Of a stretch of 64,000 bases of DNA, positions 1-64,000 are shown piece after piece (positions within the stretch are counted from its first letter, which is position 1; each line of letters opens with the position of its first letter). Both the position numbers and the translations under genes were made by a program. The notes under the pieces are model-generated. The model did not search any database. It saw only the letters and a program-made list of their open reading frames with translations, and was not told where the DNA came from. The stretch is from Phorcus lineatus (lineage: Eukaryota; Mollusca; Gastropoda; Trochida; Trochidae): assembly GCA_921293015.1 (NCBI GenBank), contig OV121081.1:47455877-47519876 (forward strand), written 5' to 3'.

Positions 1-194
1 GACTGGCTTCTGTTATGTCTTGCGGTGAGACTATTTGTGATAGTATGGTGACATTACCATGTTTTGTTTTCGGTCTGACAACATACCTTTTTTACGTTTT
101 GCCTAATCACGTACATGTAAGGGGAATTTGATAAATTAAACATGATTTCCATTCTTATGCACGCAAGTTCTAGACAAAAACATTTGATACTAAT

Positions 195-533
195 AATGAT
201 GATGATGATAACAATAATAATAAGGATAATTTTGACGCCTTAAATCCAGTCCATGACTGCTCACTGGCGGTACAATGTACATTATTACCCTGAGGGAATT
301 AAACTTTCGATGCGGCTACAGAGCGCTTCGCGCGACCTTATAGGTCCGTGCATCCATTCAGGTACCCAATTGTACAGCTGGGTGGACTGAGTGCAACGTG
401 GATGAAGTGCCTTGCCCAAGGACACAACACAGTGTTAAGCCCAGGTCACAAATTTGTGGTGTTTTCACCTGGATTCGAACCCTGGTCATGGGCGTGAGAG
501 GCCAGCGCGCTAACCACTACACCACCGTGCTCC
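195..533 (-). mobile_element. tRNA-derived SINE, family I, copy 1
   Basis: Read on the minus strand, the element begins near 533 with a tRNA-like head. This has an A-box-like stretch (GGTGTAGTGGTTAGCGCGC) and a perfect B box (GTTCGAATCC, plus-strand 471-480). A body follows that includes CTTGGGCAAGGCACTTCA, of the kind conserved in several animal SINE superfamilies. It ends in an ATT/ATC microsatellite tail (about 190-230). It is a retroposon, not a functional tRNA gene. Confidence 0.8.
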
Positions 534-1340
534 ACCATAGGGCACCGTAATACGTCTTTAAGGAAAACAAATTGATATTACTAAGTTGATAATGGTATAG
601 GAAGGTAACAAGTTCGATTAAGCTCTGCTGATAAATGTAGAAAATTACTCAAATGATTGAAAGGTGTTGACACTAAAATGGGGGAGTGCAGTTTCACTAT
701 ACACATTTTTCCTGCCACTACGGATAGTCGGGTTGATTAAAGAAATCATTGACCCTCGGAATAGGAATTGGATAAACTAGTAATTGAAAAAATGCTTGAC
801 ATACTTTTTTCACACCACAACACGTGGTACAGGACGTCAAATGATATAAATAGAAATAACTATAAAAGTCATATGATATTAAGTGAACCATGCCATAATA
901 TTATCTTTTATATAAGATTATATTGAAACTCTTTTGCCATGATTGTATGATATTTATTAAATCATGATTAAAGAAACCTCAGGGTTATATACATGTATGA
1001 CAGGAAAATATGACGACCATATAATATGCAACTACTTATCTATCAATAAAGACGATGATATCACTGTGATCATAAATCTAGACGCTATAAGGAAGTTCTG
1101 ATGATATGGTGAATATTACATGATCGTTTGATACGTTTCCATATATCAAAACTGGTTTTATAGGGTGGGATTATTCTTTCATAAGTGATCGTTCCATCAC
1201 CATTTATTATTTAAAATTTGACCCAATACAGAGAATTTACATGAGGAAATTAACAGATACAGCTTTTAGCTATTCCCCCTCACGTCGATCCAGATTATTC
1301 CAACACTGAAGCAGTACAATATGTATATAAGTCAGTATCG

Positions 1341-1480
1341 AGGAGCAGGATAGCGCAGTGGTTAGCGCATTCGGCTTCGGATTAAGAGGACCGTGCTTCG
1401 AATCCCGCCAGCGGCTCGGCAACTCTTCTGCGGTGGAGAACCGTTCTATATGCAATAAGCTTTTTGTGCAGTGTATATAA
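1341..1480 (+). mobile_element. tRNA-derived SINE, family II, copy 1
   Basis: The tRNA-like head GAGCAGGATAGCGCAGTGG has an A box (TAGCGCAGTGGTTAGCGC) and a B box (GCTTCGAATCC, 1395-1405). A body follows that starts GCCAGCGGCTCGGCAACT and runs into TTCTATATGCAATAAGC. The same body occurs at 8837, 26736, 57673 and 59998, which defines a dispersed family. This copy is 3'-truncated. Confidence 0.75.
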
Positions 1481-1997
1481 TAGTGTATGAAGGAAAGTAA
1501 AAAATGGTCATCGTTTACCGATTCAGTTCAAATTAATGATGATAATTGCGTAAAAGAATAGCGTTTCAAACAAAGTATTAGAAGCATTAGAATAAACCTT
1601 CCCCATTAATTAAACAAAAATCAAAATTATATTATTTTATACATCCAGGATGGTGGCTGTAACTTGGCAACCCCGTTATAACGGTCATTTTTTAATTGAA
1701 ATAAAAATCAAAGATGAATTAAAATTAAAAAGAGATAAATGGAAAAACTTTCGCAAGGTACCTTATTCATCTAACCTTTAAAAAAAGCCCCCTACCTGGA
1801 TCCGTCACCGACAATGGATTGCTATAGATGCATTCATAACTTTGATTTTTGGTAGTATGGATAACCAAACATAAGATATCTTTTAATGTGTAAAGTTATT
1901 TATATGGGGTAGGGCTCATGACTCTTGACTTTGCTAATGCTTAGATCAACAAGATGGACAATCAAGAATAATACACTACTTGTACGTTTGATTTCAG

Positions 1998-2120
1998 GTT
2001 CAGCGGATAGGCGTGTTTAGCTGTGGTCCCGGTCCAATGACCAGGTCTGTCCAAACAGCCTGTAGCTTCCTGAATGGTATAGACGGACCCAGCTACACAC
2101 ACCACTTCGAGAACTTCTAG
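1998..2120 (+). CDS. Terminal coding exon of an upstream dual oxidase (copy 1)
   Basis: The acceptor tttgatttcag precedes 41 codons ending in TAG. The peptide starts VQRIGVFSCGPGPMTRSV and ends THHFENF. It is the last segment of the ferric-reductase/NADPH-binding domain of DUOX/NOX enzymes, which transfer electrons from cytosolic NADPH across a membrane to oxygen. The Cys-Gly-Pro motif that contacts NADPH and the C-terminal Glu-Asn-Phe are family hallmarks; the His-His before the end favours DUOX over other NOX. The usual order after CGP is Pro-Gly; here it is Gly-Pro. All earlier exons must lie left of the window. Identification is by motif recognition; which DUOX paralogue it is cannot be told. 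Confidence 0.88.
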   Translation, partial: VQRIGVFSCGPGPMTRSVQTACSFLNGIDGPSYTHHFENF

Positions 2121-5100
2121 TCTTCCTGCTTAGAAGTCCGGGTTTGATGATATAAAACGATTACAGGTTTTCTTGTCTTATTACCATAGGGAAATATAAT
2201 AAGCAGTTTCAAGAAGAAATATGAAAGAAAGTTAATGTTTTTGTTGTTTAGAAATGTACATATATTTTTGTAAAGAATCTCGTATTTCATTGGTTAACAA
2301 ATTATAAAAGATAATCATATGAATAATGAATTCTTTTGTAAATCATTTAATCTTGTTCTTTAATCTTTAAACGATTTCACGATGCATGCATATCGAGGTA
2401 AGATATTTCAAGATAAGAATGTCTGAATACATGGAATATTAAAAAAAATATATAACGTTATAATGTTTATGATTTAATCTCCCAAAACAATACTTTAACA
2501 ATTGGCAATTAATGAATGTGAAAAATATAATGATATGACCAAATCTCATAACGATTAAGTAGAGATCGTGTTTCCGTAAATGGCCAGCAGTGGTTTTTGC
2601 TTGTGACTTAATTTTTCCTCTCCAACCACGGATGGTAAGGTTGAGTAGTGAGATGTTTTGAACCTCGAAAGATGATACATTTGGCAAAAACTTTGTTTAT
2701 TTGGGAAAATTTGAAAAAATACAGTTTTAAAAAAACGTACTACTAATTGTATGTTTATCTCTTTCTAGTTTGTTAACCATGCGCAATCGCTGTGTACATG
2801 ACATGATACTACTTCAAACTGCATGCTGTGTAATTATGTGATGCTATGATTTAAATCTTTCTGTACACAGCCTTACAGTCTTCTCGGTATGTGAATCTAT
2901 ATAGAAAACTTAGACAAGTAACCATTGTGCCTTCTATATATATTGTTTCACATGGTTTACTAAACTAAACCAGTGTCTGATCCAGGAAATAAGAAAAGGG
3001 GGTTGGGTCTCCTTTTCAAAAGAGGGGTTCAACTTTGGGGGTCATCCATTTCACGTTCGATTATTCAAATTAAAATTTCAAAGGGGATTGGAACTTCCTG
3101 TATCGGTCGATGTCTTTGCAAAGCAATTTCAAAGCGACACCCTGTGGATTTAATGCATTTTTTCAGAGGAGTAGATATACAGTTTTCGGTAGATTACAGA
3201 CTTGTATGCATTTGGCCTGACTAGTTTTATCTATAAAGTATTTGTATTTGAAAAAAGGAACGCTTTTCTTAATGTTTGCTTTTCTGGTCTTGCAGTTAAA
3301 ATCTAGCCTCACTGAATTTAGACCTACACTGTCACAAAGACTAGTACTCCTTATCAAGAATGAAGCTAGTCTAGTTATGTGGAAATCCTATACATAGTCA
3401 AGTTAGCTTAACCACTTGTCATTAAAGGAGATTTATGCGGTATTTCTCTACTCCACGGTGCTTTGATTTCAGTGTGAATGTATTCAAATGTTTGCTTAAC
3501 CATGTAACAAATAAATAATGTAAATACATGTATATTTATGTGCCTCATGTTTGCTTTTACATGTACGTGTCAGAGATTGGTGTATGTGTTAACGTGAGAA
3601 AATATATAGAACCAAATGTTTGAACAGGTAGTAACTATACCTGTCCAACAACATACTTATAGATAAATGTAAATAAAATACCTGATGACAACAAGGAAGT
3701 AAATCAGCGCCCGTGTCACCTTACTCTAAATACCTTTAATTACAGGTTAGGAACAACTATACGTGCATATATTTCTTTCGATATATAGCGTTGCTACATA
3801 TTATATGTATTTTAATGTTTATCCAGGAAGTGTATTAATAATTTATTGTGATGTACATGTGTCACCTTATTCCAATTAGTCGTTATACACCTGGTTTCCA
3901 GGTAAGGCAAAGCTATGTACAGGTTTTATTAAGCATTACTAATACACCTGTGATGTTTATTCAACAAATATACCCACCGAGTTTTGATATTTATTAGTTC
4001 ATACAATTACTAGTATCCGAATGATCTATTGTTGGGGTGGTCCGGAACATATTTTGTTGAGTATATAAATTACAGTGTTATCGATGCCTGTACAGGAAGT
4101 GTGTCATTATTTGCCAGTAAATTATCGATGATTTGCAAACAGGCTCAAACACAGTCGGGGTGCTTTAGTTTAATCGACCCGTGTCAAAGTTATTTAATGT
4201 AAATGGCTTCATGTCGAGTGTGAGAGGAATTTTGAACACAAGCCAAACCAACATCGAAATACAGGTCATGAAAGCAAAATAAACATTGACAACATTGAAA
4301 TAAATTAAATCAAAATGTTCCTATTCACATCTACATGAAAATATTTTCTTCATATTTTAAAAACATTCCGGTCAACAGTCAGTAATGACCATCTGTGGAA
4401 AATGGGTTTTCACAAATAAATGCCATCCAATTTTGTAAATAATAAATGTCATTAATAATATTTATGGAAGAATAACATAAAAATCACATCTTACTCAGCA
4501 TACATGTAAAATGGAAATGTTTTGTCAAAAACTTTAATTCATTTTTCAAGATTTGCAATTAAAATATTTTATATGTATATATGTGAACACTTAGAATAAT
4601 GGAGTTTCGTTATTGACCATTTGTCTATCTATCAATTGATTAACAATGATAATATTATGAACTTTCAAATACTCTTAACTATTTTCGTCCAGTATATAAT
4701 TGACTCTTAACTTTGTAACCTAGGATCATATGATTACTGTGTATATGTATATAGGTAAACCAGGAACTGTATCCGTGTGATTAATAAGACACAAGGAAGT
4801 TCTGATAAAAAAAAGATCAACGGCGTCATTGTTGGAGTGTATACATGTATGTATGATGTATACCCGCCTAGTCATCCATTATATACCCTATTGACCTGCT
4901 ATTTATCTCTTGAGAAAAGGTAGCCTCTTCTCTGAATCGAGTCGTTTTGTAATAGGGCCTTTTAAGAATGTTAATATCACGAATTTGAAACCGTGCCCTC
5001 ACCATGTCCGGGATACATGTACATTTACAGCTGCATACCAAAAGTTTGTTCACTTACTTACCTTTCTGAGTACAAATATCCTGTATTTTGTTAATTCTTT

Positions 5101-5825
5101 GAGGAATCGAAGCATGAATATATCAAAGGCTACATTGAAATGTTTTGAGTTCAGAATCTATGATTAGATAGATGTTCCATAACATAATGAAATGTCACAC
5201 CTCACAGGAAACTGTGAAGTTGAAGAGAATAGGGGTTAACATTCAGCAACTATTTTTCTTAGCCATGCCAATCCCTAATAAGTGAACAACAGCGCAAACA
5301 TAGGCCAGGCAAATCTGTTATACATTTGACGCAATTTGTCTCATTGAATTGACAATGCTATTTTAGTTATTAGAAAATCGTAACGAAAATCGGGTTCCAT
5401 CTGTCTATTTGCTCTCGCCAAAATTCGAGTGCAAACAATGTTATGCAATTGCATGAAATTGGTGTCCTTTGCAAATCCAAATGACATAAAAAGTGTACTG
5501 AAACACAAGTAGATGAACAAACTTTCGGTATGCAGCTGTAGTTACAATAACCATGCATTTAAGCAAGTATTCCGGGAAATCATCTGCGATTTTGTCTCAC
5601 TCATAGTGCAAACAATAACACGCACGTAATGCAGACACATAACGAGAATGTTATTCTCCTCACGGTTGTTATGGAACACGCCTGTTGTAGAAGCTATTGA
5701 GTAGCAAGTAACTAAAATAAGCTCTTACTGACATGTTTCGTTGTATTTACTATAACAAACAGAGTAACAACCTTTACACTAGGGAAAACTGTCGTCCTTG
5801 GCCTCCCTTCACAAAACAACCTTAA
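2121..5825 (+). other. 3' flank of terminal DUOX exon, unit 1, no gene recognised
   Basis: This stretch follows the stop of exon copy 1 and is AT-rich. It probably starts with the 3' untranslated region; an AATAAA at about 3511 is one possible polyadenylation signal. Short open frames are present but have no recognisable product and are not preserved in unit 2. A sequence around 5028 (cagctgcataccaaaagtt) recurs inverted near 5515 and again near 17830, so another dispersed repeat is present. Confidence 0.5.
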
Positions 5826-6256
5826 ACTCCGTGAGTTGTTGGTGTCATATATGCCAAACTTAATCAATGGTGTCACTTGATCGCGAAGTATCGACTGTTA
5901 CCAAAAGACACATTTTAAAGCTTGTTTGTTTTTCACAGTGAAAATATGAAGGTAGAACGTCGCAATTAACCGGACAGTGGCGCGCGTCAAATAGTCAAAC
6001 GTAATTTTGGAGACTTATCTAAAACAGCCAGGAGGGCAGTTAGAACTTGATAGTGTTTGTTAGGTTATATAACTAGTATCCATGTATATTTGACGCGTTA
6101 TCTACACCTCTGTGCATTTATAAGGCTTTTTTTAGATTTTCATAGAAAACCAGTATGTGTCATAGATATGTATTTTGGACATGAAAAGTTAAGATGTTTT
6201 GATTTTATATCACCACACATGACATATAGGTTCGTATCAAAGGAAATAATATGTTA
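5826..6256 (-). mobile_element. Inverted-repeat element A, copy 1 (tips lost)
   Basis: Internal sequence of the element A family (complete copies at 14421 and 29559). Both terminal tips are missing: the left end reads ttaaactccgtgag, lacking agagcc, and the right end lacks the whole tgaaaatcacggagtggccc tip. The same insertion in unit 2 is complete, so the tips were lost after the duplication. Confidence 0.75.
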
Positions 6257-6735
6257 ACTAAGGTTAACCTTAACTCCCATGCTTTAACATTGCATTCAGG
6301 TTACCTTAAGGACTTTCGATCACCTAAAGGCTTTGTGAAAGGAGGCCCTGAAACATACAGCTTTTTGGGGAAAAGTATCCTACGTTTTGTCCCTTATCAT
6401 CCAGGATATTTCTACTCTTTTAATAAATTGATGTTTCAAGGTTATCAACGAGGAAGTCTAGAAGGAAAACTAAATATGAGAAATTATGAGTTAGTCTGAA
6501 CAAATGAAAAATAACAAAAATTATAGCTCAACTGGTACCAAAGTGGAGTTCTTCAAATTCTTTTGGTCCAATATTCATGAATATCTCATCAGATCACTAC
6601 ATTTAGTTTACGTGAAGGAGAACGATCTCTGACGCACAAGCAAGGTGTCATAACCTCCTTTTTTTAAAGGGCAAGTATAAACATTTGCTTCAGAATTTTA
6701 GACCAATCTTTCAATATAAAATTCGATCCTCAACA

Positions 6736-7212
6736 TGTTATATGTCGGCTTGGACATATAACAAATCTAAGGTTAGCTGTGCACTAAACGGATAAATTAT
6801 AGACAGTTGAAAGCGGCTGAACTATTATTATGTGCAGCTGTTGAATTTACCTAAACTCTGAACTGAGAACAAATAATAAATTATGTTTTATGAAAGCAAT
6901 GTTTTAAATAAACCGACTTAATAACACAGCATTAGCATTGCTATTAGATTGACCAAAGCGGCTGCCGTTTCCGCTTTTTTGGTTATAAGCAAAATCTTAA
7001 TATTTCCGATATCGTAGTTCATGCGGATTTATTGTACCGTAACATTAAATACTTCCGGTTTTCAAAAATCAACTTTACTACCCGAATACGTAAATATTCG
7101 TTAAATTACTTACGAGGTAGATTATTTGAGTGAGGTTCTTGAATAATATCGAGAGATATGCAGTATCTGTGCATTCGTTGTGTTAAAGAAATATCGGTGT
7201 GCACTAGTGCGT
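6736..7212 (+). mobile_element. Inverted-repeat element B, truncated copy
   Basis: Reverse complement of most of 34790-35406. The right end, GTGTGCACTAGTGCGT followed by TTAA, matches the tip of the complete copy. The left end is missing. It lies in the part of unit 1 that has no counterpart in unit 2. Confidence 0.7.
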
Positions 7213-7585
7213 TTAAGGGGGTTATCTTAATCTCAATGCGTTTAACAAAGACATGAATGTTTATGTCCTCATTTAGTGATCGGTAGTTCACTGCGCGATA
7301 TGTGCACAGGGGGGAAATAACTAACTGTAGGGCGGTATCAAATCGTTTTGTTTCGATCTTCATTCATTCAAAAATATGGTTTAAGTTAGTTTGACTGGCT
7401 TCTGTTATGTCTTGCGGTGAGACTATTTGTGATAATATGGTGACATTACCATGTTTTGTTTTCGGTCTGACAACATACCTTTTTTACGTTTTGCCTATTC
7501 ACGTACATGTAAGGGGAATTTGATAAATTAAACATGATTTCCATTCTTATGCACGCAAGTTCTAGACAAAAACATTTGATACTAA

Positions 7586-7914
7586 TAATGATGATGATGA
7601 TAACAATAATAATAAGGATAATTTTGACGCCTTAAATCCAGTCCATGACTGCTCACTGGCGGTACAATGTACATTATTACCCTAAAGGGAATTGCACTTT
7701 CGATGCGGCTACAGAGCGCTTCGCGCGACCTTATAGGTCCGTGCATCCATTCAGGTACCCAATTGTACAGATGGGTGGACTGAGTGCAATGTGGATGAAG
7801 TGCCTTGCCCAAGGACACAACACAGTGTTAAGCCCAGGTCACAAATTTGTGGTGTTTTCACCTGGATTCGAACCCTGGTCATTGGCGTGAGAGGCCACTA
7901 CACCACCGTGCTCC
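7586..7914 (-). mobile_element. tRNA-derived SINE, family I, copy 2
   Basis: Counterpart of the SINE at 195-533, carried by the duplication. It has lost about 12 bases of the tRNA-like head, including the GTTAGCGCGC part next to the A box, so its internal RNA polymerase III promoter looks broken. The B box and the ATT/ATC tail remain. Confidence 0.8.
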
Positions 7915-8836
7915 ACCATAGGGCACCGTAATACGTTTTTAAGGAAAACAAATTGATATTACTAAAAGGGAAAAAAGTGTTACTAAATTCTAGGTAATAA
8001 TTATAAGTTGATAACAGTATAGGAAGGTAACAAGTTCGATTAAGCTCTGCTGATAAATGTAGAAAATTACTCAAATGATTGAAAGGTGTTGACACTAAAA
8101 TGGGGGCGTGCAGTTTCACTATACACATTTTTCCTGCCACTACGGATAGTCGGGTTGATTAAAGAAATCATTGACCCTCGGAATAGGAATTGGATAAACT
8201 AGTAATTGAAAAAATGCTTGACATACTTTTTTCACACCACAACACGTGGTACAGGACGTCAAATGATATAAATAGAAATAACTATAAAAGTCATATGATA
8301 TTAAGTGAACCATGCCATAATATTATCTTTTATATAAGATTATATTGAAACTCTTTTGCCATGATTGTATGATATTTATTAAATCATGATTAAAGAAACC
8401 TCAGGGTTACATACATGTATGACAGAAAAATATGACGACCATATATTATGCAACTACTTATCTATCAATAAAGACGATGATATCACTGTGATCATAAATC
8501 TAGACGCTATAAGGAAGTTCTGATGATATGGTGAATATTACATGATCGTTTGATACGTTTCCATATATCAAAACTGGTTTTGTAGGGTGGGATTATTCTT
8601 TCATAAGTGATCGTTCCATCACCATTTATTATTTGAAATGTCACCTAATACAGATAATTTACATTAATAAAGAAACTTTTCACCATTAGAGGCAAATTAG
8701 AGGAAATCAACAGAAACAGCTTTTAGCTATTCCCCCTCACGTCTATCCAGATTATTTCAACACTGAAGCAGTACAAGATGTTAAAATGGTTTAAGATGAA
8801 ACTTCTTGTAAACGAGAGTAAGATAAGTCAGTATCG

Positions 8837-8965
8837 AGGAGCAGGATTGCGCAGTGGTTAGCGCGTTCGACTTCGGATTAAGAGGATCCTGCCAGCGGCT
8901 CGGCAACTCTTCTTCGGTGAAGAACTGTTCTATGTGCATTAAGCTTTTTGTGCAGTGTATATAAG
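8837..8965 (+). mobile_element. tRNA-derived SINE, family II, copy 2
   Basis: Duplicate of the SINE at 1341. Here the region spanning the B box (TTCGAATCC) is deleted, so the sequence jumps from AAGAGGATC to CTGCCAGCGG. The A-box side is intact. Confidence 0.7.
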
Positions 8966-9161
8966 AGTGTATGAAAGAAAGTTAAAAATGCATATCGTTT
9001 ACCGATTCAGTTTAAATTTATGATGATAATTGCGGAAAAGAATAGTGTTTCAAACAAAGTGTTCTAAGCACGTAGAATACACCTTCCCTATTAATTAAAA
9101 CAAAAACCAAAATTATCATATTATTTTATACATCCAGGATGGTGGCTGCAACTTGGCAACC

Positions 9162-10545
9162 TCAGAATGCAGGCACGTTTTGTTGACATGTACAAAGGCA
9201 TAGGAGCATAACCAATGATAAGCCGGTGCGGGGGCATTTAAAACAATTTATATAATGATATTTACGATATCAAAACATACGAAGCTAATAATCTCTTTAT
9301 CATATTATGTCATTTTGAAATAAACCTCCATTTTTGGTTAATTTTGTGTCCCATCTACAAACGAAAAGGGCGTATGAATATGACCACGTCATCACTAGGT
9401 AAACTCACATTCCATTTCGCGTTATAGCAAAATGACGTCATACGAGAGCAAAATAGTCCGATTTGTCTAACATTATACAACAACAATGTAGTCGTATTGT
9501 TTGAATAAAACATCACACAAAATACAAAACGTCATAAATGTCTCAGTATTAAAATCGTTCAAAACATTTGAATGTGAATTTGGGGGGGGGGGGGGGGGGG
9601 ATTCCGTCATAACGGTCTTTTTTTTATAAGAAAAAGCAAAAATGAATATAAATAAAAAAAGGAAAATTTACACAAAGTACCTAATTCATCTAACCTAAGC
9701 TTAAAATTAACATGGTTTCGATATTCCATTCTACAAAGAATTTTACCGACAAAAGATCTCTTAAATAAGATGAATATTAAAAATACAAATATATGCAATA
9801 TGCAATATGTAAATAGAAAGCTAAACTATAACCCATCTGTTTTTCGCTTCTCAGTATTTTATGTCATATTTTTGGAATGACGTCAGAGAGAGGCTAGACG
9901 ACGTTACCGGTGCAAAGATAGAAATATAAATTTAAAAAAAAAAATTTGTCTCTGATATCCGGGAAAAAAGGAGTAAAATTAATGATATGATTATAAGTAT
10001 CGTGAAATATATCCGGAAAAAAGGAGTAAAATTAATGATATGATTATAACTATCGTGAAATATAATACACTTAAATCAAATGAAATCGAGATTAAAACCA
10101 ATTTTAGTAGCCTTAAACAAGCCATCAACAAGGCTAATAACATCGATAAATGCAACACAAAATCAACTTTTAATTTATAAAAATTTATGACGTTTTGGTT
10201 AACTTTTAATCTAATCTTTCCTAAGATATTACATATTTTGTTGTTATTTCGTTGCAATGACATCCTCATTTCACTGCGACTTAAGACTCATTAATGTTTA
10301 GATTCTTTTATAACCAACAAAGACAGGGGTGATATCACCTTTATACCAAGACGTATCGACACAACTCTTACCTTATATATGTAACTATTTCTGTCAAATG
10401 TATATCCAAGACCCATTTTTCTTTTTCAAGGATTATGTAAAGATTAATGACTGAAACAATGTTCATGCACCAGAAAAATACAATTTAAAAGAATACCGAA
10501 AGAAATCAATGAGGGTGGTGGTGGGGATGGGGGTGGGGGGAGGGG
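9162..10545. other. Unit-2-specific insertions with a poly-G run
   Basis: Compared with unit 1, extra DNA occurs at about 9162-9603 and 9697-10545, separated by about 90 bp of shared sequence. The first insertion ends in about 20 G residues (9581-9600). The second contains a direct duplication of about 57 bp (aaaaaaggagtaaaattaat, near 9964 and 10017). No transposon ends or recognisable coding sequence were seen. Confidence 0.6.
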
Positions 10546-10761
10546 AAAAAAACGCCCCCACCCTGGATCCGTCATTGACAATGGATTGCTGATGCATTCA
10601 TAAGTTTGATTGTTGGTAGTATGGATAACCAAAGATAAGTCATCTTTTAATGTGTGAAGTTATTCATAAAGGTTAGGGCTCATGACTCTTGACTTTGCTA
10701 ATGCTTAGATGAACAAGATGGACAATCAAGAATAATACACTACTTGTACGTTTGATTTCAG

Positions 10762-10884
10762 GTTCAGCGGATAGGCGTGTTTAGCTGTGGTCCGGGTCCA
10801 ATGACCAGGTCTGTCCAAACAGCCTGTAGCTTCCTGAATGGTATAGACGGACCAAGCTACACACACCACTTTGAGAACTTCTAA
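10762..10884 (+). CDS. Terminal coding exon of an upstream dual oxidase (copy 2)
   Basis: Second copy of the exon at 1998-2120, with the same acceptor (tttgatttcag), length (123 nt) and encoded peptide. Four bases differ: two proline codons, one phenylalanine codon and the stop (TAG in copy 1, TAA here). All are silent. No penultimate DUOX exon was recognised between the two copies, so this is either an alternative terminal exon for the same upstream gene or a remnant still under constraint. The flanking duplicated DNA has far more changes, including indels. Confidence 0.8.
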   Translation, partial: VQRIGVFSCGPGPMTRSVQTACSFLNGIDGPSYTHHFENF

Positions 10885-13800
10885 TCTTCCTGCTTAGAAG
10901 TCCGGGTTCGATGATATAAAACGATTGCAGGTCTTCTCGTCTGATTACCATAGGGAAATATATAAAACACTTTCAAGAAGAAATATGAAAGAATGTTCAT
11001 GTTTTTGTTTTCGAGACATGTACATATATTTTTTTAAAGAATCTCGTATTTCATTTGTATTCATTGGTTATCAAATGCTAAATTATAAAAGATATTCATA
11101 TGAATAATGACTTCTTTTATAACTCATCTCATCTTGTATTTCACGATGCATGCTTACCCAAACATCAAATTAAAAATTGTGTTTCCTTAAATGGCCAGCA
11201 GTGGTTTTTACTTGTGACTTGATTATTCCTCTCCAACCACGGATGGTAAGGTTGAGTAGTGAGATGTTTTGAACCTCGAAAGATGATACATTTGGCAAAA
11301 ACGTTTGTTTATTTGGGAAAATTTTAAGAAACGCAGTTTTTAAGAAAACTGTTACTGCCCCTTTTAATTGTAGGTTTATCTCTTCCTAGTTTGTTAACCA
11401 AGCGCAATCGCTGTGTACATGACAGGGTACTACTTCAAACTGCATGCTGTGTAATTATGTGATGCTATAATTTATGTCTTTCTGTACACAGCCTTACAGT
11501 CTTCTCGGTATGTGAATCAACATAGAAACCTTAGACAAGTAACCATTGTGCCTTTTATATATATTGTTTCACATGGTTTACTAAACTAAACCAGTGTCCG
11601 ACCCAGGAAATTAGAAAAGGGGGTTCAAAAGAGGGGTTCAACTTTTGGGGTCATCCATTTCACGTTCGATTATTCAAATTAAAATTTCAAAGGGGGAACT
11701 TCCTGTATCGGTAGATGTCTTTGCAAAGCAATTTCAAAGCGATACCCTGTGGATTTAATGCATTTTTCAGAAGAGTAGATATAAAGTGTTCGATAGATTA
11801 CAGACTTGAATGCAATTGGCCTGACTAGTTTTATCTATAATGTATTTGCATTTGAAAAAAAGAACGCTTTCCTTAATGTTTTTCTGGTCTTGCATTTTCA
11901 TTTTCAGTTAAAATCTAGCCTCGCTGAATTTAGACCTACACTGTCTCAAAGTCTAATAATCTTATAAAGAATGAAGCAAGTCTAGTTATATGGAAATCCT
12001 ATACATAGTCAAGTTAGCTTAACCACTTGTCATTAAAGAAGATTTATGTGGTATTATTCTACTCCACGGTGCTTTGATTTCAGTGTGAATGTATTCAAAT
12101 GTTTGCTTAACCCTGTAACAAATAAATAATGTAAATACATGTATGTTTATGTGCCTCGTCTTTGCTTTTACATGTACGTGTCAGAGATTGGTGTATGTGT
12201 TAACGTGAGAAAATATATAGAACCAATGTTTGAACAGGTAGTAACGATACCCGTCCAACAACATACTTATAGATAAATGTAAATAACATACCTGATTACA
12301 AGAAGGAAGTAAATCGGCGCCCGTGTCACCATACTATAAATACCTTTAATTACAGGTAAGAAACGACTATACGTGCATGCATATGTTTCGTTCGAAAGCG
12401 TTGCTACATATTGCATGTATTTTAATGTTTATCCAGGAAGTGTATAAATAATTTACTGTGATGTGTCACCTTATTCCAAATAGTCGTTATAAACCTGGTT
12501 TCCAGGTAAGCCAAAGCTATGTACAGGTTTTATTAAGCATTACTAATACACCAACAAAAATACCAACCGAGTTTTGATATCTATTAGTTCATACAATTAT
12601 CCGAATGATCTATTGTAGGGGTGGTCCGGAACATATTTTGTTGAGTATATAAGTTACAGTGTTCACGACGCCTGTACAGGAAGTGTGTAATTATTTGCCA
12701 GTAAGTTATTGATGACCTGCATATACAGGCTCAAACACAGTCGGGGTGCTTGAGTTTAATCGACCCGTGTCAAAGTTATTTAATGTAAATGGCTTCATGT
12801 CGAATGTGAGAGGAATTTTGAACACAAGCCAAACCAACATCGAAATACAGGTCATGAAAGCAAAATAAACATAAACAACATTAAATTAATTAAATAAAAA
12901 TGTTCCTATTCACATTTACATGAAAATATTCTTCATATTTAAAAACATTCCGGTCAACACTCAGTAATGACCATCTGTGGAAAATGGGTTTTCAAAAATA
13001 AAGGCCATCAAATTTTGTAAATAATAAATGTCATTAATAATATTTATGGAAGAATAACATACAAATCACATCTTATTCAACATACCTGTAAAATGATAAT
13101 GTTTTGTCATAAACTTTAATTTATTTTTCAAGATTTGCAATTAAAATATTTTATACGTATATATGTGAACACTTAGATTAATTGAGTTTCGTTATTGACC
13201 ATTTGTCTGTCTATCAATTGATTAACAATAATAATATTATGAACTTTCAAATACTCTCAACTATTTTCATCCACTATATAATTGACTCTTAAGTTGTAAC
13301 CTAGGATCATATGATTACTGTGTATATGTATATAGGTAAACCAGGAACTGTATCCATGTGATTAATAAGACACAAGGAAGTTCTGATAAAAAAAAGATCA
13401 ATGGCGTCATTGTTGGAGAGTATAGTATGAGAGTATGTTGTATACCCGCCTAGTCATCCATTATATACCCTATTGACATGATATTTATTTCTGAAGAAAA
13501 GAGAGCCTCTTCTCTCAATCGAGTCGTTTAGTAATAGGGCCTTTTGAGAACGTTAATATCACGAATTTGAAACCGTGCCCCTCACCATGTCCGGGATACA
13601 TGTACATTTACAGCTGCATACTAAAAGTTTGTTCACTTACTTACCTTTCTAAGTACAAATATCCTGTATTTTGGTAATTCTTTGAGGAATCGAAGCATGA
13701 ATATATCAAAGGCTACATTGAAATGTTTTGAGTTCAGAACCTACGATTAGATAGATGTTCCATAACATAATGAAATGTCACACCACACAGGAAACTGTGA

Positions 13801-14420
13801 AGTTGAAGTGAACAGGGGTTAACATTTAGCAACTATTTTTCTTAGTCATGCCAATTCCTAATAAGTGAACAACAGCGCAAACATAGGCCAGGCAAATCTT
13901 TTATACATTTGACGCAATTTGTCTCATTGAATTGATACTGACAACGCTATTTGAGTTTTTAGAAAATCGGCACAAAAATCGGTTTCCATCTGTCTATTTT
14001 CTCTCGTCCTAATTCGAGCGCAAACGATGTTATTCAATTGCATGGAATTGGTGTCCATACAAATCAAATTTACATGAAATTTGTACTGATTTCACAAGCA
14101 GATGAACAAACTTTTGGTGTGCAGCTGTAGTTACAATAACTATGCATTTAAGCAAGTATTCCGGGAAATCATATGCGATGTTGTCTCCCTCATAGTGCAA
14201 ACAATAACACGCACGTAATGCAGACACGTAACGAGAACGTTATTCTCCTCACGGTTGTAATGGAACACGCCAGCTGTACTTGTAGAAGCTATTGAGTAGC
14301 AGGTACCTAAAATAAGCTCTTACTGACAGGTTTGGTTGTATTTAATATAACAAGCAGAGTAACAACCTTTACACTAGGGTAAACTGTCGTCCTGGGCCTC
14401 CTTTCACAAAGCAACCTTAA
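10885..14420 (+). other. 3' flank of terminal DUOX exon, unit 2, no gene recognised
   Basis: Duplicate of the region downstream of exon copy 1. It holds no recognisable coding exon, RNA gene or mobile element beyond the shared dispersed repeats noted for unit 1. Confidence 0.5.
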
Positions 14421-14888
14421 AGAGCCACTCCGTGAGTTGTTGGAGTCATATATGCCAAACTTAATCAATGGTGTCATTTGATCGCGAAGTGTCGACTGTT
14501 ACTAAAAAGACACATTTTAAAGCTTGTTGTTTTTTCACAGTGACAATATGAAGGTAGAACGTCGCAATTATGATCGAAAACCGGACAGTGGCGCGCGTCA
14601 AATGGTCAAACGTAATTTTGGAGACTTATCTAAAACAGCCAGGAGGGCACTTAGGAATTGATAGTGTTTGTTAGGTTATATAACTAGTAAGCATGTATAT
14701 TGGATGCGATATCTACACCTCTGTGCATTTATAAGGCTGTTTTTAGATTTTCATGGAAAACCAGTATGTGTCATAGATATGTATTTTGGACATGAAAAGT
14801 TAAGATGTTTTGATTTTATATCACCACATATGACATATAGGTTCGTATCAAAGGAAATAATATGTTATGAAAATCACGGAGTGGCCCT
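14421..14888 (-). mobile_element. Inverted-repeat element A (MITE), copy 2, complete
   Basis: About 468 bp, with terminal inverted repeats AGAGCCACTCCGTGA and its complement (one mismatch in the right tip), flanked on both sides by TTAA. No transposase is encoded. TTAA flanks with short inverted repeats fit a non-autonomous DNA transposon of the piggyBac or Kolobok type, although a TA duplication inside TTAA cannot be excluded. Confidence 0.8.
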
Positions 14889-15389
14889 TTAACTAAGGTT
14901 AACCTTAACTCCCATGCTTTAACATTGCATTCAGGTTACCTCAAGGACTTTCGAGCACCTAAAGGCTTTGTGAAAGGAGGCCCTGAAACATAAGCTTTTG
15001 GGGGAAAAGTATCCTACGTTTTGTCCCATATCATCCAGGATATTTTTACTTTTTTAAGACATTGATGTTTCAAGGTTATCAACGAGGAAGTCTAGAAGGA
15101 AAACTAAATATGAGAAATTATGAGTTAGTCTGAACAAATGAAAAATAACAAAAATTATATCTCAACTGGTACCAAAGTGGAGTTCTTCAAATTCTTTTGT
15201 TCGAATATTCATGAATATCTTATCAGATCACTAAATTTCGCTTACATGAAAAAGAATGCTCGCAGATGCACAAGCAAGGTGTCATAACCTCCTTTTTTTA
15301 AAAGGGCAAATTTAATCATTTGCTTCAGAATTGGAGACCAATCTTTCAATATAAAATTCGATCCTCAATAATATTAAATAGAATGATAA

Positions 15390-16660
15390 CTGTAATACCT
15401 TTTATCATAGATGAAGATAAGAGGGATCTATGTCAAAAAGATATATCGGCGCATGTACCCGTTTAATATACGTTATCATTGACTATAACGAAGATATGTA
15501 TATCCCAGGTATTCTAATTCATTGATTTAAAAAAAGCTTTCTTATTCTGTTGACTGGAATTTAATTCAAGAAGTCCTAAAATTCTTTTACCTTGGACAAT
15601 CTTTCAGGAGATGGATAGACACCCCTTTATAACGTCCAATCATGATGCGTCCTGGTAAATGGTTTCGTTTTAAATTATATTGAACTTTTAAGAGGATGTG
15701 GGCAAGGTGATCCTATGTCCCCCTCTATTTTCTCTTTGCGCGAAAAGATTGACCATAATTATAAGAAACAATGATAAAATAAAAGGGATAAACATTTGAG
15801 ATTCAGAATATCTTATTTAACAGTATGCTGAGGAAACCTTACTTATATAAGACGGCACTGAAAAACGCTTACAGGCGCAATTAGAGACATTAAGCAAATA
15901 TGCTTCTTTTTCAGGGATAAGAGTAGACGTTATTGAAACCCAGGTATTATGGATAGGCTCAGTGAAAAAAGATAAGAAAAATGGTTCGTTTACGTTGCTT
16001 CGCATCATATTTAGTCATAATCTAAATGAAATGCTCCATTACAAAGACAAACTAAAGCTTGTGAAACTATCTTACATCAATGGTTCGTTTACGTTGCTTC
16101 GCATCATATTTAGTCATAATCTAAGTGAAATGCGCCATTACAAAGACAAACTAAAGCTTGTGAAACTATCTTACATCAATGGTTAGCAAGATATCTTGTT
16201 CCAAAAGGAAGAAATATTGTATTGAGAAGCCTTCTTTTACTAAAACAAATCACCTGTTCGCTTTCCTACCAAACCCATGTGATAATAATATGCATAAGGA
16301 AATTGAACTCGAAATCTGAACAAAAATAGAACAATCAATTCAAGAAATTTAATCATTACAATCGCAAAGTATAAATGTAAGTAAACTTTTTTTGGAAACT
16401 CATTATCAGCAAACACAAAAACATGGCTTAACAGTGTCAACAAGGTTATTTAAGTGTCAACAAGGTTATTTTGCAAATTGGAAAGGTTGGATATCGACTT
16501 TTTAACATGTATAATGGACGTTTTCCATTTATCAGAAAAGAAGAAAATTTAATTTAACATTTGAGAGATAAAGACGCAGGTTTAGGAAGGCGACCTTGAA
16601 CTTTACTATATATAGTCATATTGTATTTTGGCTGTTATAAAAGGCACAATAAAATCCTAG
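15390..16660 (+). pseudogene. Decayed non-LTR retrotransposon (LINE) reverse transcriptase
   Basis: Scattered plus-strand fragments match LINE reverse transcriptase in the expected order. These are a DLKKAF block near 15523, then VDW and FRRWID, then a GCGQGDPMSP block near 15691-15720 (the conserved GxxQGDPxSP motif), then YAEET near 15822 where YADDT is expected, then SGIRVD and VLWIGS. Frameshifts and stops interrupt it throughout, so it is not functional. A 107-bp piece (tggttcgtttacgttgcttc) is directly repeated at about 15981 and 16079. Its left end coincides with the point where the 7.4-kb duplication loses homology. Confidence 0.75.
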
Positions 16661-16682
16661 AACTTATTTATTAAACTAGTTA

Positions 16683-16990
16683 ATGATGTAGTATGAAACG
16701 AGCGAAAGCGACTTTAATACTTAAACATTAACGACTTTATGATAATTGTATTAAATGGTAGGACGTTTAGTATTCTGTTTATTACTCGCCAACAAAAGCA
16801 AGCTCAATTGCCGACAGTGTACTGAAACTAACATTTTTGCGCCTTGGACGCCATTGTGACGGAGGTGCAAACATAGTATACCTTTGTGACGTCATTCGTA
16901 CAGCGATTTCACAATGTTTTAATATCGCCGTATAGATTTAACTGCAGTATCTTACTGGAGCGAGCAATACTAAACTCTATCAAATCACCA
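16683..16990 (+). repeat. Dispersed repeat C, copy 1
   Basis: Begins gtatgaaacgagcgaaagcg and contains cgccattgtgacggaggtgc and tgacgtcat. The same order of blocks occurs at 55636-55960, and parts occur at 36740-36960. Ends are poorly defined; GAGCGAAAG-type motifs in inverse orientation near both ends hint at short inverted repeats. Class unknown. Confidence 0.55.
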
Positions 16991-19900
16991 TCGTTATTGC
17001 CTGAAAGATTTGTATACATTACGCTTGATTTATTAGCGGAGGCATATTGATCGGATTTCGATAAAAACCAAAACTAAAACCTCTAAGTAGCTACTTTAAC
17101 GAACCGATAATCACCGAAAATATAATTTTCAACAACGGTAAGAAAGTTTATGATCGAATGACATTGTTGATAATATTTCGGGTTATTTTTTTTAATATGG
17201 AGTGTCACATATATAACCCGTTTAAGACCATTTGTGCTCGAGTACGCACCAAGGCTCACTGTAATATATAACGTCCACTTATGTACACAAGGAAACAGTA
17301 ATTGTTTACTTCCGGGGACCTGTTGCACGGACAGTCAGGATGATAACTGATAACAAGTTGACCTCAAGTGCTCTATCAACACAAGGAACTTCCAACTTGA
17401 CACAATGAGTGTCTTTCTCAGAACCTGGTCCACAGAAAGGGCATTGTGACATTGTGCGCAGCTCGGAGTGACTCTATTTGCGTTGAGGTTATCTTCTGTA
17501 AAGCAACTCATCCAATAGAATGACTTGCTATTTACATTGATAGCTGATAGTTTCTAAATGTGTAGAGCAAACTCTTACACCTATCTTGTAACAAATTCAG
17601 ATTGAGGTGAAAGTAAAGGGGGGGGGGGGGGGGGGGGGGGGCAATATTCCTTTAGCTAGAGGAGCTGAATGGGGTGTCTGGAGGTAGCGAGGTTTACTTA
17701 TATGTTTTTGCTGACTTCATATTCGTAGATATCTCCATAGGTTATGTAAAAGTGCATATGTGTTTGGGATCGGTTATCCCCCCCTCCCCCCCTCACTTGC
17801 TGCTACGGACCTGTGATGCACTAGTATCATTGTACAGCTGCATACCGCAAGTTTGTTCACGTACCTGCGTAACCCAGTGCAAATATCACATAATTTGTTT
17901 TTATGTCTTTTAGGCATCGTAAAGACCGATAAATAGAGATCTATTTATTACACACAGGAAAATAGGAAACGTGTTCTTCGAAGACCTCAAAATGTTCACT
18001 GAAAGACGTCAGCGCGCATGAATACATTGTGCTCAATAATACACTGCCTCTTTTGTCTGAAACATAGGCCACGTTATAGTTGTAAAAGAATCAAAGAGCC
18101 ATACGTGACAGAAATAGAGTTTATATTTGTTCATATGGTTTAATGTACAAAGATTTGATAAACAGTGACAGGCAAACAACCTGACAGATCAAAACGCAAT
18201 TGCAAGATCCTCCGTCACTGAACACTTGACGCGTCATCGCTAAATTTGACGTGTCACTGCTAACGATAGATGAACAACGGCAGCTCGCTTTGAACAAAGT
18301 AACATCGAGTCTGTCAAACTAGATACAAGAAATCTCATTTTCTTGTTTTCTTGTTTTCTGCTCCAAAGAAGTTATCATTTCTTGGGGTACCACCATATAT
18401 TGGGGCTAAGAAGATGGAATGCAAGAGCTCGGTACTCCTGTAACTGGTTGTCTGATTGCTCTGGGAAGCGAGGTTGACAACAGAGTTGGAAGTGAGACTA
18501 CTCTCATTTTGACATGATTCGATAAGTGCGAGAGAATGGAAAGTAGATTGGTGACTTAAAATATGACTCAAGTCATCGTGGCGGTTCACCGACAGCGTAC
18601 TGTAGTTGTTTATGCACTCTACGTTCAGGATGTAAACAAAGCGCTAAAGGGAGATAACTCTGCCGCGACTGCTTCATCGATGAAATTAACACTTAAGAAT
18701 TACTTTGAACACAAAAAGTACTTTTTCAAAAAATAACCTACGTCAATATTTTATTATTCACAAATTTAATGTGATGTTTGGTTGTGTTTTGTTGCTGATA
18801 ACTGTTTGAATATAGGTGTGATGTTAATCTGAAATATTGAGGTGGCAACGGAATTAAGATCACTTGTACTCGCTCGATTGTTAAAGTAGTTCGGCATTAT
18901 GACGTCACTATCGTTGAATAACCTGTTTTGGTTACACAACATTCGTTGAATAACTTTCAACTGGTTACACAACACTTGTTTCAAATAACCAAAATTATCT
19001 CATAATGATATTCAGAACACGTGTGTAATAATGTTTAATTTTCAATACTGAAGGGGAGATCTATGATACCGTAACAATTAAATCATATATCACACACCAC
19101 AGTTAACCTTTACAGTTTAAGCAGATCATTGAATCCTGCTTCATTGAATCAACTGCTTTCACGACAAGTCATGTTAATACCTTTGCACTAGGTCAATGTG
19201 AGTTTGCTAATTCTTTTCTCAGAGAGTCTATATGAAATGTTTAAATCGAAATTTAAGGAAATTGGAATTTCGAAAATATGACCCCTTCTGTCTACTTCAT
19301 TATGTCAATATTCAAATTGTAACACGTCAGAGAAAAGACGATCCAAAAATAAGAATGGTTATTTTATATATATGGACAATGAATGAACCCACGTCAGTTT
19401 TGCTATGGTGGCGTTCACTAATGCCTAATGCTTACTTTCTTAATCTGTTAGCTTATGCTCTATTGTAGGCATTATTCCAAACTATTTGGAACAGTTCACT
19501 TGTGTGCAGGTAAGCGTGTCACAGTCACAACAATCACTGTAGGCATTGTTCCTTGTAGTATAATTTCCATATCAAGTTCAAGTCATATATGAGATGGTTT
19601 TGCTCTTCCCAGGCACCTCGTTCAAATTATCTAACGAGGAATGTCAACTTAATGTAATAGGTGAACTATCAAAATCTGTTATTATATGTATTCCATATAA
19701 AGGATGATAACAATGGATTGAAATCCACCTAGTTAAGACATTTATATATGTAATATACCGACACGAAATATTCACGCTTTGAAAACCTCTTTCTCCTTGA
19801 GAACAGGTGATGAGAGTTATCTGCTCTTTGACAAAATGCATATCATGGCGACATAGCATGAATGTTCCCTTTTCTTTGTCAAAATATGTTAGATAACAAC

Positions 19901-21589
19901 ACTGAAATTCATAACTCGTCTCACGTCACTGCTTCTTAGTTAACTCTTCCAAACCAGGTACCCAAAATCTACTACTGGGTGAACATAGGCACATTTAGAA
20001 TCAAATCTCTGGCCAAAAATGACACCACAAGTTTAAAACTCATGTCGCAGTGTGAGGCAGGGAATGACCCTTCAAACTCTCAGGTTATCAGACAGTGAAA
20101 GGGTTAACTAACCCATCCGGCGAATCACGCCCAATGTTGCTGCACTCCACGCGACTCCATACATATAATTCAAAGGACTTTGATATGTGTTGTATTGTTG
20201 TATTCCACAATTTTTAATTATACCATTTGTCTAAAATCGATTCAGTTTTCTTCGTCGAGAAGAAACCGAAAAGTGTGAATGCGTTATACAGTTGGAAAAG
20301 ACACTTAAACGATGGTATAACGACTCCTTGTAAAATGGATTGTATTCTTAACCCTGTCAACACCCGTGAAACATGAATCAACCCGATAAGAGCGTAAAGA
20401 GGAGACATACACATTTTGTAATCTATAAAGTATGCTTCTCTTCTAAAAAGCACTGAGGAGGTCGTGCGTAATCGGGTCTTTCTTTCTTGTATATTTATGA
20501 CATAAAACTTTTCGGTTACAAGGCAGAATATAAAAATATGACGTATGCAAATATAGTGCGTATGAAGTTCTCAAGGTGACAAATAGATTTAAGGAAGGCA
20601 AGGTATGGCGTTGTCAAAAAAAAAAAAAACTAAGTCAATCAAAACTTAACTTGAAATTAAGCTCAGACCTACAGTTGTAGTATTTCTTTGTCGGAGATAT
20701 GTGTGTCCCGACAATGTTCATATAATAATACAACACACATACACTGATCAATACTAAATTCAGGTTTTATAACAAATCAATATATATTTCTGTCAATAAC
20801 TACCATATACAAATTAGAAAAATAATTATAAGGTCACTGCCTCTAATTCATAAAGTGAAAAGTTTGAGAACCACTTGACACAACAAAAACGAGGGGTATT
20901 TTGATTATTATCCTATTGAACTTTTAATGAATCATATTTCAAAATGTGTGTTGTTTACCAAATAACATTAAACCCAACCAAACAAGTAATTAATGTCCTT
21001 AAATTGATTAATGATTCAATTTCTAGAACAACAATCATATTAGTTATCATCATACAAGTACTGCACTCTTTCCCAACAGGGAACTCCGTTATTAATTGCT
21101 ATAAAACCTCTGTCCTGACACGAGCGTTTCGTGGTTTAAAAACGTTGAAGCCTGACTGGATGCAATCAAATTTGATTATGCAATCAGCGACGACGTTAAA
21201 AAAATTATCATTTGAAACTATACTTTCGGAAAGCTAAACTTAATTCGAATATGTTTTTACCTCTTTGGGTCTTCTTTACAAAATTCATTCTCCTTATTTC
21301 GCTACTGCATCATTTCACAGTCCTGTGTGACAACAAATATGTTATCCAAGCACGCGGGGTTTTCCTTAGCTTAAATATTTCTAGGGAGTTTATGATGCAA
21401 TATTTTGTCACTAGGGGAGCCTGCCGGATGCTCGAGATTAGCTGGTATTAGAACAGAGGTTGTAAAGGCATCAATGACGGAGCTACCTCTCTGGTGAAAC
21501 AATGGTCATACTGATGTATTTCGATATATAAAACTGTCTATTTAAAAAAATTACATTGGATTAAGGAAAGGAATATAAGCGGAATGCCA
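16991..21589. other. Gene-free stretch, nothing convincing
   Basis: AT-rich DNA with a run of about 23 G (17619-17641), a C-rich patch near 17780, and a short imperfect direct repeat near 18915 (cgttgaataac plus ggttacacaac, twice). Small open frames on both strands show no domain, no splice-flanked continuation and no coding character. I see no gene here. Confidence 0.5.
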
Positions 21590-21850
21590 TCGACAATGCA
21601 TCTTTCCCAGCATGGCTTTAAATTACAACAGTCTCTATCACTGCCTATCTAAAACTTGCTGCCAACCCGTCAAAATACATGTTTCGAGTGCAGCGCCCTC
21701 TTCGGCAAAAAGTTCGGCATATGATTTCTCATAGGACTCTCGCGATCTGCGGAAGCAGCCCGGACGAGGTTGGAAGGTTGGGGAAATGCAACAAGGCCTA
21801 TCATAGTAAGTCATTGAGGCGAAAATATTACTCAAGTTAATTATAGACGC
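21590..21850. repeat. Dispersed repeat D, copy 1
   Basis: Shares blocks in the same order and orientation with 35840-36080: tctctatcactg, gcgccctcttcggc, catatgatt and caaggcctatc. Function and class unknown. Confidence 0.6.
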
Positions 21851-21874
21851 AAACGCTGAATCAGGTAATTTATA

Positions 21875-22110
21875 ATAGAGTATCACTGACAGCGTGTTAT
21901 AAACAACAAACACAACGAGAGACAAACCCTTGAATAAAGGTAACCGTTTACCTGCATCTCACAGAATAATCACAACACTGCGTAAACATGTGAAATAAAA
22001 TATGGGGTATTACTATATCACTGGCAATGTGATATAAGCCACAAAAACAAGGAAAGACAAACCTTTGACTAACGGTAACAGTTTACCTCTATTTCTGAGA
22101 ACAATACAAA
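21875..22110. repeat. Two diverged tandem copies of a unit of about 150 bp
   Basis: The block tatcactgacagcgtgttata...gagacaaacccttgaataaaggtaaccgtttacct recurs as tatcactggcaatgtgatata...aagacaaacctttgactaacggtaacagtttacct. It lies just downstream of the stop codon of the minus-strand cystine-knot gene, probably in or near its 3' untranslated region. Confidence 0.6.
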
Positions 22111-22185
22111 TTTTAAGATAAAAGTCTGTAGTCTGGCCATGTGTCCCGTTTCGGAAGATGAAATGTGCTGACGCCATTCCAAAGG

Positions 22186-22312
22186 TCAGATATATGCGCA
22201 CACGCAGTGACTAGGTACTTCAACTGGAACAAAGTTTCCTGTATGTACCAGCACCCACGTGATCCGGTTCTCCTGTAGACACGTACCTCCGTAGTGACAT
22301 GGTGACCACTCA
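22186..22312 (-). CDS. Cystine-knot gene, exon 3 (terminal)
   Basis: Acceptor ctcttttcacag, then 42 codons in phase, including the TGA stop at 22188-22186. Encodes EWSPCHYGGTCLQENR and ends VPSHCVCAYI. This short reading frame is not an ATG-started open frame and is visible only by splicing. Confidence 0.8.
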
Positions 22313-25300
22313 CTGTGAAAAGAGAATTATTCATTATTGTTAGCTCAGGGTTACTTTGAATACTGCCTTTTGAGGTCTTGCAACAGATTTGTTTATTTTT
22401 GGTTATTATACGACCACTCATTGTTCAAAGAAAAATGTTCCTTTTTGAATGAGCTCAGGTTAATCCATCCTCGATTTCCCCAGGACTGGATGCTCCTTTG
22501 CTCCGAATAGTGAAGAGTATCGGAACATTAAGCCCTGGTTGACTTAGGCGGAGGTTGATCATGCATTATGTCTTTTTAGTCTCATAATTTTTCATTACTT
22601 GTGTCTATATACAACCACTAGCTGTGCAATCACCATCAATGTCAGAGAGTTCAGACGAATAATTGGTAAGGCAGGTGAATTCATCTTCAATGATTCCACA
22701 TTATCAATACATGGCCAGTAATTGTGCAAACCAAACTTGTCATTAAGTTCATAAGTTAATATTTTTCCAACAAGTTGTTTGCCATCGTCAAAATAAGATA
22801 ATTATTTCTAATTATTGCATGCCAGAACGAAACACACGATACCAGTTTCGCCATCCTGCTGCATCAGCGGAATTGAATCCGCTGATCCAGCTCCTTCCAT
22901 ATCATATAACCTGATCTCTTTCGAACCAAATCCCTCGTGCGGCTGGCGCGGCTTGATGTTCTTGGCTGTGCTCACCTGTTATTGTTTAAGCCAATGAAAT
23001 GTCGTTATTCAAGTAGCTTGAAGCTACTTTTTTGAATTTTCCATCCGGGTTGTTGCTGGATGCGAGTCGTCTCATTGGCTGGTTAGATAGCTAGCGACAC
23101 GAGGCTTCTGGCCTAAAGGATATCAGGGTACATGTATATGGAAGGAGCTCGATCAGCGGATTTAATTACGCTGATGAAGCAGGATGCAGTTTCGCTGAAA
23201 TGTATCGTGTTTATACCGATGGTTATTACTGACACTTAGTTGTCTACGGTGACTGCTTTGAATAACTTTTTGTAACGTTATACAACGCATGAACCAAATA
23301 CAACTTATTCCCTTGGAAACTGTAAAGAGATGCATATTTTATTAATTATTATCTTTTTAATTCCTAATTATCTTGTCTTCCATTATATACATTTATATGG
23401 ATAGGATATGCTAATATTTATAAATATTTTGCTAATTTCTCTTTCCTTTGAATTCAAATCACAATAACTAGAAACTGATGTCTCACCTTGAACATGTGCC
23501 CACATGAAGAACCTGCACCCCATGAGGTGATGTGGAGACGTTATAAGTCATCTGGTCTACACCTGTCACTGTAGTCGGTTGAAGCAACTCCATAGTTCTT
23601 GAAAAGAGAATGAAAATAATTATACACGTCATCAAAGGATGAAACAACTTCATAATAGGACTTAGACAAGTATGAACGTAGCCTGTTATTTGTGTGGGGT
23701 AAGACTATCGTTCCTTGTAATATAATTCAGCAATCATTGTGGGATAAAAAAATCTCCGTTGTTCTGAACAACCTAAAACAATTATACAGGTAGATTTTTC
23801 TTGTGGAGAATTAAACACCTATATTGTTCTTGATGACATAATTAGAAAATAAAACTGGTGAACTAGTCATTGCTGAAGACCGAAACATCTCTATTCTTTA
23901 TGATACAAGGACTGATTGATTATAGAGCTATCCTGTTCTTTATGTAGACTGAAACATCTCTATTCTTCTTGATACAAGGACTGATTGATTATAGAGCTAT
24001 CCTGTTCTTGATGTAGACTGAAACATCTCTATTCTTCTTGATACAAGGACTGATTGATTATAGAGCTATCCTGTTCTTGATGTAGACTGAAACATCTCTA
24101 TTCTTCTTGATACAAGGACTGATTGATTATAGAGCTATCCTGTTCTTGATGTAGACTGAAACATCTCTATTCTTCTTGATACAAGGACTGATTGGTTATA
24201 GAGCTATCCTGTTCTTGATGTAGACTGAAACATCTCTATTCTTCTTGATACAAGGACTGATTGATTATAGAGCTATCCTGTTCTTGATGTAGACTGAAAC
24301 ATCTCTATTCTCCTTGATACAAGGACTGATTGATTATAGAGCTATCCTGTTCTTGATGTAGACTGAAACATCTCCATTCTTCTTGATACAAAGACTGATC
24401 GATAATAGAGCTATCCTGTTCTTGATGTAAACTGAAACATCTCCATTCTTCTTGATATAAGGACTGATTGATTATAGAGCTATCCTGTTCTTGATGTAGA
24501 CTGAAACATCTCTATTCTTCTTGATACAAGGACTGATTGATTATAGAGCTATCCTGTTCTTTATGTAGACTGAAACATCTCTATTCTTCTTGATACAAGG
24601 ACTGATTGATTATAGAGCTATCCTGTCCTTGATGTAGACTGAAACATCTCTATTCTTCTTGATACAAGGACTGATTGATTATAGAGCTATCCTGTTCTTG
24701 ATGTAAACTGAAACATCTCCATTCTTCTTGATACAAGGACTGATTGATTATAGAGCTATCCTGTTCTTGATGTAGACTGAAACATCTCTATTCTTCTTGA
24801 TACAAGGACGGATTGATGTAGACTGAAACATCTCTATTCTCCTTGATACAAGGACTGATCGATAATGGAGCTATCCTGTTCTTGATGTAGACTGAAACAT
24901 CTCTATTCTTCTTGATACAAAGACTGATCGATAATAGAGCTATCCTGTTCTTGATGTAGACTGAAACATCTCTATTCTTCTTGATACAAGGACTGATTGA
25001 TTATAGAGCTATTCTGTTCTTGATGTAGACTGAAACATCTCCATTCTTCTTGATACAAGGACTGATTGATTATAGAGCTATCCTGTTCTTTATGTAGACT
25101 GAAACATCTCTATTCTTCTTGATACAAGGACTGATTGATTATAGAGCTATCCTGTCCTTGATGTAGACTGAAACATCTCTATTCTTCTTGATACAAGGAC
25201 TGATTGATTATAGAGCTATCCTGTCCTTGATGTAGACTGAAACATCTCCATTCTCCTTGATACAAGGACTGATCGATAATAGAGTTATCATTTCCTTGAT

Positions 25301-28300
25301 GTAGACTGAAACATCTCCATTCTTCTTGATATAAGGACTGATTGATTATAGAGCTATCCTGTTCTTGATGTAGACTGAAACATCTCTATTCTTCTTGATA
25401 CAAGGACTGATCGATTACAGAGCTATCCTGTTCTTGATGTAGACTGAAACATCTCTATTCTTCTTGATACAAGGACTGATCGATAATAGAGTTATCATTT
25501 CCTTGATGTAGACTGAAACATCTCCATTGTTTATCGATCAGTCTCCATTCTTCTTTGATATCAGAATTTAGAAATGAATATGATAAACCAGTTATCGATG
25601 TGAGCTTAACACCTCTATCGTTCTTGATAGCAGAACTAATTCATCATTAATACAGGAAGCCTGTCATTGATGTTGGCTAAAACTTATCTGTTGTTCGTGA
25701 AAACAGAAGTAATACGATGCAAGGTATACAGAAGGCCTGCCATCGACGTGAGCTAAAACCTAACTATCGTTCTTGAAAACAGAATTAATACGATAAAATG
25801 TAAACAGGAAAGCCTGTCATCGATGTGAACTAAATCCTAACTATCGTACTTGATGACATAAGTAATACGATGAAATGTACACAGAAAGCCTGTGATCTAA
25901 AACCTAACTGTCGTATTTGATGACATAAGTAATACGATGAAATGTATACAGAAAGCCTGTGATCTAAAACCTAACTGTCGTATTTGATGACAGAAGTGAT
26001 ACGATGAAATGTACACAGAAAGCCTGTGATCTAAAACCTAACTGTCGTATTTGATGACATAAGTAATACGGTGAAATGTACACAGAAAGCCTGTGATCTA
26101 AAACCTAACTGTCGTATTTGATGACATAAGTAATACGATGAAATGTATACCGGAAGCCAAAGTTAAAGTCAAAAGATGTTTATTGTACGAAAGGCATCTG
26201 GCTCATATACATAAGAGTTACAGCATAGTAAAATGGTAGTATACAATATAACATAACAACATTCGTCCTGTTGTCAAAGATATTTAAGGGTTAATAAAAA
26301 TTTTTTAATGAGAAGGTCAGCCTGTCATCAATGTGAGCTAAAACCTAACTGACGTTCTTCAAAACTAAAGTAATACGATGAAATGTATACAGGAAGCCTG
26401 TCATCGATGTGAGCTAAAACCTAACTGTCGTTCTTGATAACAGAAATAAAACATTTATACAGGTAGCTTTTTCTTGATGGAGACTGCAATATGAGACTAA
26501 ACAATAAAAAAGGTATATATGTCATCAATGTGGGCTACAACTAGTCTGTCATGAGATTAATATACATATCTACACTTGATACTACGCGTTTTATCCATCC
26601 TTATACTGAATTATTGTTTGATAAACCAGCCCGTTCTATTGGTCGAAGATACGGCTGTCAGTGACGATATTGATTCTAAATTAGCCAGGAACAACATTTA
26701 TCAAGATAAAGACCTAAACAACTTAAGTATGTTTATTGAGGTGAGGTGAGGTGAGTTGGTGTTTAACGCCGCTTTCAAGTTTTTTTCACTTATATCGCGG
26801 CTGCTAGTATTATTAGAGGGAGAGAGCCCGCAACACCATTGTGGCTATGCATTGCGGTGAGACCTGCGAGCATCGGCTGGAACTAGCGAACCATGGGTTG
26901 TACTGCGCTGATTTTCAGTCAGTAGTCACTATCTTGTGGAAACTCCATTATATTTAGGAAATATGATTTCTTTGATTTAATTCACCATGGATTAATATTC
27001 GATCGGACTCGAGTTACACTGTCTTCAAATGGTCTCAGGTTGGTATTCTTCCCAGAAGCCTCTCTACCTGTTACGTAAACGGAAACACAGATCAGCCTAT
27101 CCTAGATGGGTGTGGTCATAAAAACTCTACCTTACCAACATTAACCTAGTGTTATTCAGCCCTACTGAAAATGTTATCATAATCTTCATAATGTACTCAG
27201 AAACACAATAGAGATTATTGCAATCGTTGGTTGTTCACACAAATATATCTATAACGCTGATTGCATTAATTGTTATGTTGAACATCCATTACTCGAGGCA
27301 TGACGTTGATAAATAACAAAGAATATCAGCCATTACAACAATTAGAACCGCCGGTTTTATTGCAAATGATGCATTGAATTGTGTATGCAAAAGAAACGTC
27401 ATGAATCTTTTCATGTTAAGGCTATATTGTCTTTATTCAAAAATATATTCGTTTGGCAATGATAGACTCAGATATGGTTTGAGTGCAAAGACGCAAATTT
27501 ATGATTCACTTAAAATCATCACGAAAAAAACTTTGGTTATACGTTTAATCTATAAAAATAGTAAAAATATATTTACACAGGCATGCCTTACATGAAGCCT
27601 ATTCAAAATGGATATGACTTTTTAAGCACCTGAGCGCAGTATAGAAATATTCATATGAAGTGTGTATGCAGTTAGGCCTTTTTTTAAACGTGTTTCAGTA
27701 ACCTTAATTTTCCACGACCCTTGAGACAATTTTACAAAACATCCCATCAGTTAATACAACTTACTTTTTTTGTAAAAATGCATACCAATTTCAAATCCCA
27801 TGTAATTTCAGGTATTGTTTAAGACATGTTGTTAATTTTGAAATCATAGAAATTATAAAGTTATAAGAATTATGTATGTTTACCTCACCACAATGTTTTA
27901 TGATATTATGGTTTGTGATACACCAGGAAAATGCATGAATAGATGCATGATGATATATCGATCACGACTTATCCTAGAATTGAAGACAATTCTTGCAAAT
28001 TTCAATTTAAATACGCGTAGAGTAAATGTGAGATACTTCCCAATGCACGGATGACTACCCAGATAACGCCAAATCAAGACGTTAATTAGCTTCGACACCT
28101 TTATTCAGATATTCATTCTAGCTACATATGTGATAGATGGACCAATTTGATTTGTGTAATCATATGATACCATCATGTTGCTGTATCATGTGATTTCAAA
28201 AGGAGGAAATTGGAATACTTTTGTCAAATTGCAATCGACATCATCTGTGATAACATACTCCTATAGAAGACTTTTCAATTTGTAAACATAGTATACATTG

Positions 28301-30711
28301 CATGTTGTAGATGTTGATCATTGCGGAAATAATCAACGTCAAAATTACCTTTCCGCGAAAATCCTTCACAACCCTGATATCACTCATGACATTTGCCTCG
28401 CATATCTATCATAGTGCTATCTACTATGTACAATGTCACTTTTCAGCCAGTGCAATGTCGTTGTGTAGGAGTATTAACCAAATATCTAGAATTCAATCTT
28501 CCTACATGTTTCATCCGGGCACTGATGGTATTGCATTTAAGTCATTTAATTGGTTGGTTATATATAGGGATATGCATTTGCCGTGATAGTTATCAAGGTA
28601 TTGTAAGAACTTCGCAGATACAAATACACTTATTCAGTAGAAAAATCATCCAAACAATTTTTGTGACCACATTGTTTTGCAAAATCTAGAAACTTATTTA
28701 TTTAATAGATAATTGGAGCTCGTGTTCAGAATATATTTTTCTATGTTGAGCTGAGATGGAGAAGTAGGTCGTGAATACATTATTGCATATACTGCATTAT
28801 TGGTGTATCACCGTTATTAATCAATTTGTCATCAGGTGAGGTAATACTGTTATCTTTATAACATGGAGTTTTTGTCATAAAATATCTCGATAAACTCTGA
28901 TGTACAAATGTACTTCACTTTATCAAGTATTCCCTAGAAAAGTTTTTGAATATCGATAGCATCTGTAAATTTCGACTGCTATCATATAATGTTAAATCAT
29001 CATACTAAACGATAAGTGTGCTGACGAATACAAAGTATTCTAAAGCTCTAAAGCGAAAAAAGAAATTTGGTAAAAATCACTAGGGGTGTTTCACGTTTCC
29101 GCCCTAAATGACCACAGTTTTCCACAACTAATAATTATCATGAATTTATTTCATTAACCTACTAAACATATAGGAGATTGTTTTTGACTCAATAATATAT
29201 CGCTATTCATAATATCTACATAATTTGTCACAGTGATAACAGAACTAAAAAAAATTACAATTACGAGAATTACGAGAGACACTGAGAGGGGAGTAATTTT
29301 CATTTCCCGGTTTTCAATTACTATTTCGTCTTAACTCGGAGGTAACAAATACGCCATTATAAAAAAATAAGGCAGTTTAAATCATGTGTGTTAAATGCAA
29401 CTACGACATAATTGAATTACATTCCTTGACCAATAGCCAACTAAGGTAATTAACACATTTTGAGATATTATCTGTCCATGATTATAAGATATTTCTTTTA
29501 AGAAATCTCCGTTTTGGAATGTCTAACACTCGTGGATTGAGGAGACTAAAAAGGTTAAAGAGCCACTCCGTGATTTTCATAACATATTATTTACCTTTGA
29601 TACGAACCTGAATGTCATATGTGATATAAAATCAAAAGATCTAAACTTTTCGTGTCCAAAAGACTTATATATATGACAAATAATGGTTTTCCATGAAAAT
29701 CTAAAAACAGCCTTGTAAATGCACAGAGGTGTAGATATCACGTCCAATATACGTGGATACTAGTTATATAACCTAACAAACACTATCAACTCCTAACTGC
29801 CCTCCTGGCTGTTTTAGATAAGACTCCAAAATTACGTTTGACTATTTGACGCATGCCACTGTCCGGTTTTCGATCATAATTGCGACGTTCTACCTTCATA
29901 TTGTCACTGTAAAAAAACTAATCAGCTTTAAAATGTGTCTTTTAGGTAACAGTCGATACCTCGCGATCAAATGGCACCATTGATTAAGTTTGGCATATAT
30001 GACTCTAATAACTCACTGAGTGGCTCTTTAATTGGTCCATTCTAAATGTTCTACATAACTGATGTCTACACATTTGAGTTAAATAAGCTACATTGTGCCG
30101 ACAACATCTCCACTCGATATCAGTATCCTATGAATTCTAACGTAAATACAAAACAAGACTTTCAAAACATATTTCGAGAAAGCGATTTCAGTATTCATTG
30201 TGCGTTAGAAAAGATATACAATACAATAACCTGATGAACGAGGTTGTGTATGCCTCTCCAAAGACATATTCTTATGAATGAAATTCAAGATATTCTTTAG
30301 CAGATTTTTGACTGTTGAAAGTTACTGTTCGTTTGTCCTTTATCATATTTTATAAGCACATGGTAAATGATATGATAGACAGACTTGAAGGACATAAGGA
30401 TTTTCTACATATACTTACGTCTCACAACATGTAGACGATTCTTTGGTTCCACAAGCACTTCCTGTCTTAGATTCCTGCCAGAGACCCGTGGATCCACATG
30501 CTACCGTCAATGGTTCTATTCCTTTAACAGCTGTCAGTTTGTATAGAGGCAACGATTTCTTCGCTATCCCGCTCTGTAATTCTGAAATTTCCTTCTCTGA
30601 CCAAAACAAGCCAGGATACTTTAGTTGAATGTCCTTCTTTGCTCTGTTTGAATTCAAATCCAAGCTTGACGACAATCCTAACGAACTAATGAAAAGTGCA
30701 AAAGTGAACAT
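22186..30711 (-). CDS. Secreted cystine-knot protein, Spatzle/neurotrophin-like (three exons)
   Basis: Join of 30711-30419, 23597-23487 and 22312-22186 on the minus strand: 531 nt, 176 residues plus TGA. Both junctions have consistent phase 2 and GT-AG sites (donors gtaagt and gtgaga; acceptors ttttcaag and tttcacag). Residues 1-16 (MFTFALFISSLGLSSS) look like a signal peptide. Cysteines are at 72, 87, 95, 96, 133, 140, 146, 171 and 173, with one N-glycosylation site at Asn117. The segment from Cys96 to the end follows the Spatzle/neurotrophin pattern: C, a P about nine residues later, V.V..C, PC, C.Q, then PSHCVC four residues from the stop. Spatzle proteins are Toll-receptor ligands. The usual double Cys near the end is His-Cys here. 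Other cystine-knot or IL-17-like families remain possible. Gene structure is firm; the family is tentative. Confidence 0.75.
22828..23218. mobile_element. Foldback inverted-repeat element F in cystine-knot intron 2
   Basis: Imperfect inverted arms of about 90 bp, at 22828-22915 and 23125-23218. Both contain the sequence read as catcctgctgcatcagcg on the left and cgctgatgaagcaggatg on the right. A spacer of about 210 bp carries a second, smaller inverted repeat (gtagcttgaagctac). A fragment of one arm also occurs at 33172-33212, so this is a mobile or recently mobile sequence. Confidence 0.7.
23487..23597 (-). CDS. Cystine-knot gene, exon 2
   Basis: 111 nt between acceptor ttctcttttcaag and donor gtgagacatc; open in the required phase. 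Encodes TMELLQPTTVTG through HVGTCS, with Asn117-Val-Ser for N-glycosylation. The acceptor region is echoed many times in the minisatellite on its intron side. Confidence 0.8.
23600..26510. repeat. Minisatellite complex in cystine-knot intron 1
   Basis: A core of about 24 units of 69 bp (gtagactgaaacatctctat as unit start) spans about 23874-25545. It is followed by units of about 80 bp, then about 67-bp units near 25850-26160 (cctaactgtcgtatttgatg), and further decayed units to about 26510. Degenerate copies fill the gap back to exon 2 at 23597. Read on the minus strand, the units align with the exon 2 splice acceptor and exon start; see findings. An unrelated piece of about 130 bp interrupts it at 26160-26300. 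Confidence 0.9.
26736..26935 (-). mobile_element. SINE family II, 5'-truncated copy
   Basis: Begins on the plus strand with (ggtgag)n, the SINE tail, then gttggtgtttaacgccgctt and tatcgcggctgc. It is homologous to 57673-57936 but is truncated before the tRNA-like head. Confidence 0.75.
26936..29554. other. Intron DNA of the cystine-knot gene, no feature seen
   Basis: Part of the 6.8-kb first intron. Several open frames of 60-98 codons occur on both strands (for example near 28311-28689), but none has a recognisable domain, a good start context or flanking splice signals. I regard them as chance. Confidence 0.5.
29559..30027 (+). mobile_element. Inverted-repeat element A (MITE), copy 3, complete
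   Basis: About 469 bp, bounded by AGAGCCACTCCGTGA at the left and its imperfect complement (ACTGAGTGGCTCT) at the right, with TTAA on both sides. Opposite orientation to the copies in the tandem duplication. It sits in the long first intron of the minus-strand cystine-knot gene. Confidence 0.85.
30419..30711 (-). CDS. Cystine-knot gene, exon 1
   Basis: ATG at 30711; encodes the signal peptide, a propeptide-like stretch with dibasic Lys-Lys pairs at 25-26 and 51-52, and the first four cysteines (CGSTGLW, ACGTKESSTCCET). Donor gtaagtatat follows at 30418. The frame continues in phase 2. Confidence 0.8.
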
Positions 30712-33370
30712 AATTAAATTTATTTGCCGAGCGAAATATTTTTCTTGTGGTTAAAACATCAATGCATCAAAAGATGGTGTTAAGTTTACAAAGATTGACA
30801 TCTATGCATTTCTCTGTTCCTTTAGTGGTATTCGCTTAAATCATATACATATATGAAACACAGAATGAAGACTGATGATATGTAGAATGCAAATTTACTT
30901 TTTATATGCGAAGAAACAGGATCCCTGGTACGACAGAGCCCCAATGGAATACATTAATGTCATAAAACCATTTTATATGGTAAATGTCATAAACATTCAG
31001 TGATCCATGTTATTGTTATGTTTTTAACCTATATGCATTGAAGATTATAATGCAGTCATTACATAAATCCTAATCAAACAGTCTTTATTAGGAAATGTAA
31101 AAGTTTTTTTCGGAAAACCAAAACTTATAGACTATACTGTTGTGGTTGTTGGATGATACAGCTGTACCCAATTAGTGCTTTGCACCTGTTCACAGGTGAT
31201 TCAGTGCTTAAAACATTGGAGAGAAATAAAATCGTGAGGATTATTTCCTCCCCGAATACCTTATCCGAAGGACGAGGGTCCATGGTAACACAGTACACAA
31301 ACAGCCCTCTCCTTTTTTAAATAACAATTTTATTTTATAGTATTAACACACGAATATGACGCTGTATAGTGGAGGAATATATATCTTGGAAAAAAACAAA
31401 TAGTCTTCTCGAAAAAGTTTCAGTTCTACGTTTGTATGTAAGTGATTTAACCGTACGATACTTAATAATATACATTTTGGCTTTCATTTTTTAAAATTGC
31501 TGCCCCTTTAATGATATGAAGAGAACTATCTAATTGCAATTTGGCCTGCTGGGGAAATTTGTATATAAAGAATGTCCTTAAAACATTTCATTCAATCTCA
31601 ATTTCAATCACAATTCAGTAACCGAATTTTTAATGCTTTTATTTCAAACTCTTCACAACAAAATAAGTTAGAGACCACATTAGATCTTGAAAAAATCTAT
31701 AGTTTATATAGTGATCAATGGTATGATTAAAGGGGAGCGTAGAATGGGTTTTATTAAAAATTTTCTTTCTTTACATTCACCTCTATAAATAATATTTTAA
31801 CCAAACCTATTTTCATCAGAGAGTCAAATATGATTACTCAACGATTTTATACATAGTCGCAGAAGACATTATTAAGTATCAAGCTAAAATTGCTGGCAGC
31901 ATTTTTATTGTGAAGTCTGCGTAGCTTTACCGAAATCTGTACCTCCGTTGAAAGATTCATGTGAGTGTTAAGAATAGATTGCCTTGCTCTTGGTAAAATT
32001 CTTGTGGGATTCTCATATTTCACTTAGAAGATGTGCCTTTAAGACGGATTATTGGGTTGATCCTTTTCTGGAGTATGAAATTTGAAAAGCCTGAAAAATA
32101 TACTGGCTTTAACGTTTCTACTACTCACACTATCTTCGAAGATAAAGTTCCCCGAATGAACTAACATAACAACGTTACCAACTGCTTAAGAAGGCAATAA
32201 CTTTCTTTATAGTTCTAGTGTTCAAAATAACAATAGGTTGTCGTCAAGCTCTTTAAATGTGTAACTCGTTCGATCAAGGAAGAGGAAGTATATTGTTTTG
32301 GGAATGAGATGGTAATAACGTACTTGGAAAATATCTACTTTATATGCGCATATCATTTAACGTTTCATGATGCAACGGTGAGCGGATATTTCATTTATAT
32401 CACCAAAGCGGCATATCGTGCTTAGGTTAAAACAATCTCATTAAATTGAAATCTAAATGCTCCACTTCATTATAATCTGCGTAACGTAGTGCAGCAATGT
32501 TAGATTTTATTTTAATGAGACTGAGGATAAAAGAGAGGAAATTTCAACAATGATCTTATAACTAATAACTTCAGTAATTACAATTCTACCAATAAACTTA
32601 TAGGTGTTGTAGCACGTTTTTTGCAGATTTATTTCTTCACACTAACCTCAATAAAAGTAAGCTTATGCCAAATTTATTATCATTCAAAACATCACGTTAC
32701 TCACCAGCCGTAGTAATTGAGGAAATAATCAAGGATCTACCAAACCAATTAATTGGCGGTCATTTTTGTGTGAAAACGTTTTACTGATTAGAGATAGGGA
32801 TATGGTTTCTAATATGTTAACCGATCATGGTATTTTAGTTTCAAAATTGCTTCTCTTGATTAGAATAAAAAAAATTGGAAACATTTATTTTCGCTTTCGT
32901 GAGATTGCTTTCTTTATCTAAAGACCGAGCTACGTCCCCTTTGAAACTGCGGTGCAATGAACAGAGTTCACCAAGACCTAGCTATGCTATATTCCAACCG
33001 GATATAAATTGTTGTTTTAGTGTTTATTCTTTTATTACAATTACATTTACATATCTTGAGAAAACTAGGTTTCTCTTTATTAGGCTTGTGAATGTATCAC
33101 ATAAATATGATATATATTGCAATTTTACAGGGATGCTTAAAACTTACATATATGTTACATATCTAAGACATGATCAGCAGATTCATTTACGCTGATGAAG
33201 CAGGATGTGTTCTTATCAAAAGTATATATGAAGAATAACAAAACAAAGAGTTGGTTAATTTCATGGATTCGCATCTGAATTCTACTGTCTGATTTTATAT
33301 TTGCTTTTATTGACAGGCATAGACTTATTTTCGCACCAGACATTCAAACATTCTGATAAAATGTTTAGGT
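30712..33370. other. 5' flank of the cystine-knot gene, no other gene seen
   Basis: AT-rich DNA that should include the minus-strand promoter of the cystine-knot gene; no convincing TATA box or initiator stands out. A pair of short inverted CCCCTTTAAT motifs lies at about 31504 and 31730, and an element F fragment lies at 33172-33212. Confidence 0.4.
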
Positions 33371-33379
33371 CATTGCTTT

Positions 33380-34200
33380 CATTGACAGTTATTGAGTTAT
33401 TTCCGCGTCATATAAGGCATTCCAATGAAATATTTAGGTCATTTTCAGAGTCTGTTATCGGTAAAACATAGTCGGCATATGCCTCAATTCCAAAAGTGGA
33501 TGAAATGAGGTAATTGATGTAAAATGAAATAAAAGAGGAGATAGAAGAAAACCTTGCTTAGGTCCACATTTTCTAATAAAAAAACATAATTTCAGGACTA
33601 ATCTTATTTCAAATGTTGATAATTTCTAAGGTCAACTGACGATCCTTATGATGTTATTTCTAATTATAGAATACTTTTGTGGTGCCTGACTTTGTTTGTT
33701 GGGTCAAACCATAAAGATCATCTACAATACAACCTCACTGAACACTTTACATTATTTTGAAAGCGATCGTACATATGCCTTTCAATTCTCATGTCAGTAA
33801 ATTTATTCCACATTTTCTGGCGGATTATGCAATGAAAGGCTTTCCGAAAGTCTATAAAAGCGATGTAAGTCAATTTCTTCTTTGAATAATGCGTGTCATT
33901 TACGCGTCTCACAGAGTTAAACGGTGCTATATTTTCTGTGTACGGCGTTTACCAAAGCCGTTCTGATTTTCAATAGTACGATACTATTGTCGTCATGCCT
34001 TGTTAGTATGTTGTTTAACCACCTGCAGTAAATTTATAAGCAGCGGTAGTAAAGACTGCAGCATTGTAGGCGAGTGGGTCTCTTAGATCATCGGTAGAGA
34101 GTTTTCGTGTTTGGTAGATTAAAACTCTTGTCCAACATTCGGGGAAACAACGTTCTTTAGCAGAATGAGAATAGCATTTTGAGAAGTCATGTTGCAAAAG
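33380..34200 (-). pseudogene. Decayed LINE reverse transcriptase, minus strand
   Basis: Minus-strand fragments in the expected order include a block with FP..W and DDLRDPLAY (near 34090-34160), then YIAFIDFRKAFH (near 33830-33870), then a downstream EAYADY block near 33466-33482 where the catalytic YADD motif is expected. Stops and frameshifts separate the blocks. It differs from the LINE at 15390 and is probably another family. Confidence 0.7.
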
Positions 34201-34789
34201 TATTTTTCTATACCTCTAATTTACATCATCGTAAAAATATTATCTACAAATACGACTACTGTCATTGTAAATTTGAACATTTTAACTGTTTGATATAAGT
34301 TGTTGTACAGTCTGGTTATTCGATATCAAGACAGACCAACTGTCAACCAACCACATATTCTGTCACGTAAAAAACCTGAAGTATATCCTAGATAGTTCAG
34401 TAGACAACAATACACCTGCTAAGATATCGTCTCAAAACGACGCTCTAGTGGGTTTCGTGCAGTGATCGGCTTCGCTTCAAGCACAACCTGTTGGTAGTTC
34501 ATCGCGTTCATCACGCAACCTTCTGAGCTTTGGTTACAATTAGAGTGCGGACAGACCAACCTTATGCACAATTATGTTCGTCTTATTCTTTGTCATTGAC
34601 CTCTTACATAAACAGACTGTCAAATAATTACTATGACATAGCACACAAGAAACAAATGGCGCAGTATCACATTTTTATTTAATGCGTCATCACATACATA
34701 CGCAATTAAAAAATCATTAATTACACAATCATGTTACATATGAATATAATGTAAATGTATAGTGCAAGTCGTGACTTTGCACACGTTAA

Positions 34790-35406
34790 ACGCACTAGTG
34801 CACACCAATATTTCTTTAACACAACGAATGCACAGATACTGCATATCTCTCGATATTATTTAAGATCCTCACTCAAGTAATCTACCTCGTAAGTTATTTA
34901 ACGAATATTTACGTATTCAGGTAGTAAAGTTGATTTCTAAAGACCGGAAGTATTTAATGTTACGTTACAATAAATCCGCATGAACTACGATATCGGAAAT
35001 ATTAAGATTTTGCTTATAACCAAAAAAGCGGAAACGGCAGCCGCTTTGGTCAGTCTAATAGCACTGCTAATACTGTGTTATTAAATCGGTTTATTTACAA
35101 CATTGCTTTCATTAAACATATTTCATTATTTGTTTTCAGTTCAGAGTTTAGGTAAATTCAACAGCTGCACATAATAATTGTTCAGCCGCTTTCAACTGTC
35201 TGTAATTTATCCGTTTTGTGCTAACCTTAGATTTGTTTTATGTCCAAGCCGACAGCGGCTGTCTAAATTTTTTCATTGTTGATTGCAGGTCAATTGTAAA
35301 GAATTTTAAGTATTTCATTGCATCGATAGAAAGCTTAAGTGATTGCATAAGTCCTCTTAAACCTTAAAATAGCCAATTTAAACCGTAAAAGCGTGCACTA
35401 GTGCCT
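34790..35406 (-). mobile_element. Inverted-repeat element B (MITE), complete
   Basis: About 617 bp, flanked by TTAA on both sides, with terminal inverted repeats ACGCACTAGTGCACAC and GCGTGCACTAGTGCCT. The tips contain the palindrome GCACTAGTGC. No coding capacity for a transposase is seen. A truncated inverse copy is at 6736-7212, and a short fragment (atttacctaaactctgaacc) occurs near 42730. Confidence 0.75.
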
Positions 35407-35839
35407 TTAAATCTGCACAACCCAACTGTTAAAGTTAATTTGTATGATGACCAGTAGTGGATCCAGATATTTTGGAAGGTGGGATTTCGTTATAGATATT
35501 TCCGATTGGACATTAGATCCGACACTAATGACATCATACAAGTACCAACCTATATTGACTTTTCTTCTTGAGTAAAAGCTTGTACAGTTTCGGTTGTCCA
35601 ATTAGACATAACTTGTACAACATCGAACAACTTGTTAATACAACTCAATACCTATTTTAAAAATTTGTTCTATCCATTTCAAAATAATAAGTTTATTTTC
35701 GGGTCGAGTTCTTTGAAGATCAGTTTTCTGGTTGGTGGATGTGCGCTATGTTGGCACTAGACCAGCCTGTTTCTTTTAGGCTTCTCCCAGTTCTGCAGGA
35801 CACGGATCTGGGTGATGATATTCACTCAATGGAAGGTCT

Positions 35840-36080
35840 TCTGTGGTTACATCTCCCCCGCATGGCAAAAATACACCATTCTCTATCACTGGCTAAAAAA
35901 AACCTTGCCAAGAACCAGTCAAAATTCTTGTTGTGAGTGAAGCGCCCTCTTCGGCGAAAATTTACAACTCTCATATGATTCCTCATTTGACTATCGTGAT
36001 CCGTCGCAGTAGCCAGGATGACAAGCACAGAAGAGTAAGAGAAATGAGGCAAGGCCTATCTTCCTAAATCATTGGGGATG
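35840..36080. repeat. Dispersed repeat D, copy 2
   Basis: Homologous to 21590-21850 over about 240 bp, with many substitutions. The open frames that cross it on both strands are not conserved between copies. Confidence 0.6.
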
Positions 36081-36739
36081 GAGTAAGAATAGTTCATGCA
36101 TGGGAAGATGGTTCACGTCTAAACAACGACTATAGACTAACTAACAGGGGTAGTAACTCACGACTCGCGGACCCTGACCAACTAAGATCCTCAATGAAGG
36201 CAAAGTCACACGGAACTGACTGTAGGCGAAGTACACTTTAGGTAAAAATAGACCTACCGTTGAAATGCAATATCAATAATCCCTAAACTGTTACGTACAT
36301 ATCATAAAACGTAATCAAAAGTGTACAGTTTTTCATACAGTGACCTTTAACAACTGGTCAAATCCCTCCCGTCACAACATTTCTGTATGTATCATTAATC
36401 TCTTTTATATATTCACAGGCAGTTAGTAGTCTAAGGGTATTTAAAATTTAAACGCATTAGTAAAGCTGGATTAAATCTTTATTTTGTTAACACACAAAGC
36501 GTTGCGGAGCATAACGTAAACTACACGTCGTCGCTATTTTAAAAGTGAAAGCAAATGATTCGAGGATGTGAATTTTCATAATGTTAGAAATTAAAAACAG
36601 ATTTTTTTATCAAATCACACAGCTTGAAACACATTTCAAACTACCACTGAATTAAATTAAACCAAATGTCATCATGCCCTAGTAACCTAGCCACACCAAA
36701 CCATACCACCTCCTCCTGCTACAACCTCAAAAGACATAA

Positions 36740-36965
36740 TACCTTTTTTACTCGCTCGTTGAAGGTACCGCCGTTTAATACTGACGTCACATGACGTCAC
36801 AATATTAACGGCGCGGCAACAATGGCTATCCTGGCGATTTGCAAGCCTTTTCTTTGATATAATTCAGCTAGTAATAAATAAAATACTAAACTAGTCCCGT
36901 ATAATTACATTTGTGTGAAACTCGTGAATGGTATCGGTATCTACCTCGCATTCGCTCGTTAAATA
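36740..36965. repeat. Dispersed repeat C, partial or rearranged
   Basis: Contains ctcgctcgttgaaggtaccg, gacgtcacatgacgtcacaa and cattcgctcgttaaatacc, resembling reverse-complement pieces of repeat C. The block order is not a simple copy, so the assignment is tentative. Confidence 0.35.
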
Positions 36966-37086
36966 CCAAACAACACACTCGTATATGCTATTAAACGGGA
37001 CCTCGTTTAGTATTATCTATATCTCAAACACATACAGAGTCCTCATCCCCCATCACTGTAATTCACTAAACGCCCTCGCTCAACGC

Positions 37087-37606
37087 ATATTCAAAACATA
37101 TAATCACATTCGCAAGGTTTAAAGCCATATTCAAAACACGTTATCACATTCGCAAGGCTTAAAGCCATATTCAAAACACGTTATCACATTCGCAAGGTTT
37201 AAAGCCATATTCAATATAAGTAAACACATTCGCAAGGTTAAAAGGCATATTCAAAACACGTAATCACATTCGCAAGGTTTAAAGCCATATTCAATATAAG
37301 TAAACACATTCGCAAGGCTTAAAGCCATATTCAAAACACGTTATCACATTCGCAAGGTTTAAAGCCATATTCAATATAAGTAAACACATTCGCAAGGCTT
37401 AAAGCCATATTCAAAACACGTTATCACATTCGCAAGGTTTAAAGCCATATTCAATATAAGTAAACACATTCGCAAGGTTAAAAGGCATATTCAAAACACG
37501 TAATCACATTCGCAAGGTTTAAAGCCATATTCAATATAAGTAAACACATTCGCAAGGTTTAAAGCCATATTCAAAACACGTAATCACATTCGCAAGGTTT
37601 CAAACC
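37087..37606. repeat. 40-bp minisatellite with 80-bp higher-order period
   Basis: Thirteen units of 40 bp. Two alternating types, catattcaaaacacgttatc and catattcaatataagtaaac, each end acattcgcaaggtttaaagc. Strict A-B alternation over most of the array shows amplification of an 80-bp dimer. Confidence 0.9.
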
Positions 37607-38459
37607 ATACGGTCATATGTTAGGTGTTGCTTTAAATTGGTATCAATGGAAAAATCACTGAGAAACTATCAGTTGTTGCTAACTGCGTTTCTGATCTGAG
37701 TGCTTCTCTCAACTTATACTCTTTCCAGTATTAAAATGTCAAAACTTTGGCTAAAAAAACAAATTGTTTTGATGATGACCCAGATTAACCATGAGAAGTT
37801 CTCTTCAACTTTTTTATCAAGATGAGAAGCGTGGATGACGTCGTATGATGTTACAGCGGAAGGGTTTAATTAGGGTAACTGATAGTTTAGAGAGAAATTG
37901 ACTATGGTATATCATGTGAACAGTCTACAAGGAAGTATATCACCCATGTCTCATTTAAACCAAGCGAGCAATCAGTTACTACTTGCGAGGGAGAATCTAT
38001 GCTCCTAAGTCGACAACGGCGATAGATGAGACAAATAAAAATAAAAAAGTTTCGAAACATGTTAGAAACCTTTACATAGAACTTTTTTCACAATGTATGT
38101 GAATAGTTTTAACGCAAATGTCATATATTTAGTTCCAGTGAGCACCACGCTTACCCAAGAGAGCATTCATGCTCACTGTTCGTCAAGTAATGAAAAGTAA
38201 CTGCTGCATCTCAAAAGCATGTTCATTCAGTTGACTAGGTGCAAAGATAATGTATTTAGGCTTTCTTTGAGGCGGAAAAGAAGAGAGAAATTTATTATGA
38301 AGATTGAACAAAGAAGGAAAGTTCATAACCAAAATCAAATCGCTGTGTCCTAATTTCTGTGAACGTACACGGAAGTATCCATGCCTCGTTGGTTGATAAC
38401 CGATATTTAACTTCACAGCAATAGATAAAGAGATTAAACAAGGACTGTTCAGACAAAGA

Positions 38460-39925
38460 CCAGACCTTAACAAAAACATCTCTGTATCTCAACTTCTACA
38501 ATCACGACACGAACGAATCCACGTTTAATATGATGATCATTGTATGTTATATCAATAAATACCAGACCTTAACAAAAACATCTCTGTATCTCAACTTCTA
38601 CAATCACGACACGAACGAATCCACGTTTAATATGATGATCATTGTATGTTATATCAATAAATACCAGACCTTAACAAAAACATCTCTGTATCTCAACTTC
38701 TACAATCACGACACGAACGAATCCATGTTTAATATGATGATCACCGTATGTTATACCAATAAATACCAGACCTTGACAAAAACATCTCTGTATCTCAACT
38801 TCTACAATCACGACACGAACGAATCCACGTTTAATATGATGATCATTGTATGTTATATCAATAAATACCAGACCTTAACAAAAACATCTCTGTATCTCAA
38901 CTTCTACAATCACGACACGAACGAATCCACGTTTAATATGATGATCATTGTATGTTATATCAATAAATACCAGACCTTAACAAAAACATCTCTGTATCTC
39001 AACTTCTACAATCACGACACGAACGAATCCATGTTTAATATGATGATCATTGTATGTTATATCAATAAATACCAGACCTTGACAAAAATATCTCTGTATA
39101 ATCTCAACTTCTATAAACACGACACGAACGAATCCATGTTGAATATGATGATCACCGTATGTTATATCAATAGATACCAGACCTTAACAAAAACATCTCT
39201 GTATCTCAACGTCTATAAACACGACACGATCGAATCCATGTTTAATGTGATGATCACTGTATGTTATATCAATAAATACCAGACCTTAACAAAAACATCT
39301 CTGTATCTCAACGTCTATAAACACGACACGATCGAATCCATGTTTAATGTGATGATCACTGTATGTTATATCAATAAATACCAGACCTTAACAAAAACAT
39401 CTCTGTATCTCAACGTCTATAAACACGACACGATCGAATCCATGTTTAATGTGATGATCACTGTATGTTATATCAATAAATACCAGACCTTAACAAAAAC
39501 ATCTCTGTATCTCAACGTCTATAAACACGACACGATCGAATCCATGTTTAATGTGATGATCACTGTATGTTATATCAATAAATACCAGACCTTTACAAAA
39601 ACATCTCTGCATCTCAACGTCTATAAACACGACACGAACGAATCCATGTTTAATATGATGATCACCGTATGTTATATCAATAGATACCAGACCTTAACAA
39701 AAACATCTCTGTATCTCAACGTCTATAAACACGACACGATCGAATCCATGTTTAATGTGATGATCACTGTATGTTATATCAATAAATACCAGACCTTAAC
39801 AAAAACATCTCTGTATCTCAACGTCTATAAACACGACACGATCGAATCCATGTTTAATGTGATGATCACTGTATGTTATATCAATAAATACCAGACCTTA
39901 ACAAAACATCACTGATCACTGTACG
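38460..39925 (+). repeat. 102-bp minisatellite with an open frame across all units
   Basis: About 14 units of 102 bp. Because 102 is divisible by three and the unit has no stop in one frame, a 461-codon open frame (38530-39915) results, with 34-residue repeats such as NKYQTLTKTSLYLN. Two subtypes form blocks: FYNHDTNES in the left units and VYKHDTIES in the right units. The frame ends exactly where the array decays and has no recognisable domain, so I treat it as repeat rather than gene. Confidence 0.9.
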
Positions 39926-40520
39926 TTATACCAATAAAGAATGTTCAGATAATGAAAACCAACCATAAAAAAATCAGTGTTTCTCAACTCCTGTGAATGG
40001 TCTACATGGACTCATATCCTATGTCTCTTTTGATTACCATCTACTAACAATAGATAAGGAAAGTAAATTAAAATGATCAGAAAATGAACACGTCCTTAAC
40101 ATAAAGTCTGAGGTTTTCAATTTCTGTGAATGGGCACGGACGAACCCATGTTTAGTTTGATGATCACTGTATTTTTTACAAATAAAGATTGTACAGACAA
40201 TGAACATCACCCATAAGATAAAAAAAATATATATTGTCAGTGTTTCTCAACTCATGTGAATGATCTACATGGACGTATGGACCTATGTTTCTTGGGATGA
40301 CCACCGGTCAGTAACTTCCACCAATAACAATAGATAACGAGACTTATAAAGAATGTTCAGACAATGAACCATTCATTACATAAAGTCTTGATTTCTCAAC
40401 TTCCGTCAATGTTCTAAAAGTAGATCCTTTGTCTTATTGGACAACCACTGATATGTAACTTAGTCCGCCCAATAGCAATATATATGGGAATTGAATGTAG
40501 ACAATAATGTTCGTAGCATG
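39926..40520 (+). repeat. Decayed long-unit relatives of the 102-bp minisatellite
   Basis: Degenerate repeats with a longer unit, containing tctcaactcctgtgaatg, a gatcactg-type block and caataaagaatgttcagac. Similar pieces precede the array at about 37900-38460. The 102-bp unit looks like a shortened, amplified derivative of these. Confidence 0.6.
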
Positions 40521-41435
40521 AACTAAAGTTATCGTAGAAGTTTTGATATATCAATTTATTCTATTTCGAGAAGGTTATAACTCGGTGTTAAACTGGCATT
40601 TTGCCTTTCATATGGATATGGCTTTGTGTTAAGTATTACAGGACATTCTCTCTTAATATATCACATTTCGCATGACATGATTTGTCCGCGTAAAACAATG
40701 CATATAAGAAATGCCGTTATTGGTCTTTGGAAATAAACGTGAAGTAATATTGTTGACATGAACGAGTAACTATGTAAAGGCATTTCATTTACAGAGGAAA
40801 CAATCTTTCACAGGTTCTTTAAAATCATATTATTGTAATTCCTAAAAACATCATACATTTACAAAGCATAATGCAAGAAAACCCTATTTTTGAAAAGCTT
40901 TTGAAAGTCATTAAAGGCGTTTTAGACATTGAGAAATACATTACCAAAAATATCCAAAAGGTTTAACTGCTTCTACAGAAAATGGATGCCTCTACTAAAC
41001 ATGCTTGAATAAAGTTAATTATTTCAATTATTATGTACGCTTAATTCCACTACACTATTATGTTTTACATAATATAATTCTACATTTATACGACATTATA
41101 CGCCAACTACAAAATGAAACTTCCAATACAGTTTAAAATTAGAAAAGTCTTTCAGAGCACAATACATTATAAGCCAGCATGACCTCAAATACGTACAATG
41201 CTCTCACCACGTTCAATGCAAAACGATCATCTTTAGAATTCATTCACTTCAAACACCCCTTCCTTGCTTATATACCCGAGCTCATAACGTCTATTGTGAT
41301 GTTCAACATTAACTATGTAGGCAATATCACGTGACCAGTTGCAATACATACAATTTACTTCCCTGTTGGGTTTAGGGATTGTGAGTTCTTCTTTTCCCCA
41401 TGTAGTCGGGGCTTACTGCAATTTAAGGAACCGAA
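40521..41435. promoter_or_regulatory. Putative DUOX promoter region
   Basis: No gene is seen. Upstream of the DUOX ATG are a TATA-like ttatatac (41268-41275) and an E-box CACGTG (41328-41333). Their spacing to a transcription start is unknown, so this is a guess from position. The region could also contain an untranslated first exon boundary. Confidence 0.25.
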
Positions 41436-41496
41436 ATGGAACCCAGACTACGGATCGCCTGGTGTATAATATGCGTCTTTTCCTTCTGTTTAATTG
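41436..41496 (+). CDS. DUOX: DUOX exon 1 (signal peptide)
   Basis: ATG in the context ccgaaATGG. Encodes MEPRLRIAWCIICVFSFCLI, a typical secretory signal, and ends in phase 1 before gtaagtac. The join to exon 2 gives ESKDGEFEL. Confidence 0.85.
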
Positions 41497-44400
41497 GTAA
41501 GTACAAACTAATTAATTTTACACCTGTAATGAATTTTCAGGTGTTTTAGTTTCGTTCTAGTCTATTTAACACCTCAATTCATTGACGTATTCCACTATGT
41601 TGAAGTCTACCGTAAACATTCCACAATGTATTAGATGAATCGGTGTGAGAAAAAGATAAAATGAAGTGTCTTCTTCAGTTTAATAAACTTTTAAGTATGC
41701 GCTTTTCGCAAGCCGCTCACAAATGGCTCGACCTATTAAAATTATTAATACTATTAAAATCGCAATCTTTGCAAGTAATGAACATATGATTAAATTTTGT
41801 AATTTCTAACACAAAATAGTTGATATTCTTTGAACTGTTCGTGTTCAATAGAGCGCAAAACTATATGTATGTATATAAGTAAATAAAGTCCACTCGTGCG
41901 TCTAGGGCAAAGTCTGTGAGCTTAGATATATATCAACACTAGCTTAAAATAAATATAATATTCGACAGCGTTTTTGTATTGATTTCTGCATAGTAGTGGT
42001 ATGTTTATTGAAAGGAAAAACATCAACAAGAATAGTCACTGTATAGATTGACATTGAAGCGCCTTTACGTGACTAGCATACATGTAATTCATTCAGTGTT
42101 ACAAGGAATCTAATTGTATTTCTATTTCTTTTCAAGATATGTGTTGCCCAATATAATTATTTTTTCGAATGGGAATCTTATAAGATTTAATTCATTTGAC
42201 TTAATGTTTATGACTTTTACAGGACTTAACCTGCGATTGTAGTTTCACAAGGACTAAATCAGTACAGCCATATCTCCATTCAATTCACGCTTGAACATTG
42301 GTTTAGTAGCACAGTAGTAAGGAAAATATTTCTTGCTTAGGAAACTATTAACTTTATTATCCTTATCATGTAACAGATTGATGGGTAAATATGCGAGTTA
42401 GTAATCGGGGCTATATATCTTCACATCAAACTGAACTGCGATCTGATATTTCGAACGATGTCCCGCCTACTCGTGCATGCGGAGAGCCGGTGGGCGTGGC
42501 TTGAAGTAATGGAGGTCACGTGTTTCGCGTACTTGTACCTGAAACATATACAGAGACTGCTAGCGCAAAACGGGATATGTATATGGGCCTGAATAGTTAC
42601 AAACACGAGATATGTACTCAGAAGAACAAATAATACCATAATTTAGAACAACTTTTTTGTACACCCATAGACATTGATATATATGTATGTATGTGTGTGT
42701 GCTTAGGTAGCAATGTGTGCAGCTTTTGAATTTACCTAAACTCTGAACCAAGAATAAAGGATGAAAAGTAAAGTGCACGTTTAGTTCATACAGGTGCGTA
42801 TACATGTGTAAACATGTGGCAAACCGTCTCTCATTCTAACGTCATTTAATCGTGTAATTTTTTAGGATGGGTTACTTTTGGATAGCATTTAAGAACTATT
42901 GTTGTGTGTTTAAATGTGAGAAGTGAAGCAGTCATGAAACCTAATAACAACAAGTATTCCATGGGAATGTTTTACTAAACAGAGTATATTTGGCTTTTCT
43001 CGTTGAATACCATATCTCATCGAGTGAAGTAGAAATTTGTGCAGCCACAAGAGTAAATTCATAATTTTCTGCTTTATGTGATTTTATATATATGCTGTTT
43101 GACGAGAAATGTCAATTGTTCTGTCTATTATATTTCTCAAAATGCGTAAATGACCTTGACTTTGTAAATGGTGTAGCAAATCGTCACGATATCACAGCTA
43201 TCTTATCACTTATCAGAATCGCACTATATTCCCTCATTGAATACGGATTTTATTCTCTCCGATTAATGGCGTATTTTACCTTTGAAAATATAACAAAAGC
43301 TTCTTTAGACGTGACGTTTGAGTTATCGGATTTATCACATTATCGCCTCCTATTAGAAACAAACACCCGCTTTACCTCTACGTGATGCTTCGGGAACCCA
43401 TTGGCTTACATTATGAACTAGGTCTTTGCATTCCTTAAGTGTATAGCACACGTGGGGTCTGAGTCATCTAATACGACCACTGTGTGTATAATACATGGAT
43501 GGCAAACATGAGATCATGATAGTTGTTAAAACGTTAAAGTGACACGTAGTATGATGTTAGGCTCTCATGTTGATGTTAGTTCCAACGTCACTTCCTTATC
43601 TGAAAATTTCTGAAATCCAAGAGAACTAAGGAAGAAAACTTGTGGTCGATAGTATTTAGTTCGATACATTGATTTACACATTCATGTGTGATTTAGGTAT
43701 CTGCACAAAAAGGCTCTTGTCTGATTCCACACTATCAATTTTCATATATTCTGAATATAATGCCATATAGATGAATTTTTTTTAAATTGTAATTACTGCA
43801 TTTTTAGTTTGTATTGAGTTTTTCTTCAATCTATCAGGATCACTTGTATATGCATATTGATGCTAGTTTCAATATCGCTTGTAACATAGGTGTTAAAGTA
43901 AAAATTGTAGGTATTCACCTCAACAGTAATCACTACTTGTAAGTTGTTCTATTTGAAAGAACGTCTTGTACATATATGTATGTAACCTTATCTTACTTGA
44001 TATCCCATACTGCACGTTTGTAGCCTAAGGACGTAGTGAGGCGACAAAAGAACAAACGTCGGCTCTGTGACTTGTGTTGGTTGATTTATTTCCTGGTAGA
44101 GCCAATTAAACTTTTAAATTAAAAACTTAATTATATGGATGGTGCGGGCAAAGATTTTGCAAATGCTTAGTTGAAACCTTGACCTTTTTGTTTACTTGTA
44201 ATGAAGTTTTGATGAAAATTGCAAAATATTCAAAAAAATACCTTCGAGCTCAAGATAAGTCATGTGACCATAATAATTACCAAGTCTATGACAATAATAA
44301 CACCTTAAAAGATAGTAATATTAATTGCAGAAAAACTCAAAACAACCCTGAAAATTGAAAAAAAATATAACCTGCTTCCTTTGTCAGAAGAACAAACATC

Positions 44401-47400
44401 ATAACCCAACATCAATTTGTATGCCAAGGGCTTAAATTTCCATAATCCACAACCTGACAAAAGTCATGTCAAATAGCGACAAGTCTACCAACTCTCGCTT
44501 CGATGAGAAATGGCGTCCGCGCATATCGGGTAAAAAAATGTGCTCGAACGTTGATCTGAAAAAAAAAACATTATTTCACGAGAGGTAAACCAATTCCATT
44601 GCCAATACATCGTCATAACAAAGAGAGAGTATTAGGACTTGAGCAAAAACCAGGAGCACAATGATAAGTTGCCTCTTCTCTGCATGAAGGTCGATATCTG
44701 TTTACGCTAGACCACCATAGGTTGGCATGTCATATGTACACCTGCACCATAGAACCTGGGGCAGTTGGAATCAGACGTCTTCGACGTATATGACAAAACC
44801 GGGATAAGCACATAGTTCAAGTCGTATTTTGATCGTTTTACAAATGAAACAAAATGTTCAGATAGTAAATGAGCATTTATCATTTTCAACAAGTGTTGAT
44901 ATACTTGATATCAGAAGATACAAATTGAGATTCTACACATCAACTAAATATTTCGCATTTTATCACACAAACAAACTCTTTGTCCTCTATTAATATACAA
45001 AGGGCGGTCCATGAGATCAACAAACCGATGAAACCAAAATAATTCTTCTAAAGTTATAAATGACAATCAACATCATATAAAATATACAAAAGCATTAGTG
45101 TAAGGATTTATCAGTAGTGAAGCTTTCTACTGATGCTGACATATTTACTCTATTGGGTTACTTAAACAGTCCTCAACATTTTCATTACTTGCCTTAGAGT
45201 ACTTACTTTTTCAGGGGTTGTCGGTTTTATAAACACAGACGTAGATTGCACTACCTGTTCATCAAACACGATACCTCAATTATTTTAAACAATGTGTCCG
45301 CCATTTACATTCTTGGATGTCGTAAACTGATCCCATCATATTTCAGATAAGACATCGATGAATATAAACTCTTACGTCCTCAGCGAATGGTCCTGTAATT
45401 GAAAGTCGCCTGTTTGTGTCACGATGACCCTTTTTATCGTTACGTTGTCTAACAGGCTCAAAATAGTATTTCAGTAGTGTCTTATGTGACTGCGTTTCAA
45501 GTGATAAAAAGATAAACCCTCATATGATAACTGTAAGTATGATTTAAATCTCGAACCTTTTAGATCACGCTCTAATTGAGCAGAATAAAAGCTATAGGAA
45601 GAGGACGATACACGTTTGTTCAAGTATCGTTTGTTCTTGACCGACAGCGAAAATACCTCCAAAGATACATAGCAATATGGTAAGATAGCGGTCGTCAGCC
45701 TCGACAGTGATCAGTGGTCGTACTCGAAGTTCATCCATTACAATATGATCAAACACATGTTGATTTGCTGTTACTGTCATCAGTTTGATGATTCTGATAA
45801 AACATCCCGGAATCAAAGCTGATTCATGTTTTTGCTTTGATCTCAAATTAATTTAATAGCTATTGCATTCGTTGGTCACGACAGTCTATAGCTGTTGCAT
45901 TATGAAGTTTTAATAGGCAAGTAATGATAAGGCAATAGTCCATTCCATATTGAATAGATACAGTAACGAGTGACCAAGGTCAGCGTGTTTTCTCCAGGGT
46001 ACATATACAGAGAAATAATAAGTGATGGGTAATTGTAAATGACTAGTAATGATTTTGCAACAGTCCAATCAGGTTCTAAGTTAAATAAACACAGTAACGA
46101 GTGACCAAGGTCAACGTGTTTTCTCCATGGTACATATAAAGAAATATGATAAGTGATGGGAAATTATTATTGACTAGTAATGATTTTGCAAAAGTCCAAT
46201 AAGGTTCTAGATTGAATAGACACAGTAACGAGTGACCAAGGTCAACGTGTTTCTCCATGATACATCTAATGATCGAGATCCGGAGTTTAGGTAAAGGAAG
46301 AGATGCCGGAAGTGTTGATTTCCTCGAGAGGGTCTCCCTTTGTATAAACAGCGAGATACCAGGGACACGGGATCGGTCACGTTTCATGCACGAAATATTG
46401 AAATTATGTTCCTTTGATATTTTATTTTGGTATTTTGTCATTTGGTTAAATGTTGTTTGGTAATTTGGTATTATGGAAATTGATGATGTCATATTTTTGT
46501 ATGTCAGATTTTGATATTTGGCATTGTGATATTTTGTATCTGCGTAGCTCCTTCAAAGTTATTTCGGCCGGAATGCCTCATATCGCAGTACATGATCAGA
46601 CAATCAGATGATTCGCATCAAGCAAAGGCGAATGAGAAAACAGGGCTTAGGGTCATAACGTAACCACCATCAACCTCTTTTAAAAAGAAAAATTACTTAG
46701 ATGCCCCCTTAGTTGAAACATATTCTAGTTATAAAGTAAAGAAAAGTTCTTCCAGTTATTTGGTTTGTAAGCTCAGAGAATAAAACTACGCACGTTATTC
46801 TAAATTGTGATACCATTCGTTAAAATCCTTGTGATTGGCGTGATTTATATATCGTGCATTGGATAGTCTCCCAGCCGATTCAATTTAGAACCACGCTAGT
46901 AGAAATAATGAATAAGGCATATTTTGAATCGTACATAACAGTTTAAGAAACAAATAGATTTAAAATACTGGATGACGAAATTCACAATCCGCGTACCCTT
47001 TGAAAGAACGTTCTGGAAGAAGATAATCATAAACAAATTCTTTCTTAATTAAGGCATTAGCGGGATACAATGTGCTTGTTTAAATAATTCCATTTCTGTA
47101 ATTGTTCTTGTACATTATTAGATTATTTAGCAAAGGTCTTCCCTGTGAAACGTTGCATATTTTGAAAAATTGAGCCAATACTGAAGGGTCGAGGTACATC
47201 ATTCCGTGAAATGAGCTGTGGTCATATAAACTAATAACAACATTAACTAACTGCTTTAGAGAGAGAGAGAACAAGCCTTTGGACATTGGTTTTGATTTTA
47301 TGGAAGTTCCGTTTTTCCCCACCAATTAAATTATATTGTTCTTATATATAGATATGAAAATAGCTCTATTGTCAGGTTATCATAAAGGAATTTTACAAGC

Positions 47401-50400
47401 GTAATTGGGCCTTTATACATCAAATCGTACTTCAACTTTTAGGCTTGTTATCAGTCTCTAAATCTTCCTTCCCAAAAGATATCTTAAGTTATTTAATAAG
47501 GAGAAAGAGCCTGGCAGAAAGTTGATATCGGGAGGTTTTTCATTCCGATTATAGATTTTCTTTTCGAGATTATGTTTCGGAGATTTTATTCAAGGTAAAT
47601 CAGGTAATGTATGTAAGAAGATTTTTATTTTGTTCAAGTGAGAACCTAGACAATAGCATCATCATAAAACACTGTTCCATTGATTTTTTGTGTATGTTTC
47701 AGTTCGCCTACATGGACAGGTCTGCACCTGTGCAATCACTAAAGAGGAGTGCGTGGGTGGGGAGTGTCTTTGCAGATCGGGATCTGAGAGAAGCAACACC
47801 ACGGATATGTGCGGTAGCTAGATATTTTATGGCACTTCAACCAATAAGATGACAAGAAAATGCTATTTGGATAAATTTGTAAACCCGACAGTTTGATTAA
47901 ATAGATACCCATAATTACTAGATTATTACACTTTCTACAAAGTTTGTCAACTTGCAAGATATTCCTAGATGGGTTAGGACAATTGTATGAGAAATGCTAC
48001 CTTTATATATGTGTGTGTGTGTTTGAATGATGTTGTTTGACAATTGGAAGAAATAAAGGTAGCATTTCTCATACAATTGTACTAACCCATAAATATATAT
48101 ATAGTACATCGCGTAATTTACCTCGAGAAAAATTGTAAACAAATAAAAAATGATAAAATGTCTTATTTTCAATCAGCACAAACACCCCTTCGCTGTTGAC
48201 AAAAAAGTAAGAGAGGGTCATCTCAATATCCAATCTTGAGTCAAAAATCCGATATAGTATTAATAATTATATACTTTGTTGAGATATTTTTTTCTTTGAA
48301 GAGGTGTCATGGGCGAGTTGCATTTTTAATTAACCATATGAATGTAATGTATATACATACATGTACACACATTTCTGGTATATAAACTAGATAAACAACA
48401 TGAGATGGCCCCTGAAAGTCAATTTTCCTCTCCCACTCAGGCTTTAATTTGAAACTCATTTCTACATTGATGTGCTGCATAGCCGTGTTAAAAACCATTG
48501 AAAGTTTCATTGTTACTCCTTTTTTAGAATCCAAGGATGGGGAGTTTGAACTTACCCCCGCTGACGGATGGTATAACAACCTACTTCATCCAGACTGGGG
48601 AGGCATAGGTAGGTGTTAGAATCAAGAGAGACCATGAAACGTCTGTGTTAGATTAACCACCTCCGTCCAGACTGGTGAGGCATTGGTAGGTGTCCGAATC
48701 AAGAGAGTCCATGAAACGTCTGTGTTAGATTAACCACCTCCGTCCAGACTGGTGGGGCATTGGTAGGTGTCCGAATCAAGTGAGCCTATGAAAGGGATCG
48801 ATGTATTGCAATAGCCTCCTTCATCCAGACTCGGGAGACGTAGGCAAGGGTCCTGAGCTGGCAAAATTTACAGTTTAACAGTAATAAAATTAATTTTCTC
48901 AACATGACATTTTTTGCAATAATATCTTAAGCTTTATACCTACTTATCTACTTTTTTCTATTTATTGCAATGTTTTAGCATGATGAACAAAATATAACTT
49001 TAAAATTTCTTCACCACCAATCACGATTACATTTCAGATGGCCAGTTGTTACGACGAAGCCCGACTGCCTACAGTGACGGCGTGTTCGAACCCTCTGGAG
49101 CAAACCGACCCAACCCATTCGAGATCAGCGATATCGCACATGACGGTGTTATTGGTAGAGGGTCGCTGAGAAACCGCAACGCTCTCATGACGTTTTTTGG
49201 TATGTGTTCAACATAGATAAAAACTCAAAAGAAAAATCACCAACTTGCTATGAAGATTAACAAACAACAAAAAAACGCTTGAAGTTTGAGATAACGGAAG
49301 TCTTATAAACACCCAATCATTAATGTCGGTATATGGAAACGTATAGCAACTGGAAATGCTGATTTGACTATTTGTCTTAGAATGATATCCTACAATAGCT
49401 TTTGTCCATTTTCATTTTTCGTTTTGGGACATGTCTTGGTAAGATAGTTTATTTCTGTCAAAGAGGCCACAGGCCCATAGGACATAACATTCATGACATT
49501 TGCAAAATACATATGTTTTTTAAAGAAAATAATCATATGGGGCTTGTCAGTAAAATGGTACTGAGTTTCCATTTCATATCCATCACAGCATTAAGAGATG
49601 AGTTGTTTAGGGTGTTTACCATAATACACGCTGTCCCTGTGAATCTGTGAATTTTATGTTAAAGATAAGATGTGTATGATGTCACGCATCACGCGAAAAC
49701 GTCATGCGGCCATTTTAGCATAAACACCTTTTAATCATTAAACTTAAGAAATGGATTCACGTAACTTGGTGAAATTGGTATGTTAGTTAAAACATTCATG
49801 TATTTATTTCAAAACACTGTCTTTCAAATAGTAATAATCTTTTTCACTTTACTTGATATTCATTTACTTCACTTTGAATACCAGCTACAATGCAAGTCAA
49901 ATTAGTTGACCTAAGATCAACCCACAAATCCACCCCTCCCCCCTTTTTACTCCAACACATATCAAAGACAAATAGAATCAAATATGCCATCGCTTTCGGC
50001 TACCAAGGTAGATTTTATGCTGCTTCTTGACTTTTTTATGGGATAAAACAATATTAGATATTAGTAGTTATGTTTTAATTTATTCAGAATGAATAAGTAG
50101 CTTCCCTCAATGCAATACTTTTACACTGTTATTCAGAACAAACGGAATATAATATTGGCTCGTAGCATTAGGTTCACGACAGCCTATTGTTATTAATGCA
50201 CGTATGTTTCACGAAATCGTCATTCAGCAGTGTTGAAAGAAATCGTAAAACAATCAGATATCAGCGATATTACCAGATTTTCTAAATTGACCCAAATCAA
50301 ACCTAATATATTCAAATTGAACAAGAATAAACTCGATTTTTTCCTCAACAAGTTGCGTCTGTGATATGATATCACTATCAAACTCGTAAAATATTATCTA

Positions 50401-53400
50401 TCACACTTGCATCATTAAATGTGAATATGTTAATTGTTCAATATAACCAGAAGAAAAAAGAAAAAAATGGAGCAGGTATAAACACGATTATCAAACATCC
50501 TCCCTTTCGCTCGTTCAATACCATATCAAAATATGAATCGTTTATTATGAATTTGAAAAGACAAGTAATTGTTTTAGCATCTTGGAAAGATAAGCTTTTG
50601 CACACACCATCGCGTATTTCATACCAATTTCAAACCAAATTAGTATCCCTTATATCCCTATGTCACACAGTGTGAATTTGTCTTTTATTATGAAATAAGT
50701 GTCTCTCTTATAAAAATATAATTTTAAACTCTCTCGCTACAGGTCAGCAGGTTGTCGAAGAGATCATGGACTCACAGAGACCCGGATGTCCGCGGGAGTT
50801 CTTCAACATCAAGGTACCCAAGAACCACACGTATTCGAGACAAACCGGACTAGACGATCTGGAGATGCCCTTCCTGAGGACCAGATACGACCAGAGGACT
50901 GGATACTCGCCTAACAATCCCAGACAACAGGTGAGTGAGCCTTTGGTCCAATATCTATGATCCAATAGCTAGGGTCGTATATTGCATCCAGCACAAATCT
51001 AAGACCATCACATCCATAGACAGGATACTCAAGACATTCCTGCCCCAGTTACAATGTCGGTCCTTGTTAGAACTGAAAATTTGCAACACTCATTCTTATC
51101 CACTGAAATATTTTGTCTATACAGAAATATGTACGCATCGCACACGTGACAGAAATCTTTTTAAAATGTTAATGGTTAACGGATCAGACCAAAAACGTTG
51201 CGGATACCAAGACTAATTTCGATTTACTTCCATTCAGATTTAGTCATCCCCAGCTCTGAAATTGCTCAACTATTATAGAGGTAACTTTCGAATGAATGAC
51301 CTGAGTAACTGAGTATGTCATCGAATTCTTCAGCTGCCAGTTTCGTAACAGTGAGGAGCAATTTATGTTTTTTTACATGAGATTTGCGTTTTAAAATAAA
51401 TGATGAAGAACACATATTCCTTTAAATCCAGCTCAACGAAATCACCCCATACATCGATGGAAACCTGATGTACGGTTTCGCGAAAGCTTGGACAGACACC
51501 CTGAGATCCTTTAAAGACGGAAAGATGGAGGCAATGGACAACAACGCCCCCTTGACCGAGAGTATCCCTGTTCAGAACAACATCAGGCTGCCCATGGCAA
51601 ACCCTCCTGCACCCGCCCTCCATATGCTCCGACCCGTCACCAGATTCTGGCGTAAGCTTTCCACAAAGGAACAAAGGCTGCGTTTGATTTGGCGGCTCGA
51701 ATGGCGATTGTCTCATCTTACAGGGTTGAGACATATGCCGTTAAAGGTCGAATCACAATAACGAATAATGAATTATGTTGTGTGGTAAAAGTTATATGCG
51801 CGCATGTGCACATTTGAAAAATATGAAGCTGGTTATGTTTAACTGAAAGTTGAAGTTACAAATTTTTCAATGTCTAATCGATCATATCATGAATCATATG
51901 CTACCTAATGATTGAACTTTATGGTATTCCTCAAAATCATTTCGTCAGTAATCAAACTCGTCAGCAGGTTTAGGTTAGACACTAGACAATGAGAAAATGG
52001 CACCAAGACTGGTTGATGGGATGAAGAAAAAATCTTAACAAACCTCGCCTCCGCCAACAAAAATAATCCTCCCACGAATATCTATAAAATTCGTCTGCGG
52101 GTTAGGTTACTAAAGACTCGATGAGAATACTCTTGCTTATATTTTTAAAATTCGCCTTTAGTTAACGTAACCCTCGAGCCAATGAAAATTTTCTCACTAC
52201 ATCTATGAAATTCGCCTTCCGGTTTAGGTACCAAAAGAAATAATGAAGATATTTTCGCTTATATCTATAGACTCGTCTGCAGTGTTACACAACCAAAAAA
52301 TAAATAAATAACCCACGAGGCAACGAGAATGTTTATATCACCTAAACTCGCCTGCAGTTTTAGGTAACCATAGAACCCATGATAACACACTCTCTCATCT
52401 ATAAAATTCGCCTACAGATTTGGGTTACCCACGAGGCAATGTGAATGTTCTCGCTAATATCTATAGTATTCGCCTACAGGTTTAGGTAACCCACGAGGCA
52501 ATGAGAATCCGCTGCTGCTTTCGTTCGGCGTGATGTGGTTCAGGTATCACAACTTCATAGCGCAACAGCTCAAGGCAGACCACCCAGATGATGAGGAGTG
52601 GGATGACGAGCGCATCTTCAACGAGGCCAGGAAACGGGTCATTGCACAACATCAGGTCAGTCGATAAAACACTTTTCATAAAAAGAACCTGAATGGCATT
52701 GCCAGTGTCTGATCAAGAGCTGGGTGGAGGGAGGCTAATGGAGTGGGTGTACATTTATGCAAATAGAGTTCCAAATAAGGTTGATATCACACATTTTCTT
52801 TATTCTTTGCAAAAGGAGGAGGAGAAGGGGATGTTTGTTGGTGGTTTAAATTGAATTCTCATCACCATCACCTACCAATCCTCTTGGGTCCATCACTATC
52901 CGTACCTTACCCATCGTTCTCCCTCAAAAACGATAATCCATGAATTGACAAAATTTAGGTTCAAATGATTATCGAATTAGACATGAAAACGATAAACTCA
53001 TGTTCAACGTGTTTTATCGGTTGAGGGTCTGTAAAAAAACAATTTCGGTTTAAAGAGGTGTCGGGATACAGGGAATGGAATATTTGCTATGAAAATAACA
53101 AAATAAAGAAATTTCAGGTATCTTTATTTTGTATTGTATGACTGAAATTCTGTTCATAAGAGGACATGCATTTTTGTGAATACCATACAGTAGTCTTAAC
53201 GGTTAAAATACCTGATACCATAAGTACTAACATTTCATTTAACGTCAAATAATAATGATGAATAGTTTCACAGAAAATGAGTATAAGTCTGTATTAGATG
53301 TAGTGGCTTTCGGTGGAATGAACTTTCGTAGAAATAGATACTTAGTCAAATACAGGTATCACACAATGACCACGACAGGCTGTTTCCACGAGGTTTGTTT

Positions 53401-56400
53401 AATGATGTTCCAATATTTTGTGCTTTCAGAAAATAGTGCTGTATGACTGGTTACCAGTATTCCTCAAGGTGGACCAGAACCAAACCATCATGGACTTGAG
53501 AAACGATCATCCATATGCTGGTACGTTCTTTAAGTTAATTGGAATCTCTTTCATCTCAAGAGTATATTTGTTCCTTTAAGCAGTCTGATTAAAATCGACC
53601 GTGTTCCGAGGAATAAAAGTTTTGAAATATTGATTCGAACGTACTCTATCAGGGGCTATCCTCTCCAACAACGGTCTGAAAGCATCCTCCTTGCTCGTAC
53701 GTTCTGACTCCAGTTTAGTGCAGACAAAACCTATTCACCCAGCGGACCAATCACATCATCGCGTTTGAAATAAAGATAGCGGCGATCAAGTTAAACGAAT
53801 GGTAAACGGGAGTTACTTGCCCCTAGATACTGATACCGAAGGCTTTTGCCTGAGTCATTGTGATTGGCTAGTTGTGAGTGCGTCAGAACGTGCGAGCAAG
53901 GAGGATGCTTTCAGACCGTTGTGGAGAGGATAGCCCCTGATAGAGTACATTCGAATCCCGCTAGATAAATTTTAAAACGTTTATTCCTCGAAAAACGGTC
54001 GATTTTAATCAGACTGTCATTTAAGCGTAATGTACACTGCGGAGCACACTATGTATAAAGAAATAAACACATTACAAACATATTTCAATCAGCAGAGACC
54101 ATATTTGATATACCAAAAGTGCTGAACGCATATTTTAGATGGTGAGGTCTTAAACCTGTAAATGTACAGAAATGAAGAACTTATTCTTGATTTTTAAAAA
54201 TTGCATATTCGCATTATATCTGGCCATAATTCTGACTATACAGGCTACAACCCGAACATCCATCCCGGAATCTCACAGGAGATGCAGACCGCAGCCCTAA
54301 GATACGGACATACTCACGTTGTGGCAGGTGTTCTAACCAGGTGAGTGGGCTGAAACTCATTCCCTTGAAGGGGAAGTAGCACAATTTTCCAGGTTAACAA
54401 AGTAATCCATTTCCCTACAGTAAATAATTTAAATTAATTGTGTAATTTCTGTTTGATACTTGATACTTTCTTCTAGGAAATATATAGATTGATTATATGT
54501 GGGTTTGACATATGGCATAAACATTTATTTTGAAAATGTGAAGAAAGCTAATTTTTTTAAAATGCTTCTGCCCCTTTTAAACAAGAAATTTACAAATCTT
54601 TAGATAAAACTCTGTATCGAACCTGCAGCCTGACTTTGATCAATCGAACCATTCTGTACATCACGTGCACAGAATCAGAGAGAAACTTGAGGAAAGTATT
54701 GCGTAAACATTCTTTTGCCCTTATTCTGCAACCATTAAAACACCGAAAGGTAAGATGTGTTAATTGCACTTGTGCATGAGTCCATTTTCAAAACGAAGGT
54801 GAACCATCAGGGTCTTGTTCGGTTTATGGACAGACGTTTTGTTGAAATCATTCGTATTACACGAAACTATTATCATATTAACCAGATCGAGGGCCATGGT
54901 TATAAATGGGTATAGGTTGACACCTTAGAATTAATCAATATCATTTTAGTTATCATAATTCATATACTTTCCCGAAGACATGATAAGCACTTCAATGACG
55001 TCACGGTCAGTCTTTATGTCGACGCAGACGTTGAATTTGCTTAAACATGTGTTGCTACTGAGCTTTAAAATATGATAACCCCATTCCCCCATCCCCACCC
55101 TTCCTGAAATTTTTACTACAGGCAGGTTTATTCTACTGCAATGTTAATGTTAACAGAGTACTTTCCCTCATTTTCTACCAGAAACGTAAGCGGTGATCAG
55201 TGCATTGAAAGAAAAACCTTTCTAACCACGGGTGATGGACACGAGGCCAAGGGAATTCGACTTTGTCAGGCCTATTGGAGATCTCAGGTAACAATACTAG
55301 ACAAGATATCTATTGACCAAAGTTAAATAATTTGCATTGAAATATTTTCTATATCTCAGCGTCTGAGATCTCTCATAACATATGAATGTTAAAGGAGATA
55401 TCGGTGCGCATCCTCGCTCTCTGAGAGCCATAAATTATGCCATAAATTACTTTTTTGATGCAACAATAACTTGCTATATTTTGTATCATTTGTCAGTATA
55501 CTGTCCAGAGACATGTAGCTCAGTTTATACAGTAAACTGCTTTGCTGTGAAATACGACCTGCATTATTGAAAATAAGCAATAAATAGAGGATACTAAACG
55601 ATCTTCCATTTGATACTATTTGAATTAAACGAGTTCATGATTAAGTATGAAACGAGCGAAAGCCAGTTTGACACCAAATCATTGACGAGTTTAATAAAAA
55701 TAGTATTAAACTGAAGAAAGTTTAGTATTCTGTTTATTACTTGAGCTCACTAATCAAGCATGATTGCCGAAAGAGTAATGAACGGAAATTTTCAGCGACT
55801 TGGCCGCCATTGTAACGGCGGTGCCAACATTATGACGTCACAACCACACAATATTATGATGTCATACGTGCAGCGGTATTACACTAGTTTAATATCACTG
55901 TATAAATATTGCACTGCAGTATTTTTCACGGGCGATTAATAAAAGTTAAACAAGTTCGGAATTTTGGCTCAGTTGGATATGACAACACACAGCAATAAGC
56001 TCCTCTAGCATCACATGTGATGAAAAAAGAAGAAAAAAACCTGTAACAGGCGTGTCGGTTCGAGTACTAAGTGCACGTTTTATGAAACGACCCTCGAGTG
56101 TTTATATGAACTCATTACAGTGTATAAACAAAACCGAAACGAAAATCTCTGCGATCAGAACACATAAACTTTACAGACACCAAGATGGAAGCGCAAAGTT
56201 ATCGTGAAACCTCTGCAGATAGTCTTCTGAATGGTCCCCTTGTTACGTTAGAACCATCTGTTAAAAAGGCTCAAAGAAATATCATCCACAAAAGACATTT
56301 CATCGTCTGCATTAATATGCCACTTTACTAAGAAATAATTTATCAATAAAGAGTATGGCCAAATATCAAACAAACCTTTCATTGTAATGTTTTAAATGTC

Positions 56401-59400
56401 AGTGTATTGTTCCGGTGTTTTAGGAAGTCTTGGCTGAGCAGAACAGTCTGAACATGAGCGAGATTATGCTAGGGATGGTCTACACTAAGGCTGAACGGGA
56501 GGATCACATCATGGTACCAGACCTCAGAGGTACGTATATATCGTCCCTGATATAGCAATGTAGAAATGAATACACTCCAGAGCGTTTAAACAATGTATAA
56601 TTGATCACAATCAACAAATTGTTTCAACAATGTCGAAATGATCACATTCTGCAGATTGTTTAAACAATGTCGAAATGATCATAATCTGCAGATTGTTAAA
56701 CAATGTATGAATGATTATACTCCGCATATCGCTTAAACAATGTAGGAATGATCCCACACTGCAGATTGTTTAAGCAATGTACATATGATCATAATCTAGG
56801 AATGATTGCACTCTGCAGATTGTTTATACAATGTACATATGATCATAATCTAGGAATGGTCGCACTCTGCAGATTGTTTATACAATGTACATATGATCAT
56901 AATCTAGGAATGATCACACTGTGAATATTGTTTAAACAATGTACATATGATCAAAATCTAGGAATGATCACACTGTGAAGATGTTTAAACAATGTACATA
57001 TGATCAAAATCTAGGAATGATCTCACTCTGCAGATTGTTTAAACAATGTAGGAGTGAACACAATCAGCCGATTGTTTAAACAATGAGGAAATTATCACAA
57101 TCTGTGGATTGTTTAAACAATCTAAACATGATCAGAATCAGCAGAACAAAATAGTTAACACCCTTTAATTGTAAGCGAAAATAAATAAACACTGACTGAA
57201 CAAATTATTTATTCCAAATGTACATAAACTTTCCATTGGATATGATTCAAAACATACAAGGACATAAGCTTTGTAATGATTTTAAAGTTCACGACGGTTA
57301 TATTTTACTTTATCGACGCTATTATGCTACGTTCGTAATGAATAAAAAAAGTTTTAAAAACCAAAACATTATGTGTGATTCTAACTGAGGCATACCTTTA
57401 GAATTCAAAATAGTCTGAAACCAATACCTGATCTTCCAATCCACGGTTATTATGTATGAAACTATTCCAGAACACCTTCATTACGCCCTGTGTGGAACGA
57501 AGTTCTTCACTCTTTTCTTGAGATTTCGTGTAATTCTTTCTGGTACTAAATATACCAAACCTTTTCTGAAAACCTGACATCATAGGAACAATGTGGTACG
57601 GAATGTTCAAGAGCTATTCCGGAATATCTCACTCTATCACTCCTTGTGATACTAATATCCAAACCATTAGGGTGAGGTGAGGTGAGGTGAGTTGGTGTTT
57701 AAAGCCGCTTGCAAGATTATTTCACTTATATCGCGGCTGCTAGGATTATTGCAGGGAGAAAGCCCGCAACACCATTGTGGTTATGCATTGCGGTGAAACC
57801 TGCGGGCATCGGAACTAGCGAGCCATGGGTGGTACTGCGCTGCAATTCAGTGTAGCATTGCACCCAAACCTTACTGCGTGTAGAACAATTCGCTACTGCA
57901 GACAAAGTTGCCGAGCCCCTGGCGGGATTCGAACCACCAAACCATTAGGGAAAAGCGTGTGGTACATTGTTCTTCATTCTCCAAACCCATTCTTGAAAAC
58001 CATAGCTCATACCATTTTAGGATATACTAAATAATCCAAACTTAAGATTCACCGGAAACACTCACGACATATCATTCCATGAGATCCTAAATGTTCAATA
58101 TCTTCCCCAGAAACCTGACCTCTTATTGCTCCACGTGATACTAATATTCAAAACCATCTCGGAAAAAGGTAACCCTATGTTATTCCATAAGATACTTCAT
58201 GTTCCAAACCTTTTCCGGGAAACCTCAAATCATATGATCTATACGGTACTGATTTTCCAAACCCATTCTTGAAAACCATACGTCATACCAATTTATGTGA
58301 TACTTTATTTGTGATAAATACTTGATTTGGTTTGTAACACTATATAACAATACTCTAATAAATCAAATCATTATTTCTGCAATAAAATATATCAATGTAA
58401 TATAAAAAAATGATACCAAAATTAAAAAACTATCTAAAGATTTTGAAGGAAAGTTTCCATGTTGAAAGATACATTTTAAAAAAAACAATTGGAAAATTTC
58501 AACACAAAATGGAAATCACTGATGCCAGTATTCACGGAATAATGTACAACAATCCATATATCTAGATTGATATTTTCATTTTGAATGTCTCTTAATTGTT
58601 GTTTTTTTTATGTCCATATATCATGCTCAAACTCTGTCACCTATATGAGAACTCATAAAAATTAAAAATAAAATGTGATACTTACTGTTGCAAACTTAAG
58701 ATTCTACAGTAAACCTCAACGCATATCGTTCCATGAGATACTAAATATTCAAAACCTTCTCCCGAAAACCTCAGCTCTTATATTTCTATGTGATACTAAT
58801 ATTCAAAACCTTTTTGGAAACACTCACTTCACAGCATTATATGTGATGCTAAATGTTCGGAACCGGCTTTCGGAAACCATCTCTCCAGAAAAGTATGTAA
58901 AATACTCAATGTTCCAAGTTTATGATTCTCCGGAAAATCTCACCATATATCATTTTATGTGATACAAAATGTTCAAAACCATCTCTGGAAAACCTTATCT
59001 GATAAGATTTAATGTGTACTAAATCATTAAAACTTTTCCGGTAAAACCTCGACTCGAACCTTATATGTGATACTTAATTTTCAAAACCTTCTCGCGGGAA
59101 AGCTCCTCGCATATTATTCTATTTATACTAAATATTTTATACTTTTTCCAGGAGACCTGTTTGGCCCTTTAGACTTTTCCCGTCGTGACCTGGCAGCTCT
59201 CAACATACAGAGAGGCCGTGATCACGGTCTTCCAGGCTACAATCAGATACGCAAAGCTTACAATCTGCCTCGCGTTGAGAAGTGGATGGACATTTATAAT
59301 GATACCCGACATGGCTCTGAAGGGGACTACAGCACAGAACTCCCAGCTGTTAGAAGACTACCTAATCTTTTCTTACCTTGTCATTTGTACTATTCGTAAC

Positions 59401-62400
59401 GAATTTTGCACTTTCACAAATCTAATCGTCAAAGGAAGTAAGCCTTTCTAAAGAAAATCTTCTGAAAAGAACGTATTAAAGAAGTCTTTAAATCATCAAA
59501 AGTGGTTACACATGCTGGATAATAACTGTCATTTGCTAAATAATTAAAGTACTTGTTAGTTCATAATTATATCAATATAAAAGCGTAAAGTCGATCGAAA
59601 ACCGGACAATGTCGGAATCTTATGAGCGCCAAAGTGTCAACGGATATTTTGGAACACTGTTACATATTTTGAGTATTTATGCGATGGAAAGTATTTCCGA
59701 CCTCATCTGTTGTAGTTCTCCATTCCTATGTAATACGTGTATGTTTATGCAGATACTAAATGAACTGAAGAAACTGTATGGCAACACTGAAGCTCCAGAC
59801 GAACTAGACATCTTCACGGGAGGTCTCCTGGAGACGAGTCCAGATGGTCCTGGGGACCTATTCACTGCAATCATGTTAGACCAGTTCCTGCGCATCAGAG
59901 ACGCGGACCGATTCTGGTATGAGAACAGGGATAATGGGTGAGTGACTGTCTAATATAAACATTATGAAAAAGGATTTAGAGGAACGCCATCAGTGACCTA
60001 GGGCTCGGCAACTTTGTCTGGAGTGCAAAACTGTTCTATATGCAGTAAGATGTTGGTGCACTGCTACACTGCATTTCAGCGCTGTACCACCTTTGGTTCG
60101 CGCAACACAAACTATATCCGTAAAATGAAAATTCTTCATGCATGGATATCAAGTTTGTTATAACCGACGCCAAAGAAATGATGCAGTCGCATCAAAGTTC
60201 ACATTCGAATAAGGTTGAGCTTTCCTGGAAATATATAAACTTTTATTCCTCTTGAAGAGAGTACAATGCTCGTGATTTTTGAATTATCACTTCACTTTTG
60301 CACTCTTATATTGTTTCGGTATGTTGTTAACAACATGTAGATACGATATAAGAGTGCATCTTTGAAAGGTTTTATTAAAAAAAATATATTTTATCTCTTG
60401 ATATCGACGGTGCTGTTAGTTTTGCATAATTGCGATGTTACAAACCAGCTTCCCGTATCAAGGCCACAGTCACCGATATTGGCCTGGAGTCAAAAAGTCA
60501 AAGTTTACTGTCATGACTCATCCCGGTGCAGGGAAATCCAGGTTCAGTGTGTTGAAACAGTTCACATTAAAGAGCCACTCCGTGATTTTCATAACATATT
60601 ATTTACCTTTGATACGAACCTAAATGTCATATGTGGTTATATAATATCAAAACATAACTTATGTCCAAAAGACATATATATGACAAATACTGGTTTTCCA
60701 TGAAATTTAAAAACAGCCTTATAAATGCACAGAGGTGTAGATATCACGTCGAATATACATGGATACTAGTTATTTAACCTAACAAACACTATCAACTCCT
60801 AACTGGCCTCCTCGCTGTTTTAGATAAGTCTCCAAAATTACGTTTGACTATTTGACGCGCGCCACTGTCCGGTTTTCGATCACAATTGCGAAGTTCATTA
60901 TTATCACTGTAAAAACCCAACAAGCTTTAAAGTGTGTCTTATTGGTAACAGTCGATACTTCGCGATCAAATGACACCATTGATTAAGTTTGGCATAGATG
61001 ACTCCAACAACTCACGGAGGTCTGACATCATTACGTGAAATGCGCTGCGGTTTCTGAAGTGTAACGTGCGCTGATATTGGTGGGTTATGACTCTCGGTCG
61101 GCCTGATCTTGGTCTGTCTGAGGTCTGTCCCGAATGACGATAACGTTGCATTAATCTTGTGACAGTTGTATGGTGACAGCCAAGCATTCTTGCAGCATGG
61201 GTGTTGGTGACTCCGATTTCAACCATCCGGATTGCTCGCTCACGTTGTTGTAAAGTCATCTTTTCATTCTTCAAGTGTTTTTTTTACAAAGTGGGTGTCT
61301 GACAATCAATTCACATTGGTTTGCTAAACGTCGGGAGTGGGGCTATTTTGCTTTGCATGAAAAAAGTGAAAACCATAATTTGACAAAATGTGGGAAAAGC
61401 ATGCGTTTTGATACCACAGTTCAATATGAAACAATCATTGTTGTATTTGGGCGATGTGTTTTCATGCGACTGCGGTTGAATCTGAGTTCGATTTTTTCGT
61501 AATTTCAAATCTAAAGTTGGTGGCGTTTCTTTTGCCCGTGAAGTTATCAACGATAATTTATAATTTGATTTCTTTAGTTACTTTTTGAAATTATATAGAT
61601 AGTCTTCAAAACATATTTGTATATGACTCGTTTATTCTAGCTAAACTGCCATTGACATTAAGTGACATTCTTATAAATTTATCACACGTAAAAATGCTTA
61701 GTCATCTTAAATTTAATTTCAAAGCTTTCCAACGTGCATATCATTTCCACGCAATTGAATATATGTAGTGTTCGGATTTATTGACTTTAAGCTGCAGGAT
61801 GTTTACTTGAAATAATAATGTTATTCTTTTCAGATTGTTCACAGATGATGAAATCGCTATAATTAATAACGTTACGCTTCGTGACATCATTCACGTGACA
61901 ACTGGAATTGGCTATGATTTGCTTCCTACAAATGTCTTCATTTGTGGTGAGTGTATATTTTAGTTCGACTCGTTTTCCTACATAAATATTTCAATATCGA
62001 TTCGGGTTACATCGTCGGACTCTATTCAAATCTACCAGTCGTAAAATGAAACAAAAGTGATGACGTCAGCATGAGGCTGCAGCAATAGTTTCAGAAATAA
62101 ATGAAACACAAATGTTAAATATCAGTCTTAATTCTTGACAAAATCAATGTTCTACTTATGGGGAAAATGTCTTTAAAATTGAGACAAGTTTGCGCGGTCT
62201 GCCTTGGACTCCCCGATAGCAAAATTAAAATTTCAATGCTAGTAACTTGATGTTTTAGATTTTAGGGCTATAAATTCTAGTTGATATCTTTAAAATGAAA
62301 AAGATTCAAAAATAAAACGAGAAACTCATTCCAGGACTTATATTTGCATAATTAATAATGACATTATAACAAACTGATGTCACTATATTATCTTATGACG

Positions 62401-63919
62401 TCATCTCGACTCTCAAAATGGACCCATGCGGAACTAAGGTTTTGGTGATTAAATAATTCCCTAGCATGTCCTCAGATTCGTTGCTTCCAAAACTTATTAC
62501 ATAACTGATGGTTTTCGTGCATGAACTAATTCCAAACTATTGTTAATCTAGAGAACACCTCATGTCCATGTGCAGACCCACCGTCCCCCTTGGACGGTGA
62601 CATCGAGAACTGCACAACATTGGAACGCTTCGACTACTTCGACTCAAGTCGGGCTTCCTTCGCTCTCACCTTTGTAGCCCTTGGACTCTGTGTACCTCGT
62701 ATGTATGCCAATGATAGTAATTTTAGTAAAAGTAAAGTCCAAAAACATGAATTCCCATTTACACTAGAATCAAAATTACGTTAAGTGAGATTTATTCTAA
62801 TGGGATTGATTAACATCTTTACTTGCCATACTTTTGCCTCATAAACGTGAAACGATTTGTAACTATATCGCGTCGTTGTTGTAGGCCATTGAATTACCAG
62901 ATCTGAAATATTCTTATATTCCAATTTTACTTAAATCTTCCATGTGCCACTGCAGGTTCGTCAAAGAAATTTGAAAGCATCAGTGCGCCATCATATTTTA
63001 CGTCAATGTCTCTAAAGATGTAGTCACATCTCATATATTATGAATGTTTATTGCAGTTACTATTGGTATACTCATTCTCATGGCGAAACATCGAGAAAGG
63101 CAGATAGCAGCTGCCAAAAGGAGACGACCTGAAAAACCGGAAACCGACCCAAACAAGTTTAACGGTAAGTTCACGCTTGCGCTCTATGCAGATGTTTGCG
63201 TGTTACGGAGCTTTTGTTTTAAAGGCACCATTGCACAACACTTGTCCTTGATTTAAAGAAACTGCGAAGAACAAAATGGCAGCTGTTACAATGTACAGTT
63301 ATTGCGAAAGAGGTGATATTTCAGTTTTTAAAAAAACTTATGCTGTAGAAGATAAATAAAGTGGATATACCTACATAAAGACTGTATTGAAACTTTCCAA
63401 ATACCAACATGCTGCTCTCATTTACCGCTTAGCCGTTTTTAGCAGTCCTACCTTGTGATTTTGTTCAAGTTCAGAGCAATTTTGTAATAACCATTTAATG
63501 ACTGCGACCGTTAGATATTTATAAACATCGTTGAAATCAAATCAATCGGTAGGGATCTAAAAAGGATATCTGTGTTTTATCCAAATCCAATGTCTCCTTC
63601 AATAATTTTTAATTGCTAAAAACACTAATTTCGTTTAATTCAACTTCTTGCTCTATGAGAAATCAGCCGTACTAAGGAGTCACGGTCAGTCACCAACTGT
63701 ATTCTTGCAGCTATTGAGTGGGTCGGTCCAAAATCTGGTGAGAGAAATGTGAAAGTTCAGCTAAACCGAGACCGGAAGAAGATCGACGTCACAGACAAGA
63801 CGGGGAAGACTCTACGTTTGATAGATCTGCGCTACACCCAGAAGGCAGTTCACATCCGGTTGTCAGATGACTCTCAACTAGATGTGATGTCGGTCAGGGT
63901 ACCAGGAGAAATAGACTTG
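41436..63919 (+). CDS. DUOX: Dual oxidase (DUOX), N-terminal 741 residues, 3' end off-window
   Basis: Sixteen exons join in consistent phase (2223 nt): 41436-41496, 48528-48608, 49038-49199, 50743-50930, 51432-51651, 52480-52655, 53430-53520, 54244-54340, 55182-55287, 56424-56529, 59152-59348, 59753-59937, 61834-61946, 62576-62698, 63057-63164, 63711-63919. DUOX makes H2O2 at the cell surface from cytosolic NADPH. Seen: signal peptide (1-20); peroxidase-homology domain (about 25-590) opening ADGWYNNLLHPDWGG; Arg243 and Glu246 in LGNPRGNEN; proximal haem His349 in RYGHT; GQQVVEE (102-108) where peroxidases carry the distal His, which is absent; RGRDHGLPGYN; a membrane helix (about 622-645) followed by a basic stretch; and the start of the pleckstrin-like region. 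N-glycosylation sites include NHT, NQT, NVS and NVT. EF hands and oxidase core lie to the right of the window. The exon 11 donor is weak. Confidence 0.93.
45915..46265. repeat. Three-unit tandem repeat in DUOX intron 1
   Basis: Three units of about 123 bp, each carrying cagtaacgagtgaccaaggt followed by cgtgtttctcca-type sequence and aagtgatggg. It explains the open frame of 138 codons on the minus strand here. Confidence 0.85.
47968..48093. mobile_element. Small hairpin element
   Basis: Near-perfect inverted arms of about 35 bp (tgggttaggacaattgtatg at the left, catacaattgtactaaccca at the right) enclose a loop with a GT run. The transcript would fold into a strong stem. It may be a tiny foldback transposon. 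Confidence 0.75.
48528..48608 (+). CDS. DUOX: DUOX exon 2
   Basis: Acceptor ttactccttttttag; encodes ESKDGEFELTPADGWYNNLL and HPDWGGI; donor gtaggtgt. Phase 1 at both ends. The end of the exon and its donor are repeated in the intron. Confidence 0.92.
   Translation, partial: NPRMGSLNLPPLTDGITTYFIQTGEA
48609..48850 (+). repeat. Tandem copies of DUOX exon 2 end plus 5' splice site
   Basis: Units of about 77-81 bp. Copies of the exon end (cgtccagactggtgaggcat) followed by gtaggtgt place intact donor look-alikes at 48686 and 48763. A fourth copy at 48844 reads gcaagg. Use of any of these adds an in-frame stop a few codons after the normal junction. Confidence 0.9.
49038..49199 (+). CDS. DUOX: DUOX exon 3
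   Basis: Acceptor cgattacatttcag, donor gtatgtg, phase 1 at both ends, 162 nt. Encodes DGQLLRRSPTAYSDGVFEP through RNALMTFF of the peroxidase-homology domain. Confidence 0.95.
49200..50742 (+). other. DUOX intron 3
   Basis: 1.5 kb of AT-rich DNA. Nothing recognisable beyond chance open frames. Confidence 0.6.
50743..50930 (+). CDS. DUOX: DUOX exon 4
   Basis: Acceptor ctctcgctacag, donor gtgagtg. Encodes GQQVVEEIMDSQRPGCPREF through SPNNPRQQ. The GQQVVEE stretch aligns with the distal haem region of animal peroxidases and lacks the distal His. Confidence 0.95.
51432..51651 (+). CDS. DUOX: DUOX exon 5
   Basis: Acceptor ctttaaatccag, donor gtaagctt. Encodes LNEITPYIDGNLMYG through LRPVTRFW, ending in phase 1; Arg238 is completed by exon 6. 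Confidence 0.94.
51954..52479 (+). repeat. Decayed tandem copies of the DUOX exon 6 splice acceptor
   Basis: About eight degenerate units of 60-75 bp. Each resembles cgcctacaggtttaggtaac plus cacgaggcaatgagaat, which is the true exon 6 acceptor and first bases. AG acceptor look-alikes remain at 51966, 52281, 52356 and 52416. The unit nearest the exon is the best preserved. Confidence 0.88.
52480..52655 (+). CDS. DUOX: DUOX exon 6
   Basis: Acceptor attcgcctacag, donor gtcagtc. Encodes LGNPRGNENPLLLSFG through KRVIAQHQ. Arg243 and Glu246 correspond by eye to the catalytic Arg and haem-linked Glu of mammalian peroxidases. Confidence 0.95.
53430..53520 (+). CDS. DUOX: DUOX exon 7
   Basis: Acceptor ttttgtgctttcag, donor gtacgttc. 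Encodes KIVLYDWLPVFLKVDQNQTI to DHPYA; ends in phase 1. Confidence 0.95.
53579..54018. mobile_element. Foldback element in DUOX intron 7
   Basis: Inverted arms of about 130 bp (cagtctgattaaaatcgacc at the left, ggtcgattttaatcagactg at the right) enclose about 165 bp. The arms match closely along their length. Similar tttaagc sequences flank it but do not form an exact target duplication. No coding capacity. Confidence 0.85.
54244..54340 (+). CDS. DUOX: DUOX exon 8 (proximal haem His)
   Basis: Acceptor tgactatacag, donor gtgagtg, ends in phase 2. Encodes GYNPNIHPGISQEMQ and AALRYGHTHVVAGVLT. His349 in RYGHT matches the proximal haem ligand of animal haem peroxidases. Confidence 0.95.
55182..55287 (+). 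CDS. DUOX: DUOX exon 9
   Basis: Acceptor ttttctaccag, donor gtaaca. Encodes NVSGDQCIERKTFLTTGDG through CQAYWRSQ. Confidence 0.94.
55636..55960 (+). repeat. Dispersed repeat C, copy 2
   Basis: Homologous to 16683-16990: starts tgaaacgagcgaaagcc, contains ggccgccattgtaacggcgg and atgacgtcac, and ends near gggcgattaataaaag. It lies in DUOX intron 9. Confidence 0.55.
56424..56529 (+). CDS. DUOX: DUOX exon 10
   Basis: Acceptor ccggtgttttag, donor gtacgta. Encodes EVLAEQNSLNMSEIMLGMVY through MVPDLR, ending in phase 1. Confidence 0.94.
56570..57145. repeat. Palindrome-bearing minisatellite in DUOX intron 10
   Basis: Degenerate units of about 36 and 60 bp built on the 14-bp palindrome attgtttaaacaat, with gatcataatctaggaatg-type spacers. 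It starts about 40 bp after the exon 10 donor, but the unit does not contain exon sequence. Confidence 0.85.
57380..59151 (+). repeat. Degenerate array resembling the DUOX exon 11 splice acceptor
   Basis: About 25 degenerate units of 55-60 bp, such as gatactaaatattcaaaacc plus ttctccggaaaacctcagct. The true junction, tactaaatattttatacttt then ttccag and GAGACCTG, has the same layout. One unit near 58110 reads ttccccag followed by aaacctgacctc. A SINE interrupts it (57673-57936), and 58330-58670 is mostly non-repetitive. Confidence 0.75.
57673..57936 (-). mobile_element. SINE family II with target-site duplication
   Basis: Flanked by the 14-bp duplication ccaaaccattaggg (57659-57672 and 57937-57950). 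On the minus strand it runs from the B box (GGTTCGAATCCCGCC) through CTCGGCAACTTTGTC to a (CTCACC)n tail; the A-box part of the tRNA head is missing. The intact duplication shows a fairly recent insertion into the array. Confidence 0.9.
59152..59348 (+). CDS. DUOX: DUOX exon 11
   Basis: Acceptor tactttttccag. Encodes DLFGPLDFSRRDLAALNIQ, RGRDHGLPGYNQIRKAYNL and EGDYSTELPA. The end is inferred: the frame meets a stop at 59396, and the only donor-like GT before it in the phase required by exon 12 is at 59349 (gttaga), a weak match to consensus. Confidence 0.8.
59753..59937 (+). CDS. DUOX: DUOX exon 12
   Basis: Acceptor gtatgtttatgcag, donor gtgagtg, ends in phase 2. Encodes ILNELKKLYGNTEAPDELDI, then FTGGLLETSPDGPGD and RDADRFWYENRDNG, the conserved end of the peroxidase-homology core. 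Confidence 0.94.
60000..60108 (+). mobile_element. SINE family II, internal fragment
   Basis: gctcggcaactttgtctgga through ttctatatgcagtaag to cagcgctgtaccacc matches the SINE body read on the minus strand at 57673-57936. Head and tail are missing. Located in DUOX intron 12. Confidence 0.7.
60571..61019 (+). mobile_element. Inverted-repeat element A (MITE), copy 4, 3' tip lost
   Basis: Starts TTAA-AGAGCCACTCCGTGA like the complete copies and stays homologous to aactcacgga at about 61018. The last bases of the right inverted repeat are then replaced by a Tc1-like transposase fragment. Located in DUOX intron 12. Confidence 0.8.
61017..61274 (-). pseudogene. Tc1-like transposase, N-terminal fragment
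   Basis: Minus-strand frame starting MKNEKMTLQQRERAIRM, with a helix-turn-helix (NTHAARMLGCHHTTVTRLMQ) and the linker DRPRSGRPRVIT typical of Tc1-like transposases. Such a domain binds the transposon's inverted repeats. It stops after about 85 residues, where sequence changes abruptly to inverted-repeat element A, so the DDE catalytic domain is absent. Its ATG is intact. Confidence 0.85.
61834..61946 (+). CDS. DUOX: DUOX exon 13
   Basis: Acceptor ttattcttttcag, donor gtgagtg, ends in phase 1. Encodes LFTDDEIAIINNVTLRDI through LLPTNVFIC. Contains the glycosylation site NVT. Confidence 0.94.
62576..62698 (+). CDS. DUOX: DUOX exon 14 (start of membrane helix)
   Basis: Acceptor tgtccatgtgcag, donor gtatgt, ends in phase 1. 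Encodes DPPSPLDGDIENCTT, the hinge FDYFDSSRAS and most of the first transmembrane segment (FALTFVALGLCVP). Confidence 0.92.
63057..63164 (+). CDS. DUOX: DUOX exon 15 (end of helix, basic stop-transfer)
   Basis: Acceptor gaatgtttattgcag, donor gtaagttc. Encodes TIGILILMAKHRERQ and the basic AAAKRRRPEKPE segment that should face the cytosol. Ends in phase 1. Confidence 0.93.
63711..63919 (+). CDS. DUOX: DUOX exon 16 (pleckstrin-like region)
   Basis: Acceptor gtattcttgcag, donor gtgaga at 63920. Encodes AIEWVGPKSGERNVKVQL through VMSVRVPGEIDL, the intracellular region between the first helix and the EF hands. The frame would run on to a stop at 63985 if the donor were not used. Confidence 0.88.
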
Positions 63920-64000
63920 GTGAGAAATATATCAGGGTATTTGAGGAAGCTACGCGGATATTTATACTTTAATGAAGCTGGATAGAAATAGTAGTTCAAA

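Follow-up and report, generated by a model that had tools for sequence, protein, structure and literature searches.

The window analysed in this study, a stretch of 64,000 nucleotides (64 kb) from the genome of Phorcus lineatus, holds part of a DUOX gene on the forward strand and, on the reverse strand, a gene for a small cysteine-rich secreted protein, here called the knot gene. The DUOX product carries an animal haem peroxidase domain (E = 6.4e-134), its best solved relatives are Dual oxidase 1, and its best relatives of fitting length come from gastropods, with bivalves close. A preliminary description of the locus had spoken of a cystine-knot gene; the cysteine-rich secreted protein was recovered, whereas "cystine-knot" is a label of that description only, with no relative of the protein found in Pfam, PDB or a protein search. 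All splice sites, in both genes and outside them, are predicted; for DUOX, the donors of exons 20 and 26 were left unplaced and the 3' half of the model may miss small exons.

41436–63919, forward strand: DUOX exons 1–16, open reading frame, splice sites predicted
48528–48608, forward strand: DUOX exon 2, whose last ~31 nt and donor open the intron 2 array as its first unit
52480–52655, forward strand: DUOX exon 6, predicted
59152–59348, forward strand: DUOX exon 11, donor tentative
30711–30419, 23597–23487 and 22312–22186, reverse strand: knot-gene exons, in frame, splice sites predicted
23487–23597, reverse strand: knot-gene exon 2 of this in-frame model

The following tandem repeats are relevant to these genes, and all but the last two cross a splice junction.

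48578–48868, forward strand: DUOX intron 2 array, ~77-bp unit, 4 copies, spanning the exon 2 donor
51943–52513, forward strand: DUOX intron 5 array, ~61-bp unit, 8 copies, the last extending ~34 nt past the exon 6 acceptor (52480)
57526–59157, forward strand: old DUOX intron 10 array, ~56-bp unit, 12 aligned copies, the last crossing the exon 11 acceptor (59152) by about 6–7 nt
23561–26550, reverse strand: knot-gene intron 1 array, 67–69-bp units, 36 aligned copies counting the one at the junction, with ~36 nt of exon 2 covered
22298–22461, reverse strand: two copies ~108 bp apart at the knot-gene exon 3 acceptor (22312)
45907–46272, forward strand: DUOX intron 1 array, 131-bp unit, not junction-spanning
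56549–57145, forward strand: second DUOX intron 10 array, 37/54-bp unit, beginning ~20 nt past the exon 10 donor, not junction-spanning

The knot-gene exon 3 case is absent from the preliminary description, which had also placed all four of its arrays within 48528–59152, although the knot-gene array lies outside that range at 23561–26550. The intron 5 array is missing from the TRF list at a minimum score of 30, and the ~56-bp-unit array of intron 10 is interrupted by a SINE-like insertion. In the arrays at exons 2 and 6, every aligned unit, the outermost included, joins exon-derived to intron-derived sequence, as do all units of the knot exon 2 array except one trimmed unit, and each of these three arrays shares 31–36 nt with its exon. 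The splice dinucleotide (AG or GT) survives in 36/57 non-junction copies of the window, very unevenly between arrays, so that the proposed rows of decoy splice sites were found at exon 2 (GT in 2/3), exon 6 (AG in 5/7) and knot exon 2 (AG in 28/35), but not at exon 11 (AG in only 1/11 other units) or knot exon 3, where AG is lost in the single extra copy (0/1). With a score of 6.9, the two intact decoy donors of exon 2 come close to the real one (7.0). Each decoy checked would lead to a premature stop if used (exon 2, 3/3; exon 6, 7/7; six knot-array sites of 42 scored).

In a blind local-alignment test, each of the 34 junctions with an intron entirely inside the window was compared with its own intron and with 40 or 100 shuffled introns. 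All four arrays of the preliminary description were recovered, together with a fifth case: in DUOX, z reached 36.6 at the exon 2 donor and 16.3 and 4.6 at the acceptors of exons 6 and 11, and in the knot gene it reached 7.6 at the exon 2 acceptor and 11.5 at the exon 3 acceptor, the fifth case. Next in rank came the exon 7 donor (z = 3.8), which was left uncounted and whose match falls in an inverted repeat (53581–54016), and then a junction at 2.1. Profiles built with the junction copy left out, for the four arrays but not for the two-copy knot exon 3 case, from units first located by junction-seeded profiles, ranked the adjacent junction first of 34 in all four arrays, clearly for three and barely for exon 11. 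Adjacent junctions scored 60.0 (exon 2), 52.6 (exon 6), 9.9 (exon 11) and 18.5 bits (knot exon 2), compared with 5.2, 4.7, 6.2 and 4.6 bits for the best of 1020 shuffles. The exon 2 profile also assigned 9.8 bits to the exon 8 donor, and this stray match scores as high as exon 11 does with its own array, which leaves exon 11 (E = 0.03) as the weakest of the junction-spanning cases. Across the 64 kb, junction-seeded profiles recruited only units beside their own junction.

A uniform 40+30-nt probe, for which matches over 40 bits were skipped as self, gave own-intron matches at E up to 1 for 4/34 junctions, with knot exon 2 found at E = 0.14–0.9 only and no own-intron match for exon 11, whose detection needs more intron flank than this probe has. 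As controls, 2/34 probes matched elsewhere (E = 0.51 and 0.84), and 12/340 shuffled probes matched anything. The observation made from the sequence is confirmed, and the proposal that the units of each array derive from the junction beside it is supported; such copies recur in both genes and at a few other places in the genome.

It had further been suggested that the intron 5 unit at the exon is the best preserved, as if new copies were born at the junction. The former observation holds (mean identity of the junction copy to the rest of 0.67 vs 0.58–0.64), but identity to the junction copy showed no fall-off with distance in this array (rho = −0.36, p = 0.43). The knot-gene array, the largest, speaks against birth mainly at the junction, with near-identical units ~270–1930 bp from it and the junction copy as an outlier of 0.52–0.69 identity. 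Growth at the junction end was rejected on the unit identities in the DUOX and knot arrays. A homogenised interior with an excluded edge copy is clear in the knot-gene array; the arrays at exons 6 and 11 gave no clear sign of it.

A junction-independent census of the window yielded 14 repeat families, 7 of them within the two genes, and 5 of these 7 reach a junction, a count that includes the last exon 11 unit as taken from the leave-junction-out profile. When eight non-junction arrays were compared with all junctions, no splice-junction match stood out from shuffles; the match of the 37/54-bp array to the exon 10 junction window starts ~25 nt into the intron. A 135-bp repeat beyond the knot gene gave an 8.7-bit match to the region after the knot stop codon, beside the repeat's own edge.

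Outside the window, codon scoring of sampled stretches gave 65 candidate segments, and from 60 of them 28 were chosen by eye as exons of multi-exon genes, providing 56 junctions; segments that looked single-exon, transposon-like or unclear, or that duplicated DUOX, were set aside. Spanning copies occurred at 4/106 further junctions: one elsewhere in DUOX, two in the upstream DUOX paralog at other exons and one in an NPC1-like gene ~20 Mb away, the last being the only case among 38 junctions of evenly spaced samples. Spanning positions differ between the tandem DUOX paralogs, with the exon 23 donor at z = 8.8 in this DUOX vs 0.3 in the upstream paralog, and the two sides of exon 25 at 11.3 and 8.3 in the upstream paralog vs −0.5 and 0.1 in this DUOX. 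Up to ~215 bp separate copies at junctions outside the window. The DUOX exon 28 donor (z = 3.7, under the cut-off of 4.5) and the paralog exon 23 acceptor (z = 9.4, from an intronic repeat ending 15 nt before the exon) were left uncounted. In total, nine cases were found among 140 tested junctions, and both edge types are affected (one donor and four acceptors in the window, three donors and one acceptor elsewhere). In the NPC1-like case, an alignment read by eye places most differences between copy and exon at third codon positions, and the copy may represent a used duplicate exon instead of a silent repeat.

We consider it probable that these repeats are junction-spanning minisatellites of the kind termed "mirages" in amphioxus, arising from local tandem duplication over an exon edge and tolerated thereafter. 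Ordinary minisatellite birth would by chance cover an exon edge, splicing would continue to rely on the copy that adjoins the exon body, and the protein would stay unchanged while the extra copies turn into intron; unequal exchange or slippage could then expand the array interior, with the edge copy escaping homogenisation, the pattern seen in the knot gene. Tandem duplication families are frequent (27 in 200 kb sampled), and with local duplications this common a large gene can acquire several. The idea of a shared process that duplicates junctions is partly supported: the copies recur in both genes, and junctions are over-represented in the window when founding events are counted. A special junction-seeking process is not needed, and random duplication with tolerance may explain the pattern.

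The strongest competing view, which we regard as possible though rather unlikely, is that junctions are true hot spots where transcription or splicing predisposes exon edges to short tandem duplications, with far more minisatellites born there than elsewhere. A count of founding events shows an excess at junctions in the window (5 cases vs 0.25–0.38 expected); P for at least 5/7 genic families at a junction is 2e-6 to 4e-5 if seeds are placed and 9e-8 to 3e-5 if whole arrays are placed, the value varying with how much overlap is demanded. However, the window was chosen for this very pattern, and P rises to between 2e-4 and 1e-3 once junction copies are allowed to remain detectable for double the time, giving a range of 9e-8 to 1e-3 by assumption. 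Enrichment elsewhere in the genome is only suggestive (P = 0.009 to 0.21): the 106 other junctions gave 4 cases vs 0.79–1.18 expected (P = 0.009–0.03), but 0.075–0.21 with doubled detectability, three of the four cases lie in neighbouring DUOX genes, and the evenly spaced samples yielded 1/38. By position, no junction enrichment was found in the window (5/34 junctions vs 37/262 intronic points).

An improbable alternative is that intronic arrays came first and grew to the exon, where the AG or GT inside a unit was taken over as splice site. It fits exon 11 best, with ~7 exon nt in common and AG in few other units, but agrees poorly with the long shared exon part at exon 2, exon 6 and knot exon 2, present even in the outermost exon 2 and exon 6 units. 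The DUOX exon residues at these two arrays are conserved in other animals, which sets the direction there as exon to array; at exon 11, the exon part is too short to judge direction. Retention of the repeats for splicing regulation, with decoy sites slowing or tuning exon use, appears even less likely: two exon 2 decoys score like the real donor and many splice dinucleotides are intact, but the AG columns of the knot array are conserved at 0.94 and 0.86, within the range of other columns (0.56–1.0), positions differ between paralogs, and the decoys checked lead to stops. That short splice signals resemble one another by chance is hardly credible. In favour of this view, pyrimidine-AG and GT-rich motifs recur in introns, the exon 11 match taken alone is modest, and the exon 2 profile has its stray exon 8 match; against it stand the shuffle, cross-junction (with seven cross-intron probes listed) and leave-one-out controls for the other window cases, and chance similarity is rejected for four of the five, exon 11 staying modest.

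Mirages, the tolerated duplications to which we compare these arrays, are minisatellite-like tandem duplications of exon-intron boundaries described in the amphioxus genes Adh3, BflGb6 and BflGb9 (globins), troponin C and PGBD5 (PMC3087553, PMC3902484). According to the portions of these reports considered here, both systems have units that span a donor or an acceptor, comparable unit lengths (10–160 bp in PMC3087553 vs about 56–108 bp in the window), AG or GT kept in many but not all copies, and a homogenised interior from which the cluster boundary is excluded, here clear in the knot gene. Unlike here, where the best DUOX relatives of fitting length are molluscan, those accounts cover lancelets only, and we count the copy number of up to 36 as a further difference. 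A known tandem duplication crossing an intron-exon boundary gave a new intron, whereas the copies here stay in the old one. In molluscs, intron 3 of the abalone TSSK1-like gene holds a 27-bp intronic minisatellite (PMC6905558), similar in being intronic, although the part of that report considered mentions no exon edge within the units. Among the matches listed from the open-licence literature, short of a full survey, we noticed no report of junction-spanning minisatellites in molluscs.

The nine cases suggest that the process behind junction-spanning minisatellites is no lancelet oddity, and they would offer a countable system for two old questions: by what means the spliceosome selects the correct copy from a set of near-identical sites, and whether intron gain draws on tandem duplications that cross junctions. 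A bolder and rather doubtful reading is that minisatellites in a mollusc genome arise preferentially at exon edges, with several per cent of all junctions bearing living or decayed rows of splice sites and fast turnover between paralogs; its odds are lowered because of the single case in the evenly spaced samples. If true, such birthplaces would provide, beyond the chordates, a large natural source of intron gain, exon shift and splicing noise.

The repeats lie in two genes of the window, which is animal DNA with a GC content of 35%:

41436 to beyond the window end, plus strand: DUOX, from its start
minus strand, three exons: knot gene, encoding a small secreted cysteine-rich protein

In a protein search, the best DUOX relatives of fitting length came from Batillaria, a gastropod (57% identity over 71%), and Elysia, a sea slug (55% over 73%), and a fragment from the bivalve Solemya (60% over 50%) ranked lower in the list; for the knot protein, no relative was found in Pfam, PDB or the protein search. 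A cysteine-rich open frame is also present in DUOX intron 1 (47684-47818), outside the DUOX model.

Blind alignment of all 34 junctions with an intron entirely inside the window (up to 40 nt per side) to the remainder of their own introns, using 40 or 100 dinucleotide-preserving shuffles as control, revealed five outliers: the DUOX exon 2 donor (z 36.6), exon 6 acceptor (16.3) and exon 11 acceptor (4.6), and the knot-gene exon 2 (7.6) and exon 3 (11.5) acceptors. The next-best junctions reached z 3.8 and 2.1. All four junction-like arrays named in the preliminary description were thus recovered, and the knot exon 3 acceptor is a fifth case that it had not named. Each of the five probes scored lower against other introns than against its own, exon 11 by a narrow margin (18 vs 16). 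Profiles iterated from the junction copy recruited 4, 8 and 11 units for DUOX exons 2, 6 and 11, and 36 and 2 units for knot exons 2 and 3, and every unit recruited from the entire window on both strands adjoined its own junction.

In the reverse direction, profiles built from the units of four arrays without the junction copy, units which had themselves been found by junction-seeded profiles, were scored on the 34 junctions and 1020 shuffled ones. The adjacent junction ranked first in 4/4 arrays, with 60.0 (exon 2), 52.6 (exon 6), 9.9 (exon 11) and 18.5 bits (knot exon 2) against top shuffled scores of 5.2, 4.7, 6.2 and 4.6 bits, so that the earlier proposal that units resemble the adjacent boundary held against its shuffled control. 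As the exon 2 profile also gave the DUOX exon 8 donor 9.8 bits, a stray match that cautions against low scores, the exon 11 array is only probably, and not provenly, a copy of its own acceptor. This assignment is supported by the final unit (59101-59157), which abuts the one before it (59046-59101) with the register unbroken.

In a census of the window with 2132 tiles, made without reference to junctions, 14 families of local same-strand repeats were detected. Seven fall within DUOX or the knot gene, and five of the seven include a junction; the census interval of the exon 11 family ends at 59114, its last unit being added from the leave-junction-out profile search. The probability of at least 5/7 was 2e-6 to 4e-5 with founding units placed randomly in introns and 9e-8 to 3e-5 with entire arrays placed randomly, and that of at least 4/7 was 1e-5 to 1e-3 across both models, values to be read in light of the window having been nominated for this very pattern. 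By position, repeats cover 37/262 random intronic points of both genes vs 5/34 junctions. The excess is in founding events and absent in coverage.

Other repeats were also observed. The DUOX start codon is preceded, at a distance of ~1 kb, by a 2.1-kb array of a 102-bp unit (38331-40446), across which a 496-codon open frame runs, and DUOX intron 7 holds an inverted-repeat (MITE-like) element (53581-54016). A direct duplication of several kb with conserved order (2557-6733 and 11168-15368; 89-91% identity) also takes in 1-1672 and 7393-9161. Four copies of a dispersed ~450-bp repeat share 88-92% identity (60567-61019, 29555-30020, 14428-14892, 5827-6256); an open frame on the minus strand (60969-61283) is a candidate for the helix-turn-helix beginning of a Tc1-type transposase.

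At exons 2 and 6, the exon-derived portion of the units specifies amino acids that are conserved in a Dual oxidase 1 of known structure and in other animals, and the exon therefore preceded the array at both sites. Regarding growth, the knot array comprises 25 units at 23.9-25.5 kb, with neighbours 86-100% alike, and an older subfamily of 10 units at 25.6-26.5 kb, while the identity of the junction copy to other units is 0.52-0.69. Near-identical units inside and a divergent junction copy show that, for the knot gene at least, new copies originate within the array. The earlier view that they arise at the junction does not agree with this, nor with intron 5, where neighbours are 0.55-0.77 alike with no significant trend; there, coding constraint may hold the junction copy near the ancestor, making it look well preserved. 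The intron 10 array is interrupted by a presumably SINE-like element (57673-57851) and hence predates its insertion; the other copy (26737-26919, 89% identical) lies in the knot gene, so that introns of both genes carry one.

The splice dinucleotide is retained in 2/3, 5/7 and 1/11 aligned non-junction copies at exons 2, 6 and 11, and in 28/35 (one of the 35 being a gap) and 0/1 at knot exons 2 and 3. A small scoring matrix, for which the other junctions of the window (17 donors, 13 acceptors) served as training set, gave 6.9 for two exon 2 decoys vs 7.0 for their real donor, 0.4 to 4.6 for exon 6 decoys vs 7.1 for the real acceptor, and a median of 3.2 for 42 CAAG sites in the knot array, some of them out of junction register, vs 2.3 for the real knot acceptor. 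Use of any decoy checked, which were all three exon 2 copies, all seven exon 6 copies and six of the 42 knot sites, is predicted to give a premature stop, a count including copies without the splice dinucleotide. Following established exon-definition ideas, the correct copy would be recognised by its attachment to the exon.

Beyond these introns (genome 958 Mb, 74 contigs), twenty 10-kb samples of the window's contig contained 27 local repeat families, covering 3.7%. Blind testing of the remainder of DUOX, a set of 24 junctions that begins with the exon 16 donor inside the window, gave a single positive, the exon 23 donor (z 8.8). Among 56 predicted junctions, three were positive: a donor of an NPC1-like gene (z 8.7; NPC1 identity E 2.4e-15) and, in a DUOX paralog lying upstream, the two junctions of a single exon (z 11.3 and 8.3), while 26 additional paralog junctions yielded no junction-spanning copies. 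Compared by eye with the end of the NPC1-like exon, its copy in the intron (L026:6081-6420, L026 being the sample with this gene) has most of its differences at third codon positions, as a formerly coding sequence would, and is possibly a duplicated alternative exon. Overall, 4/106 junctions outside the initial set and 9/140 in total were positive (evenly spaced samples 1/38, DUOX remainder 1/24, DUOX paralog 2/34, glycosyltransferase-like gene in the flank 0/10). Junction-spanning copies thus exist outside the window. For 106 junctions, the founder rate with a 55-nt target predicts 0.79 to 1.18 (P 0.009 to 0.03; 0.075 to 0.21 if exon-bearing copies are recognisable twice as long), and enrichment there is only suggestive, most cases being in DUOX genes. 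A duplication process that seeks out junctions would be a possible, bolder reading.

The second DUOX gene lies upstream on the same strand (stretches L008 and L029, C1:47436577-47456376, C1 being the window's contig), and DUOX is therefore tandemly duplicated. In the window gene, copies occur at the donor of exon 23 and exon 25 lacks them, whereas in the paralog both edges of exon 25 have copies and the donor of exon 23 has none; of the paralog, exons 2 and 6 lie outside the comparison and exon 11 entered with only 182 nt of flank. The arrays are therefore independent gains or losses after the duplication.

Comparable structures are known as mirages, minisatellite-like tandem duplications of exon-intron boundaries in amphioxus that have been proposed as an origin of new introns (PMC3087553); PGBD5 was added as a case, with troponin C cited (PMC3902484), and in potato a junction-crossing duplication created a new intron (PMC4974935). 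No report of junction-spanning minisatellites in molluscs was found among the literature matches listed. The window arrays and mirages are alike on the four features compared: units include the boundary, donor and acceptor cases both occur, AG/GT is kept in many but not all copies, and, clearly in the knot array, the interior is homogenised with the boundary excluded. The observation in Phorcus lineatus is real, and of a kind already known.
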